Positions 1 through 64,000 of a stretch of DNA of 64,000 nt are shown one piece after another. The notes beneath the pieces are model-generated. The model was not told where the DNA came from and made no database searches. It saw only the letters and a list, made by a program, of their open reading frames with translations. Position numbers and translations under genes: made by a program. Numbering within the stretch: position 1 is the first letter of the stretch; each line of letters opens with the position of its first letter. Origin of the DNA: Clavulina sp. PMI_390 (lineage: Eukaryota; Basidiomycota; Agaricomycetes; Cantharellales; Hydnaceae); contig WIDE01000036.1 of assembly GCA_015039315.1 (NCBI GenBank), positions 1 to 64,000 on the forward strand, written 5' to 3'.

Positions 1-206
1 TATTTGGCCCTTGGATACAGTAATGTATAGTCAGAGCATTTTTGAAGAGTATTTTTTTCAAGGATACAGATGTGTGTAATGACTGGGATACCATGAATGG
101 GAATTCAGTTTTACAGTATCCTAGTCATTAAACACATCTGCATCCTTGAAAAAAATACTCTTGAAAAATACTCTGACTATACATTACTGTATCCAAGGGT
201 CAAATA
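1..206. repeat. Inverted repeat (foldback or MITE-like), about 91-bp arms
   Basis: The arm at 1-91 reappears as its reverse complement at about 115-206 with only a few mismatches, separated by about 23 bp. The arm starts with TATTTG and includes TACAGTAATGTATAGTCAGAG. The element begins at the window edge, so more of it may lie upstream. No ORF of note is inside. It could be a non-autonomous foldback element or the end of a larger transposon. Confidence 0.85.
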
Positions 207-565
207 CCCTTGAGATAATTAGTATCAATTAAGGGTTTCTTGATAGTATTTTTGCCTAGGATAGCAATCTTTCCAGGCTGTGTCTTGAACAAGCAATTGT
301 GCCTCCGGCCCAGTTCCGGAGCTGTTCTGGTTCTGCATGAACATCCAGTTCAACCAACAGAAAAGAGTCCATATATATGTTTGTTTGAAAGCAGGCAAAA
401 AGGCAAAAATATATGGGTTTTAAATCGTATTTATTAAGGATTCAAGTAGGTACACAAGATAAGTAAAGTACCTGCTGACATTGGGTAAGCTGAAAAAAAA
501 ATCTTACTATAGGCAGACTCAAAATTGTAGAACTGGCCAAAGAACATATTCCTCTGCCTTGATGG

Positions 566-1043
566 CACACCATGATAAAAATGATGTACAAAGGGTTATA
601 TTGTGAAAAATATGTACTCTAATCTACATTATTATAAGACAAAAATCAGTGATTACATTTTAAAAATCTATTCTGCATGTGCATCAAATGTACAAGGTTT
701 TTCCATTGTAAAAGCACATCTGGAATGGGAAATCAAATAGACTAGCCTAGTACATTTGGTACTCCTTCAGATTTTATGTATGTTTATTCTGGATATGCTC
801 AAAATTCTAAGAAAATTGAAATAAATGTACATAAAATCTAAATGAGTACTAAATGTACTTGGCTAGTCTATTTGATTTCCCATTCCAGATGTGCTTTTAC
901 AATGGAAAAACCTTGCACATTTGATGCACATGCAGAATATATTTTTAGAATGTAATCACTGATGTTGGTCTTATAATAATGTAGATTAGAGTACATATTT
1001 TTCACAATATAACCCTTTGTACATCATTTTTATCATGGTGTGT
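566..1043. repeat. Large near-perfect palindrome (foldback element), about 230-bp arms
   Basis: The arm from about 566 (CACACCATGATAAAAATGATG) to about 790 is repeated in inverted orientation from about 815 to 1043. Only scattered mismatches occur and the loop is about 25 bp. The arms are AT-rich and have no coding potential. The single-strand product would fold into a hairpin of more than 200 bp. The structure fits a non-autonomous inverted-repeat transposon. I did not establish a target-site duplication. Confidence 0.88.
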
Positions 1044-2181
1044 GGTGTTTTTTGTGGTGAATTTGGCAGTTTTTGCCTTGCTTAGAGAGGCTAATGTTAC
1101 TGCACTTACTAGTGTAACTAGTCTAGCCTGTGCATTTTGCATTGGACCTGCTAAGCACTCAAGTTAGCTCAGAATGGAGTCAGCCCTAACACATTGAAAT
1201 GATTTCCATTTGTTGAGTCTCATGGCTATTGGTTTGGTGGGCAGGGATACAGATCACTCCTCACCCCTTGTTCAGCTGCCTGAAGTCCATTGCTACTTAC
1301 CAAGTATTTGTGTTCTTCTCCAGACAAACAATCACACCCAAGACTGTCAATGACCAACAGAACTGTGTTCTTGATTGCCCAAGAAACAGACATACTGTAC
1401 TAATCTGATCATAGCTTCACAGGTGTGACAAAACTCAGAACCAAGGCATTGGCTGCTCATGCCCTGTCCCCTCATCTCATGTAAACCTCTGCTGGTAAAG
1501 GTCTCTCCAACTCCAAACATAATTCTTCACTCCAAGATGATGAAATGTGATAAGAAAAAGCAAGATGTAAGGTTTGGGAAGAAATTTTGGGATTTTTGGC
1601 AACATTTTCTTGCTTTTTTAGGCAGTTTTGGAGCCAAGGGAGGCAGCCATGTCCCAAAATTTCATGTGACAGTGACAAGAGCATTCCCTGGAGTTCAGTT
1701 CACAAGGGGCTGTGGCTGTGATGTGAACCTATGATCAAATTAGTGCAGTATATAACAAGTCAGCAATAATCATGTAACAGCTCTTTGGGGAAGGCACCCA
1801 CCCCTAATTCAGTACCAGGGAGGGATTGTTTGCCAATGAGGCAAAATTGGGGGAACTAGCATACATAGCCAACATTTGAATCCCAACATCCCTTGGTTTG
1901 GATAAATCACCACTCACTATTACCTAGATAGTACATGATTTAACCAACTCTAGGAAAGGAAGGCAGGTATTATGCTGAAGGAAACCAGGGGATGGTCTGG
2001 TAAATACAAGGAAATACAGGTATGCTCTGATAAATAAAGATGCTACTCTGGGGAAAAATCTATTTTTCCTCTTGCATATGGAACAACCTTTGAACAGTGT
2101 TCAACCAAATGAGTCACGGCCTGTGACAAACCATCTTCTTGACTCCTACCCACTACAGAGGCTCCTCTTCTGGTCTCCTCA
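1044..2181. other. AT-rich non-coding stretch upstream of MTAP
   Basis: The short ORFs here have no recognisable product and some start at non-ATG codons. The base composition is more AT-rich than in the genic DNA to the right. It probably includes degenerate repeat sequence, and its right end must contain the promoter of the phosphorylase gene. I recognised no specific element. Confidence 0.5.
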
Positions 2182-3651
2182 ATGGCCAGCCCAAAAGGTG
2201 ACCTACAGCTTTCCTTACATCTAAACTTTCATAATTAGGCGCTGAAGATATCATCTATCCAGCTCTTGTTGGTGTAATTGGCGGCTCAGGTCTATACAAG
2301 CTTGAAAATCTGACCTTCGTGTATGTCATTATTCATCTACCACGTTTGCCGTTGCTATAATCCTTATCTTCCCTTGCTATGGGATTCAATACATCTCGGT
2401 ATAGTGAGGAGGTAAATCCTGAAACAGTGAGTTGGACCACATATAGCGTATCAATGACACCGCTCAGTTTTTTCGCGCATTCCGCACCAACCCCATACCC
2501 CACTATTGTTATCTTTACATGACTAGCCATGGGGATTTCCTAGCTCCCCCATCACTATTGCTTCCCTACCCACTGGCACCCATATCGCGTTTCTTGCGCG
2601 TCATGGAACAGCACACAGCATCAACCCCTCCGCCGTACCTGCGCGCGCTAACATTGCCGCCCTCTCTTCTCTCGGCGTAAAAGCTATTGTTGCATTCAGC
2701 GCTGTCGGGTCCCTGCGAGAAGAGATCGCCCCCGGCGATTTCATCATCCCATCGCAGATCATCGATCGTACCAAGGGCATTCGGCCCGCGTCGTTTTTCG
2801 AAGGCACGAGTGTCGTCGCCCATGCGATGTTTGGCGATCCGTTCGATGAGCAGCTGGTCGCCTCAATTACTCCGCTGGTGAAGGATGCGTTAGAAAAGGA
2901 GGGTAAGAAGGTGCATACAGCGAAGACCGCGGTTTGCATGGAAGGTCCTCAGTTCTCGACGAGGGCGGAGAGCCTCATGTATCGCCAATGGGGCGGCGAT
3001 ATTATCAACATGAGCGTTCTCCCTGAGGCTAAGCTGGCGCGCGAGGCTGAAATTAGGTGCGTCTCCGCCTGGCTTTTCGTGTCCATTTTTCTCTCTGTCT
3101 CGTCGCATCGCTCATTCATACCTCTCACTTCTGTTCGATTTCATTGTTCCACCTCTAATTCTCTTCTCTCGTCCATGCTCGATTACGCTCATACGATCTC
3201 TTCACCTCGGCCATGTTTTTTTTTTCCCTCGCCCAATCACCGTTTACTTCGCCTATGCTCGATCGGCCTCCTTCATCACGTCATCTCCCGGCCGAATGAT
3301 GTTCGCCGCGCCATCTTTCCACTCCTCCACTATACCAACCCTCGATCGGAATCCAAAATCTCCTCCAGCTACGCGCTCATCGCTACGTCCACCGATTACG
3401 ACGCCTGGCGCATCAACGAAGAGCCAGTGACCGTCGCCGAAGTTATCAAGACGCTCACGACGAACGCTGCATCTTCGCGCAACGTCGCCTCGGCGATTCT
3501 CGGCCATGTGCACGAGATCGTCAAGAAGGGTGACGTGCTGACGAATGCGGTGGGCGGTATGCAGTGGAGCATCGTTACCAGCAAGGACCACCAGAAGGAG
3601 GAGGATCGCCGCAAGCTTGCGTACATCCTTCCCAAGTACTTCGAGCAGTGA
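2182..3651 (+). CDS. MTAP: S-methyl-5'-thioadenosine phosphorylase
   Basis: The enzyme splits methylthioadenosine with phosphate into adenine and methylthioribose-1-phosphate in the methionine salvage pathway. My splice model uses exons 2182-2197, 2239-2320, 2405-2426, 2527-3056 and 3369-3651 and gives 310 aa in frame, close to the human enzyme's length. Visible family motifs are the phosphate-binding [10 protein letters not shown] near the N-terminus, [41 protein letters not shown], the substrate-site region [12 protein letters not shown], and ATSTDYDAW. The Ser-Thr-Asp-Tyr-Asp core at the C-terminal lobe is typical of the MTAP branch rather than of purine nucleoside phosphorylase. The first exon is only 16 nt, but its phase fits exactly. 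The fourth intron (3057-3368) is unusually long at 312 bp and stays open in frame, so naive ORF callers read through it. Family assignment is very secure; the start exon is inferred from splice phase. Confidence 0.93.
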
Positions 3652-5088
3652 AGCGGGAATTGGGATGTCAACGGCACTGTGGAAAATACTCGGATAGAGT
3701 AGATGGACGAGAAGTTGTAGACGCGATCAACTCGCGAGCCCCTGTCGACTGTGATTGCGCAACCAAATGTAACAAATAACTGTTGTATTCAACTACAAAA
3801 TAACTGCTGTACGTATATACATGTACGCCGATCCATCAAATAGACGTTGCCTCTGTCTATCGTTAGAAATGATGTGTCGCTGAATGTTGGTATTTCGATG
3901 ATCGACGAAAGCGTTGAGGAAGGTGATGATGACGAGAGAAGAAGCTGCAAGGATCAATATCGAGCCTGTCACGGACGAAAGAAGTGGGCTTTCAGCCAAT
4001 TCTCTCGAGTACGCATGGCCTACTGAAAGGGATGAGGGCTACGAAGCTGGGTAATTGGACAGAGACATCATCGAGTAATGGTAAGAGCGTGGTGGAGTGA
4101 GAAACTCATAGAACGAGACGTCGCTCATAGCAAGAACGAACCTTATAGCAGCATAGATATGGATCTGATAGCTCGAGTACATGATCGAGGAGTGAACGAT
4201 ACTCACCTTCACAGAATAAACGCCACTTCGCCCAGTTCCCACCAATCCGTCACTCGGAGGAATTAAGAGGAGTGAGGCTTGTCTATAGTCATGGTCGAGG
4301 AGCGCTATGCCAGAGTGAGCAGCCTAAAAAGGCGGCGCATCCCAAGTCCCAAGGTGATTGAGGTCATTTCGCCTCAGATGAGAAATCCCAGCGAGCGTAT
4401 CCGTGGATATGAGTTTGGGAAATCGTGGCCAGTAGTAAGATAGGATGATGAACTCGAGACTATCTATGCGTCTTCGACCGTCGGTGAACAGATGCCTTGG
4501 CTCCGGTCTGGGCTACAGCACGAGCGATGCATGGAGGAAGTGACATGACACCCGAGCAACAAGGCTGTGACAACGCCGATCAGAGCCCCAGCACAAACGC
4601 TACGAACCGAATAGAGAACAGAACAGAACAGAAATAGAAATGTGCATCGCATTTTTCGTGTCTTAGTCGCCGTGGTGGAAGAACAGAGTGAGGGTATGAC
4701 CGTGAGAATAGATTACGATAATGACGATATGCAATTCGGAATCAACAAGGCGATGCTGTCGATTCAGTTGATTCAATTGAATTGATGTGTTATTGTGTGG
4801 CCTGAACACAAACCCCCTCAGTTGAGGACCAACCACCAACTGTTGCGCACGTTCAAGACGGTGAGCAGAAAGTCCCCCCTTTGACTAGCAACGTTCAGAC
4901 ACTGACCAACCGATCGAATCCACTGCATAGACGTGCCTGAACGCGTCCTTGCGAGAGACGCTGCTAGTACTGTACGTCGTGGTTGCGCGGAGAGATCGAT
5001 AGCCGCGTGCCTTTTTCTGGCGCGATTTGATTGAGGGACAGCCCCCCGCGTCTATCGCCATCGTCGTATAAGAGAAAACGAAAAGGAA
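3652..5088 (-). other. Region with a possible unidentified minus-strand gene (about 3793-4652)
   Basis: Several minus-strand segments look protein-like. One open segment covers roughly 4500 down to 4330 (containing FIILSYYWPRFPKLIST and NHLGTWDAPPF). The same frame continues after a TAG with LLDHDYRQASLLLIPPSDG up to an apparent splice donor near 4208. A further segment near 3990-3850 contains a hydrophobic stretch (VTGSILILAASSLVIITFLN). Near 4652 another frame starts with a hydrophobic, signal-like run. Together these could be a small spliced membrane protein, but I could not build one uninterrupted frame and do not recognise a family. The rest of the interval is the 5' flank of the 5.1-kb gene and shows nothing else. 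Confidence 0.35.
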
Positions 5089-8000
5089 ATGGCGTTTGCC
5101 TCGCGCTTTCGTGGTGGTGCTGGTGGCGCACAGCACTATCCTCAACCTCGTCCTCATCCCACTGCCATGTCTGTCCAAGGTAACAGCGAGTATTCGTTCG
5201 TCGGCGGGGAAAGCGACGATAGCTTCTCCGACATCACTTCCACTACTGGCTCCTCGATGAGCATGAGCATGCACTCGAGTGCTCATACGATCCAGCAGCC
5301 TCAAATGGCGGGCGTTGGCCTCGAACGTGTCCCTTCCAACCCAGCTGCTCTCGCTGCCGCTGCCAGTCGATTTGGCGACAGCAAGTCTCCTGTTTTAGAA
5401 GACCCATTCGCTGATCTCGCTGCTTCTGTGTCTCCTCCTCCTATGGCGGGTCCAAGCTCGAGCGCGTTCCCCCTTGACAAGAAACTTCCCCCAGGTGCAG
5501 TTCCTGCTGTGCCAGGTCTGACCAATCGAGGCCCGGGCTTCAGCCCCCTCGCTGCACGCTTCCATCGCAATATCCAGCCAAACGACGACGATGCGATGCG
5601 ACCCATGTCTCCCGCGACGATCACGACGCTCCCCGCGTACTCGTTCGTCTCTGACAGCTATGCACCGCCCACGCCAACGGCTGACAATCACGAGAACGGT
5701 GACGATGCGAGTCAAAGCGTGCCCAGTCTACCGAGCACCCCGAAAGCCAAGCAGGCCCCAGGCCTTCATGTCTCGAACCCAACTGCAGAAGCGTCGTCGT
5801 CATCGTCATCTCTACCCACTCCAACGAGTGCGATGCAGATGCCTGTCCCACTCCCTGCCATGTCGATGCAGCAACAAGCGGCGCCTAGTCCACAGCCTTC
5901 CCAATCCCCCGCGCATCGCGCGAGCCCACAGCCCCACATGCAGCAACACCAGCAACATCAACACCAACAGCGCCAGCATCACCTCCCCAACCGTGGTCTT
6001 CATGCAGCCTCCCCCTCGCTCTCCAGCGTCTCGTCAGGATCCACATCCCTGTCGACCGCCACGGGCAAGTCATCGAGGATGAGCGCCAACGGCGGTGGAC
6101 CAGGATCGACGACCGAGGATCTCGTGAGCACGCTCGGCCTCGGTGGCATGTTTGTCAGCTCGTTCGAAGGCACTAGCCAATATAGCAATGGCGGGCCATC
6201 GGCGTGTGGTCTCGCTGCGATGAATGCCGTAAGGCAGGTCTTGCTGTATCACAAGAAAGGTATTCAGTTCGGAAGACTGTTGGGTGCGATGCACCAAGTG
6301 CAGTTCCACGAGGTTCGTGCATTTTCCCTTATTTCTCTCGATCTTTTTTCATGTGCAAAGGCTTGATGCTGATACGATTTGGATGTTATTAGGAGGTCGT
6401 CAATATCTGCTCGTTCTTGACGGAAAATGATCACTTGGAGATCGACGAGCTGCACAAGCTACCCATGTTTACCCACACGATGGCGTTCATCGGAGCAGAG
6501 TATCAGAGTTGCTCTCAGAAAGCGTTCAACACGTTGCTCAAGTGAGTCATCATGTCTCCCGCTCGCACATTAATAGTTATCCTTATTAATATTTTCTAAC
6601 CACTTGTTCCACTTCATTATAACAAAAATAGACAACTTGCGCACCAGAGCACGAACGGCGCGCCGGTCGCAGCAGTCATCACCAAGTCTCCGGAAATCAT
6701 CGCCGTCATCCGTATCGCGCTTCCTCCACCTCCCCAATCTCCCTCTCCAGCTCCACCACTCCCGCACACTCACGCCTACATCATCTTCGACTCGCACTCG
6801 CGCCCGCAGGTACACCCGGACGGTTCGGCGTTCCTCTTCTTCCCCACGTCCGATCAAGCAGCGCAATACCTCACTCAGCTCCTCGCGGTGGACGAGGGCC
6901 TATTGCAGAGTGGCGATCTGAGGTGGCAGAGCGAGATGCTCACGGCGTTCTCCGCGCATTTGTTCACCGCGCCCGTAGAGCTGTCCCCGGCTGAACAGAT
7001 CAAGGCTGCTGCCAAAGGCGGCAATCCGAATGCTCTCAAGGCAGGCGGAGTGGGCTCGTCGGCGTGGGCAATGTTGTACGAAACGTCTGTGCAGCTCGTA
7101 CAGTCGCGCGGGAAAGCGATCAGGCTCGAGCACGATGTCGGAGAGAGTAAGCGCGAGAGAGATAATCTCGGCGCTAGCGTGGAAAGACTGAGGAAAGAGC
7201 TGAATGTGGAGAAGGAAAAGGTGCTGCAGTTGACGCGACGCGCGGAGATCGCTGAAAGGGGTGGTGCTGGTGCCGTCGCTGCTGCGCAGGCGGGCGCAAA
7301 CAAAGGAGGGATGGGAGCTAGATTCGCTGCTGGCTTTGGGGGTCGTGGTGGCCCCGCCGCTAACCCTACATCCCCTCCTCCCATCGTTCGCTCACCTGCT
7401 CCTGGTGCGAATATGAACAATAGCAAGATGAGCCAGGCTCAGTATGCACAGTTCTTTGGACAAGGCCCGAACGGTCCTGGTACGTCTGCTCTTAGCACCT
7501 AGTTGACTATTCCATTATTCTAACACTTAATCCTACAGATGCCGACACCTCGATTGGTTCTGTCTACGACGACGAGGATGACGTGCCTATCCACCTGAAC
7601 CGCAGCGTTCCACCATCATCTGTGGACAAGGGCAAGGGCAAGGCTCGCGCTGTCGACGAGTGGGCCGCGGGTGCTGACACTCCCTACGACGAGTTCTCTG
7701 AGCTCTCACCCGAGGACAGCGCCAGCTCGATCCCTGGCGCCTGGCATTCGTCTAACACGTCGTCTTCGCGAGGCACGATGCCGGGAGCGTTCAATGGCTC
7801 GCCTTACCGCGGTCCTCAACACCAGCCTCAACCCCAGCGCCATGCCGGCCCGATAGATCAGAATGTCTGGAACGATCGGCAGCCGCAAACGTATCAGAAC
7901 CAGCAGCCCCACCCATACGCGAACCCCAATCGCGGCCCCTCGCCAATGATGCCGGCTCCTCAGCACAACCAAATGCAGAACCAGCAAATGCCCATGTCGT

Positions 8001-10228
8001 CCTTCAGCGCCTCGCGTATCGGTATGGGCGGCATGAATGGCATGCGTGTCGATATGGGCCACCCGAACGGCGGTGCAATGGGGAATGTCAACTACAATGT
8101 TGGCGGCGGCGGAGGTGGTGGTGGTGGTATGGGTATGAGCGGCCGTAACTTCCAGCACGATGAAGACACCGAAGCGGGCTTCCTCGAGAGGCAAGAAGCT
8201 CAGGACCAGGAGAGCCGTGAAGTCGCGTTGCAAATGCAGCGCGAGGAGCAAGAGGCTTTGGATAATGCTCGTGCAGCAGCTGCTGCGCGACGCGGTGCCG
8301 GTCATCGCCCTCCAAACACATTCCGTGATGTCGGAGGCGAAGGCAGCGGAAGCCCCAGCGGCAGCGGCAGCGGTGGAGGTTTCTTCTCCCGATTCTTTGC
8401 TGGTGGCGGCAGCGGTAGCGCGCCAGCGCGCCCACCTCAGCCTCAACGCCAGGTTCAACAACAACCTCAGGCTGGCCCATCTGGCTCAGGCTCGAGAGGT
8501 CCCGTCACTCTCAACAATACGCCCCCTCGCGTCAGCATTGGGGGCAATGGCAGCGGCGCTGGTCCCTCCAGGACTGGCCCCGCGCAGAATCAGAACCAGC
8601 AGATGAACAGAGATCCGTCGACCGTACTGGGTAGCCCCGTCGCGGCCTCGAGCAATTCGTATCTCGAGAATCTTCGCCAGCAACTCCGCCAGGCCGAAGA
8701 GGAAGAGCGAGAGCGTAATCGTCCGCGCGGTGGAAGCGATGCTGGTGCGGGTGCGTGGGGCGGTGGTGCACGAGAGCGAGAGGCGAAAGCTCCAAGGCCC
8801 AAGAAGAGTGCGTTTGAAGAGGATGAAGATACTCAGAGGAGTCTGGATCTTGCGATGCGACTCCAACGGGAAGAAGAAGAGAACGCAACAGAGCAGGCCA
8901 TCTTGTTTTCTCGTACGTTAAACTGATCCTTCCTTTATTCACAATTCTCGTACCGTACTAGCCGCTAATGTTGTCTCTCGTGACGTTTCCTCTGTCTTCA
9001 TAGGCATGGCTGCTCTCAGTCCCCCAGAACGTGGTCTCAACATCCGCGATGCCCCGCCACACCCTGCTCAAGCGCGCATGGAGCCACTTCCCCGTGGTGG
9101 CATCCGTATCAATACGAATCGCACGCCGTCCCCTCCTCCAGCCAGAGGTGGCAAGGGCGCCGCGACTGAGGCAGACTCGCTCTTCGCTCTTCGCATGCAA
9201 TTAGAAGAAGAGCAGAAAGCCAAGTCACTTGCGCTTATCGCACAAATGGCCGAGGAGGAGCGCCTCAATCAGGAGCTCATCGCCTCGTTTGGGCAGCAAG
9301 AGACGTTCGAGTGTAGCGTGTGCATGGATGATAAGCTCATGGATGATGTCGCCCCCGTCCCTGGATGCGATCACAAGTTCTGCAGGGAGTGTCTGAGGGA
9401 GTATCTTGGGAGCCAACTGGAAAGCGGAAGCTTCCCGATCTTGTGCCCGAACTGCCAGGCGGAGCAAGCCGAGGATCCTGCTAGTAAGTTCTAATTCTTG
9501 GGCGACTTGATGGCAGGTGCGCTGATCGTGCTTCAACAGTTATTCCACCGATTCTCGCCGAGCATATTGGTCTGTCGGACAGGCAATATGAAGCTTGGAG
9601 CAAGCTTGACCTGCAGCAATATTCTATCGTTATCGACTGCCCTCAGTACGTTGGGTTATTTATATGCGTCTAACTGAACTTACCACTAACTTTCTTCCGT
9701 GCTTTAGCTGCCAGAACTCATCTCTCGTCGATAAAGACGATTACGCTGCAGAGCAGGTAGTCACTTGCCCGCTTGGCCCTTGCCGTGGAAGATGGTGCAA
9801 AGACTGCAACCAGAAGCTAGATCCCGGGATGGGTGTCCACTCCTGTGACGGAGAGAAGGAAATGGACGAGTGGATCCGCCAGTCCAAGAGCAAACGTTGC
9901 CCAGGTATGTCTTTTTTTTGAGTCATGGCGTTCGCTCTCTGCATTTCAGTGATGCCTGTGCTAACCTAAAAAAAATCAACGTAGAATGTGGTCAAGCAAC
10001 TCAGAAGACTTCGGGATGTAACCACATGACTTGTGGCACCCCAGGCTGCAATGGGTACGTCGTCCAACCCAAACAACTAGCCAGCATTCTCATTCACGTT
10101 TTTTTTTGTCCTTCAGGCACTTCTGCTACATTGATGGTCAATTAATCATCAAATCCAAGGTGGCGCCGGAAATCCGCGCTGCGCTGGAGCGTCACTACTC
10201 GGGTTGCAGGCTGTTCGACTATGACTAA
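5089..10228 (+). CDS. VTD-like deubiquitinase / UIM / RBR E3 ubiquitin ligase fusion (module copy A)
   Basis: Nine exons (5089-6312, 6393-6541, 6632-7479, 7539-8912, 9004-9483, 9540-9645, 9708-9904, 9985-10054, 10117-10228) splice in frame to 1519 aa. Residues 1-340 are Ser/Pro/Gln-rich and disordered. Residues about 345-560 form a cysteine-protease-like domain. It has Gln364 nine residues before Cys373 (GGPSACGLAAMN) and a DSH motif (Asp511, His513) followed by HPDGSAF. This Gln-Cys-DxH arrangement matches deubiquitinases related to herpesviral large tegument proteases. A coiled coil, a low-complexity region and UIM-like helices (SLDLAMRLQREEEE) follow. The C-terminus is an RBR ligase: RING1 CSVCMD through CDHKFCRECL to CPNC, an IBR (CPLGPCRGRWCKDC), and an Rcat with catalytic Cys1471 in SGCNHMTC. 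Removal of ubiquitin and thioester-mediated ligation are predicted, not shown. The junction intron (8913-9002) could instead separate two genes, because an ATG sits at 9006. Confidence 0.88.
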
Positions 10229-10409
10229 GCGCTTTCATTGGGGAAATCCCTCGATGCAACTATCTTTTCACTGCTCTATATGTTTCTTTTTCACGAATTC
10301 GGACTTTCTGGTTGGCTTTGGCTGTATTTGTATCACCGGGCTCCTGACCGGAGTCATCTCCTTGCTTGCTTCATCTACTCGTTTCATATCTCTTGTATTT
10401 CGTACCTCT

Positions 10410-11432
10410 ATGGGTGTCATCGATGGCAGTGTGACTATTGGGATTTTGGGTTTGTCAATCTTCTGTATATTTCCTCGACTGCCACCTTCAATCTCATTTT
10501 CCGGCCTCTTGATGATTTTGTCTTGTCATCTGCGCCTACCCCTCGTCTCCACTCTCTAAGCCCTCCAGGGAGCCTTTGCGGAGCATGAAGCAATCATAAA
10601 GAAGCTTCGCCTCAAATGCCAGCCCTCAACCGACCCGCCGGCATCGTCTCCAAATGCAGCGGCAGTAATACCTCTGCTCGTTAAGACGCCGACAGACCTC
10701 GCATCGTGCGATGCCCTGATTATCCCTGGAGGAGAAAGCACCACCATCGCACTTCTGGCTAAACTTAATGGTCTTTTGGAACCTTTGAGAACGTTCTCGC
10801 AGCACAAGCCAATTTGGGGCACATGTGCAGGCGCGATCTTGCTCTCGAGCGGCGGAGTCGTTGGTGCAAAGAGAGGAGGGCAAGAAGTGATCGGTGGAGT
10901 TGACGTGAAGGTGGAACGGAACGGCTGGGGTCCCCAGGTGTGTTTTCATGAATCGTAGATCATTGCTCAGTGTGCTAATGTCCTTGCTCGGCTGGGGATT
11001 TGCACAACTGCAGCTCGAGTCCTTCGAGGCCGATCTCGACGTCGAAGTGCTAGAACAGCCCAAAAGACCGTTCAAGGGTGTTTTCATTCGGGCTCCGGTC
11101 AGCATCATCGTATCAACGTAGTAAATGGGTAGCATATAGCCCTAATCTTCCTTGGCTTCGCATAGGTCATTCTCGCTCTCACTCCCACTCACCAAACTCC
11201 GCCTCGGCCACCTATCCAGGTCGTCGCACGCTTATCCGATCATCATTCCCTAGACGAAGAATCGAGCACTGACGACGATGCACGGCGCATTGTTGCAGTC
11301 CGACAAGGCCACCATCTCCTAACAGCATTCCACCCTGAGCTGACAAAGGATTCGCGATTCCACGAGTATTTCGTTCGCGAATGTGTTATCCCCAGCGTTC
11401 AGGGCGACATTCTAGATCCGATGAATCGCTAA
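10410..11432 (+). CDS. pdx2: Pyridoxal 5'-phosphate synthase glutaminase subunit (PDX2/SNO family)
   Basis: This subunit releases ammonia from glutamine and hands it to the PDX1 synthase for vitamin B6 formation. Four exons (10410-10449, 10561-10937, 11014-11097, 11166-11432) give 255 aa in frame. Key motifs are [14 protein letters not shown] at the N-terminus, [11 protein letters not shown], the nucleophile Cys in [12 protein letters not shown], and the His-Glu pair in TAFHPELT. The first exon ends inside the ILALQG motif, and the spliced codon restores the family consensus exactly, which fixes the ATG at 10410. Only 181 bp separate it from the stop of the upstream ubiquitin gene, so its promoter must be very short or overlap that gene's 3' end. 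Its stop is 175 bp from the end of the convergent hydrolase gene. No PDX1 gene is in the window. Confidence 0.96.
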
Positions 11433-11607
11433 ACGTATTTCTGCTTTAATATAGACCGGAACGTACTACCGTAATCTGTGAGCTTTACTAGTGTTCTAGA
11501 TGGTTCAACCCATAGAGGTTACGTCGGTTACATGTAGATTCGTTCATGTAAAGATTCTTTTGTTATTAAAAATACATGTACAAGAGAAATGGATTTTATC
11601 GAATGAA

Positions 11608-13052
11608 TCATTCCTGGTGTGCGCCGATGAATTGAGTGATCTCCTTGACAAGCTCGGCGGAATCCATTTCTGAGAAAGCAAATATCCCCCAAAATCAGCT
11701 CTCTGGAAATGTGAGGTCGCCGATTTTACAGCTCATACCTTCCGGGATATAATGGCCCGTGGGCAATGCCTTCCCTACGACTGCCTTCTCGCTAACAGCA
11801 TTCCATTCCGCCAAAGCATCAAAGCAAAGTTCAATCACACCCCTCCCTCCCCATAAAACCAACACGGGGCACGCTATCTTGCGCCCTGCTTCACGATCCG
11901 CAGCATCGAGGCGAAGGTCGATTCCACCTGGTGCGCTCGCGCGATAGTCCTCGCACATTCCGTGTACGCCTTCGGGCGAACTGGCATTGGCCATGTAAAA
12001 TTCGACAGCTGCGGGAGCGAAAGGGGATTCTGATGCCGCAGTAGAGCTAGTAGGAGCGCGAATGGCCCGGCGCATGTAGGTGTCGGGAGAGCGCATAACT
12101 GGATCGTTGGAGGGCCAGGGCCGCCACAGTAAGGATCAAGCCGACAAGTACGAAAAAGGATAAGGATCGAAGGCACTCACTAAACTCCTCCGGTAGGGGA
12201 GATGGCTGGATGAGGAAGAACCAACTGTGGTGGAAGCTTTCAGTCGGGTAGCTGTTGAAGTCGGTGGCAAGATTGGACTCACTGCCAGTAGTAGGATGCG
12301 AATCGTTGATCTGTCTTCTCGTACATTGCGAGCTAGGGCCGCCATGTGGTCTGAGCATTTATGAGGAGCGGAGGTAATACTGCGTAGCTCACTGTGGGTG
12401 CGATGTCAAGGATAACAAGCTTCAGCACGAGCTCTGGATGATCAAGAGCGAGGCGATGGGCAACCCTCTGAGATTACGGAAATCAGAGAGGCTCTCAGAT
12501 TTTTGCAGGCCGCATACTCACCGCGCCTCGATCATGACTAACGACGTAGAACTTGTCGAACCCAAAGTGTTTCCTAACAGCAGCGAGCTATCATCAGCGA
12601 TCACCTTTCGGGATGAGGTGCACTCAACGTTTCGTGCAAAAGTTAGGATACTTACATGAGGGCCACTTGGTCTTCGCCCATCTCCCTCTTGGAATAGAGT
12701 TTGTGCTCGGGGTCGGACTCCATTGGCTTCGATGACGCGCCATATCCTCGCAAGTCCGGTATGACAAGGTGAAAGCTCTTGGATAGAGCGGGGGCGACCT
12801 GGAAGAGAACGTTGGGCGGAGAGTCGATCAGGTACCATTGAAGTAGAGTCGGACGTCTTAGCAGACCTTGTGCCATATGTGATGTGTCTGTGGGTGCCCA
12901 TGGAGCAGGAGAAGTGGAGGTTTGGAACTGGCCGTTGTGCTCGATTTGGACGAGACGCCATGGATGACGACAGAAGGGCTGTCTTGGCGTGCGGGAAGAG
13001 TCACATCGAAGACTTCGAACTCTGACGGTGCATACAGCTCGGAGGAAGACAT
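11608..13052 (-). CDS. Alpha/beta hydrolase, haloacetate dehalogenase / epoxide hydrolase-like
   Basis: This is a spliced minus-strand gene starting at the ATG at 13052 (MSSSELYAPSEF). Motifs in order are the oxyanion-hole LLLLHGHPQTHHIWH, PDLRGYGASSKP, the nucleophile elbow VVSHDRGARVAHRLALDHP with the nucleophilic Asp, ILDIAPT, then SYYWHWFFLIQP in the cap, and a late catalytic His in GHYIPEE followed by a short last exon (SAELVKEITQFIGAH). An Asp nucleophile with the YWHWFF cap motif is characteristic of fluoro/haloacetate dehalogenases, which attack a C-halogen bond; close relatives are epoxide hydrolases. The real substrate cannot be read from sequence. No signal peptide is seen. It converges on PDX2 and is divergent from the Myb gene at 13532, with a 479-bp shared upstream region. 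Some internal exon edges are approximate. Confidence 0.85.
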
Positions 13053-13531
13053 GGGCTATTCGAAGTTGCCGATGCCGATCAAGTTAAGCGAGTGATCGTC
13101 CAGTCAAATGTCAGAGGAATGATTCAGGCTGATTTCAGGCACAAATTTGGTAGGATTACTTGAGCTAATTTGAAGATCCCTCAACACCTGCAGTCCTCAA
13201 CGTGGGTTGATAGCGGAGATTCCTTGGTGGCGGGCAGTGGCTGCTCGCGGCGCGTGAATCCTGCTCCGATTACAACAGCAACAAACATGTCGAGATCGAG
13301 CTAACTCATCCAACACAAACGCGCCCGTATTTCGTCTTCGAGAGGATTCTCTACGCCCGGTACTACTACACCAATTTCGTCATCGCAATGCTTATTATCT
13401 CATGTGACCCTCCCAATATTACAGTCAGTATCAAGTGCTTGTGGGTATCTCTGCATAGCATAGAGGCGCGCGCTTTTCTATCTATCACGTTGGCCTAGGC
13501 CCCTAAGCACCAGAAATACAGCTCTTCAACG
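13053..13531. promoter_or_regulatory. Divergent upstream region shared by hydrolase and Myb genes
   Basis: These 479 bp separate two divergently transcribed start codons, so both promoters must lie here. No clear TATA box or repeated operator was identified. Confidence 0.5.
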
Positions 13532-15653
13532 ATGTCCCATCATGGGAGACCTCTAAGCTCGCAGGTTGCCTCACATGGTGAGTTATTGCCCGCTCACGAC
13601 CTGGTCTCAATATTCACCCCGCCACACCACCGGGACACAATTCTCTCTAGGGAATCGGGCTGTAAGTAGCTCTTTCTGTGACTGAATCACTTCTCGGATC
13701 ATTAATGGCGCTTATCGCGTCCATCACACTCGCTCACGACGCCGGCTGGTTGCGATCCTTATTTCCTTTATAATATGCTTTCTAGCCATCAAACGACAAG
13801 CTTGCCGCAATAGAGGACCCTTTTGACCTCATTCAAGCAATCAACCAGACTCCCCGAATATCTTTCAGTGCACGCTTCGAATCTCAGCCTCAACCTCTTG
13901 CCGAACGCAACCACAATGCACCGCCGCGCCCCATCATCCCTCCAGATTTCTACTACGAAAAGCCCTTCAAACGGTCCAAGGTCACCACAAAATTGCCCTC
14001 CACTCGCGGCTCACTGGGATGGGGTCCATATAAGAGCGATGCTGAGCGTATTCGGGAACGCCGTCGAATGAAGAATGCACCAGCGGGGAAAATAATACCG
14101 TTACCAACCAATAGCGCGATTAACCAACCCAGCCATGCAAATCCAACGCTTCGTAACGTTCGCCCTCACAATCTAACTGTCGCAACGGCCATATCGACTG
14201 CAGGTGAGAGACGAAGTTTGATCAAATTTTACGAGAACTCAGAACCACCGGTGCTACATCCTACTCTGACAATAGAAGATCGTACCCTGATGCTGGCTGG
14301 AACCGACCAGGGGCAGGATCAAGGCAAGTAGCTGGGACGCGACATGTTTCACTTTGTTGGAAACGAATTAAATCAATGAACTCAACGTGTGCAGAACAAG
14401 TCATCACTACCCACGAAATAGAGGAGCCACACCAAACCACTAAATTCCAATTTACGGCAGCCGAACGTAAAGTTATCAACGACTATCTTGACAAGTGGCG
14501 AATGGTGAGTAGAATAAGCTTCTCAGAGTAGAACTCACTTAGAAACTTGACCATAAGGAACAAAACCTCGCCTCTAATGAGATGCTTTCGCGCCTTCCCA
14601 AATTTCGACTCGCTAAAATTCATCCTTTCTGGGAAAATCTATGTGTGCTCTCTCCTCATCTGCACGTAATCACCCCCAAGAACTCTATTTTTGCATTCTA
14701 TAGTTGATCAAATGCCCCACCGACAGCCACGAACTATCCGTCAACACATAAGGCGGCAACTTTCTCCTTACTTCCGTAAGGGGCCTTGGAGCGATGCGGA
14801 GGATCAAGCATTGTGCAAGTGGGTAGGAATATTGTTTACTATCCTTCTAATCTAAGTGCCCGCCACTTGCCAGGGCGGTTGCCGAGTTAGGCACCAAGTG
14901 GACACCGATCAGTATACAAGTTGGAAGAATCGCCGCTGACTGCGCAAGACGGTGGGAGTACGACCTACGCCACAAATCAGCACAACACACAGGTAAAACT
15001 AGTTCCCTCTCAGCTTTTGGGCGAAAAACTCAAAGTGATCACGCTCGTGTGTAGGACCGTGGACTTTAGCAGAGCAAGAAAACCTTGGCAAAATCGTGAT
15101 GGAACTCACTGATGGTAATGCCTTGTCGGGTCTATCATGTCATATTCCTTGGTCAAAAGTCCTTGCCCGCATCAATCACCGCCGAACTCTTGACCAGTGT
15201 AGGAACAAGTGGGAAAGAGAGCGAAAACGGTTGAGGAACAATGGGGTAATACCGAGATGGACAGATCTACAGAATTACTATCTTGTGCAACAGTGAGTCA
15301 CTGGCTACTCTTCAAGCTCATCCTTCTGAGTTTTCGACAGAGTCTCGAAACTTGATGTTGACGATATTACTTCGATCAACTGGCGGGAGGTTGTTACGCT
15401 GGGTCATGAATGGAACGACTGGACTCTGAGAGAAACGCGCAAACGTTTTGTGCATCTAATGAGCAAGGTCTTGGGGCATGCTCACCTCCCATTCAAGGGT
15501 TCGTTTTTTACGACAATGTCCCATTCCATGCGTCCATTTAATCTCTCCCTTGTGTCAGACGTCATGGCCGCTCTGGTAGAAAAACACGCGGCGCCCCCTG
15601 CCCGTGCCGTGTGGGTTACAGGGGGTAAAGTTAAGATCGTCAAGAAGCATTAA
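13532..15653 (+). CDS. Myb-domain protein of Reb1/TTF1 type (RNA polymerase I terminator-binding-like)
   Basis: The gene starts MSHHGRPLSSQVASHG and is split by several short introns. The N-terminal half is basic and low in recognisable domains (RIRERRRMKNAPAG). The C-terminal half carries repeated Myb/SANT units. One has GPWSDAEDQALCKAVAELG then WTPISIQVGRIAADCARRW. A second has PWTLAEQENLGKIVMEL then IPWSKVLARI and DQCRNKWERERKRL. Tryptophan spacing and the GPW-x-x-x-E start are Myb hallmarks, and two or more such repeats in the C-terminus match Reb1/Rtf1/TTF1 proteins. Those bind DNA to block RNA polymerase I or replication forks. The nuclear role is inferred from the family. A paralogue lies at 20389-22121 on the other strand and shares the RW-x-x-LQ-x-YYLV block. 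Exon borders inside the gene are approximate. Confidence 0.78.
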
Positions 15654-16184
15654 AATTAGACTACTAGCAAATAGCTAGCTAGTGATAGTTTTTGCTTTTG
15701 GAATTTGCCACCATGCACTAAACTTGCTTGCCATGCACACTTATGGACTCTGATGGGAGAGTTCATAGGCCATTTTCGCAGATACCGCGCAGTCCTGATC
15801 TATCGCCTCCTAACTTGATACCTGGCCGCAATCAGTGACTAGGTCACTATTGAGCTACACCTCACCTTACTCAAGTTAAACTGCACCCATTATGACATTT
15901 TAATACACATAACCCATGCTAATATGATTCTTTATCAACCACCGACAAGTACATGGGAAACGATCAATAGTGACCCTTCCTACACTAACTTGCTTGCTTG
16001 GTGATGCGAGACTACAGGAATATAGTATAGAGATGAAGTCTCAGTCGTTGCAGGAAGATGAAAATATACTAGAGATCTGAATAGCCGTTGAAGGATGCAA
16101 TGCAGGTAGGGGAGAGAACCTCCTAACGGAGTGTAGCAGTTCTATTATGGTCATATCTACCGTGTAAGCCCCATACTGCGCGCC
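15654..16184. other. Intergenic, convergent gene ends
   Basis: About 530 bp lie between the stop of the Myb gene (+) and the stop of the F-box gene (-). I see no coding signal, repeat or RNA gene; it should hold the two 3' UTRs. Confidence 0.5.
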
Positions 16185-17916
16185 TCACACCTCGAAAAAG
16201 GAGATACGGATGTTCGGAGAAGGCTCGGAACATTCCTGAAGAAAGAGCCAAGTGCCTGATCGAGGGCAGAAGCCAAGGCTCTGAGGCTTCAGATGTGGTT
16301 GGCAGCGTCCGTCGTACGTCGAGGTAGCAAAGATCTCGATGTCATTAGGAACCCTCTCATGGGTCCGTGCAATTATCATTTTCATAGAATGGAGCGAGTC
16401 GAGATCGTCCGCTGGGGCTTCCAGAGCATGCGTGTCGTAGTACCAGGTGACCATGGTTTCGTTAATGATGTAGCAGACGCATGGGTCCTTGCTGCACTGA
16501 CAGACCGTACCATCCTCCAGGATTTGAGGGCGCCCGCACGAATTCGGAAGTAAGATGGAGAAACGACGATGTGACACGCGTATAGGGCAATAGAGGTAAA
16601 GTGAGAAGAGGATTCCGTTCCCGCACGGAACAGGGGTGGTCATTGCGACAAGGACCTGGCCATCTTGTGCATCCGCATCATACTTTAGGGGCAGGGGCAG
16701 ATCCAGCGAGTACCTGGATTGGAGAGAAGGGCTGAGCGGGCGCGGGTTTTCTAGCGTGCCGCTGTAGCCTCCAACGGGCTCCAGAGGTGAGAAGGTGAGG
16801 CGCAATACTCGCTCGGCGATACGCAGGTCGTCCTGTACGTGGTACACTCTTCCGTCGGGCCCAAGTAGTTGTTGTGCAAAGTACCACAACGCCCCACCAA
16901 ATGATGGGCCAAGCCGATCCAAAAGCACTTCCCCCGTCCTCCAGTTAATGACTGGAGTAACATGCTGCTGTGCTGTCCTAATTAGCATGTGATCTCCAAT
17001 CACTTGCACACCCCGGTGATGACGATGAGTGTCGAATGGACTTCGATTCCAGGGGAAGTCAATGTCTCGAACGCGGTAGAGAGCTGGCGCCGAGGATCCT
17101 GGCGAATTGTTTAGCTTGAGCACTACAAACGTGCTTGATTCGAAGAAAATCAGGGAACAAATTCGTCGTGGGGTGACATGAAGAGACCTACCTGTTTGTA
17201 CCATGCTGGTACGCAAGTTCGACAATGATGATGAAGCTATCGTCTTGCTTATCGTAAGCCACGACTCCAGGGAGTACATGTTTGAACCGTCTGATAGGGG
17301 GACCAGGCTTTTTGGTAGGGGGAGCCGAATACCACACGATGGGCTGCAACAGAGATCCGTCTGCTGCACCGCGACAATCCCAAATACAAGCTGCCCACGC
17401 TGGACAGAGCTTGTTCGAAAAGAAGAGGCCTAGAACGAACCTACCGCCAGGGAGCATGCGCACTGACGATGATTCTGAGGAAAAACATTCGATGTTGTCA
17501 TTGTAGAAGACCTTGAAGGTGTTTGGTGGTGGGACAAGTGCCAAGTTACGACGGTTAAGTATCACAGTATCACCCCGCCTGCTGTACGAAGAAAGTCTCC
17601 CTCGACGGGTACACCACCCCATTAGACGGGGGACACTCATCGTTTCGGGGGAGAATTGCCAAGAAGGAATGTGCTCATCGCGTAGCAGACGAGAAAGCGC
17701 TCTTTTCCAGCAAATAATGTCTTCTTCGACGATTCGAGCCATTTCTCTCGAAACCTACAGAACGGTGAGGTATTAGAGTCGTGACATGTGTGGTTCTGAA
17801 ATACATGCTTCATTCTCGGCACTCACCTCACGTAGACGACATAGATCAATTACATTGACAAGCTTGAGGACCAAACGAATCACCTCAAGAGGAAAATATA
17901 ATAATGACACTGCCAT
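16185..17916 (-). CDS. F-box-like protein, agaricomycete type
   Basis: Three exons (17827-17916, 17192-17754, 16185-17133) splice in frame to 533 aa. The first exon encodes LYFPLEVIRLVLKLVNVIDLCRLRE and the second begins VSREMARIVEEDIICWKR. Together these read as an F-box: the Leu-Pro-x-Glu start, a hydrophobic helix pair, and Leu-x-x-Val-Ser/Cys-Arg spacing. F-box proteins recruit substrates to SCF ubiquitin ligases through Skp1. The remaining about 480 residues contain repeated short hydrophobic-strand segments (VVAYDKQDDSFIIIVEL, GDHMLIRTAQQHVTPVINWRTGEVL) and look like a beta-propeller-type substrate domain, though no canonical WD repeats are visible. The substrate is unknown. The 58-bp intron at 17134-17191 restores the frame through a split Ser codon. 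Confidence 0.75.
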
Positions 17917-18238
17917 GTTCGTCGATCTGGAAGGTGGTGGTGGTACTGGTGGTAGTGGTCAAGACGAAGGGAAGCGGAGTTGTTTGGATGAGTATATATT
18001 GCAACAACGTACAAAAGATATGACACAACAACCGTCCTGTTGCTGTAATGAGCGGTGGGGACAAAGAAATAGACAATACGGTCGGTCGAATTGTTACAGC
18101 GAACACACAAAGGGGAGTATATGAAAGTGATTTTGGCAGAGACCACAGCCTAATCATATCGGATGAACCACCAACGCTTAGTCCCCACCAATATGCCATG
18201 GAATATATAGAAGAACTTACGAGACGGCCTGTAGAGTC
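17917..18238. other. Intergenic, F-box gene 5' flank
   Basis: This interval has a short GGT/ACC trinucleotide-rich stretch near 17930-17960 and no convincing gene. It should hold the F-box gene promoter and the 3' UTR of the kinase gene. Confidence 0.5.
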
Positions 18239-19816
18239 TTAGAGAGCCGCACGGATCTTGGCGAATGTCTGATCGACGCCTGGCTTCAAGATATCACCAA
18301 GATGGAAACCATTTAGATCTTGTTCGAGTGATCCATCATATTTTGTTTCGCCGTGCAGAGGGATGCTCATGGAAATAAGTTCTGGGGGAAGGACAAGCGG
18401 TATGCCACTCCAGAAGTAAGGTTCTTGTATGATTTTTGATGCTGGAATACGGCGTGTTGGATCCAGCACGAGAAGTTTTTCAATGAGATCGACGGGGGTA
18501 TGAGATACATTTGTTGCTGCACTTGGCGGTAGGTTCGGCAAGTGATCATGCAGCGGCGAGGGTGTAGAAGTATTGAAGGACATGACGCGAGCTGCCGGGA
18601 GAGAACGGAAGCCCTGGAACGCACAGAATACGCTGCTTGGTGAGCTGTCTGCGGAGGAAACGCTATCATCTAGCTTACCGGCCATGAGTCTTCTGTTGGA
18701 GTCCCAAGAAGCCGGAAAATGCTCCATATCTGCCCTATTTCCCCTCTTGAAGCAGTGAACAACGTCTTTCGGGACCATCGCATTTGCCGAATCGATAGTG
18801 GCGAGTGGGATCGCCCATCGTTGTCTTCCTCTTCATCTGGGTAAGTCTCGTCATCTCCGACATGCGAGGGAATCCATCGCAGATCGGTGAAGAACATGCT
18901 TAGGGTGACACCAAGGCTCCACAAGTCGGTCGCACAGGCATCGTACCTAGGCGGCGAGAATAGAAGCTCGATAGCTCGATAGGCACTAAGGGACAAAGGA
19001 TTGCTGACCGTCAAGGGCATTCGTAGCGATTCATGTAGGTTTGCTTACCCACTGCCCACCTGACAAATCATTTCCTCAGGAGTTTCTTCGGGAACGTCAT
19101 AGGGGGAGCGAGGTGGTCTTTCGGCACCAGCGTTGGAAGGCGGCACTTGCACCCAAGCAATGCCGAAGTCAATTAATTTGATGCATCCACTCTCGGTGAT
19201 CATGAGATTGCCGGGTTTGATATCACGATGGGCAATGGGAGGGTCTAGGCCATGGAGGTAATTGAGAGCAAGGGAAATCTGGAAGGTGAATGACTTGACG
19301 AGGATCTCGAACCAGTCGTGGGCTGAATCGGTAGGAAAATGGACAGGAGATGTGATTTCTGTGTACTCTTGTCGAGTGCTCGATGTTGGTGGCGTGAGCA
19401 ATGGAGACTCGAGAAGGGAGGCGAGCGAAAGCGGCATGAATGGCATCGTCAACTCATACTGTTGACGAAATTCGTTCTCGAGGTAAGAATCAAGGGATAT
19501 AATCTAGCTTCAGATTAAATGTAAGATCTCAGAGCCGTCTGATAGGTATATGATTTCTTACATTGTGATTGCTGATATTGGTCAGGAGTCTCGCTTCTTT
19601 TACAACGTCATGAGGCTTTGTGCTCTCATTTGCAACGAACGAGACAATTTTGATAGCGATCCATGTATTAGAGTGCGCATTAGTCACCATCTGACGATAA
19701 ACGCGAGATTGGGTTCCATCAGAATGAAAAACTCGACGATTGGGGTCCTGATCTCGTGCGCCACCATTGACACCGCCAAGGTCAGAATCGGAATCAGAGT
19801 CCCAGTGAGCTGGCAT
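18239..19816 (-). CDS. CDK-like serine/threonine kinase, CAK1/Csk1-like
   Basis: This is a multi-exon minus-strand gene; the ATG at 19816 is the first in-frame start (MPAHWDSDSDSD). Kinase landmarks run in order: the ATP-anchoring Lys in WIAIKIVSF, the alpha-C Glu in VVKEARLL, the catalytic loop HRDIKPGNLMI with all catalytic residues, the magnesium-binding DFG (LIDFGIAW), an APE-equivalent PYRAIELLF, and the F-helix Asp in DLWSLGVTLSMFF. The late IFRLLGTPTEDSWP segment is the hallmark of the CDK/CAK branch, and LLVLDPTRRIPASKI ends the domain. An insert of about 45 residues sits between the catalytic and DFG neighbourhood and the activation segment end. Fungal CAK1/Csk1 kinases phosphorylate the CDK T-loop in the nucleus; that role is inferred. 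The glycine-rich loop is weak. Confidence 0.88.
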
Positions 19817-20388
19817 CGCCACGTCTGAAACCGAAACGAGAATCAGGGATCAGATCTCAAGGATGGGGATGCGTAGGGTACCAAAGCCGGTGGAAGGTAA
19901 GTAGGATGGACGTTTGCTGTGACAACCGAGACGGTTCCGAGCCGTCACTTGCCGCATCTTGCTCAGGCCAGAGGTGGAGGGGTGAATTTATACGTCGACT
20001 CATAGAGCAAGCACTCATTTCCTTTAATCACCATTTCCATGGTTTTTGACACTCTGTGTGGCCAAGATCCTAACATCAACTCTCACCATTATAACCTTTT
20101 GTTATCGGCGCGCATCCCCAGCACAAAGTCGTTCAGTTACTCAATTGCACCTGTCCCCTCCGCCGTAATGGAAGGCGTGAATAATCACTAAGGCCCTCTG
20201 GGGATGTTTCGAAGACAATTATTGTGGGAATCAGGCAGAGGTAAGACATAAGTGTGGTATATATGCAAGATGATTATGCGGATAGTTGCATCGAGAAATG
20301 TTGAGATGCAGACATCAAGGTACAGCAACCAGAAGTTGGCCGAAAGCAAGATATCAAAATATAGCAGACTGCCGACGCCAAAACCTCT
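19817..20388. other. Intergenic, kinase 5' flank
   Basis: About 570 bp lie between the kinase start and the stop of the second Myb gene. No coding signal or repeat was recognised; it should include the kinase promoter. Confidence 0.5.
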
Positions 20389-22121
20389 CTACTGGGCCTT
20401 GTGTTCATAACGAAGAATTTTCTTCCGATGGCTCTTCACCGAAGGTGAAGGCGGCGCAGAGAATTCTTTGGCAAGAGTTCGCAGAACCTCTATAGGTCAT
20501 TGTAAGTGCGCCGCTGGCGGTGGCTAGGGATAATGTGAGGGCAGGAGACTTACGAGGAAACGAGAGCTCTTCTGCCCCCACAATCCATTTTTTCAATGAA
20601 CGATATTTCTGAGCTGTTTTATAGTGTGTCCAGAAGTTCCACGACGAAGTCTGGGCGACGATGGTGCGCCAGTCGACATCAGATTCCCTCGGAAGATTCA
20701 GACTTCTGAGGCTATATAAGGAAATGAGTTAGACTACGCGATGGCGCTCGAAAGTGGATAACTTACTGATGAACAAGGTAATAGGATTGGAGTGGTCCCC
20801 ATCGTGGCTTCATTCCACCGCTTTTCAACTTTGGATACAAAGCCTCCCATCGAGTTATGCAGTCGTTTACTGAACAACCACCTAGCTGTTTCGCTACTTC
20901 TGACCATGGAATCTTGCAGAAAGGGTCGAGTGCCATACCCTTGGTGAGCTTCATGACAAGTTCCCCCATTTCGAGCTTGTCTTTCTGGGACCAGCCGCCT
21001 TCATACGGATTCAGAAACCAACCAGACATGGAGAACAGTTCAGGAAAACACATACAAGAGATTCTTTGCTCAAGGCTATAGCGTCGAAAGAATAGATGGC
21101 GGTCCAAATGAGGTGCTATAAGTGATCACGGATACAAAAGACCTACCCGTCGTCGTCAACATCATTCCACGCTAGCCCGCCTTCAAAGGCGCTTCGTAGG
21201 ATGGCATCTGCGCCGGTACTTCCTAGGATGGGCGGACCATATGTCTTCACCACGTGACCAAATGCAGCTTCAAGCGGCCAGTGAGGGAGATACGACTCTG
21301 AAAGAAACCAATCATTAGCACAAACTGTCTTCTACAACGGATGCCAGTGTGCCACACGTACCTACTTGATCCCAAAACTCCGCGCTAACAGAGTTTTCCG
21401 CACAATTTCTTGGGGAATCTAGCCAGTCTAAGACGTGATCCACGTCGATATCGTGCTCCTGTTGTACCCACTAGGTCAGAATACATGGTTGTTGGACTGA
21501 GACACAGAGATCTTAAAACCCTTACCATGCACCAAGCGTTGAGAAGGTCAAGAATCATATTCATCTCAGCGGTGAGGATTTCATTCTCGGGAATAGGTTC
21601 CTCTTCGACTGTAGATAGCAATCTCAAGATGAGAACGGCAGGTTCGACAATCGGTAGGACGTACCATCTACGACAGTGACCGAGTCATCTGTAGGCAGAG
21701 TGAGCTGTATGAAGAAAGGTGAGATGTGCCTACTAGTACAGACCTTCAGTTTCCATCAAAGTGCTCCCTTGAGATGAAGTACGAGGAGAAGTGTTGCTCG
21801 AGCCAACATTGTTGGAGGTAGTAGTCGCTCTCCAGGTCGACTTCGGAGATGGGAGCTCTACATCTAGAACAGAATCAGTGGAATCTCTTTCTCCTGTTGA
21901 ATACATACTTACAAAGTCGCTTCCGCTTGTGGCTCTTAATTGGGCTGTCGGCCGGCGGCAAGGTCTCCGACGACAACCGTCGTTTCTTTGGCCTCGAATA
22001 AAGAGATGCTGTATCGCTGATATGTTTTAGGTATCCCGTGGCGGTCAAGAGTGGAAAAAATGCGTTAGTACTATGTAAATCGACCTTCGACGATCGTCGA
22101 ACGCGCGAACCTTGAAGGCAT
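20389..22121 (-). CDS. Second Reb1/TTF1-like Myb protein
   Basis: The first exon is tiny (MPS plus two bases, ATG at 22121). Splicing to the next exon restores the frame and gives SDTASLYSRPKKRRLSSE and SHKRKRL, two basic nuclear-localisation-like patches. Later exons carry a hydrophobic helical block (HWPLEAAFGHVVKTYGP) and a Myb/SANT unit GGWSQKDKLEMGELVMKL with KIPWSEVAKQLGGCSVNDC. Next come KPRWGPLQSYYLVHQ and a C-terminal exon ending in a basic tail (KSHRKKILRYEHKAQ). The IPWS and RW-x-x-LQ-x-YYLV blocks align with the plus-strand Myb gene at 13.5 kb, so the two are diverged paralogues. Fewer complete Myb repeats are visible here. DNA binding and nuclear location are inferred. Internal exon borders were only partly worked out. 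Confidence 0.72.
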
Positions 22122-23085
22122 TGCGGTCGAAATACGGCACCAATATTATCAGGTAGGGTCCAATCAGCTACTAGATAGTATTTCAGCTGATATTTTGACT
22201 GGTAAGACTAGTATGACGTGCAGAGCGCGAGTAACGGGGGATTGGGTTGAAGGCGTGACAGGCCCTGTCACACTGGGGCTCAAACGGCACGTGTTTCTCC
22301 TAGCGCTCACGCGAATTTCGCAGCATTCGAAGGATTTACTTCATAACAATCCTCACTTGTTTAGTAGACCACTTCGATTTCACGGATAAACTTTCGCCTG
22401 TACGCTTAGCTGACATTCAAGGGAGAACACCGACCCAACGTTACGCCAAGAGACCCAATTGCAGGCTTCTCGTCCTCCCACGCCGAAACCTCTCATGACT
22501 GATTCAGGGGACAAAATAGTCAGCTAGGCTTAATATATGACTAGACTATAGGAATAAGGTGTGAGAATAGCGACGGGGTGAATGGGACACTTCTCCAAGC
22601 AGCATTTATGCACTGCTGAGGCCATCAGATGATGGCACGCTCAAGTGCCGCGAGGTCACTGTGCTCCCAAACTAGAAGCCCTGATGCTTTTCTTGGAGTT
22701 ATACTGAGCACACATTTTCTGTAACGTCAAATCAGGATCATAGTGTGCTTAATGTCCATAGTGCGTATGGGGGGCAATGCTACATGGTAGTATATGGAGT
22801 GATTAATTGTGTGGGATGTTTATGCCATTCGCAGCATGTATTGATCATAGAAAGAAAATGAAAAGAACTCCAGGGTAGCCCAAAACAGAGAGGAGAATAG
22901 GAAGAAGGGGGAATCCTACGAAAAGAAAAAAGAACAACAACAAAAGAGGAAAGCATAGCAAAAAAAAATGGCGAAAGAAAGAATGGAGGTGGGGAACATG
23001 CACAGAAAACAACAGGTTATTCGGCAATTAGTGACAGGTATACACACACAACATCTCACGTGGTCGTCCTTCTTTTCATCCTCGC
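22122..23085. other. Intergenic, 3' flank of Ser-rich gene
   Basis: No gene is seen. The stretch 22850-22995 is strongly purine-rich on the plus strand (pyrimidine-rich on the transcribed minus strand), just downstream of the Ser/Pro-rich gene, so it is likely that gene's 3' UTR and terminator area. Confidence 0.5.
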
Positions 23086-26000
23086 TCACTCGGCGTGAGC
23101 GAATAACCGACTGACGAGACTTCGCTCAATCACGACCCCACTGGCTCTGAGCGCTTCTCGCTCGCGTTTCCGTCGCTCCATCTCGCTCCACACCTGCGCG
23201 TCACTGGGCTTGCTGAGCTTGCGCCTGCCCATTGTCGGTCGGGACGTCGCGGTAGACGAGACCAGGGACGCCGCGCTCGGGCTGTCAAACGTACCAGCAG
23301 CCATGGTGTGGGAGCGAGCGCGGAGGGTAGGGTCCGTAGAGCGCGGGGCGGCGATGGATGCGGCCCGCAGGGATTCGTTGAGGAGGGATGGCTGCAGTGG
23401 TCGGTGCGCGTGGCCATGTGTAGAGGACGAGAGCGTCGTAGTGGTGGATGGGCCATCTTCGGTGCTACCACTACCTTCGCCAGGGTGGTTTGAGCCAGGG
23501 GCGGGTAGGGCCTCGGGAGACGAGTGCGAACGCGTCGTCTGCGGTCTCTCACCATCAGAGTAATACCCTACGTCTCGTTCCAGTGCCGCCGCAGCTGTCC
23601 CTCTCCCCTTCCCGAATCGCGCAAACCATCCCTCACCACCACCACTTGCACCTCCACGCCCTCGTCCGCTCGCGATCGAGACGTCCAGGCTTCTTCGCGC
23701 TTCCATAGTCCGCACCGAGCCCGCTGCAGACCCAGACCCACGACGAGGCCTGGGCCTCCGCGTATCAGACGAGAGCGACGCCAGCGAAACAGTCTCTCCA
23801 TCCGCGGCGCCGCCTGCCTTAGCTTCCAGGCGCACTTGCATAAGCGTCGACCAGTGTGGGGGGATAATCGAGTCGCTTGAAGCCGTGGAAGAGCGCGAGC
23901 CCGTTGCGGTGCTCTTTTTGTGTGGGCGGGGGATCGGCTGGTCCAGGAGAGGCTCAGCTACAGTGCTAGGGCCAGCGCTAGCACCAGAGGGAGAAGTGTG
24001 CGAGTATGAAGGGATAGTAGGAAGGGGAGCTCGAGCGGGATGCTGTGACCGAGCCTGCGATCGAGCCGGGATCGGCGCAGGTACTCCTGATGGCGGTAAT
24101 GGCGTTCGCGAATGCGAGTGCGCACTGCTAGCTCGAGAGGATGAGCCAGCAGGCGACGGGGACACTGACGATCCAGCGACGTCATCCGTCATGGGCTCAG
24201 GTTCCGCAACCTGAACACGCGATGAAGAAGAAGAAGACGAGGGCCCAAAGAGTTGCTGGATCGATGCCGTAAATCGCCCGCCTAATGAACGTCTCCGCGC
24301 ATGCTTCTGCGCCTTGATCGTCTTGTCACTATCTTTTGCCCCCTTGCCGTTCGCATGGCCGCTCAGGCTCGTGCTTGGCGTATTGTTGTTATACTCTTCC
24401 TCGGTATCCGATACCACCGCCGAGTGAATCGAAGGTGCTGTCCCTGCCACGGCCCTCGCTGCCTCTAAGACACCCGCTGCTGCAGTCGCCGCCACTGGGA
24501 TAACACCTCCAGCAGGCAGGGCTTGTCCACCGCTACCACCAGGGATAGGCGAGACTGTCCCTGAGCGCTCGCGTGCACGGCCAAAGACGGACGACCCCAC
24601 GATCGAGCCCGTCGGGGATTGCGGGCGTGGCTGTGGGCGTGATTCCACCTCGAATGACTGGGGATTACCCTGAGTCGGAGCAGCGGAAGTTTCAGCGGCA
24701 GCAGCAGCGCTCGCCTGCCGAGGACCTCTCCCGAGCCCGAGACTGAATCGTTTCTTCCGCCTCGGCTGAGTCGCGGTGGCCGTCCCAGGCTGATTAGGTT
24801 GAGCAAAATGGGCCCTGACCGTCGCGTCCGCATCCGTGCTATCATCGAGACCCTGGATGTGTGAGAGTTCTGTTGACCCGGAGGGGGGTACCCGGACAGA
24901 GTTCGTCGGTGTGGGATTTTGTTCGAGGTAAGTGGAGGCGAGCGCCGCTGATACGTCAAGGGCGACGGTTGGGGGGCGCTGGAAGAGGGCTGGGGATGAA
25001 CCTTGTGGGCGAGGCCGTGCCAACGCGAAAAGAGATATGCTTGGAGGTAGTGTTGGCTGTGGGGTTTGGGAAGATGAGGCTATGGGGGTAGCATCATCGC
25101 TGGTGCTAGCGGCATGTTGCTCGTCCAGTAGATTTGCTTGGGCTACCGTTCGATCGGAAGGATTAACACGCACGCATGCAACGAAGAGAAAATGTCAGTA
25201 TTTTGCGCGTGATCGAGCATAGGACGACAAGGGTAAGGGGGGACTTGAGAACTCCGAAAAGGAAGGGCGGGCAAGTGAAACTCAGGAAGCGAGAAAATGG
25301 ATAGGCGAATGGGCGGAGAGTGGGTGCCCAACACCGACCGATCACGGCCATACGCACACAACAGAGAAGAAAGGCGAGAAAAAATCGAAGGAATCACACA
25401 CAACACACAGAGACACTTACGTTCTGGTTCTTCTGGGGTAGGATCTTCCGGCGGGTTCGAGCTCAGAGCCGCAAAGGAATTGCTATGCTGCCTTTTGATG
25501 GAATGTGTGCTGCTCGCAGCCGAATTGAGCCTGGAGGGAGCAGGGCGAAGGGATGAGCGGGGAGGAGGGGGTGGGATGGACGATGATGACGTATTATTGT
25601 CGTAGGGAGCCTCGGATGATGATGATGACGACAGAGGAATGGGTGGCTGGGCAGCAACGGGGTGAGGGGAGGCAGATCGTGAGGGAGGGAGTGGGATAAG
25701 TGTGGGTTCAGTTGTTGCTATTGGAGCTGAATTATTCCCGGAAATTTGTTCGTTATTGACAGCGTCATCAACAGGTGGTGCTCGTGATGTCTCCGCTTCT
25801 AAGACTGCAGAGGTGGAAGGCGGGAACGGAACAGCATCTTTCCGCCTCTTCTTGACCACCGTGGGAGCAGGTCTGTAGGCTGGGACTGGAGTGGTATATT
25901 TTCCCGCCGGGTGGGGCACAAAGACGACTCTGGCTCGCGGAGACACATCGACGAGGTCAAATAGCTCGACGAAGCGAGAGACGCGGACAAAGTTGGGTGG

Positions 26001-26603
26001 TTGAGTTGGTGTGGATGCAGAGTCGACATCATTGTCATCGAGTGTGGGATCGGGATGTTGATGTTGATGGATGGCAGGACTGGGAACGCTGAATACTGCA
26101 GTCGATTCAGCAGCAGCAGCAGCCATGTGAGACGGTTTGTGAACGCGGTTCGGCAGGGAAGAAGTAGGAAGAAGAGGATTCTTGGGAGAGTAGAGAGAAG
26201 TGGGATTGTTCAGAGGAAATGCGGAGAGCTGAACAAGAAAAGGAGGCGCGCGACCGCCGCCAGTGGCGGTCTGAGAGTCGACGCCGTTCCCGCTTGCAGG
26301 TGTGCTTGCAGTGCTCGTGTTCCTCAGAGGCAATGGAAGGCTGTCAGGAGCAGCAGGAAGAGGAATGACACTTTCGTTGTTGTTGGCCTGATGCTGCTCC
26401 TGAGGTTTGCTCGTGACACTGACACTCGTCCTGCTGGCTGCTCCGTTTTCCACGGCAGTCGCGCTGGTGGTCACAGTATGCGCAGAGTCCGAGTCGGAAG
26501 CGCCGGTGTCTATGCGCCGGTGCCCAGCAGCGGCGATGGCAGCAGGAGCGCTGTGTGCGCTCGAGTGGGAGAGGGAGGGAGACGAGAGGGCAATGGAAGT
26601 CAT
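23086..26603 (-). CDS. Large Ser/Pro-rich low-complexity protein, function unknown
   Basis: Two exons (25421-26603 and 23086-25136, joined over a 284-bp intron) give 1077 aa in frame. The ATG at 26603 (MTSIALSSPSLSHSS) is the first in-frame start. The protein is dominated by Ser, Pro, Ala and Thr with poly-Ser runs, suggesting long disorder. Three spots look conserved rather than compositional. They are PPFLVQLSAFPLNNPTSLY, RFVELFDLVDVSPRARVVFVPHP followed by KKRRKD, and the C-terminus WSEMERRKREREALRASG ending in SLVSRLFAHAE. Basic patches (RRKKRFSLGLGRG, HARRRSLGGRF) could be phosphorylation-linked membrane or nuclear signals. I do not recognise the family; scaffold or signalling roles would be speculation. 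Many long antisense ORFs overlap it because of GC-rich codon bias. Confidence 0.72.
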
Positions 26604-27941
26604 CAACAGTGGAGAGGAGCCCAAAAGCGGCACGTGGCGTCCCTAAAAGTAACGAGTCAGCCACCCCCTCCTGCTTTCGTAGTAGTTAAGTACAAGTGCA
26701 CACTGCCAACGAACCCCAACACAGCGAGCTCCACCCCTGTACGCACTCCTGGCGCCGGGCCCGACGTTGCCAATGTGTGACACAGTACTCGCAAGCAGCT
26801 CACCTGCTTTGGGACTGCTCTGCACTCTCTACTCACTCCGAGCTCAGGGGCCAAGTATCGAGGAGTGGCAATCGAGGCTTCTGGGATGGATTGCTCTCTG
26901 TTCACAAGGACAGGTCACGAGTTCTAGCCCCCTACACTAATAAAACCTCATTTGACGCTATGACATGTGCCCCAGCCACCAGCCCAGCGCTTATGACGTG
27001 CGGAGGGTTCTAGCCCCCTTCCCACTACAATCAACCAATCAATAAAACGTAAATTTTTCACGAAAAACTCCCGCCCTTGGAGCACATCGGCGTCATTTGG
27101 GGCGAACGTAAAAATTGTCTGGGCGTAAGGACCCCATTTTTTTCGGGTATAAAAAAAGAACAAACAATGAATTGGATGGGGGCAACGTATCGAGTAGCCT
27201 TTTTCTGCTTCCGCCTCGGCGTCGGCACTTATTTTTCATGATGGATGCATGTCACGACAAATCATTCCTGTCAATCCTGCGCTGAACAGCCTCCGATCCG
27301 CCGTCTTGGCTCTCCTCCTTCTTGTCCACGTTTTCTCGTCTGACATGGTCATCCCGTCGATCTCATCTCTCCACTCTTGGCTCCAATGGTGCAGAGGAAG
27401 TTCCTCCGTACTCCGCCCTCCCCTTATCTATCACCAGCCTTCCCCAATTTTACGTAGTGGTCCTTCGCAATATTCGGCCCCACAGCTTTGCCACGCGGCT
27501 GGAGCTCAGACGCCAAACATCGAAACGAAAATCGAATCAGAACCCCCACACATATATGTATGAACGGGTGCCTGGTAACGATCGGACTTCTCTCAGAGAA
27601 CCGCCGGGTGGGGTCGGGATTGAGTTGGAACATCAGCAAGGTGACCTTGGCATTTGGAGCAAAGGCACACATCGATCACGATACCACGTATGCATAGCAG
27701 CTGTTATATTGATCACTTCTCTACACATACAAGCAATGGAAGTAGTAGAAGAAGATGATGGTGGTGCTGATCATCGATGAAAAGGAGGTCGTGTCCAGGG
27801 CGAGGTGGAAGCGTAGCGCCATCAGAGGAGAGGGGACGATCCAGGGACGGTGTTTAGCGTAAAAGGGCCGGATTTGAGCTGTCAGGCATTTCCCCATAGG
27901 CGAGCGGGATTGCTGCAAAACTGAACGAGGAAATTCTATTG
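26604..27941. other. Intergenic, no recognised gene
   Basis: About 1.3 kb has only short, unsupported ORFs on both strands. The left end should hold the promoter of the Ser-rich gene. A small minus-strand open segment near 27600 (QLNPDPTRRFSERSP) could be a stray exon but has no partner. Confidence 0.4.
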
Positions 27942-29017
27942 ATGGGCGATCTCATAGCACGTAAGATTGGATGGGTCGCCAAGCCCCTCAGTCGGGGTAC
28001 AATCCTCCGTGTGTTGATCAAAGAACGTGGATTTGCGGAGGATCGCGTCCATAGCGGTCGGGAATGTCGACACAGTTCCTAAGCCTGTACGCGGATACCG
28101 CAAGAACGGAGATGCCTGGAGATCTGACGTGAGGATGTCAGCGATGGCGAGCGAGAGAGTCGAGGAAGAAATTGGCGAGGCAGAAATAGATCAGAAAAAA
28201 ATGCAATTTTTGGGACTGCTCATGCGGCCGTACAGGCGTCACATTAAACGAGGAATATAATGATAACATCATAGAGAAAGATTGTTGAGGATAAAGGGAA
28301 TGGGGAACTCACTCATTGTTGTTGACTGGGGGCACTATTGCTCCCAGGCCCGTGTTGAATATCACACAGAGGCGTTATCGGTGACACTGATGAGGTGGTG
28401 ACTGGAGGGGCGATCATAGGAGACGCTTGGGTGGTCGATTCACAATACATAGCGTTGCCCGGGTAGAACGATACACTGTGTTCGGAAGATCGTCGATCGT
28501 CGATGCATAGCAGGCAAACTGGGAATTCTTGGGAGACAAGATAGGTTGACTAGATGGTAGGTTCATAAAATAGCGTGGCTAGTGATGGATGAAGCCTAGT
28601 GAGATAGAATAGTAAACAGTATTAGCGAGCAGGCAAACTGTAGGAATGGTGAATAATCCACTCACCTCAGTGGGTGCCTTCATACACAAGTATCATACAG
28701 CACATGGCGGCGATGGAGGTAGTCACCCCGCGAGAAGTCATCCGTAGTCCAGAGCGCTAGGGCACTAGAATGCGTAGATGATATAGAGTTGTTGTTCAGG
28801 CCAGCCAGTACCAGATGTGGTCGTCCACTGATGTCCAGCATTGTCCATGGGATCTCCGACCAGGACCCACACAGTGACAGGAGTAACTAGGTCGCATAGA
28901 AGGTATCGCTGACGAGAATATCTACTGGAAGGTCATCTGCTTGACGCGCGTGGAAGAAAAAGACAGGAAAATAAAATAGCGCAGAAATAGGTTGGGCGCT
29001 TACGGGAGCCGCGGCAT
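27942..29017 (-). CDS. Probable spliced gene of unknown function
   Basis: I find a chain of minus-strand coding-like segments. It runs from ATG 29017 (MPRLP, exon 29004-29017) to an exon from 28924 (RYSRQRYLLCDLVTPVTVWVLVGD then PMDNAGHQWTTTS). A segment with LWTTDDFSRGDYLHRRHVLYDT follows, then one with CIDDRRSSEHSVSFYPGNAM and a Ser/Thr/Pro-rich part, and a last segment with FPTAMDAILRKSTFFDQH ending CYEIAHQ at 27942. Splice sites fit for the first joins. The join into the last segment is unresolved because a stop appears just before a good donor. No signal peptide or known domain is recognised. It may be one gene with an unseen exon, or a decayed one. It is divergent from the ATPase gene, 264 bp away. 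Confidence 0.4.
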
Positions 29018-29281
29018 CTTCCGACCTCCTCTCGTTCGAGCTCCGGTTTCGCGTCACCCTCCGCGCGCGACGATTCGTAGAGCCCTCACACAATCTTCTA
29101 CTGCGCTATCTTAACACGTGTCTTCTTATCTGGTGTATTGCCAGCGATATCTAGCGCTAAATAGCGCGTTTCCTTCTTGGTGACCTTCTTGAGAGACAGT
29201 GAGTTTTGTTGTGGCCCCGTGCATGCACATTTGTCGTTGATTTGCCTTTGCAGGTCATCATTCCTTTCGTTTACCAACACC

Positions 29282-32200
29282 ATGGACAGTATGTGGGATG
29301 ACGACGACCTGAACGGGGCACCTGCAAAGCCCGTTGCTGAAGCCGACGACGCTGTTGGCGAACCAGATCCCGACGAGCAGCCTATCACGGGTGCCGGCTC
29401 TCGTCGCAAGATCACTGTCAAAGGTCCCTCACAACCCTCCAAAGCTCGTGTCCTTGACTCTGAGGACGAAGATGTGCCACCTCCTCGTCCAACCCGTTCC
29501 AATCCTAATGGAGAATACCCAACGAACGGCCGTGGCCTTCGATCACGCTCCATTAGGGATACCGGTAGCCCTGACTCGCTCAGCGCGCCCTCTATCCAAC
29601 GTACCACCCGTTCCGGCCGCTCCGTTGCCCCCAATTATGCTATCAGTGAAGAGGATGATGATGATGACGGGCCACGTCAGGTTGGGCGACGGCGAGCTGG
29701 GAAACCTTCTCGCAACGACAACTTTATCGAAGATGACGAGAACGACGACATTGACTCCGACGCAGGCTATGGTCAGCGCTCGACACGTTCCCGAAAACCT
29801 CCCCCACCCCGTCGACCCAAACCAAAGAAATCTCCTCGCAAGCGCTCTCGTAATGATGATGAGGATGGGGATTTCGAACTTACGGGCAAAAGCGACGTAG
29901 ACACTGACGAGGAAAGCGGCTCACACGACTTTGACGCTCCTGTGACATCCCCGTCCCCCGAACCCCCCTCCCCACACCGGACCCGCGCCGAGGCGGCGCA
30001 CAGTCCGCGTGGATATGGTCTGCGTCCCGCACGCAGGCCCATCAACTACCAAATCCCACCTCCGCTCGAGACTGATGCGTCGTTCGCGAACATGGCTGCT
30101 GACTTGGGGGGCGACAAACCTGTGCGCCCGCCGCGCCCGCGGTTTGGGCTCGCTCGTGCTGGGAGCCAAGCACTGGGCGCAATAGGTGGTGGACTTTTGC
30201 CTGATGGTTCCCTCCCTGCTGCGCCTCAGCTCAACGATGACTCTGACTCGGATGACCCGAACCATCCGTCGAACAAAGCTGCACGTGGTGGCGCCAACGC
30301 TGCTAATGGCCAAGGCCTCATTGGCGCGGGTGGCGCAACAAACGATGGTGCGGCAGCTGCAGGAGGTCCTGCAAACTATGGGAAAGTCAGCAAGGACTCA
30401 CGTGAGTAGCAAACATCTCTGATGACTCCAGCTGCACAATTCCCTCAATCTGACGACTCACCATTTCATGTCTAAAGTCCTCGCTGATACTGACCCCCTG
30501 GGAGTCAACGTCAATGTCACCTTTGACGAAGTCGGTGGCCTAGATGACCACATCTCCTCGCTCAAGGAGATGGTGATGCTCCCACTTCTGTACCCCGACA
30601 TCTTCCAGCAGTTCAAGATCACTCCCCCGCGTGGCGTGCTCTTCCATGGTCCACCCGGTACGGGTAAGACGCTCGTAGCGAGAGCGCTCGCATCTAGTGC
30701 AAGGAACGGTGGCCGTGAAGTTGGTAAGTGTCTTAGCAGTTGCTCACTGACTCCTTTTTCTCATGGAAACGTTTTTGTAATCTTTCTATAGCCTTTTTCA
30801 TGCGGAAGGGTGCAGATATTCTATCCAAGTGGGTGGGTGAAGCCGAACGTCAGTTGCGCTTGCTCTTCGAGGAGGCGAAGAATTGTCAGCCTAGCATCAT
30901 CTTCTTTGATGAAATCGATGGTGAGCTCGCGTTCCGGGCAATCTCTGTGCCGCAGTTGGTAACGCCAATCTATTGTTCGTAAGGTCTCGCTCCTGTTCGA
31001 AGTAGTAAACAAGATCAGATCCACGCCAGTATTGTGTCTACATTATTGGCGTTGATGGATGGCATGGATGGTCGAGGTTAGTCATCCATCACCTGTCTAG
31101 TCTCTGTCCGGTGAGAGAGAAAAGGCTGACATGCTCTCCCCAATTATAGGTCAAGTCATAGTCATTGGTGCAACGAACAGACCCGATGCAGTGGACCCTG
31201 CACTCCGACGTCCAGGACGATTCGATCGCGAGTTCTACTTCCCACTACCCAACTTGACCGGGAGAAAGAAGATCTTGCAGATTCTCACCCGTGGTTGGCC
31301 TGGGTGGGATGGCGAGACTGGCGAGAAAGTGCTCTCGACTGTGGCCGAGATGACGAAGGGATATGGTGGTGCTGATCTAAGAGTGCGTGTTGTATCAGTG
31401 TGCTCAGTGTTGGAACCATCTTTGCTGATCTGGCTTGCCTCACTTGTGTTCAGGCTTTGGCTACGGAGGCGACGCTGAATGCTATCCAGAGAACCTACCC
31501 CCAGATCTACAAGTCTACTGATCGCCTCGTCGTGAAACCTGAGACCATCCACGTTATACCCCGAGACTTTATGATATCCATCAAGAGTGCGTGCTTTCCA
31601 TCCATTGCCATCACCACCTTGCTCATACCTCTACTTTGATGTCTAGAAATTGTTGCGTCATCCGCTCGCTCCTCAGCTTCAGCAGCTGCCGCACTCCCAC
31701 CTCACCTCGCTCCTCTACTTCAATCATCGCTCGACCAAGCTCGCACCGCTCTCGATAGACAACTGCCTAAAACGAAGCAGCGGAATGCGCTAGAGGAGGC
31801 AGAATGGGAAGATGATCCTGGGGATGATGGTGGATTCCAACGCGAGATGCAGTTGCAAGGTTCGTCTCTCACTCCCTTCCTATTCAACTATTCCCCATAC
31901 TGACGGTGGCTTTCCGATAGCACTGGAAACGCAGAGGATATATCGACCTCGGTTACTTCTCCATGGCCCGCCGGGTATGGGACAGGCGATGATTGGTGCT
32001 GCTGCCCTGCATGGGCTAGAGGGCGTTCATATCCAAAGCTTAGATTTGGGGACACTGTTTGGAGACTCGGCCCGAGTAAGTGTGAACCAAAATCTTCCAC
32101 CCAAGGACTTGTGTTCTAATAGACTATCCAGTCAGCCGAGGCGGCACTTGTGCAGCTCTTTGTAGAGGCCAAGCGACGAAAACCATCCGTTATTTACATC

Positions 32201-33923
32201 CCCTCACTACTTGGATGGTCTTCTGCTCTCTCTGACGCTGCTCGTAACACTATGGGCGAACTCCTCGATTCTCTTCCCTCCACCGACCCTATTCTGCTCC
32301 TTGGCGTGCTCCAGGGTGACCCCTCTGAGCTCTCACCTGAAGTTCGCGATTGGTTTGGGTTTTCTCCTGAGAGTGTTGTTGCGATGCGTCAGCCTACTCA
32401 ACAACAACGGCTGCAGTTCTTCAATGAAGTTCTCGAGGATGTCAAGCGTCCACCCAACATGTTCCCTGACGCTATCCCACGGAGAAAGAGGATACTACCA
32501 AAGCTCCCCATTGCCCCGCCACCTCCACCAAGACAACCTACACAGGCAGAACTCGCGGCCCAGAATGAGAAAGATCGCCTCACTCGTGTAACGTTGATAG
32601 CTCGGTTAGCCCCTATCCTCACCGAAATTAAGAAGCGTTATCGGAGATCGACGAGAACTATCGAAGTAAGCTTGCTTATGACTCCTCCATTCAGCAGTCT
32701 TCTAACGAAGTATTACCTCATCGTAGGAAGCAAAAGAAGCCGCGGCCCTACTTGATGGCTATAACCGCAACACTCCAGGAATCATCATACCTCCCGAATT
32801 CCAGATTACCACCCAGCCCGAAGCTTCTGCACCGGTAGCGGGAACGAGCTTAGCGCCTGGAGACGTAGAGATGGTGGACGCTCAGGCCACCGCGGCAGCT
32901 ATCAACCCCGAACCAGCCCCGTTGACGAACGGCGCGACCCCAGCAGCTACACTGGTGACCGAACCTCCTCATCAGGCTGCCACTATTCTCTCTGCACCCG
33001 TCCCATATCCTGACCCTTCCGTCCCCTTGGCCTCTGCTGTTCCGCCGACTGATGCTACCCTGGCTCCCCCTGTCGCCTCCTCTACCCCCACGAACGGAAC
33101 TCCAAAAGTGTTCGCGCCGACAGAAGTCTATAAGATCGACGTGGACGAAATGCAATTTAAGCTGCACAGCCAAAACAATGGTTACCTCACTCCTGGCGAG
33201 GTGCTCAACGACCTCGCTAAGATCGTGCGCAACACTCGTATCCCGCCGTGCAATGTCGACCACGTGCTCAAGGCTCATCAGATGCATGCAGAGTTCGAGA
33301 GCATTATCTGGGATCCGCAGTTCCTGGCGGATTGCCAGAAAATGGCGGAGAGACATCGTGCAAAGATGGCGGACAAGAAGAAGCAGGAAGCAGCGGAACA
33401 ATCTGCTGCTAGGAAGAGCAAGAGCGCGTCTCGAGCCAATAGTGCTGCTGCCTCACCTCGACTTGCTGGGGGTTCTCAACCTCTTCCTGGCACAGCTCCA
33501 CCTCTTGCGGTGGACACTTTAGCTTCTAGCCCCCCGGCCGATCGTGGCCTGAAGCGTCCACGGGAAAGCAGCGCTACAGCCCTACCAGAGGGCAGCAACG
33601 GGTCTCAGCCTAAACGAGCCAAGTTGGGCGGCTCTAATCCATCCTCCCCTCTCGCGACGGATTCGGCTCCTCTGCCCGTCGATGAACCAATGCCGATGTA
33701 CCCCGACTTTGTGCTTGACGAGCGCGACTGGCAGAATCTTCGTAGTGTTCTGGAGCATGTGACTGCTCCCCTGACGGTCGAGCAGCTGGAGGAGTTGCGT
33801 GCCATCCTCCTCGATCTTGTTTGGAAACATCGTGCGGAGTGGGACCGCAGTATACTCGTCCGAAACATGAGCAACGCAGTACAATCTTACCTTTCTCGGC
33901 CGGACGTCGAGAAATTGCAGTAG
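29282..33923 (+). CDS. abo1: Abo1/Yta7/ATAD2-type AAA ATPase, histone chaperone
   Basis: This nuclear AAA+ protein is expected to bind histone H3 and regulate nucleosome density. The start at 29282 has a strong context (CACCATGGAC) and gives the usual acidic N-terminus (MWDDDDLNGA) with Asp/Glu runs, basic RPKPKKSPRKRS patches and many SP sites. AAA1 begins at VTFDEVGGLDDHISSLKEMV. It contains Walker A GPPGTGKT, Walker B SIIFFDEID and sensor/arginine-finger region IGATNRPDAVDPALRRPGRFDREF. AAA2 has a degraded Walker A (GPPGMGQA, lacking the Lys-Thr), as expected for this family, in which the second ring is structural. The C-terminal part has a degenerate bromodomain-like helical block (YLTPGEVLNDLAKIVRNTR then FLADCQKMAERH). 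The gene has about ten exons with short introns; the stop is at 33921-33923. Confidence 0.94.
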
Positions 33924-34303
33924 CTGAAGATTTGTTCGTCGACATCAATCTTTGGATGGACGATCTTTCGTTGATCATTTGGAACTGTGTTTTTTTTTCG
34001 CCGATTTGTAAACCGCTTTCATCTCAGTCTGCTAGTACATGCGCTACTTATCACGATTTCTATTTGAATCCCTCGTTTTGTACTTACCTGTCATCGTTAA
34101 ATAACACTGTGTCTTATATCCATGATTCGGGATGACAGCATACACACGAACTTCCCTGAATGTTGGAGCGGGAAACTGTCACAGATGCGCGAAGTTGTGA
34201 CGACGAATTCGGAGCTCCATCGTCGTTTTCGCATTTCTTTCCGGCTCTGTCGTGCTGGAGGGGCCGAATTTTGCGGCCCTAAGATTTCTTCTACTCGGAA
34301 CCT
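33924..34303. other. Intergenic between ATPase and first tandem paralogue
   Basis: 380 bp, same-strand neighbours. Nothing recognisable beyond expected 3' UTR and promoter sequence. Confidence 0.5.
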
Positions 34304-36070
34304 ATGGACCTGAGTCTAGACCCAAATGCGTCCAAGCATATCTTTGAACTGGTCATGAAGGAGAACACCGAATTGCGAGACGAGATCCAAAAACTCAGAG
34401 TATGCTATTTTTTCTTGATATCGCCGACAAAATTATCTGAGATAGCGTTTTATCTTCTTCTCATTCTCAGACAGAGATAAGCTCCCTCAGGAAGTCCAAA
34501 ACGCGACGACAGTCTGAAAACCGCACTACTAGCAATCAGACTGAGGTTTCCTTCGATGCATCTCAAACATATTCCGTCTTTTCAGATCAGGTGAATATCA
34601 CTACCTTAGTTTCTTCTCATGTGCTGAATGCTCAATTCGTTTTGTCAGGATCATCACGTCTCGCAGGGTCCTCGTGCACAGTCTGCTAAGAGACAGCGCG
34701 GGTTCAAGACCGGTTCGAGTTCGGAAGGAGACGATGACGAACATGCTCTTTTTCCATCATCAAAAAAGACCAAGTCAGGTAATTAATTATATCTTTGGCG
34801 CGTTCTCACTAATTATTCAACGTATGAATCAACATGCCCATGGACGATCCTAATCGCAATTATTCTCAGAGGTTCGTCATTCGACTTGACAAAGATATCT
34901 ACGTCATCTTAACCGCTCATTATGTGCCAGTACATCCCAAATATTCGGTCCCCCAATCCCAACACAAGCCTCCGCCAGCCAGCTATTTTGGAACCTCGAC
35001 TATTGCACGGAATCTCAGCAATTGATGGATTTCCACGGCCTACGCACAAACAGAAGGAGAAAGATGTCAGTAATATTTAACACTATGCTTTGTGCCTTTC
35101 GGTCTCAGTCGCTCATTAACATCCTAGAGGTTGTCTGTAGAAGTGATCTCCATCTCCTCTGATGAGGACGAGTTACCATTTCCCACCAATGGAAAAGCTC
35201 GCGCAAGCGGGGCTGGTGATCTCGTGGTTGAAAAAGATGAAAACGAGCAGGTGCATTCCTTGAGTCGCTCTTGATGTCCCACCTACAGAATCAGCAAAGC
35301 ACGCTCGTTAGGTGTACTAAAATATATTTTAGGAGCAATGTGAACGCAATTTTGAAGCCATTCAAGCTGCACATAGAGAAGCGGCGAAAAAACTACACCC
35401 AGTATATGCTGCGCAACCCATTCTTCGCCTTCCTTTCCAGTGTTTTGACCTCGAGAGTTTCAAGCATGCCTTCGAACAGTCATTTGACCAGTACATGCGG
35501 GAGAGGTGAGGTGGTGCCTTTGATGAAGCCTATGATTGGTGATATGTGAATTCAGAATGTACACTGACGTCTAATTGACCTTGTGTCCTCAATCAATTGT
35601 TAGACGCAATCCTTTCCCTGGAAGTGGCTCAGAAGGGCGCCCAAGGCTTGCGCTCTTCAGACATGAAGACCTATTTTTCCACTCAAGTTGTGGAAATAAT
35701 GCATTCTCTGTTCATACACCGAATATTGTGCCTACTGTCCCACTTGAAGGTCTTATGGCTGTGCTGAGCTATGAGAAATACGGAAGCTCCTGGAATTTTC
35801 TTGGCGTATTCAAATGCCGAAAGCTCTTACATCAGACTGAATTGGAGGTAAGTGTATGAGAATTATGCTCGTGCCCAGCAGTTATTTGACATAGCATGAA
35901 CAATGCATTAGGTTTGTCATAATGCAAAAATTACTGGCATATATGGATTCGAGGCTGGCGTCTGCTTCCCTAACCTTGGATACCACATTCAAGAGTTTTT
36001 CCTGCACAGGAGAGATTTAATTTCACAACCTGATGATGAATCGCAGGACCATGATACTAAGGTCATATAG
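34304..36070 (+). CDS. Uncharacterised agaricomycete protein, tandem copy 1 (DUF6697-like?)
   Basis: The gene starts at the ATG at 34304 with a short coiled coil (SKHIFELVMKENTELRDEIQ, then TEISSLRKSK). Basic and acidic disordered exons follow (KRQRGFKTGSSSEGDDDE, ISISSDEDELPFPTNGK), including nuclear-type KKTK patches. The C-terminal domain has FEAIQAAHREAAKKLHP, FKHAFEQSFDQYMRE, NPFPGSGSEGRPRLALFRHED, LMAVLSYEKYGSSWNFLGVFKCR and ITGIYGFEAG. The WxFLGVFKCR strand pattern recalls the fungal DUF6697-type domain, but I cannot confirm this. A second copy with the same exon order follows at 37.2 kb. Function is unknown; a nuclear or chromatin-linked role would be a guess from composition. Exons in the middle were read by frame and splice consensus and may be off by a few bases. 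Confidence 0.68.
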
Positions 36071-37213
36071 ATTTTGCCGTAGCAGGCATTGACTTGTTAC
36101 CTATCAATATATGCAAGGATGAATGCAGTATGGAGTTCTACGAGCCATGATCATGGCAAACTCTGGCGTAGTTCCAATATGTCAGTTTCAAGCGCAGCCA
36201 GATCCAGTCACCAATAGATTAACGTGTTGATCAGGCGACATTTCATTTCTACCCTTTACCTTTTCTGCAGGTTGCTCTTGGTGTGCTCTACAATCCCCAT
36301 CAAGGCGCATCTATATTTAATTCACGGATTCCTTACATGCTGTGGTGTTGTCAATAGCCATGATGAATTCAGGTTTATAATGGACGTCTGAGCCCCAAAG
36401 GTTTTTCAGGCACAAGCTAATTCAACCGTCTGGAGGGTAGGCCCAAGTGGCGAGACCAAGGAGTAATACAGCTGATTTTGCGTCTCAGTTACGATGATTG
36501 GCCTAGGAGCTGTGTATGTGGATGGTTATCCAGCGCGCGAGGCCTGCAGGCAGTTCCAGAAACATCGCAGGAGGAAGCACTGCAATGGTGTTGGTTCAGG
36601 TTTTGAAATAGATCCATGAATATGGTATGCATAGAGGAGCAAGAATATACGCCTAAAGCGGAAGAGAAAGAAGGAGCACATTCAAGAGTGAAAAAAAAAG
36701 ATAAACGAGAGTCTGTCAGTCGAATGGTTGGGAGAGGCGGGATGGATCAGATTAATAAAGTAGGAAGCGTCGTGTGGCCGTGATGCAATAAAGAGTTAGA
36801 GGGACGACTTGGAGACGTGATAGGAAAGTGGTTAGGTCGAAGGATCTGTTGTGGGAGCAGCGTCGAAAGGGCAGTCAGTCTTTCTATAGCTAGAGACCCA
36901 AGCGCGTGCGCCGTGTTGGGTCAAGGAGCAAAAGTAGCAATGTACGTCATTTCCACACGGTAGGCATCCTTATTCAATCGATTGCTTGGCTAGAGAGAGT
37001 AATACCACCAAGGCGCCATCAAGGTGGGGGCTCAGATGAGCCTCTGTTAGGATGTCAGATAGAGTCACGCGGCTGATATGTCGACGTGACTGCCAGTGGC
37101 CGCCAGTGTATGCTATCTGACTATTTCTCCCGCCTTTTCTTTCCTGAACTTTTTTTATCCCTCAATCAACTCCTCACGCCACTTTCGCCGAATCTGGTCG
37201 CTGTACAAGAAGC
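36071..37213. other. Intergenic between the two tandem paralogues
   Basis: About 1.1 kb without a recognisable gene or repeat; it should contain the promoter of copy 2. Confidence 0.45.
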
Positions 37214-38878
37214 ATGAGTCTTACTCTTGACGACACGACCTCTCAACAGGTCTTCAAGCTCGTGATGAAGAAGAACATGGAGCTGCAAGAAGAGAATGAG
37301 AAATTAAAGGTGTGTCCGAGTTGCTTTCCGATCTATACCTCCCTGTTGACTTCTATATGATATACGGGTGTTGCAGACCGAAATCCTCTCATTGAAAAGC
37401 TCTCTACCAGTGGAGCGAAGCGTTGGTTCTGAATCGAGGGCAAGACGTGGCTTGCAGGATGCACGAGGCTCGTACACAATCAATGCTGCAAGATAAGGTA
37501 TCCGGATTTTATCTTGACCGATGACCTCTAATATTTACGAGTCCGCCTTCTAGGGCCATGGAGACTCTCATGGTACTCGGAAACACCCAACGAAGCGACC
37601 ACACTCACAGGCTGTCATGGAATCAAGTGATGAAGTCCATACACCTCCGGCAAAAAGATCAAGCCAAGTGAGATATTTTGCCCTTTATCCGCTCTCAAAC
37701 TCGTTTATGAATCAATAACATTTGGTTCCGCTTTTCGATTGTATCTAACATCTTAAGAGGTTCGTTAGGAAGTTCTTTCGAAAAGCTCCGCTAACTGAAC
37801 CATTGCTATCTATGCAGGGTTGTTCGATTGAGGTACCCTCTGAAGAGCCCGATCCGGGTTCTCCGCAGACGTCATCTCAGCTGGAGAGTCAAACAAAGTC
37901 TAAGAGCAAGACGAAGGTCAAATATTTATTCTGGTTCCAGTGTTTGTAATGATGCTCAAGGGACGTATGAACAGCCGACCTCGATCGCTCATGAAAGTGC
38001 GGCTAGACCAACTTCCGCACCTAGTGCGACACATGTTGTAGATCCCTCATCCAAAAAAAGGAGTGCAAAGGTGCATTATTCTGATCGTTCATGAAGGCTT
38101 CACTTTTCCAACGATCCGCACCGCTGCGATGCTCGGCACCACAAAATTCCTTGTTCCAAGCTTTCAAGCAGGTTTGAGGCTCTACCGCTGGCCCATCGCG
38201 AGGCAGCGGCAATGCTCCGTTCTTCAGGCGTAATCGCGCCCTTCCTGACTCTCCCTTGTCCTACTTTCGATTGCGGTACCTTCAGGGATGTCTTTTACAA
38301 ATCATTTAGCGAATATATGAGAGAAAAACTGACGGCTGTCTCTCCTGGGGATAAGCCTCGATTGTAGGTGGACGGTATGGCATTCAGGAGTAATACTGAT
38401 TTTCTCCCGCATGTAGTCTCTTCCCAGGAATCGGGGAGGATGATCACCAGCCCAATTTCGTGCTCTTCCAACGGGAAGATCTGAAGTTCCCCTCCAGCGC
38501 GCTTGACCACGATAGGTTCGCTGTACACGAAATGGGTATTACATTCATGAATGGACTGGGAGGCTGCATGGCTGTCCTTTGTTACGACGGAGAGAAGAAT
38601 TGCTGGTATTTCGTCGGGGTTTACAGATGTCGGATTTTGCTCTCTTCCACTTCACCGGTGAGCCACGCTGTGAATTGTTCTAATGGGATCATTTGATGAC
38701 TCATGCTACGGTGCCCCAGCTTTGTCGCGATGCGAATATTACGCAGATATATGGATTCGAGGCAGTTCCTAGCTTTCCATATCTTGCGCAACGAGTTTGG
38801 GAATATTTCGCAGCGAATGAGGTCAGAAGCCGATGGGGCAAAGCAGGCAGACCTCGCTGGCATGCTAGGGTCGAATGA
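37214..38878 (+). CDS. Uncharacterised agaricomycete protein, tandem copy 2
   Basis: This is a paralogue of the preceding gene. The N-terminus (TSQQVFKLVMKKNMELQEENE, then TEILSLKSSLP) aligns with that of copy 1. The middle is again basic and Ser-rich (GTRKHPTKRPHSQ). The C-terminal domain repeats the order: RFEALPLAHREAAAMLRSSG, FRDVFYKSFSEYMREKL, LFPGIGEDDQPNFVLFQRED, CMAVLCYDGEKNCWYFVGVYRCR, ITQIYGFEAVPSFPYL. The last exon reads to a TGA at 38876-38878 and carries a C-terminal extension (RSRWGKAGRPRWHARVE) not seen in copy 1. The final intron (about 38660-38720) keeps the frame. I see no disabling stop in the exons I could read, so both copies may be expressed. Internal borders in the 37.5-38.1 kb part are uncertain. 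Confidence 0.65.
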
Positions 38879-39156
38879 AACCTCGGTCAAGTAACATTCT
38901 GAAGTCGAATGAGCAAGAAAAGTGTGGCTCTGGTATAATTGTGCAGTTGGTTGTAGTGAGCCTCTCCGCAGTAGAACTGGTCCAATTGAGTAGTGCGCAG
39001 CCTAGATAGGAAGTCGCGCTTAAATGCTACTTAGACTTAGTCGATCCTCGGGGCCTTCAATGCAGAGAGCACCAAAATGAAAGTTTCGGCGGTCACGAGA
39101 TAGATATAAATAAAAGCTCTGACGTGGAGTGGATGTGGCAATTGTTTACATCGAGG
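38879..39156. other. Intergenic, left flank of assembly gap
   Basis: No gene is seen. The last 47 bases before the gap (39110-39156) are identical to the 47 bases right after it. Confidence 0.8.
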
Positions 39157-40059
39157 NNNNNNNNNNNNNNNNNNNNNNNNNNNNNNNNNNNNNNNNNNNN
39201 NNNNNNNNNNNNNNNNNNNNNNNNNNNNNNNNNNNNNNNNNNNNNNNNNNNNNNNNNNNNNNNNNNNNNNNNNNNNNNNNNNNNNNNNNNNNNNNNNNNN
39301 NNNNNNNNNNNNNNNNNNNNNNNNNNNNNNNNNNNNNNNNNNNNNNNNNNNNNNNNNNNNNNNNNNNNNNNNNNNNNNNNNNNNNNNNNNNNNNNNNNNN
39401 NNNNNNNNNNNNNNNNNNNNNNNNNNNNNNNNNNNNNNNNNNNNNNNNNNNNNNNNNNNNNNNNNNNNNNNNNNNNNNNNNNNNNNNNNNNNNNNNNNNN
39501 NNNNNNNNNNNNNNNNNNNNNNNNNNNNNNNNNNNNNNNNNNNNNNNNNNNNNNNNNNNNNNNNNNNNNNNNNNNNNNNNNNNNNNNNNNNNNNNNNNNN
39601 NNNNNNNNNNNNNNNNNNNNNNNNNNNNNNNNNNNNNNNNNNNNNNNNNNNNNNNNNNNNNNNNNNNNNNNNNNNNNNNNNNNNNNNNNNNNNNNNNNNN
39701 NNNNNNNNNNNNNNNNNNNNNNNNNNNNNNNNNNNNNNNNNNNNNNNNNNNNNNNNNNNNNNNNNNNNNNNNNNNNNNNNNNNNNNNNNNNNNNNNNNNN
39801 NNNNNNNNNNNNNNNNNNNNNNNNNNNNNNNNNNNNNNNNNNNNNNNNNNNNNNNNNNNNNNNNNNNNNNNNNNNNNNNNNNNNNNNNNNNNNNNNNNNN
39901 NNNNNNNNNNNNNNNNNNNNNNNNNNNNNNNNNNNNNNNNNNNNNNNNNNNNNNNNNNNNNNNNNNNNNNNNNNNNNNNNNNNNNNNNNNNNNNNNNNNN
40001 NNNNNNNNNNNNNNNNNNNNNNNNNNNNNNNNNNNNNNNNNNNNNNNNNNNNNNNNNNN
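39157..40059. other. Assembly gap (903 Ns)
   Basis: An unbroken run of N. The sequence ATAAAAGCTCTGACGTGGAG and the 27 bases after it occur at 39110-39156 and again at 40060-40106. This suggests the contig ends overlap and were scaffolded with Ns, or that a direct repeat borders the gap. Reading frames through it are meaningless. Confidence 0.97.
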
Positions 40060-40198
40060 ATAAAAGCTCTGACGTGGAGTGGATGTGGCAATTGTTTACA
40101 TCGAGGGCTATCGAACCAAACACCTCCAACGTGTCCGCCTCCTCGTCTCTTCCTTCGCCTTAGGGCCGTCTCTCCTTTCCATTCACCTGTTTGCGGCC

Positions 40199-42285
40199 AT
40201 GCGGCTGCCAAGCTACTTGCTATCCCTCATCCTTGTCGCGGCGACAGCAGCAAATGCTGATTCAGGCGTTGAATCGCAGTCACTGGCAACATTGACTGGT
40301 CAGGCCAACCACCTACTTGGTCTAGGTCAATTTGGAGATGCTGCGAGGAGATATTCGGAAGCGATTGGTACGTCAATGCCCTTGTATATCGTATATTGTT
40401 AGAGTCCCTAACGATCAACACCCACACCCTCCAGAACAATCGCCATCGGACTATGTGTTGTACTACAAGCGCGCAACAGCCTACTATTCTATGAATCGTT
40501 TCTCAAATGCCCTGGAGGACTTTGAGACGGTTCTCCGCTTAACGGATGGAAGCTTCTCAAGAGCACTCTTGATGAAGGCCAACATTCTTGCTCGTGAGGG
40601 TGACTGGGCGGAAGCTAAGAAACTTACCAAACAATACACCAAGAAGAGTGGGACAACAGATAAAGATGTTCAAGACCTTGTAAGTTTCTGGTTTCGTGCT
40701 TCTCGTCTCCGAGTTCCGCTTTGATTATCGTTCCAACATGAATGCATATCACTCACCACTGAAATTTCTTTGCCTCGTAGCTTTTCTCGATCACGGAAGG
40801 CGAAGTCGCTACCAAGAAAGCGCAGCAAGCCGCTAAAGCGAATAAATACGACGAGTGTATTGAACAATCGACAAATGCCCTCACCACTGCTTCGCATGCC
40901 ACTTGGCTTCGTGAACTACGAGTCGAGTGCGCTATTGCTAATGGCGACTTAGAACAAGCTATTGGCGACCTCACGTACGTCTCTCTATCTATATTGCCTC
41001 CTTTTGCTGATTTCCTTTTGTCTTTGTTCCATCTAGTCGACTCACCCACCTCACAAAACCCACCGCGGACCGCTTCCTCCGCATCGCCAATATGTCATAC
41101 TTCCTTCTTCCTGCTCCCAACCCCCAACCCATCCAAACAGTCAAACAATGCCTCCATTTCGACCCCGACTCGAAACCGTGCCGTGTTGCGCACCGCTCTC
41201 TGAAAGCCATCGAGAAGGACTTCGTCAAGCTCGAGGACTTTGAGCGCACCAGCGCATGGGCTAGTCTGATTCGCTTCGTCGTCGGGCCAGGTGGTATCGA
41301 GAGCGATGAAGGCTTCGCAGCACGATTCGATACACTTCTCACCTCGTCTACCATCCCCCTCAATCTTCCGGAAAGTGTAAACCCTCGCCATCGCTCCCCG
41401 CGTCGACTGCAGATCTATGGGACGGCATGCAAGGCATATGTGAAGTCGAACCAGGTTCTCAAAGCTGAGAAGTGGTGCGAGGAGACACTCCGAATCGACG
41501 ATAAGAACCTGGATGGCTTGATTGCGAGAGGTGAGAAGAAGCTTAAGGATGAAGAATGGGAAGATGCCGTTCGCGCCTTTGAGGCGGCCTTCGAGGCGAG
41601 CGGGAGGAGTAATCAAGAGGTGCGTGCCAGCCTCCATATTGCCCAGCTTCTCCAAACCGCCATTCATTCACCCCATCATTTGATTTGATTCACTAGATAC
41701 ATCAACTCCTAGAGAAATCACGCAAACTCCTGAAGCAATCCAAAGCCAAGGATTACTATAAGGTGCTAGACGTTCCGCGATCTGCAGACGAGAAAACTAT
41801 CAAGAAGGCCTAGTGCGTGCAGTTCCTCGCCTGCGCTACACTAGTGACTAACAACATGTTGTTTCTGCGTTCACCTCGCAGTCGTAAAGCAGTAATGAAA
41901 GCACACCCGGACAAAGGCGGAACGGAAGCGAAGATGGCTGCGGTTAACGAGGCGTACGAAGTCCTTAGCAAACCAGGTTCATTCTTCCCTGCATTTCGCT
42001 TCTCTGACGGTTGACTGACGTCATCTCTATCGCTCAATCTCTACTGCACCTCTACACCATTCCAATTATCCCAAATCTCAACCATTCTCTCTCTCTGCCA
42101 CTATAGAACTACGCGCTCAATTCGATCGAGGAGAGGACCCGAACGACCCAAGCTCACAACAAGGCGGACATCCATTCCCTGGCGGACACCCCTTCCAGCA
42201 AATGTTCTTCCAGCATGGCAGCGGTCCATTTGGCGGGCATCATGGTGGTGGAGGACAGCAGTTCCAGTTCCATTTCGGCGGGTAG
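40199..42285 (+). CDS. DnaJ/TPR ER co-chaperone, DNAJC3 (p58IPK)-like
   Basis: The ATG at 40199 opens a clear signal peptide (MRLPSYLLSLILVAATAANA). A series of TPR helices follows. Visible units include LLGLGQFGDAARRYSEAI, DYVLYYKRATAYYSMNRF, ALLMKANILAREGDWAEA, QAAKANKYDECIEQS, and later ACKAYVKSNQVLKAEKW and LKDEEWEDAVRAFEAA. A C-terminal J domain (DYYKVLDVPRSADEKTIKKAYRK) has its essential HPD in KAHPDKGGTEAK, and a Gly/His/Phe-rich tail ends HFGG at the TAG (42283-42285). This order is that of DNAJC3, which works in the ER lumen with BiP and binds misfolded clients. No KDEL-type retention signal is present at the end. The gene lies right beside the assembly gap, but its start exon is complete. 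Confidence 0.94.
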
Positions 42286-43017
42286 AGGACCTGAGCGAGA
42301 TGCATTGGAGGAATCTATGTCGAGTTTGGCTGAGTGTGCTTGTACGAACGCTGCCTCAGAAGGATACTTGGGATACCTGATGCTGTTCCAACCTACGTAC
42401 CTTCTGTGCTCTAATCTGATGACTTTGCGACTCCACTCACGATCAAGCCTGCGAAAAAACGAGACTCTACCCTGCGTAAGTGAAAAACGGATACAATGCA
42501 ATGCATGTTGTGTCGCGACGAAAGGGATTGGACATAGCAGAGTCCCTGAACTCCTTCCACAAAGTGAAGCAAGTGTAAAAACGTCATTATGAACCTTGAT
42601 TCTCATGATAGCTAAAGTGGTATATATTCCATTGCTTCTGCTATTCGACAAATAATCATGAATCTAATGCGGTATCCAGTGCTATTCATTCGCATTGCAC
42701 TTTGATGAAAAAATGTGAGGCTCTAGTTCGAATTGCGAGTGTCCCATCAATGAAGGCAGAGTGGTCGGAGGGCGATTCGACCAAAAATGCAGAGCAAGGA
42801 AAGTGAATAAAGGTAAGGAAGGAGTCTCTCGACGCTCTCGAGGACATGGAGAAAACAGAAGACCAAGCCAACAACCCGATATAATTGATAAATACCGGCA
42901 ACTTGCACTCTACAGGGCGGAGGCTCAGAAGGCCGCAACAGCGTGCGACCACTATCCGCCACACCACGCGCAAAAAGGCTCGTATAGACAAGACCACGAG
43001 CGCCGCGCCAGATCAAT
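42286..43017. other. Intergenic, convergent gene ends
   Basis: About 730 bp lie between the DnaJ gene (+) and a small minus-strand gene. I see no supported ORF or repeat. Confidence 0.45.
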
Positions 43018-43635
43018 TCAGAAGTATCTCGGCTGATAGCCCTCGTAGTTGGGACTCCAGCGTCGTGTCCACCTCCTGCGTTGTGCTCGTGGTTGGGGTG
43101 AGGGAGAGGTCTGCGAACTAGCTGCTAGCAGAGAAGATGAACCAGAAGCATCATCTTGACCGCTAGTTTCGTCATCAGCAGCGTTGCTTGATGTGGCTGT
43201 TATCGACGTTTGAGGTTCGGTTTCATTTTGAGTGTGGACGGCCTCGTCCCAATATTCGGCGGGAACGATGGCACCATTGGTAGCTGACCAGTAAGTACGC
43301 GCCGTGTTGGGAGGGATGGTGGTGCTGACAGTGCTAGCACTGTTGTTGCTCGTTTGAGACGATTTGGAAGGTCCGGCGATGGCTGGTGGAAACGTTGACG
43401 TCGGCGGGACGTGATATGGGAATGGAAGTGGCGTCGTGGAAGAGGAACTGCCATTTTCGGAGGGTGTATTATGGGGAGCGGAGGGAACAATGGGTTCGTT
43501 TGAAGAGAGGTTGATTCGTTGTTGTGGATGGGGGACACGGGGACGATTTCGTCGAGCGGTCGGAGTGTGCCACAGGCCGTGAACCGACCCAGTGGTAGAG
43601 TGGACGAGAGGAAAAGAAGACGGGTCTTTCGACAT
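43018..43635 (-). CDS. Small Ser/Pro-rich protein, unknown
   Basis: This is a single open frame of 205 codons from an ATG at 43635 (MSKDPSSFPLVHSTTG) to a TGA at 43018-43020. The central part is Ser/Thr/Pro-rich and probably disordered. Two segments look less compositional: TYWSATNGAIVPAEYWDEAV and the basic, aromatic C-terminus RRRWTRRWSPNYEGYQPRYF. No signal peptide, membrane segment or known domain is visible. Length, ATG context and the lack of a competing frame support a real gene, but this is not proven. Further exons are possible. Confidence 0.5.
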   Translation of the reverse strand: MSKDPSSFPLVHSTTGSVHGLWHTPTARRNRPRVPHPQQRINLSSNEPIVPSAPHNTPSENGSSSSTTPLPFPYHVPPTSTFPPAIAGPSKSSQTSNNSASTVSTTIPPNTARTYWSATNGAIVPAEYWDEAVHTQNETEPQTSITATSSNAADDETSGQDDASGSSSLLAASSQTSPSPQPRAQRRRWTRRWSPNYEGYQPRYF

Positions 43636-44335
43636 TTTAGGTTGGTTTTAGATAGATAGAGCCAGTCGCGGATGGGTGCGTTGGGGAAGGTATATATACA
43701 CCAGAGAAAAAATGCAAAGTGAGAGGGACGTTGTTCGGTGTTGCTGGGCGTGCGCGTGGCCGACAAGTGGCGAATCATTCTCGAGAAAAATAGAGCACAG
43801 CACGGGACAGACTTGCATAGCATAAACGAGAATGAGTGTATGGGTGAGCGGTGATTCCATAGAGTGAGTGCTGGTCAAAGCGATCCTTTACTAGGAGGTG
43901 GGGGCCCCTAGGCCAAAGATAGTGCCGTACTCTTGATGCGGTGGTTGGTAGCAGTAAAGGAGAACCGGGGAGTGGCCCAGATATGGATGGAGCAATGAGA
44001 GTTTCGGTGGTGGTGGCGATGTTGTATAAGCCTCCGTGGCGTCGTTGCATCAGCTACCTATCCGAAGTTGTGGGAGGTGCGATGACTGCAAGTGCCAGTA
44101 AGATCTTGATTTCCGATGGGTGTCAGGAGTTGGTTCATGCCGACGATATGAGTCCCGATCAGAGCAGTATCCAATGGATTTGGCGATGTTACTGTAGGCG
44201 AGCTAGATCTCCATCCAAGTCTCCAAGAAAAGATCGCGTAGAGGAGGAAGCAAGGCTAGGGGGCCGTGAGAATCATCCACATAAGCACATTCATCAGAGC
44301 GTGACTCTGAAGAGCTATACACCGTCCACAGGTGA
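43636..44335. other. Intergenic between small gene and minisatellite arrays
   Basis: ORFs here are short and contradictory on the two strands, and no family is recognised. The right end (44302-44335) is similar, in inverted orientation, to 45606-45655 beyond the second minisatellite array. Confidence 0.4.
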
Positions 44336-44519
44336 ATCCAGCTAGGTCCAGCTGGAGTCCAGTGGGGTCCAACTGAGTCCAACTGGAGTCCATTGAGGTC
44401 CATTGGAGTCCGGCGGCGTGTGTCAGGATCCACTGGACTCCATTGGACCACGTTGGACTCCACTGGATTCCACTGGATTCCACTGGATTCCAATGGACTC
44501 CAATGGACTCCAGCTGCAC
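44336..44519. repeat. Palindromic minisatellite array, left (TGGAGTCCA-type units)
   Basis: The array is made of degenerate units of about 10-15 bp around TGGACTCCA / TGGAGTCCA, for example TCCACTGGATTCCACTGGAT. Because the core is its own reverse complement, both strands look alike. A similar array lies at 45497-45604, and the two flank about 975 bp of AT-rich DNA. Confidence 0.85.
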
Positions 44520-45496
44520 CCGATGAAGTACAGTGACTAGCCAGTTGATTTATGCGAGTGCGATAGTATATTTATTGGCTCTGACTTGCTGTATATTACA
44601 AGCAAGTCGATATATTGTGTGTTTATAAATATTCGCATAAGCTGTAGAGGTATCCCCTTACTGTCCGCTCAAGGATTAATATAGTGGGACGCACGGAAAA
44701 TTGAGCACAACTCATTATTTACTTATTCCATCGACACCATGAAGTCTCCCCGCAACCAGCCGTCCTAGATCCCATTTCTCTATGATTAAGTACACCAGCT
44801 ATCCAGAAAGTTGAGCGCAGACCCGCAGGGATGACTTAATGACTATGCCGCCGTGCAGGTTAGACCTGCAGTATTTTCCAAAGCTCATAGTTCCCTAAAT
44901 TATTGGTTCTTGTCTGGTACAGGTTAAAATAAACAGAGGACATGCATGCTATGCCCAAAATGTGTCAGTCACAGGAGAATATGCTAGAATACTAGTCAGC
45001 TTAATGGGATAAGTATGAAGCGGAGGACCTGAAATATTATAAATTCGATGTATTAATAGTTCTACATACAGATCAGCTTCTATACTCCTATCGAATCATA
45101 CTGAATTAATCTGATACATTTGAGAGCCACACGCTAGAGGCATACGATTGAAAGGGAATGAAACTAGACTATCATCATCTAGCTACGTTCTCTGTAGCTT
45201 GTTTTCCGCCGATATCACTATCAGAGTAGGCCGAAAACAAAAACTGATATATTTGTGTCTCGATTGAGTCTGGGAACGGCATATTTTTCTTGACAGTAGC
45301 TCAGTGGCAGACTGGACAGAATATGCTGGATGGTGAGTACGATCGAATATCATCCCTTATCAGTATACATATTTTCTTTTTCTTTTTTCATACGAAATAG
45401 ATTTCGCAATGCTAGTTCCTTATGTACAACTTGCGGAAGGTATATATTCCTGCTTTTTCCGCACAACATCCTGATCTCTCTTTGGAAGTGTTGTGC
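44520..45496. other. AT-rich DNA between two palindromic arrays
   Basis: About 975 bp without a supported gene. The surrounding arrays and the inverted similarity of their outer flanks suggest a non-autonomous element, but no transposase or clear target duplication was found. Confidence 0.45.
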
Positions 45497-45604
45497 TGGA
45501 CTCCAGTGGAGTCCAGTGGAATCCAGGTGCTGCTTCGAGTCCAATGGAGTCCGGTGGAGTCCATCGGGGGCCGTTGGCATCCACCGGACTCCATTGGACT
45601 CCGG
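45497..45604. repeat. Palindromic minisatellite array, right (TGGAGTCCA-type units)
   Basis: Units such as GGAGTCCAGTGGAATCCAGG and ACCGGACTCCATTGGACTCC match the array at 44336-44519. It ends only about 200 bp upstream of the start codon of the next gene and so probably lies in or near its promoter. Confidence 0.85.
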
Positions 45605-45640
45605 CTTCTCACGTTGGTTTCGCCTGTGGAGAGTGTATTA

Positions 45641-45720
45641 CTGACTCTGAATTCAACACAGTACTTCACTCGTGCTCTTCGATGTTGTCTGGGTTTACCG
45701 CGCGCTTGATGCCTCATGGA
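45641..45720 (+). repeat. Promoter-side segment duplicated upstream of copies B and C
   Basis: The block with GACTCTGAATTCAACA, then GTCTGG-TTTACCGCGCGCTT and GATGCCT is found again at 49162-49240. It precedes the start codon of copy B by about 90 bp and that of copy C by about 165 bp, so the duplicated unit included upstream DNA. Confidence 0.75.
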
Positions 45721-45806
45721 CGATAAAATGAGTACTTCCGCACCGTGCCCATGAGGTCGTGCATCCCCAGCACCGAGGACGAGCTATCTTGCAAGAATCT
45801 TTAAGA

Positions 45807-48705
45807 ATGTCGACCGTCGACCAGGCCGCTTCGACCTCTGTTCCATTATTCGATGATCTCGTTAGGTGTCTTGGAGCCGGAAAGCCTTTCGTCAGTTCCT
45901 TTGAAGGCACGAGCAAGTATAACGATGCGCCTCCATTCGCATGTGGCCTCGCGGCCATGAACGCTATACGCCAAATATTCATGGACTATGCCCATGGAAC
46001 TCGCGATGATGCGCTGCTTCGGGTGATACATACATCTAATTTCCACGAAGTCAGTCAATGCCTGACCTGTTTCCGATCCTCGATTGTAACCCTAACACCC
46101 CTCCACCAATAGGAAGTGGTCAACATTGCCTCGTTTCTCAAGGGCAGCGATCATCTGGAGATTAATGACCTGCACAAACTCCCAATGTTTGCGCATACAA
46201 TGCGTCTATTGAGGGAGGAGTACTCAACATGCTCCTTGGAGTCCTTCAAATCTATCCTTTCGTGAGTCTGGTCGTGATGAGCGTGCACTCGTCTATCTAC
46301 TTTCGACTTTTGTCTTGCTTGTCTGTCCATCTGACATGTGTGTTCGTCATAGGCGCCTCGCCCACGACAGTACAACGGGGTCACCCGCTGGGATGCTCAT
46401 CAGCAAGGAGGCCAGCGTCATCTCTGTCACCCAAATATCACTCATTACTTTGTCTCCCGGTCACTCCACCGAACGCCTTACCACTGCACCTTTCGCTCAC
46501 ACGCACGTATACGCTGTATTTGACCTGCACTCGCGCCAGACCTCCCAAGATTATGGACCTGCCTTCACCCTCTTTTCAACGCCCGAACAAGCGGCGGTCC
46601 ACCTGGCTGATGTACTCGAGGTGGATCACGCACTAGTCGACCCAGGCGGCCTGCAAAACACTAAGTTCTCCGCGCATATCTTCGCTCCTCAAAGCAGCGA
46701 GAGTAGCGGGAGCGGACGAACGATGTTGAGCGCTGCGTGGGCAAAGGTGTGGGCCATGCTCTACGAGACGACTGTGGAGCTGGCTCAGACGCGTGCGGTA
46801 GCGACGAGGGTAACAAGAGCGGAGGGAGAGGCCGCGAACGCAAGGCGCGAGCGAGACGATGCAATGGCGGCTGTTGAGCGGCTACGTAAAGAGCTTCGCG
46901 ATGAGAGAGCTCGTAATGCAGCTGTGAATTCGACGCCAAATCGAGATGGGCACCAGAATGCGGAAGGGAGGGGAGGTGCAAGTGCGGCCAAAACAACACA
47001 GTCTACGGCTTCCTCGCGCCAACAAGGGGATTTGATCCAGCAGGAACCCGAATCTACACCGAATGGCATAGTAAAAACATCGACGCCAGCTCCAACCACC
47101 GCTAGTCCAAGTACAAGTCATGCGCAATCGGCTCGGCCTCAAACTAGTATGTATCTCCTTAGCTTCAGCTTGAGCCTACATAGAACCTCCGAGTTCATAA
47201 CGCATTCTTCACTCCAATTGAATAGCTGTTTATGATGAAGAAGATGAAGCAGCAATCTATCGCGCTGCTTTTGATGTGCAAGACCCGAGTGGTACCACGC
47301 CTCCAACCTCTAGTCGAAACAAAGGTAAAGGCAAAGCACGAGCGGGCGGAGATGGGAGATGGAATATGGCCAGTGCTTCAAATGCAGTTGATGAAGACGG
47401 CATAGAGGTGCAGAAGGGGGTGATTGCCTCACTCGAGTCGAGTTACCAGCAACCCAACGAAACAAAGCAGCGTCAGAAATCCAACATGGGCCCCGGATCC
47501 ACTTCCAGTATGAATAACGGCTCGGGCACCACTTCATTGCCTCCATTGTTCAGTAATCTCTCAGATGGGAACCGCTTTGTGGTAGCGGAACTCGAAGTGA
47601 GTCGGAATCGCTATAAACCACTTGTGTCACCATCACTGAACTTGTGCTCTCCCAAGGCGGATGACAAGAGATCGCAGGAGCTAGCGTTGAGGCTGCAGCA
47701 AGAAGAAGAAGAGCTTGTTGAGCGCGAGCGACGTGCAGCAATGCGGAAGCCATCGTTAGTCCTGGTACCGGGTGTAAATGGTTCGCTGAGAATGCAGAGC
47801 CGAAGGACTACCTCGTTCGAGCCACATAGTCAAGAACATGAGGAGAACTCCATTCTCAAGCCATTCAATTCTGCCGCCAATATCGCCTCTGGCTCGGGTG
47901 CGAGGCTATCTCCCCCGGCAGGCGCGCAGGTGACTGCTATAGGAAGCAATTTTTCGGTCAACCGAGCTCAAACCAATTTGACAGGTATATATTCTGTATT
48001 CCTCCGTTGAGATTGACTCATTCAGTCGTCTTGGAACCTTATGACCAGACCAGAACCCTCATCGGGAGGGTATCCACGCGACGCAGCCTGTGTATAGTAA
48101 CCCGCCCTCGGGTCGTGCTGGCGCGTCGCTGAGAGGAGGAAGAGGTGGTGGAATGACGATTCCTGCTCTGGCCACGTTCACTGGGGCGATTTCAGGTGCC
48201 TCACGCGCAGTCGAAAGTGTGGCAGACGCTGGTAGTGATAGGGATGGGGTGGCTGTTGGCGGTGGGCGTGGTCGTGGTCGCGGGGCTCGTGGGCGTGGAG
48301 GTATTACTCGCGGGGGTGCCAGTCCCAGCGGGGTAGTTCATGGTGGCTTCCGTGGTAGCGCTGCCCGTGGTAGTGCTGGTCGCGGGACGGTCCGTGGTGC
48401 TGGACGCGGCGGAACCGGTCGAGGTAGAGGCGCGAATGGTGGTGGTGGTGGTAATGATGGTGCAGGTGGAGGTGGAGGTCGTACGATGCAAGAAATGGAG
48501 GCAAGCGATCTAGCGTACGCCACCATGCTTCAGGAGCAGGAGAATGCGCGCGCAGCACGCGGCATGGCTGGACAATTCTGTGAGTTGTCTTTTGTAAAGA
48601 CCTGAACGTTTATTGCCTTGAACGCCGAAGTTGTAACTGATCAACTAATGTGGCGAAAATATCTATTTAGGGAGGAACTCAGTCCACGAAGGCCAGCACC
48701 GCTGA
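45807..48705 (+). CDS. VTD-like deubiquitinase with UIM-like motifs and RGG box (module copy B)
   Basis: Six exons (45807-46049, 46113-46261, 46353-47146, 47226-47984, 48049-48579, 48671-48705) give 836 aa in frame. The long N-terminal tail of copy A is missing; the enzyme domain starts almost at once. Cys46 is present (PPFACGLAAMNAIRQ), as are Asp188 and His190 (FDLHSR). The oxyanion-type Gln nine residues before the Cys is Lys37. A coiled coil follows (ANARRERDDAMAAVERLRKEL), then the UIM-like segments EVQKGVIASLESS, SQELALRLQQEEEEL and DLAYATMLQEQENARA. Exon 5 encodes an RGG box (GGRGRGRGARGRGGITRGG), a typical RNA-binding or arginine-methylation region. There is no RBR domain. The protein may still cleave ubiquitin but with weakened geometry; this is inference. 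Confidence 0.85.
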
Positions 48706-48999
48706 CACATCTCGAATGGCATGATTGGTTCCGAGTTTGATTTGCCGTCTGATGGACTGGCGCCTCTTGTCTTTCTTGACTGTCTGGTCCAGCGCGCCTC
48801 TGTCTCTCAAGCGCTAAGTTATGAGCATTTTGTTCCAGAACCTTGGATTGCCCTTTATAATCACGCTCTTGGGCCTAGAAAACCTATCGACTCCAAACTG
48901 CTGACCAATATTCTCAAGCTTAGAGGCAATCCAACGAAATCGCACCTGATTGAGTTTGCATAGCACTGGCACATCACAACAGCCATTCTACACTCGCCC
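48706..48999. other. Spacer between copy B and the fragment
   Basis: An ATG-started ORF of 80 codons (48721-48963) spans most of it (DGLAPLVFLDCLVQRASVSQ), but it resembles nothing else in the window and has no supporting signal, so I do not call it. Confidence 0.4.
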
Positions 49000-49245
49000 A
49001 TGTCTATTAGCAAAAACAGTTCTTCCAGTACCCTACAATCATTTGATGATCTTTTCAGGTCCCTAAGGGCAGGGAAACCCTTCATTAGCCGGTCCGAAGG
49101 TATAAGCCAGTATGAAAGTAACACTCCATCTGCAGCTGTGAGAACCATTCACGTAAGCAACCTTCTGAGTCTGAATTCAACATATATTTGGCTCTCATAT
49201 GTGGTCTGGATTTACCGCGCGCTTGATGCCTTGCAAGGGTGAGCG
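49000..49245 (+). pseudogene. Truncated fragment of the deubiquitinase module (copy B')
   Basis: The frame from 49000 reads SFDDLFRSLRAGKPFISRSE then GISQYESNTPSA, clearly the start of the module. It then jumps to VRTIHVSN, which in the full copies lies about 30 residues later. The stretch holding the catalytic Cys and the following helix is deleted. After 49160 the sequence turns into the duplicated upstream segment shared with copy B. This is a dead remnant left by unequal exchange. Gln is retained at the oxyanion position of the stub. Confidence 0.75.
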
Positions 49246-49403
49246 TAATAACTACCGTGTCATGTCCGTAAAGTGCTCTCTCTGACCCTGTTGAATGAAT
49301 AGAACCGCTGATTAGCGCTCCGTGATCTGCATAGACACAACTTCTCACTGAGGTTGTGCGATCCAAGCACCAAGGAAGGAGTACCTTGTAGGACTTCTTG
49401 GGA

Positions 49404-51762
49404 ATGTCTGCTCTGAACGAGGGCAATTTCGCCTCTGTGCGATTGGCAAAAGCTCTCGTTAGATCTTTTAGAGCTGGCAAGCTATTCATCAGCTCGCCCG
49501 ATAACACGGATAAGAATCACAATACTGCTGCATCCACGCACGGCCTTGCGGCGATGAATTTCATGCGCCAACTCTTCGTGGACTTTTCTCATGGAAGCTC
49601 CAGTGATGTACTGCAAGCATTGATAGACGCGTCTCCATCCTGCAAAGTCAGTCAATGCCTTGATTATTTCTGTTACTCAATGGTACTGCCCTGACCCACG
49701 ACACCTAGGATGCAGTCAACACTGCCTTGTTCTCTACGTCTCCTAACAATCCTGGAATTCACAAAATTCACAAGCTCCCTATCTTTGCGCACACCATGCA
49801 CCTTCTGAGGGAGGAACATTTAACGTGCTCATTGGAGTCCTATGAATATGTCGTTACGTGAGTTGGCTCATCAATCTACGCACTCACTTGTTAAGCCCTC
49901 TTTCTCGTCTTATTTTTATATCCCAAACATGCATTCTGCACTCAGACTTCTCGCCAATGAAAATCCAGATGACTCCCCTGTTGGAGTAGTCATCACGACC
50001 AACCGCAATACCATCGCCCTCGCTCAAGTACCACTCAGTCCTCATGCTCCTTCTGTCCGATCTACTGTTATTGAGCAGAACGACAGTCCATTCTCCCACA
50101 CGCAAGTCTACACCGTATTTGACATGCATTCTCGCGAGTCCCGCCCGAATGGACCGACGCTTGTGCTCTTTCATACGCCTAGAGAAGCGGCGCAATATCT
50201 CGATGAAATACTTGAGGTGGGTGAGGCACCAGACAAATCAGGGGACTTGGGCAGCAACAGTTTCTCCGCGTACATCTTCACTCCCCATAGTCGTGAAAGC
50301 GGCGGAAGTGAACAAGCAATGCTACTTGAAGCATGGAAAAAGGTTTGGGAAATGCTCTACGAGACAACTGTGGAGCTGGCGTGGGCACGTGAAGTGGCGG
50401 CTAGGGTGGCGACAGTAGAGCAAGAGGCTGCGAACGCGAGGCGTGAGCGAGATGACGCCGTTGCAACTATCAAACAACTCCAGAGGGAGCTCCACAATGA
50501 AAGAGCTCAGAAAGCAGGTGAGGACCCGATTCAAGGTCCTCCCGGGAACAACAATCCAGATCGGGAGGCAGCTGAGACTGGAAGCGGAGTGCGAGACGAT
50601 TCTGTTACGATGCAGTCGGCACGTGGTCGGGATAATTTGATCCAACATGATGCTGGATCTGCGTCTACTTCAGATCATCAAGGGAGAGTGGGATCAGCGT
50701 CAAGAACTGTGCAGCTGCAGATAACTGCCAAGCAGTATGCACGATTCTTTGGGGCAGGCTCAACTCGCAATGGTATGTGTCTCTTTGACTTCGCCTAAAC
50801 ATAGCCGTTCTGAAGTTATTTTGCCCTCACAATAGCTCTATACAGCGAGGAAGAGGGAACAGCGGCGTTTGACCCCGAAGGTTCAGTTTCAACAGGAACG
50901 CTGCATTCGAGCTCAAGCAGAAGCAATAGCAAAGGAGAAGGACAAGCGGAATTGGGTACCATTGTCAATAATGGCTCGAAAATCCAGAATGACCTGATTT
51001 CCTCGCTTGAGCAAAGCCCTCCGCAAGCTTTCAGGCGAGCACGGCACCCTGAGGCCAACGATCTTAACTCCAAAACCAGGGACATAACAACCAATTCCAT
51101 CTGCAGTGTCGCTTCGGGCTCCACAATGGCCTCGACTCCACCATTGACTGCGCAAATCACCAAAGCGCAGCGGGCAGATAGGTGGCAAGGGGAAATAAAT
51201 CGACCCACTTCGCATAGTACGTTTGGTTTTCTTAGACCTTCAGATCCAGAGATAAATGTCAATATCGACAGACAATCAGCCGCATGAGCGAGGCAATCGC
51301 GCAACAACCTACCCGCAGCAGCATGGATCTTCCATGATAAAGCATGCTGCCACAGCGCTAACAGGAAGACCAGGCGGATTGACCCTACCAGCCTTGAGCA
51401 CGTTGGAAGGCCCCATCTCAGGTATTGCGGATGTGATTGGGGACGAAAAGCGCACTAACGGCGGCGGCATGAACACAAGCGGCGAGAGCATCCGTGGTGG
51501 TGCTTTTCGTGACCGTAGCTCCAGTATTCGCAGTGGTTTCAATCGTGGTAGTAGCGCCCGGAGCAGGAGTATTCGGGGTGGTTTTCGTGGTGGTATTGCT
51601 CGGGGTGCTGCTATTCGCGGCGGGTTTCGGCGTGGAGGTATTGGCCGTGGTGGTTGGGGAGGTGGTGATGGTGATGATAGTCACACAGTGGAAGAAAATT
51701 TGGCGACGGATTTGGAATACGCTACCATGCTTCAAGAGAAGAAGAACGCGCATAATGTATGA
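49404..51762 (+). CDS. Pseudo-deubiquitinase, VTD-like with RGG box (module copy C)
   Basis: Five exons (49404-49646, 49709-49857, 49946-50772, 50836-51216, 51272-51762) give 696 aa in frame. The catalytic Cys position holds His46 (ASTHGLAAMNFMRQL) and the Gln position Lys37. The DxH is intact as DMH (Asp190, His192), followed by ESRPNG. The coiled coil (ANARRERDDAVATIKQLQREL) and one UIM-like helix near the end (DLEYATMLQEKKNA) remain, and the last exon encodes an RGG-type region (RGGFRGGIARGAAIRGG) like copy B. The short final exon found in copies B, D and E was not found. With no nucleophile it cannot hydrolyse ubiquitin by the usual chemistry. The intact 2.1-kb frame argues for selection as a ubiquitin-binding or regulatory protein, or for very recent decay. 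Confidence 0.82.
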
Positions 51763-52347
51763 TGACGAAATGGGCTGTACCAGATCTTCATGTTTTCGTT
51801 GAGACTGCATTCTAAAAGCTGCGCATCTTATAGCCTACTTTGCCGAGGCAAAGTCACCTCCCTAGTATGAAAATTGATCGGAAAACCGTTGATTCACTTG
51901 GCGCTCAACAGTTCGCGATCAACCTCGACGCCTTGGAGCCCGGTCAGCCCATCTCGAGATCGGCTCGGTGATTGACTGGTATATATATACATGTCCAATC
52001 ACACACAAACAAATATCTTGACGAACTTGACATCCACCTCGAGCTTACGGGAACGACCCATTGTCAGTGCTTAAGCGAGATAGCGAACTCGATTTGCCTT
52101 TGTAAAGATGTGCCCGGATCCTGCAATCTCCTCTCCACTGACAACATACCAAAGCCATCGGCATTCAGCTGCCGACGGCTCCTGTTCGGAACTGCAAGAC
52201 CTGTCATGTCTTGACACCCTCGAGACTCTATTATCTTGCATTTCTATTGTCTTAACCTTCTATGCCATTCTTCCGGATTCTGAGCTCCTGGACTGCAGCC
52301 TATAAAGAGTGTATCTCTGCGAGCCATCTACCCAACTTCACCCTGTC
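51763..52347. promoter_or_regulatory. Subtilisin gene upstream region with TATA-like box
   Basis: A TATAAAG sequence at 52301-52307 lies 41 bp before the start codon of the protease gene, a plausible core promoter. The rest shows no gene. Confidence 0.5.
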
Positions 52348-53952
52348 ATGAGTACCCGATCAACTGCCAGCACCGCTGCTAGCTCTTTGGCCGATATCCC
52401 TCCCGAAAAGCTCAAATGTACTACAGAACTTGAAGACTCCTACGTTGTTCTCTTCAAAGATAATGTCAGCCCAGCCGACAAGAAGCAGCACATCACTGAA
52501 ATAGCCAATAAATCTGCGGTGTATAAAACCCCAAAATCTGGAGGCAAGACCTACGCCGGTGTTGAGCGGGTATTCCATGGCGGGCATGGTTACATGGGAA
52601 TCTTCCATAAAGATGTCGTGGATGCGATCCAAACGGATATCAAAGTAGTAAGTTATTTAGCGCCTTCGGGGGACTTCCACTTCTTAGCAGACTTCATACC
52701 ACTCAACTTATTCCATTAACAGGTGAAAAAAATTCAGAAGAATGAGGAGTCCGAGTCCTTTCTCGATTACACTCCCCTGACGACGAAAAATTGGGGTCTC
52801 TCTATGATCTCGTTGTCTCCCGACAAGTTCCAGGCCCAGTTCAACCCGCAATCTCGGCTTCAGACGTTCACTGATGTGGGATACAACTGCATCGCTAACC
52901 AGGGCGAGGGTGTCAACATCTTTGTTCTTGATAATGGATTCAAGGACGATGATTTCAAGGTGTGTCGGCGTTTTTCCTGTAAGATGATACGAGCCTATTC
53001 ACCAACGGTATCTCATGGTAGAAAGTTGCCAACCGTGCTGCTTTAGACCTGGGTAACAATGGCGACTGGAGCTCTCATGGAACTGTAGTGAGCAGTTATG
53101 CAGCAGGTGATTCCTTTGGTGCCGCGCCGAAGGCAAACCTTATATTCTTCAACGACGACCGGACACTGAACGGCAAATTGTACGCTCTCGATGAGATCAC
53201 TTGGCGAATTTCGGAGGGACACACTGGATACAACAAGCCAGCTGTTATCAATTGCTCTTGGGGGATGAAGAGTACGGATGCAGGAGACATAGTCAACGCT
53301 GAACTCAACAAGTTAATTCAGGTATATGATGTAGTTGTTGTTGCGGCTGCAGGGAACTATGGGGTCAGTGGCAATCGACCTTGGTATTCATCTGGCTTTG
53401 GGGCTCGCGCTGACAGCTGTTCTATACAGGGCATTTTGGGCTTGACGCATGGCGGGCCAGCTGGGACGAACAACCGAGTTATTGCGGTTGGAGCTGTTGA
53501 CATTGACGGTAAAGTCTGGGAAAACTCTGAGCACGGATCTCGTGAGCAAACACGTTTATTCGTCTTGACACGGCGTTGACATGTGATGAACTGTCAGATG
53601 TCGACATATACGCTCCTGGGGTGAACATGCCAGTCAAGATGGCAAACGGCAGTTACACAAAGGTAGACGGAACTTCCATCGGTGAGTAGACTTGATTCGA
53701 CGCTCGTGATGTCTCTTGAGACGTGGAATACCACTAACCTGTTTCATGAAAGCGGCACCAATTGTCACTGGTGTGGTTGCATGTATTCTCTCAGACCACG
53801 AAGCGAAGATCAGAAATCTTACAGAGGCCAATCGGCTCCATCCGTCGGAAGTCCGAGATAGACTACAGCAATGGGCTCGAGTCTCGCAGTACAACGACCC
53901 AGAGGGCTTGGAGAAAGTGAAGATCCTCTGTAACTACGATTCTGCGCATTGA
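52348..53952 (+). CDS. Subtilisin-like serine protease (S8 family)
   Basis: This is a spliced peptidase gene with all S8 residues. The Asp is in NIFVLDNGFKDD, the His in WSSHGTVVSSYAAG, the oxyanion Asn in VVVVAAAGNYG, and the Ser in VDGTSIAAPIVTGV. The GTS codons end one exon and the AAP codons open the next, with the split Ala codon restored. An N-terminal I9-like inhibitor segment precedes the catalytic part (EDSYVVLFKDNVSPADKKQHI), as in proteinase-K-type enzymes, which remove this prodomain by self-cleavage. From the ATG at 52348 there is no obvious signal peptide (STRSTASTAASSLADIPPEK), so it may act inside the cell or have an unseen upstream exon. It interrupts the ubiquitin-module array and shares no sequence with it. 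The stop is at 53950-53952. Confidence 0.92.
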
Positions 53953-55733
53953 GCATATGTCGTTCCCCATAAATACTCGTTAGCGAGGCCACTTCTATCA
54001 TAGAGAAAGTACAGTAACGTTACTAGTCAGCCATGATAGTCGATACAGGTGTTTAGTCATGGGGAGCAAGTTGACCTGTCTGGGCCGTCGTACCCGCTGA
54101 ACTCACTGGCCGACGTCGCCGAGAGCCCAAAAAGGGGCGTCCCTCTCACGTTTGACCGTCAGTCTTCACTGGCCGGAAAGCACGGATATACTCTACCCTG
54201 GATGGAATGCACGTTTGTCCGCATATTCGGAGAAAAGTGATAGGGTGAGGAGAGATGTTGTAAGGAATCTTACTCTCACTTCGTCCGAAGTACGTTTGAC
54301 CCAATATATAGTCAGTTCTAAACGTAGTGTACTGGACAATGGTGGTGGTAAGACTAAAGAACTGTAACCTAGTAACGGGGCGCTTAAGGCGTACTATCCT
54401 AATATAATACCATTCCTTACAGATGTTGAGTATATGACCGGGTACATTCGTATTTCAAGATAGGGAGGATGCGGAAAGAGCTACGATATTTCCGAGGAGC
54501 GATGATAGCAGTGCCGATTATCAGGTTGGAGGTGAGAATTTGCGTTCTGAAAGATTAGCTATCGCAAGAGGAGAGGTTCTTTCAATATATAGGAGAAGCA
54601 CTGTCCTAGGTTGAAAAGTGCCGGATATATGTTGAGTTGAGCATCGAGACGTTCGAACGGCCAATGGCGAAACTTGCATTATCGTGTCTGAATCGGAGGA
54701 AAGGTAAGTTTAGTACTCTATCTTTATGGCCTACAACAAGCGCTGGGAGAATCGTCAAGGGGGAACATTTCCACGTGATCAAGAGGACGAATGAACCATC
54801 TCTCATGATACCACGTGAAAGAACCGGTAAACACATCAGAGTCCAATTCGGTAAACCTTGTGTTTTCTGGCTTGAGCACTTCGACACGGCTTCTCGTGAG
54901 TAGATTATGACGCAAAAGCGACGCTTGTATGATGCGAAAATGTTGGTGGTTGTCGGGCGGTTGCGGAAGTTGGTCAGAGAATGGGTGATACGATAGATTA
55001 AATCGGTGAGTCATCTCTCCCATTAGCGGACATTGGCTTGCTACCATTACTATTGTTATTTTGATTCAAACTAATATTTCCGATATTTTTACTTAGGCGG
55101 GTGCTCAGGCAGGGCCGTGGGGGTCCCTTGATACCATGTGGATGACGTTTTCAGGTGGTGCTACAATTTTGTGAGATCGCCGAACGGCCCTTGTATTTTC
55201 ATCGATATTCATACTCTCGCGGAATTGACACAAACTAAACTAAACTGACACGTAACGGAATGAATGCAAGCCAGTAAGCTAGTAGTGATGCTACCTCTCA
55301 GCTCCACTTCCATCAAACGACTTTATCTTAAGACCACTCAATGTTTTTTGGATGAAGCTAGTGGCATATACTGATAAGTTTGGGTGCAATGCTACCAAAG
55401 GCACACCCACCATCGTTTGCGTTCGGTCCGAAAATAGATGATTGAGCTGTGTGGCGTCAGAGGGGGCGTGCGAACTGGCGACAGGCAAGCAGACCTCGAT
55501 TTGATTCAAGTATATATAACGCTTCACAGCCCGAGATTCTACCGCGTGCCTTGATCCTAGGCGCGGAGATTCGAGCAATAGCTCATCGCGTCAGCGAAGT
55601 GTTCTCTATCGTCCGCTCAAGTATTCTGGGGTCGGATCAGGATATCCTCGAATAAGACTCGCGCATCCCAGCCCGATTACCCTCGTCCAGGAGACGCACC
55701 GCACTAACCGCTACTACCCACTGCTCTATAGCG
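53953..55733. other. Long intergenic stretch between protease and copy D
   Basis: About 1.8 kb with short conflicting ORFs only; I recognise no domain. A TATATATAA run at 55511-55519, about 215 bp before the start of copy D, and the nearby TACCGCG resemble the upstream region of copies B and C only weakly. Confidence 0.45.
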
Positions 55734-57927
55734 ATGTCTACTGTCAGCCATGCCGCTTCGACTTCCGCACCATCTTTTGATGATCTTGTCAGGTCTCTCG
55801 GATCCGGCCAACCCTTTGTTAGCTCGTTCAACGGTACAAGCGATTACAACAAGGATACTCCATCTGCGTATGGGCTTGCTGCCATGAATTCTATTCGTCA
55901 AATATTCATGGACTATTCTCACGAAACTCGCGAGGATGCATTGCTGCGAGTGATACATACATATACCTTCCATGAAGTCAGTTAATCGTTTGTCTAGCGC
56001 CTCCAATTCTGACGCTCGTGATAGGAGGTAGCCAACATCGCATCGTTTCTCAAGTCTCAGGATCAAATCGAGATCAACGATATCCACAAACTTCCCATAT
56101 TTGCGCACGCAATGAAACTCTTGAGAGAGGAGTATTCAACATGCTCCCTGGACTCATTCAAATCTATACTCGCGTGAGTCCACCACCCACCCGCGTACAC
56201 ACATGAGCACCTACTTACGCTTATCATCCTTCCGTGATGATACGACTCTGGATCTCATTCAGTCGTCTTGCGCAAGAAAGCGCTCAGGGGTCACCGGTCG
56301 GAGCAGTCATCACAAGGTCTGCCGATGTAGTAGCTATCACCCGCATCCCCCTTGCTCCTCCGCCCGCCGATCACTCTCTCCGTGACGAGCAGTGTGATCA
56401 AACATTTGTCCCGCACACACACGCCTACGCCTTGTTCGATTTGCACTCACGTGAGCCCCACCACCCGAATGGATCCGCGTTCATCTTGTTCCCCACACCC
56501 GAGCAGGCAGCGGAGTATCTCTCAGACTTGCTGAAAGTCGATGAGACGCTGAATCAATCACACGACTCGCGCCAAACGAGGTTCTCCGCACACATCTTCA
56601 CACCCCGTAGCGATGAGACTGGACACACAACAGCAAGCTCCGTGTGGGCAGCGGTGTGGGCTATGCTGTATGAGACAAGCGTGGAGCTTGTTGAGGTGAA
56701 GCGCGAGCGGGATGAGTTGGTCAGGAATGCTGAGAGGCTCCGCGGAGAATTGCGCGACGAGAAGGCGAGGGGGTCTACAAGGGACGGAACCCGCGACAGT
56801 GAGGCTCTCGATAGTGCAAGAGAGGGCGGAGCCGAGACGAGGACCTCCTCGGCGGCAGCAGGAGTTAATAGGGAGATTAGAGATGACCAGCAGCCACAGT
56901 TCTCAAGGAAAGACCAGACCAGCTCCAGTTAGTCATTCTTTGAGATCATTGTCTAATTCTAGCGCACTGATCGCCCTGGGTTATTTCCTCGTCTACGCAC
57001 TACACGGCCTTGACAGCCTTGCACGATGACACTGCGATTTTTCCTGCTACAGGTGACACAGAAGAGCTTATTTCTGGACAATCCGCAGAGTCACTCTCAG
57101 CAGAGACGCGTCGATTGCAGAAACGAGAAGCGGAGGATAGAAGATCCCATAGGCTAGCAGTACGGCTACAACGCGAAGAAGAGCAGCAGATGGAACGCGC
57201 GCGCCGCCTGGCATGGCAACATGCAAATATGAACATCGAGCCTGCACAGCGTGCTCCCGCTGCAAGGGACGGTGGCCAATCGGGAGGGGGATTCATGATT
57301 CCGGGGTGGGACACTGGGCATCGTGCGATGCGACGACAGGATGTGCCCACTCTGCGTACGGATGATGCTCCTGCTGCAAGAGAAGGCGGCTTTCTGGGAG
57401 GAGGGAATACGAGTCCGCGTTGGAACACTGTCTCGGGTGCCACGAGCATACTAGGGAGTGTTATAGGCCTTGGCGGCGGTAGCGCAAAGAAGTCCGGAGA
57501 AGGCAGTGGCAGTGGTGGGGCAAGTGGGAATGGGGGTGTGGGGAGAGGGATTCGTGAGGTTCCCAGCTTGAACGCTAGTGCAAGGCCCTATTATTTGCCC
57601 AACAATTACCCCCCGGATGCAGATTGGGGACGGAGGGGCATCAGGCGGGAGGGAGACGCAACGTATCGAGCGGCCGAGGGCAATCTTCTCGGGGGACAGG
57701 GAGGAGGTCGTCGTTCGGCGCGAGAGGATGAGGCGGCTAGCTTGGCGTATGCTTTGATGCTTCAGGAACAAGAAAACGAGCGCATGATGCGGGAAGCGAT
57801 AGAGCAAAGCCGTGAGTTCTCCGCCCTCCTTGGAATTGAAGTTTGTTTCTATGAACGATTCCATCATTCGAACTGATTCGGAAATGTCCGATTAGGGAGG
57901 GACGCAGACCCGAATGGACGACGCTAG
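55734..57927 (+). CDS. Pseudo-deubiquitinase, VTD-like (module copy D)
   Basis: Five exons (55734-55976, 56025-56173, 56263-56927, 57017-57811, 57896-57927) give 627 aa in frame. The catalytic position is Tyr46 (TPSAYGLAAMNSIRQ), one base away from the Cys codon, and the Gln position is Asp37. DLH (Asp190, His192) and the following EPHHPNGSAF are intact. A short coiled coil (VKRERDELVRNAERLRGEL) is kept. UIM-like helices SHRLAVRLQREEEQQ and ASLAYALMLQEQENERMMRE follow, separated by a Gly/Ser-rich region (SGEGSGSGGASGNGG) like copy E. The short last exon (RRDADPNGRR) matches the terminal exons of copies B and E. The enzyme is predicted inactive, while ubiquitin-binding parts persist. Its middle linker is the shortest of the family. 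Confidence 0.86.
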
Positions 57928-58855
57928 TAACACCATCATACAATGACTTGAAGCGCTGACATGAATCATTCAGTCTCCCCAGATGTTATTGGGTTTTTTT
58001 TTTTCCTGGTCAGAACTGGCGGTGAGGGAAAAGCCCCTGGCATGCAGAAGCTCTTGTACTGGACTTGAGTGCAGGTTTCCCACAGAATATATACCTAGAA
58101 TGGACAGAAATGAGTAGCCATAGGTCGAAAATATAATCAATGTTGTACTCCACTCACCTTCAACATGTTTTTACGCTCAGTCCACATATGCACAATAGAG
58201 TTGACTTTGTCGGTATGGAGAATTTATGAGCAGGCTCATTAGGAAGCCTCTCAATATGTTCCCAGATAAAGGCGTCTCAGGATAGGAGAATTGTATCAGT
58301 GATGTTGTCGGTAGAGCTGCACATCAGCAATCCGAGAGAACCCTCGGTCTCGGGTTTGAGCCCGGCGACTCGGTTTTCTGAAGTCTAAATATTTTGAATT
58401 TCCAAGCGATGCTATTTGAACCAAGCCGTGCCATCATGAGAGCTGGAGACTGAACCGTGGTCCAGGAATGTGTATGAGAGAGGGATAGAGACGAGGTGGC
58501 CGTGGGAACTGACGACATAAGCATCCCCCGCTCTGCGATTTGAATTCATCCGAGCTGAAATGGCGATGCAGGTCCACATCTCCGTCTTCTTACCCACTAA
58601 CGCGCTGCAATCAGCCTCTCTGTCTCCTTCAAGCGCGGTTGTAATACCATCAGCGCCGTGTGAGCAAAGCGCTGTTTCCTTCACGCTTCATCGTCGTACA
58701 GATCCCCTGACGATTGGACATAGAGACTTGTGCAAAGACAAGCGAGCGCCTTTCCAAGTTGAATAGCAGTCGCACACTACTATTACCTGTCCCGATCGGG
58801 CACGCACAGCACGCAGCCATCTCGCTCTGCTACTACTACTTACCACTCTCTTGTA
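57928..58855. other. Intergenic between copies D and E
   Basis: About 930 bp, no gene supported. A GGGTTTGAGCCC palindrome near 58351 looks like a tRNA T-arm but has no matching cloverleaf. The right end must hold the copy E promoter. Confidence 0.45.
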
Positions 58856-61800
58856 ATGCCCGCCGTTGACCAGGGCGCGCTCACATCCCTCGCCATGGGT
58901 GGCGGCAGTACGCTCCCTGAATCGCAGCTCGTCCCAATCGCAATGGGCCCTCCGCCGTCCCATGGAGGCATCATCCCTGCCCGCGTCTCTTCAGAAATGA
59001 TGGACATATCCGATCCTGAGCCTTATACGCATCAGCAGCAGCAGCAACATCATCATCAAGACACTGTACCAAGACCATTGGCGCTCGAGTATACTACGCC
59101 AGCATCCTCGGGGGCCATCGTTCCTGGCGTTCCTCCTCCGCGTCAGGGCAGCATGCATAGCGAGTACGACGACCAACACCAACACCAGTATTCACAGCAC
59201 CACCACCACAGCAATGTCAACACCGATCGAGACCTCCCTGACGTTCCCTACCACCCTCGTCCTACCTACACCCCGATACATCATACTGCTCACCATCAGC
59301 AGGATAATAACCAACAGCAGCTCCAGCTAGTTGCCTCTACTTCCTCTGCCGGTGTTCCCACTGGGCCAACGTTCGAAGACCTCGTTCGAGTGCTCGGAGT
59401 TGGCGAGCCGTTCGTCAGTTCGTTCTCTGGCACGAGCCAGTACAGCAATGGTGGCCCATCCGCATGTGGTCTCGCATCCATGAATTCCGTTCGCCAAATC
59501 TTCATGTACCACTCAAAGGGTATTCGTGATGGTGCACTGCTGCGCGTCATGCATGCCTATTCGTTCCATGAAGTCAGTCATCGCCTCTCCTATTTCCCTT
59601 GCCCAGCACACTTTCCTTGTACTGACTGCGTATCGTTTATGGTCATGTAGGAAGTCATCAACATCGCCTCATTCCTCAAAGATACAGACCACCTCGAGAT
59701 CAACGACCTTCATAAACTACCCATGTTTGGCCACACGATGAACCTCTTGGCAGAAGAATATTCAACATGTTCCTTTGAATCTTTCAAAACCATTCTCACG
59801 TGAGTCTCAGTTATTCACCACCCTCGCATTCCATATCCTTGGCGTCTATTATCCTGTACTTGACAACCTTATCCTATCCACCAATTACTTACCCTCGACA
59901 CACAGCCGACTCGCCGAAGAAAGCACACATGGCTCGCCCGTCGGAGCTGTCATCACAAAGTCCCCAGAAATCATCGCCGTCACGCGCATCCCTCTTCCTC
60001 CTCCCCAGCCCACACAACACCCCGATGACGTCCCTCTCCCACACACGCACGTCTACGCCGTCTTCGACTCGCATGCGCGCCCCGAACACCATCCGAACGG
60101 GTCCGCCTACATCCTCTTCCCCACAGCAGACCAAGCCGCGCGATACCTCGCCGACTTACTCAAAGTCGACGAGACGCTCTTGAATTCAGGCGACCTGCAA
60201 TGGCAGACCGAGCTCCTCACCGCGTTCTCCGCACACATCTTCACGCCCCAACATATGAACAGCGAGACGGGGACGACGCCGATGGTGAGTTCGGCGTGGG
60301 CGATGCTGTACGAGACGAGTGTGGAGCTTGTGCAGGCGCGTGGGAAAGCGAGTAGGGCCGAGACGGAGGCGAGCGATGCGAAGCGCGAGAGGGATAACCT
60401 TGCTGCGAGTGTCGAGCGGCTGAGGGGCGAGTTGCGCGAGGAGAAGGAGAGAGCGAATAGGGCGATTGCGAATGCGAATGCTGCGAGAAATATGAATGGG
60501 AATGGGAATATGAATGGGCATGCGAGTGGGAGTGGGAGTGGAGGTGGTGGGGGTGGTGCGAGGGCGGGGTCGTCGATGACGAGGCAGTCGCAGCGCGAGA
60601 TCGAGTACTTGGCCTCGTATGGTAGGGATGCTGGAGGATCGGGATCGGGATCGGGATCTGGCTCGAAAACGACCGAGCAGATGACTGCTGAACAGTATGC
60701 GAGGTTCTGGGGGCCAGATACAACTCGTACCAGTACGTCTTACCACCCTTTGAGAACTTCGTTTATGTCTAACTCGCCGCCACGACACTTTTGATAGCCG
60801 TTTACGACGACGAAGATGATGCAGCGATCTATCGCGCTGCGTTTGACGTGCAAGACCCTGTTTCTCGAGCCCCTGTCATTCCTCCTCGTCCCCCTCTATC
60901 TGCATCGAATGGAGCCAACAATAGCGGCGGTGTTGGTGGGGGCTGGAACGTCGGTAGTCCAGGGAACGACGACGACTCGGAGGTCCAGAAGGGCGTCATC
61001 GCCTCGCTCGAGTCGAGTAATCAGCAATATATCGAGGCGTCGCGCCGCCTTAATAACGCTGCTAATTCGAGCACTACGGGTTTTCCTTCCAACGCCGCTG
61101 GTCCATCTTCCTCTCCGTCAAAGTCCAATGCGCTCTTCAATTCGAACAAGGGGAACAATGCGGGCGTCACTGTTGGACAAGGAAGCGCGAGGTCGTATGC
61201 GAGCGCAGCCGTCTCGAAGCTCACCAAGAGCCATTCCAAACCATCTTCTTCATCATCTCCCAACAACAATAATAACAATAACGCCGGACCGTCCCGCCCA
61301 AGTGCATCGAGTGCGACTGTTGCTGGATCCAATGCTGTTGTCGTCCGAAACTCTAAACCATCTGGTTCCAAACCTTCTGTTTCAGGCTCAGGTGGGAAAG
61401 GAACAGGAGTTGCTGGTGGTAGTGGCGCTGTGCCTCCGTCCATGATGATGGGCCTCGATGCCGATGAGCACCTCCAGGACCAGCCCTCTTTCCCACCGCT
61501 TACTGCCCCAGATTCTCCCACCGCCGGGCTAACTTCAGCTGAAGCGCGTCTTCTGCAGAAGCAGGAAGCAGAAGATAGAAAATCTCGCGAGCTTGCGATG
61601 AAGTTACATCGTCAAGAGGAACAGCTCGCCGAGCGTGAGCGACGCCAAGCGACGCGACGAGCAAATATGAATACTGAGTATGCTTACGATGACCCAGCTG
61701 TGAGGGACGATGGCTCCTTCGGAGGAGCGGGGATTGCGATTCCAGGTTGGAACACCGTGTCTAGTGCGGTGTCTGGCGCTGCAGGTATGGTTAGCAATGT

Positions 61801-62281
61801 CATTGGTATTGGTGGTGGCGGCAGCAGCACGAGGAAGTCTGGTGAGGGCAGCGGCAGTGGTAGTGGTGGAGCAAGTGGAAGTGGTAGTGCGGGTGGGAGT
61901 GGAAGTGGAAGTGGAGGAGGGAATCGCTACTCTGTGCTGGCCGACTCTCACCAGAATTCAGATGGGACATGGACGCATACCAGGCGGGAGGGAAACAGAA
62001 CAATTGTCACAACATACAAGATGGTTGAGAACCATCCGTTTGCAAGTGGAGGTCGTAGGGCGCAGGAGGACGAGGCAGCTAGCCTGGCGTATGCCACTAT
62101 GCTTCAGGAACAGGAGAACGAGCGAATGATGCGCGAGGCATTGGAGAAAAGCCGTGAGTTGTTAATCTTTGGAATAGGGATCCTCGTCCTATGAATGATC
62201 TTTCCTGTCCTGGATCGAACTGACTGCGTTGATATTTCTTTCGTAGGGAGGGACTCAAATCGGGTCAACCAATACCAATAA
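58856..62281 (+). CDS. VTD-like deubiquitinase with UIM-like motifs, intact active site (module copy E)
   Basis: Five exons (58856-59572, 59651-59799, 59906-60732, 60798-62153, 62247-62281) give 1027 aa in frame. After about 165 disordered, Gln/His-rich residues the enzyme domain has Gln195, Cys204 (GGPSACGLASMN) and DSH (Asp343, His345) followed by HHPNGSAY, the same full signature as copy A. A coiled coil (AKRERDNLAASVERLRGEL) leads to EVQKGVIASLESSNQQ. Ser/Asn-rich linkers follow, then SRELAMKLHRQEEQLAERER, a long Gly-Ser tract, and the UIM-like ASLAYATMLQEQENERMMRE. The last exon encodes RRDSNRVNQYQ and a TAA. Unlike copy A it does not run into the RBR; that lies in a separate gene 424 bp downstream. 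Ubiquitin cleavage is predicted from the retained catalytic residues. Confidence 0.9.
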
Positions 62282-62704
62282 CGCATTTTGGACAATTTTG
62301 TTTTGTTTTGGGGTTGTCGTAGCGTTCAACGCTACTACGTGAAGGGGCTCATACTTCTCACCTCCTATTCTTGCATTTGCTCTCGGTATCTATTCCCACC
62401 GAACCATGTACATGTACTTGTATCTGCATTTGTACTGACCATGGTATCACACTCAAAGGATGTCCTGTATATAATCATGTTATCGTCTCAAGGCCTGGCT
62501 CCATCACCGACGATCTGAGAAGGGTGATTTTGGCAATCTCTCTGAATCAAATCCGAGGACGGCGGCATCGCCCTTACGGTTCTGTGGAGCGCCGCGCTTA
62601 CGATCACCCTCTCACAGCAACTTCTCATCGCAGTGAGCCACCAACTCCGAGTCCTAGCTGGACTCCACGGTTGTCCTACAATCGCGATCGTATATTCCGT
62701 GAAT
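62282..62704. other. Spacer between copy E and the RBR gene
   Basis: 423 bp. It must act as both the terminator of copy E and the promoter of the RBR gene if they are separate. An open frame upstream of the RBR ATG (from about 62633) starts at a non-ATG codon and is not convincing as coding. Confidence 0.45.
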
Positions 62705-63775
62705 ATGGCTGCGCCTGGTGTCGCAGGTCGTGGTGTCAGCATCGACAGTGCTACAAAGACTATTTCTCATGCTGAAGAAGATCACACCTCGACTAGATCT
62801 GCAGAATCTGATGCCTCCCTTGTACTAAAGGAGGAGTTTGACTGCAGCGTTTGCATGGATAATATACCCATGATCGACGGCGTCCAAGTCCCTGGATGTG
62901 GCCACAAGTTCTGTAGGAAGTGTCTGAGAAACTACCTGGAGATCGAATTACAGGATAAGATTTTCTTCCCAATTCTGTGCCCAAACTGTCGAGCGGAGGG
63001 GACCAAGGACCCAGCGAGTGAGTTCGACTCTCCGACCGTGCGTCTCACTTCTGGTCGTCCTCATAGATCCTTTATAGCCGTCCCATCGAGTCTCGCGGAA
63101 GACATCGGGCTCGACAACATACACTATAAATCTTGGGGGAAACTTGGCTCACGGCTAAATTCTGCTGTTATTGATTGCCCTGAGTAACTTTCTTCCTCGG
63201 TATCTACCCTCTACTGGGAGCTGAGCGATTCGATTTGATACATCCAGTTGCCAGAACTCGTTTCTCGTTAGCGAAGAAGATTATGAAGCGAGTCAGATAC
63301 TCAATTGCCCAGTGGGCCACTGCGGTAGAAGATGGTGCAAAAGTTGTGATCAGAAAGTCGAGTTTGAGGTCTTTGAGCATGCCTGTGATGGAGAGAAGGA
63401 ATTTCAGGAGTGGATTAGCCAGAGGGATGTCACGCGCTGCCCTGGTTGGTATCCCTTCCTAACGCTCCTGTTCCCTCCGTGATATGTCTGCCGACGGATC
63501 GTGATCTCGATTTGTAGAATGTGGTCTATTGTATGAGATTGCTTCAGGATCCCCCCACATGATCTGTTATGGGCCAGGCTGCAATACGTGAGTCTTCAAA
63601 CTTATCCCTAAAGAAGGTCTACTCCCAATAGAGTGAGCTCACTCGTATTTTTCCACCATCCAGTCATTTTTGCTGTCGTGATGGTCAGCTCATTACCAAG
63701 TCGAAGAATCCACAGGAGGTTCGCATCGCGCTAGAACAACACTTCTCAATATGCAGGCCGACTAATGAAAACTAA
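62705..63775 (+). CDS. RBR-type E3 ligase homologue with mutated catalytic Cys (pseudo-ligase)
   Basis: Five exons (62705-63017, 63078-63183, 63248-63444, 63518-63587, 63664-63775) give 265 aa in frame. Exons 2, 3, 4 and 5 match those of copy A's RBR in length (106, 197, 70, 112 nt). RING1 is complete: FDCSVCMDN, GCGHKFCRKCL, CPNC. The IBR is present (CPDCQNSFL, CPVGHCGRRWCKSC, HACDGEKE). In Rcat the zinc Cys residues remain (ECG, MICYGPGC, HFCCRDGQ), but the catalytic Cys of SGCNHMTC in copy A is Ser217 here (SGSPHMIC), so thioester transfer should be impossible. The start MAAPG aligns with MAALS just after the junction intron of copy A, suggesting the RBR was once an independent unit or became one again. 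It may still bind E2~ubiquitin or partners through RING1. Confidence 0.87.
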
Positions 63776-63776
63776 A

Positions 63777-64000
63777 TCATCCGATTTCTGAGAAGCATAT
63801 TTTACCGGGGTTTTCTGTAATCTCAATTTCTAAAGTTCTGCTCAACTCGGCTATATACTTCACATCTTGATCGTTTGCGATCACTTCTGATCCTTTATTA
63901 CGACGAATTCTTCTATATGGTGGCATGTTACCAAGAGCCTTGCTGAACTCTTTGGTTACGTTGGTGTTATTTTCAGAGAAGAACAAAGCTTACTTGGGAC
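63777..64000 (-). CDS. Partial gene running off the right edge, unknown
   Basis: A minus-strand frame with coding character (VTKEFSKALGNMPPYRRIRR, then EVIANDQDVKYIAELSRTLE) ends at a TGA at 63777-63779. A possible donor (GTAAGC) near 63993 with an AG about 50 bases further along (GTTCAG, near 63945) suggests the last exon may begin near 63943. Otherwise the exon continues to about 63986. No family is recognised from this C-terminal piece. It converges on the RBR gene with only one base between the two stop codons. Confidence 0.4.

Follow-up and report, generated by a model that had tools for sequence, protein, structure and literature searches.

Does the locus at positions 5089-10228 (forward strand) of Clavulina sp. 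PMI_390 encode a single protein that joins a deubiquitinase to a ubiquitin ligase, or two neighbouring genes, and how is it related to the similar copies found in the same window (the 64,000-nucleotide stretch of contig WIDE01000036.1 analysed here)? The first-pass annotation of this DNA had regarded such a combination as not an established system, which proved wrong: the fusion of a VTD deubiquitinase with an RBR ligase has been published, and in the excerpts of Erven et al. 2022 (PMC9741609) used here it is described for most Agaricomycetes, as a single protein in most genomes. As Clavulina belongs to the Cantharellales within the Agaricomycetes, the host of the gene thus lies inside the class of the known fusions, and since the VTD-RBR fusion is already published its existence is no discovery. 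Our literature search, which reached only a minority of subscription papers, returned no further paper on the fungal VTD-RBR fusion; among the excerpts seen, the VTD family is mentioned once in a review (PMC10919355), and a later paper deals with a K6-specific bacterial VTD from Simkania (PMC10643670). Very likely, the locus at 5089-10228 is Clavulina's orthologue of this known Agaricomycete fusion and encodes one spliced protein of VTD deubiquitinase plus RBR ligase, a reading based on the open gene structure, homology, conserved active sites and predicted folds (of an orthologue and of Clavulina's own RBR).

Rebuilding the gene from the window DNA yielded nine exons joined by eight introns, all of them GT..AG, in a frame of 1520 codons including the stop (1519 aa) with no internal stop; the nine-exon, 1520-codon frame of the first-pass annotation was thereby reproduced, as were its residue positions (Gln364, Cys373, Asp511/His513 and Cys1471). 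Exon 1 (5089-6312, +) encodes a low-complexity N-terminus and the first part of the VTD with Gln364 (which we take to be the oxyanion residue) and Cys373, and is followed by a phase-0 intron that recurs in the models of the four VTD-only paralogues A-D described below. The VTD core is carried by exon 2 (6393-6541, +), whose length of 149 bp is the same in all five VTD genes (the fused gene and the models of A-D), while exon 3 (6632-7479, +) holds the end of the VTD with Asp511-x-His513 and then a helical region. Exon 4 (7539-8912, +) encodes a low-complexity linker and ends in ..FS plus the first base of an Arg codon (C|GC). Intron 4 (8913-9003, +; phase 1), which contains a TGA at 8924-8926, joins the VTD and RBR halves, and the claim that its splice, splitting the Arg codon at 8912/9004, keeps one frame is correct. 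Exon 5 (9004-9483, +) encodes a pre-RING helix (ALRMQ) and RING1, and exons 6-9 (9540-9645, 9708-9904, 9985-10054 and 10117-10228, +) encode what follows RING1, namely the IBR and RING2 with Cys1471; their lengths (106, 197, 70 and 112 bp) are identical in the model of gene E, an RBR-only copy. The gene product is matched at 100% by P0001 (hypothetical protein DL93DRAFT_1178477, Clavulina sp. PMI_390). Across the window, Rfam (at gathering threshold) and ARAGORN gave no match.

The assignment of the N-terminal half to cysteine proteases of the herpesviral tegument type (VTD) was right: the Cys and Asp-x-His active site is kept, and the model of an orthologue has the VTD fold. In an alignment of 47 near-complete VTD rows (among them P0001, the deposited VTD half of the fused gene, and close Rhizoctonia relatives), Cys was present in 46 and both Asp and His in all 47. 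Profile searches were silent on this half: Pfam, run on the 1519-aa protein, gave nothing for residues 340-560; NCBIfam gave nothing above a cut-off; and neither phmmer (single sequence) nor a 16-row fungal VTD profile found a solved VTD at E<=10 among PDB sequences. Fungal VTDs were found via HMM searches that included bacterial VTDs, according to the excerpts of PMC9741609. As the sequence search against solved structures returned no match, fold comparison was used. The predicted model of the orthologue has a papain-like VTD fold, as in M48, DrT1-VTD2 and Wc-VTD1, in which Cys is the first residue of a helix and Asp of the Asp-x-His motif is the last residue of a strand. A structure prediction placing Cys373 and His513 far apart had been named beforehand as evidence against this combined reading, and the orthologue's model answers this as far as the VTD fold and the placement of Cys and Asp are concerned, the model that covers both domains being that of the orthologue and not of Clavulina's fused protein. 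The mark of the K6-specific VTD subgroup that was compared with the model of P0012 is the C-terminal helix alpha9; this model has a helix at 219-229 before the last VTD strand, and its residues 24-238 align to 8adc 283-493 (ranges only).

At the C-terminal half, the proposed complete RBR with a catalytic Cys1471 was confirmed by Pfam, by PDB sequence search and by alignment columns. Pfam placed RING and IBR stretches at residues 1301-1350 and 1450-1488, with scores slightly below its single-family cut-offs, and the half aligned with human ARIH1 at E 7.6e-9, Cys1471 in GCNHM facing the GCNHM of ARIH1. Moreover the zinc-ligand Cys/His columns were invariant or nearly so in a 27-row RBR alignment, and the predicted model of P0008, Clavulina's own RBR half, shows a RING1-IBR-RING2 fold (pLDDT 93.4). 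Judged by these RBR matches in Pfam and among PDB sequences, and by the occurrence of both domains in 49 database proteins, the domain pairing is not chance.

The genome (39.4 Mb, 301 contigs) was searched for further VTDs, and all its matches (at least 14 at E<=1, match counts being lower bounds) lay within the 64-kb window. Models of the copies A-E were drawn up manually, guided by GT..AG sites and homology and without transcripts, and all lie on the forward strand: i) paralogue A (VTD-only; 45807..48705; seven exons, 816 aa) keeps Cys and DxH and has Lys for Gln; ii) paralogue B (VTD-only; 49404..51762; five exons, 696 aa) has His at the nucleophile position; iii) paralogue C (VTD-only; 55734..57927; five exons, 627 aa) has Tyr there; iv) paralogue D (VTD-only; 58856..62281; five exons, 1027 aa) keeps Gln, Cys and DxH; and v) gene E (RBR-only; 62705..63775; five exons, 265 aa) has GSPHM for GCNHM (Ser for Cys) and so lacks the catalytic RING2 Cys expected of an RBR ligase, as does its deposited form P0010 (273 aa), where the catalytic position is likewise Ser. 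A relic of a further VTD copy (49030..49179, +; N-terminal stretch only, tblastn 42-59% identity) lies between A and B. In the models of A, C and D the last exon is short and follows a phase-1 intron equivalent to intron 4 (the codon it splits in A being Trp); B ends upstream of that intron position.

Is the locus at 5089-10228 itself one gene or two? The deposited annotation consists of gene models rather than transcripts and points toward the outcome that had been named as contrary to a fusion, namely separate VTD and RBR genes: P0001 (1202 aa) adds TLN after the Arg and ends at the TGA at 8924-8926 within intron 4, and the RBR is deposited apart as P0008 (DL93DRAFT_2125877; 240 aa) with its start inside exon 5. 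Moreover this genome does contain unfused neighbours: VTD-only D is followed, 423 bases on (62282-62704), by RBR-only E, which repeats the order of the two halves. Against this, only 79 bases separate the TGA at 8924-8926 from the ATG at 9006, and among 73 retrieved proteins 49 carry VTD and RBR in one chain, with 8 VTD-only and 16 RBR-only (many of these single-domain proteins being fragments or distant RBRs, and the 49 being mostly gene models themselves). In the orthologues found, the VTD precedes the RBR. Homologue searches with the 1519-aa protein, the VTD region and the RBR region yielded, besides the deposited half of the gene itself, only six RBR proteins, none with a VTD; as the length window of these searches lay above the size of many orthologues, joined domain pieces were aligned and used instead. 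P0008 also drops the ALRMQ pre-RING helix, for which a loose pattern finds a match in 25 of the 49 fused proteins, Clavulina's included, within 70 residues upstream of the RING. The donor at 8912/8913 is supported by the phase-1 intron with the same Ser-Arg C|G context in the (hand-chosen) models of C and D. Finally, the deposited model at the locus of D, P0071, has 246 aa vs 1027 aa in the hand-made model and is itself too short, and the deposited models of this family are therefore unreliable here. An arrangement of two neighbours, in which a VTD-only gene stops at 8924-8926 and a separate RBR-only gene begins within exon 5, thus appears very unlikely.

A locus making two products, with intron 4 spliced out for the fused protein and kept for a VTD-only one, would account for P0001, as retention gives three residues after the Arg and then a stop, and the models of A, C and D likewise encode VTD-only proteins that end soon after the equivalent intron; apparent intron retention in gene models is nevertheless often an error, and we consider this quite unlikely. 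As reconstructed by conceptual splicing and matched by the 49 database proteins, the locus probably encodes one spliced fusion protein.

This predicted fusion shares with the other Agaricomycete VTD-RBR proteins the two domains, the fungal class and the Cys plus Asp-x-His active site, but at 1519 aa it is about twice as long as the orthologues P0011, P0012, P0014 and P0032 (655-771 aa). Moreover Clavulina has five VTD genes and a separate RBR on one contig, in contrast to the single protein in most genomes of which the excerpts of PMC9741609 speak. Among solved VTDs, Wc-VTD1 of Waddlia chondrophila (PDB 8ADB/8ADC) is bacterial and K6-specific; in the fold comparison its aligned part was 17-18% identical, and those excerpts mention no RBR for it. 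The herpesviral M48 (2J7Q) and the helitron DrT1-VTD2 (8ADD) are carried by viruses or transposons, unlike the fungal fusion; their preferred chains are K48, K63 and K11, and both act on Ub-AMC (PMC9741609, excerpts). On the ligase side, the RBR tree set the fungal VTD-linked RBRs apart (100/100) from three other RBRs (P0002, P0004 and P0073). ARIH1, HOIP, RNF216 and parkin share RING1-IBR-RING2 with a catalytic Cys and, to our knowledge, have no VTD domain. A20/TNFAIP3 likewise places opposing ubiquitin activities, deubiquitinase and ligase, on one polypeptide, using unrelated domains (an OTU protease and zinc fingers).

What might such a protein do? The VTDs of Serendipita indica (Si-VTD, PIIN_06337) and Serpula lacrymans (Sl-VTD, LOC18815922) were assayed as deubiquitinases that cut K6-linked chains only, as reported in the excerpts of PMC9741609. 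From this published specificity of two fungal VTDs and from established RBR chemistry, a mechanism can be sketched: the C-terminal RING1-IBR-RING2 ligase would load ubiquitin on Cys1471 and extend chains, whether on itself or on a substrate, and the N-terminal papain-fold VTD, acting through Cys373, Asp511 and His513, would, being tethered, trim K6 linkages off the product or the ligase. We tentatively propose, at somewhat less than even confidence, that the result would be a K6-poor chain mix and self-limited modification. Fused proteins with filled alignment columns keep both active sites together, which argues that both activities are needed on one chain; the loss of catalytic residues only in unfused copies is consistent with this, the unfused copies coming all from one genome and including two, D and A, that retain Cys and DxH. 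The same co-conservation, together with the tethering of the VTD in cis, would equally suit a VTD that edits no substrate and only strips K6 ubiquitin from the ligase itself, keeping it stable. The present data fit either substrate editing or such protection, and we rate the latter as somewhat unlikely.

The history of the copies was approached through trees and conserved positions. In a VTD tree of 32 chosen rows, the five window VTDs formed a single clade (100/98), the fused gene branching off first and D next, which leaves C together with A and B; among the genera sampled, the expansion is therefore lineage-specific, the tree having been built without the metagenome fragments (P0065, P0067-P0070 and P0072; identity up to 63%). 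A recent viral or helitron origin of the VTD was set aside on the argument that the Clavulina VTDs join those of fungal fused proteins (in a tree composed without viral or helitron VTDs). A set of 38 VTD positions is conserved in at least 90% of the 46 rows taken from databases; within this set (a gap counting as a departure in window rows only) the fused gene departed at 3, D at 4, A and C at 13 each and B at 18, database rows having a median of 0 and a maximum of 18 (P0063). At 58 conserved RBR positions (51 rows) the departures were 6 for the fused gene and 11 for E (database median 1, maximum 12). The fused gene was probably duplicated in tandem, its copies splitting into VTD-only and RBR-only genes, several of which later lost catalytic residues.

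Whether B, C and E, the catalytically altered copies, are functionless pseudogenes in decay is close to an even question. Long branches (1.52 for E vs 0.078 for the fused RBR in an RBR tree of 34 rows that is poorly resolved elsewhere; 1.1 for B), the 18 departures of B and the adjoining VTD relic (49030-49179) speak for decay, whereas all three copies have open frames with GT..AG introns in the hand-made models, and pairwise NG86 gave dN < dS in the RBR pair and in every VTD pair with a dS value (nine of ten). Such pairwise values average over both lineages, YN00 gave values for 3 of the 11 pairs, and as the NG86 dS was mostly >1 the ratios are only approximate and leave the Cys losses undated. 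On the other side of the question, B and C might have been kept as VTD-only pseudo-deubiquitinases and E as an RBR-only pseudo-ligase, all three binding ubiquitin chains, an E2 or the parent enzyme and thereby regulating the parent; this is unlikely in our view, and if true it would mean that catalytic loss was tolerated only in copies freed from the fusion.

What is new at the sequence level is the intact fused gene beside four shortened VTD-only copies and a split-off RBR copy, some without catalytic residues, a tandem split family absent from PMC9741609 as far as its excerpts go and the part of this locus that deserves a second look. It offers a natural experiment in one genome, in which the fused gene can be set against split relatives without the VTD nucleophile (two of four) or without the ligase Cys. 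Moreover the purpose of K6-specific VTDs, a question left by PMC9741609 in those excerpts, becomes approachable via fused and split, live and dead copies.

The UIM-like helices that had been proposed for the fused protein were not supported, as it gave no UIM match in Pfam at E<=10 (HMMER filters drop weak short matches) and none to a loose UIM-like pattern; in the models of C and D the same pattern matched the last helices, and in B it matched at one place.

In the window, a tandem array of split copies extends over 45807-63775 and is composed of four VTD-only genes (hand-made models of paralogues A, 45807-48705; B, 49404-51762; C, 55734-57927; and D, 58856-62281), one RBR-only gene (gene E, 62705-63775) and one VTD relic (49030-49179), with catalytic residues missing from some of the members. 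By eye, imperfect repeats of the type GGAGTCCAGTGGA were observed in stretches at 44340-45600, 5' of paralogue A. Moreover, a gene carrying a GTSIAAP motif (52349-53952), which by this motif resembles a subtilisin-type protease gene, sits between paralogues B and C.

Among the retrieved database proteins, two family members each were present in Tulasnella sp. UAMH 9824 (P0043 and P0053) and Sistotremastrum niveocremeum HHB9708 (P0054 and P0056). Thus the occurrence of multiple VTD/RBR family copies in one genome may not be confined to Clavulina. A protein from Ceratobasidium sp. 392 (P0009), deposited at 1190 aa, has the domain order VTD, RBR and second VTD, the last being followed by a RING-like start; P0009 may represent two tandem copies run together. 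For the same isolate, a further VTD-RBR protein (P0048) is also listed.

As for the frames on either side of the VTD-RBR fusion gene (5089-10228, forward strand), the one on its 5' side (2527-3651) resembles a methylthioadenosine or purine phosphorylase, and those just 3' of it (10560-11432) resemble, by their motifs, a PdxT/SNO-type glutaminase.
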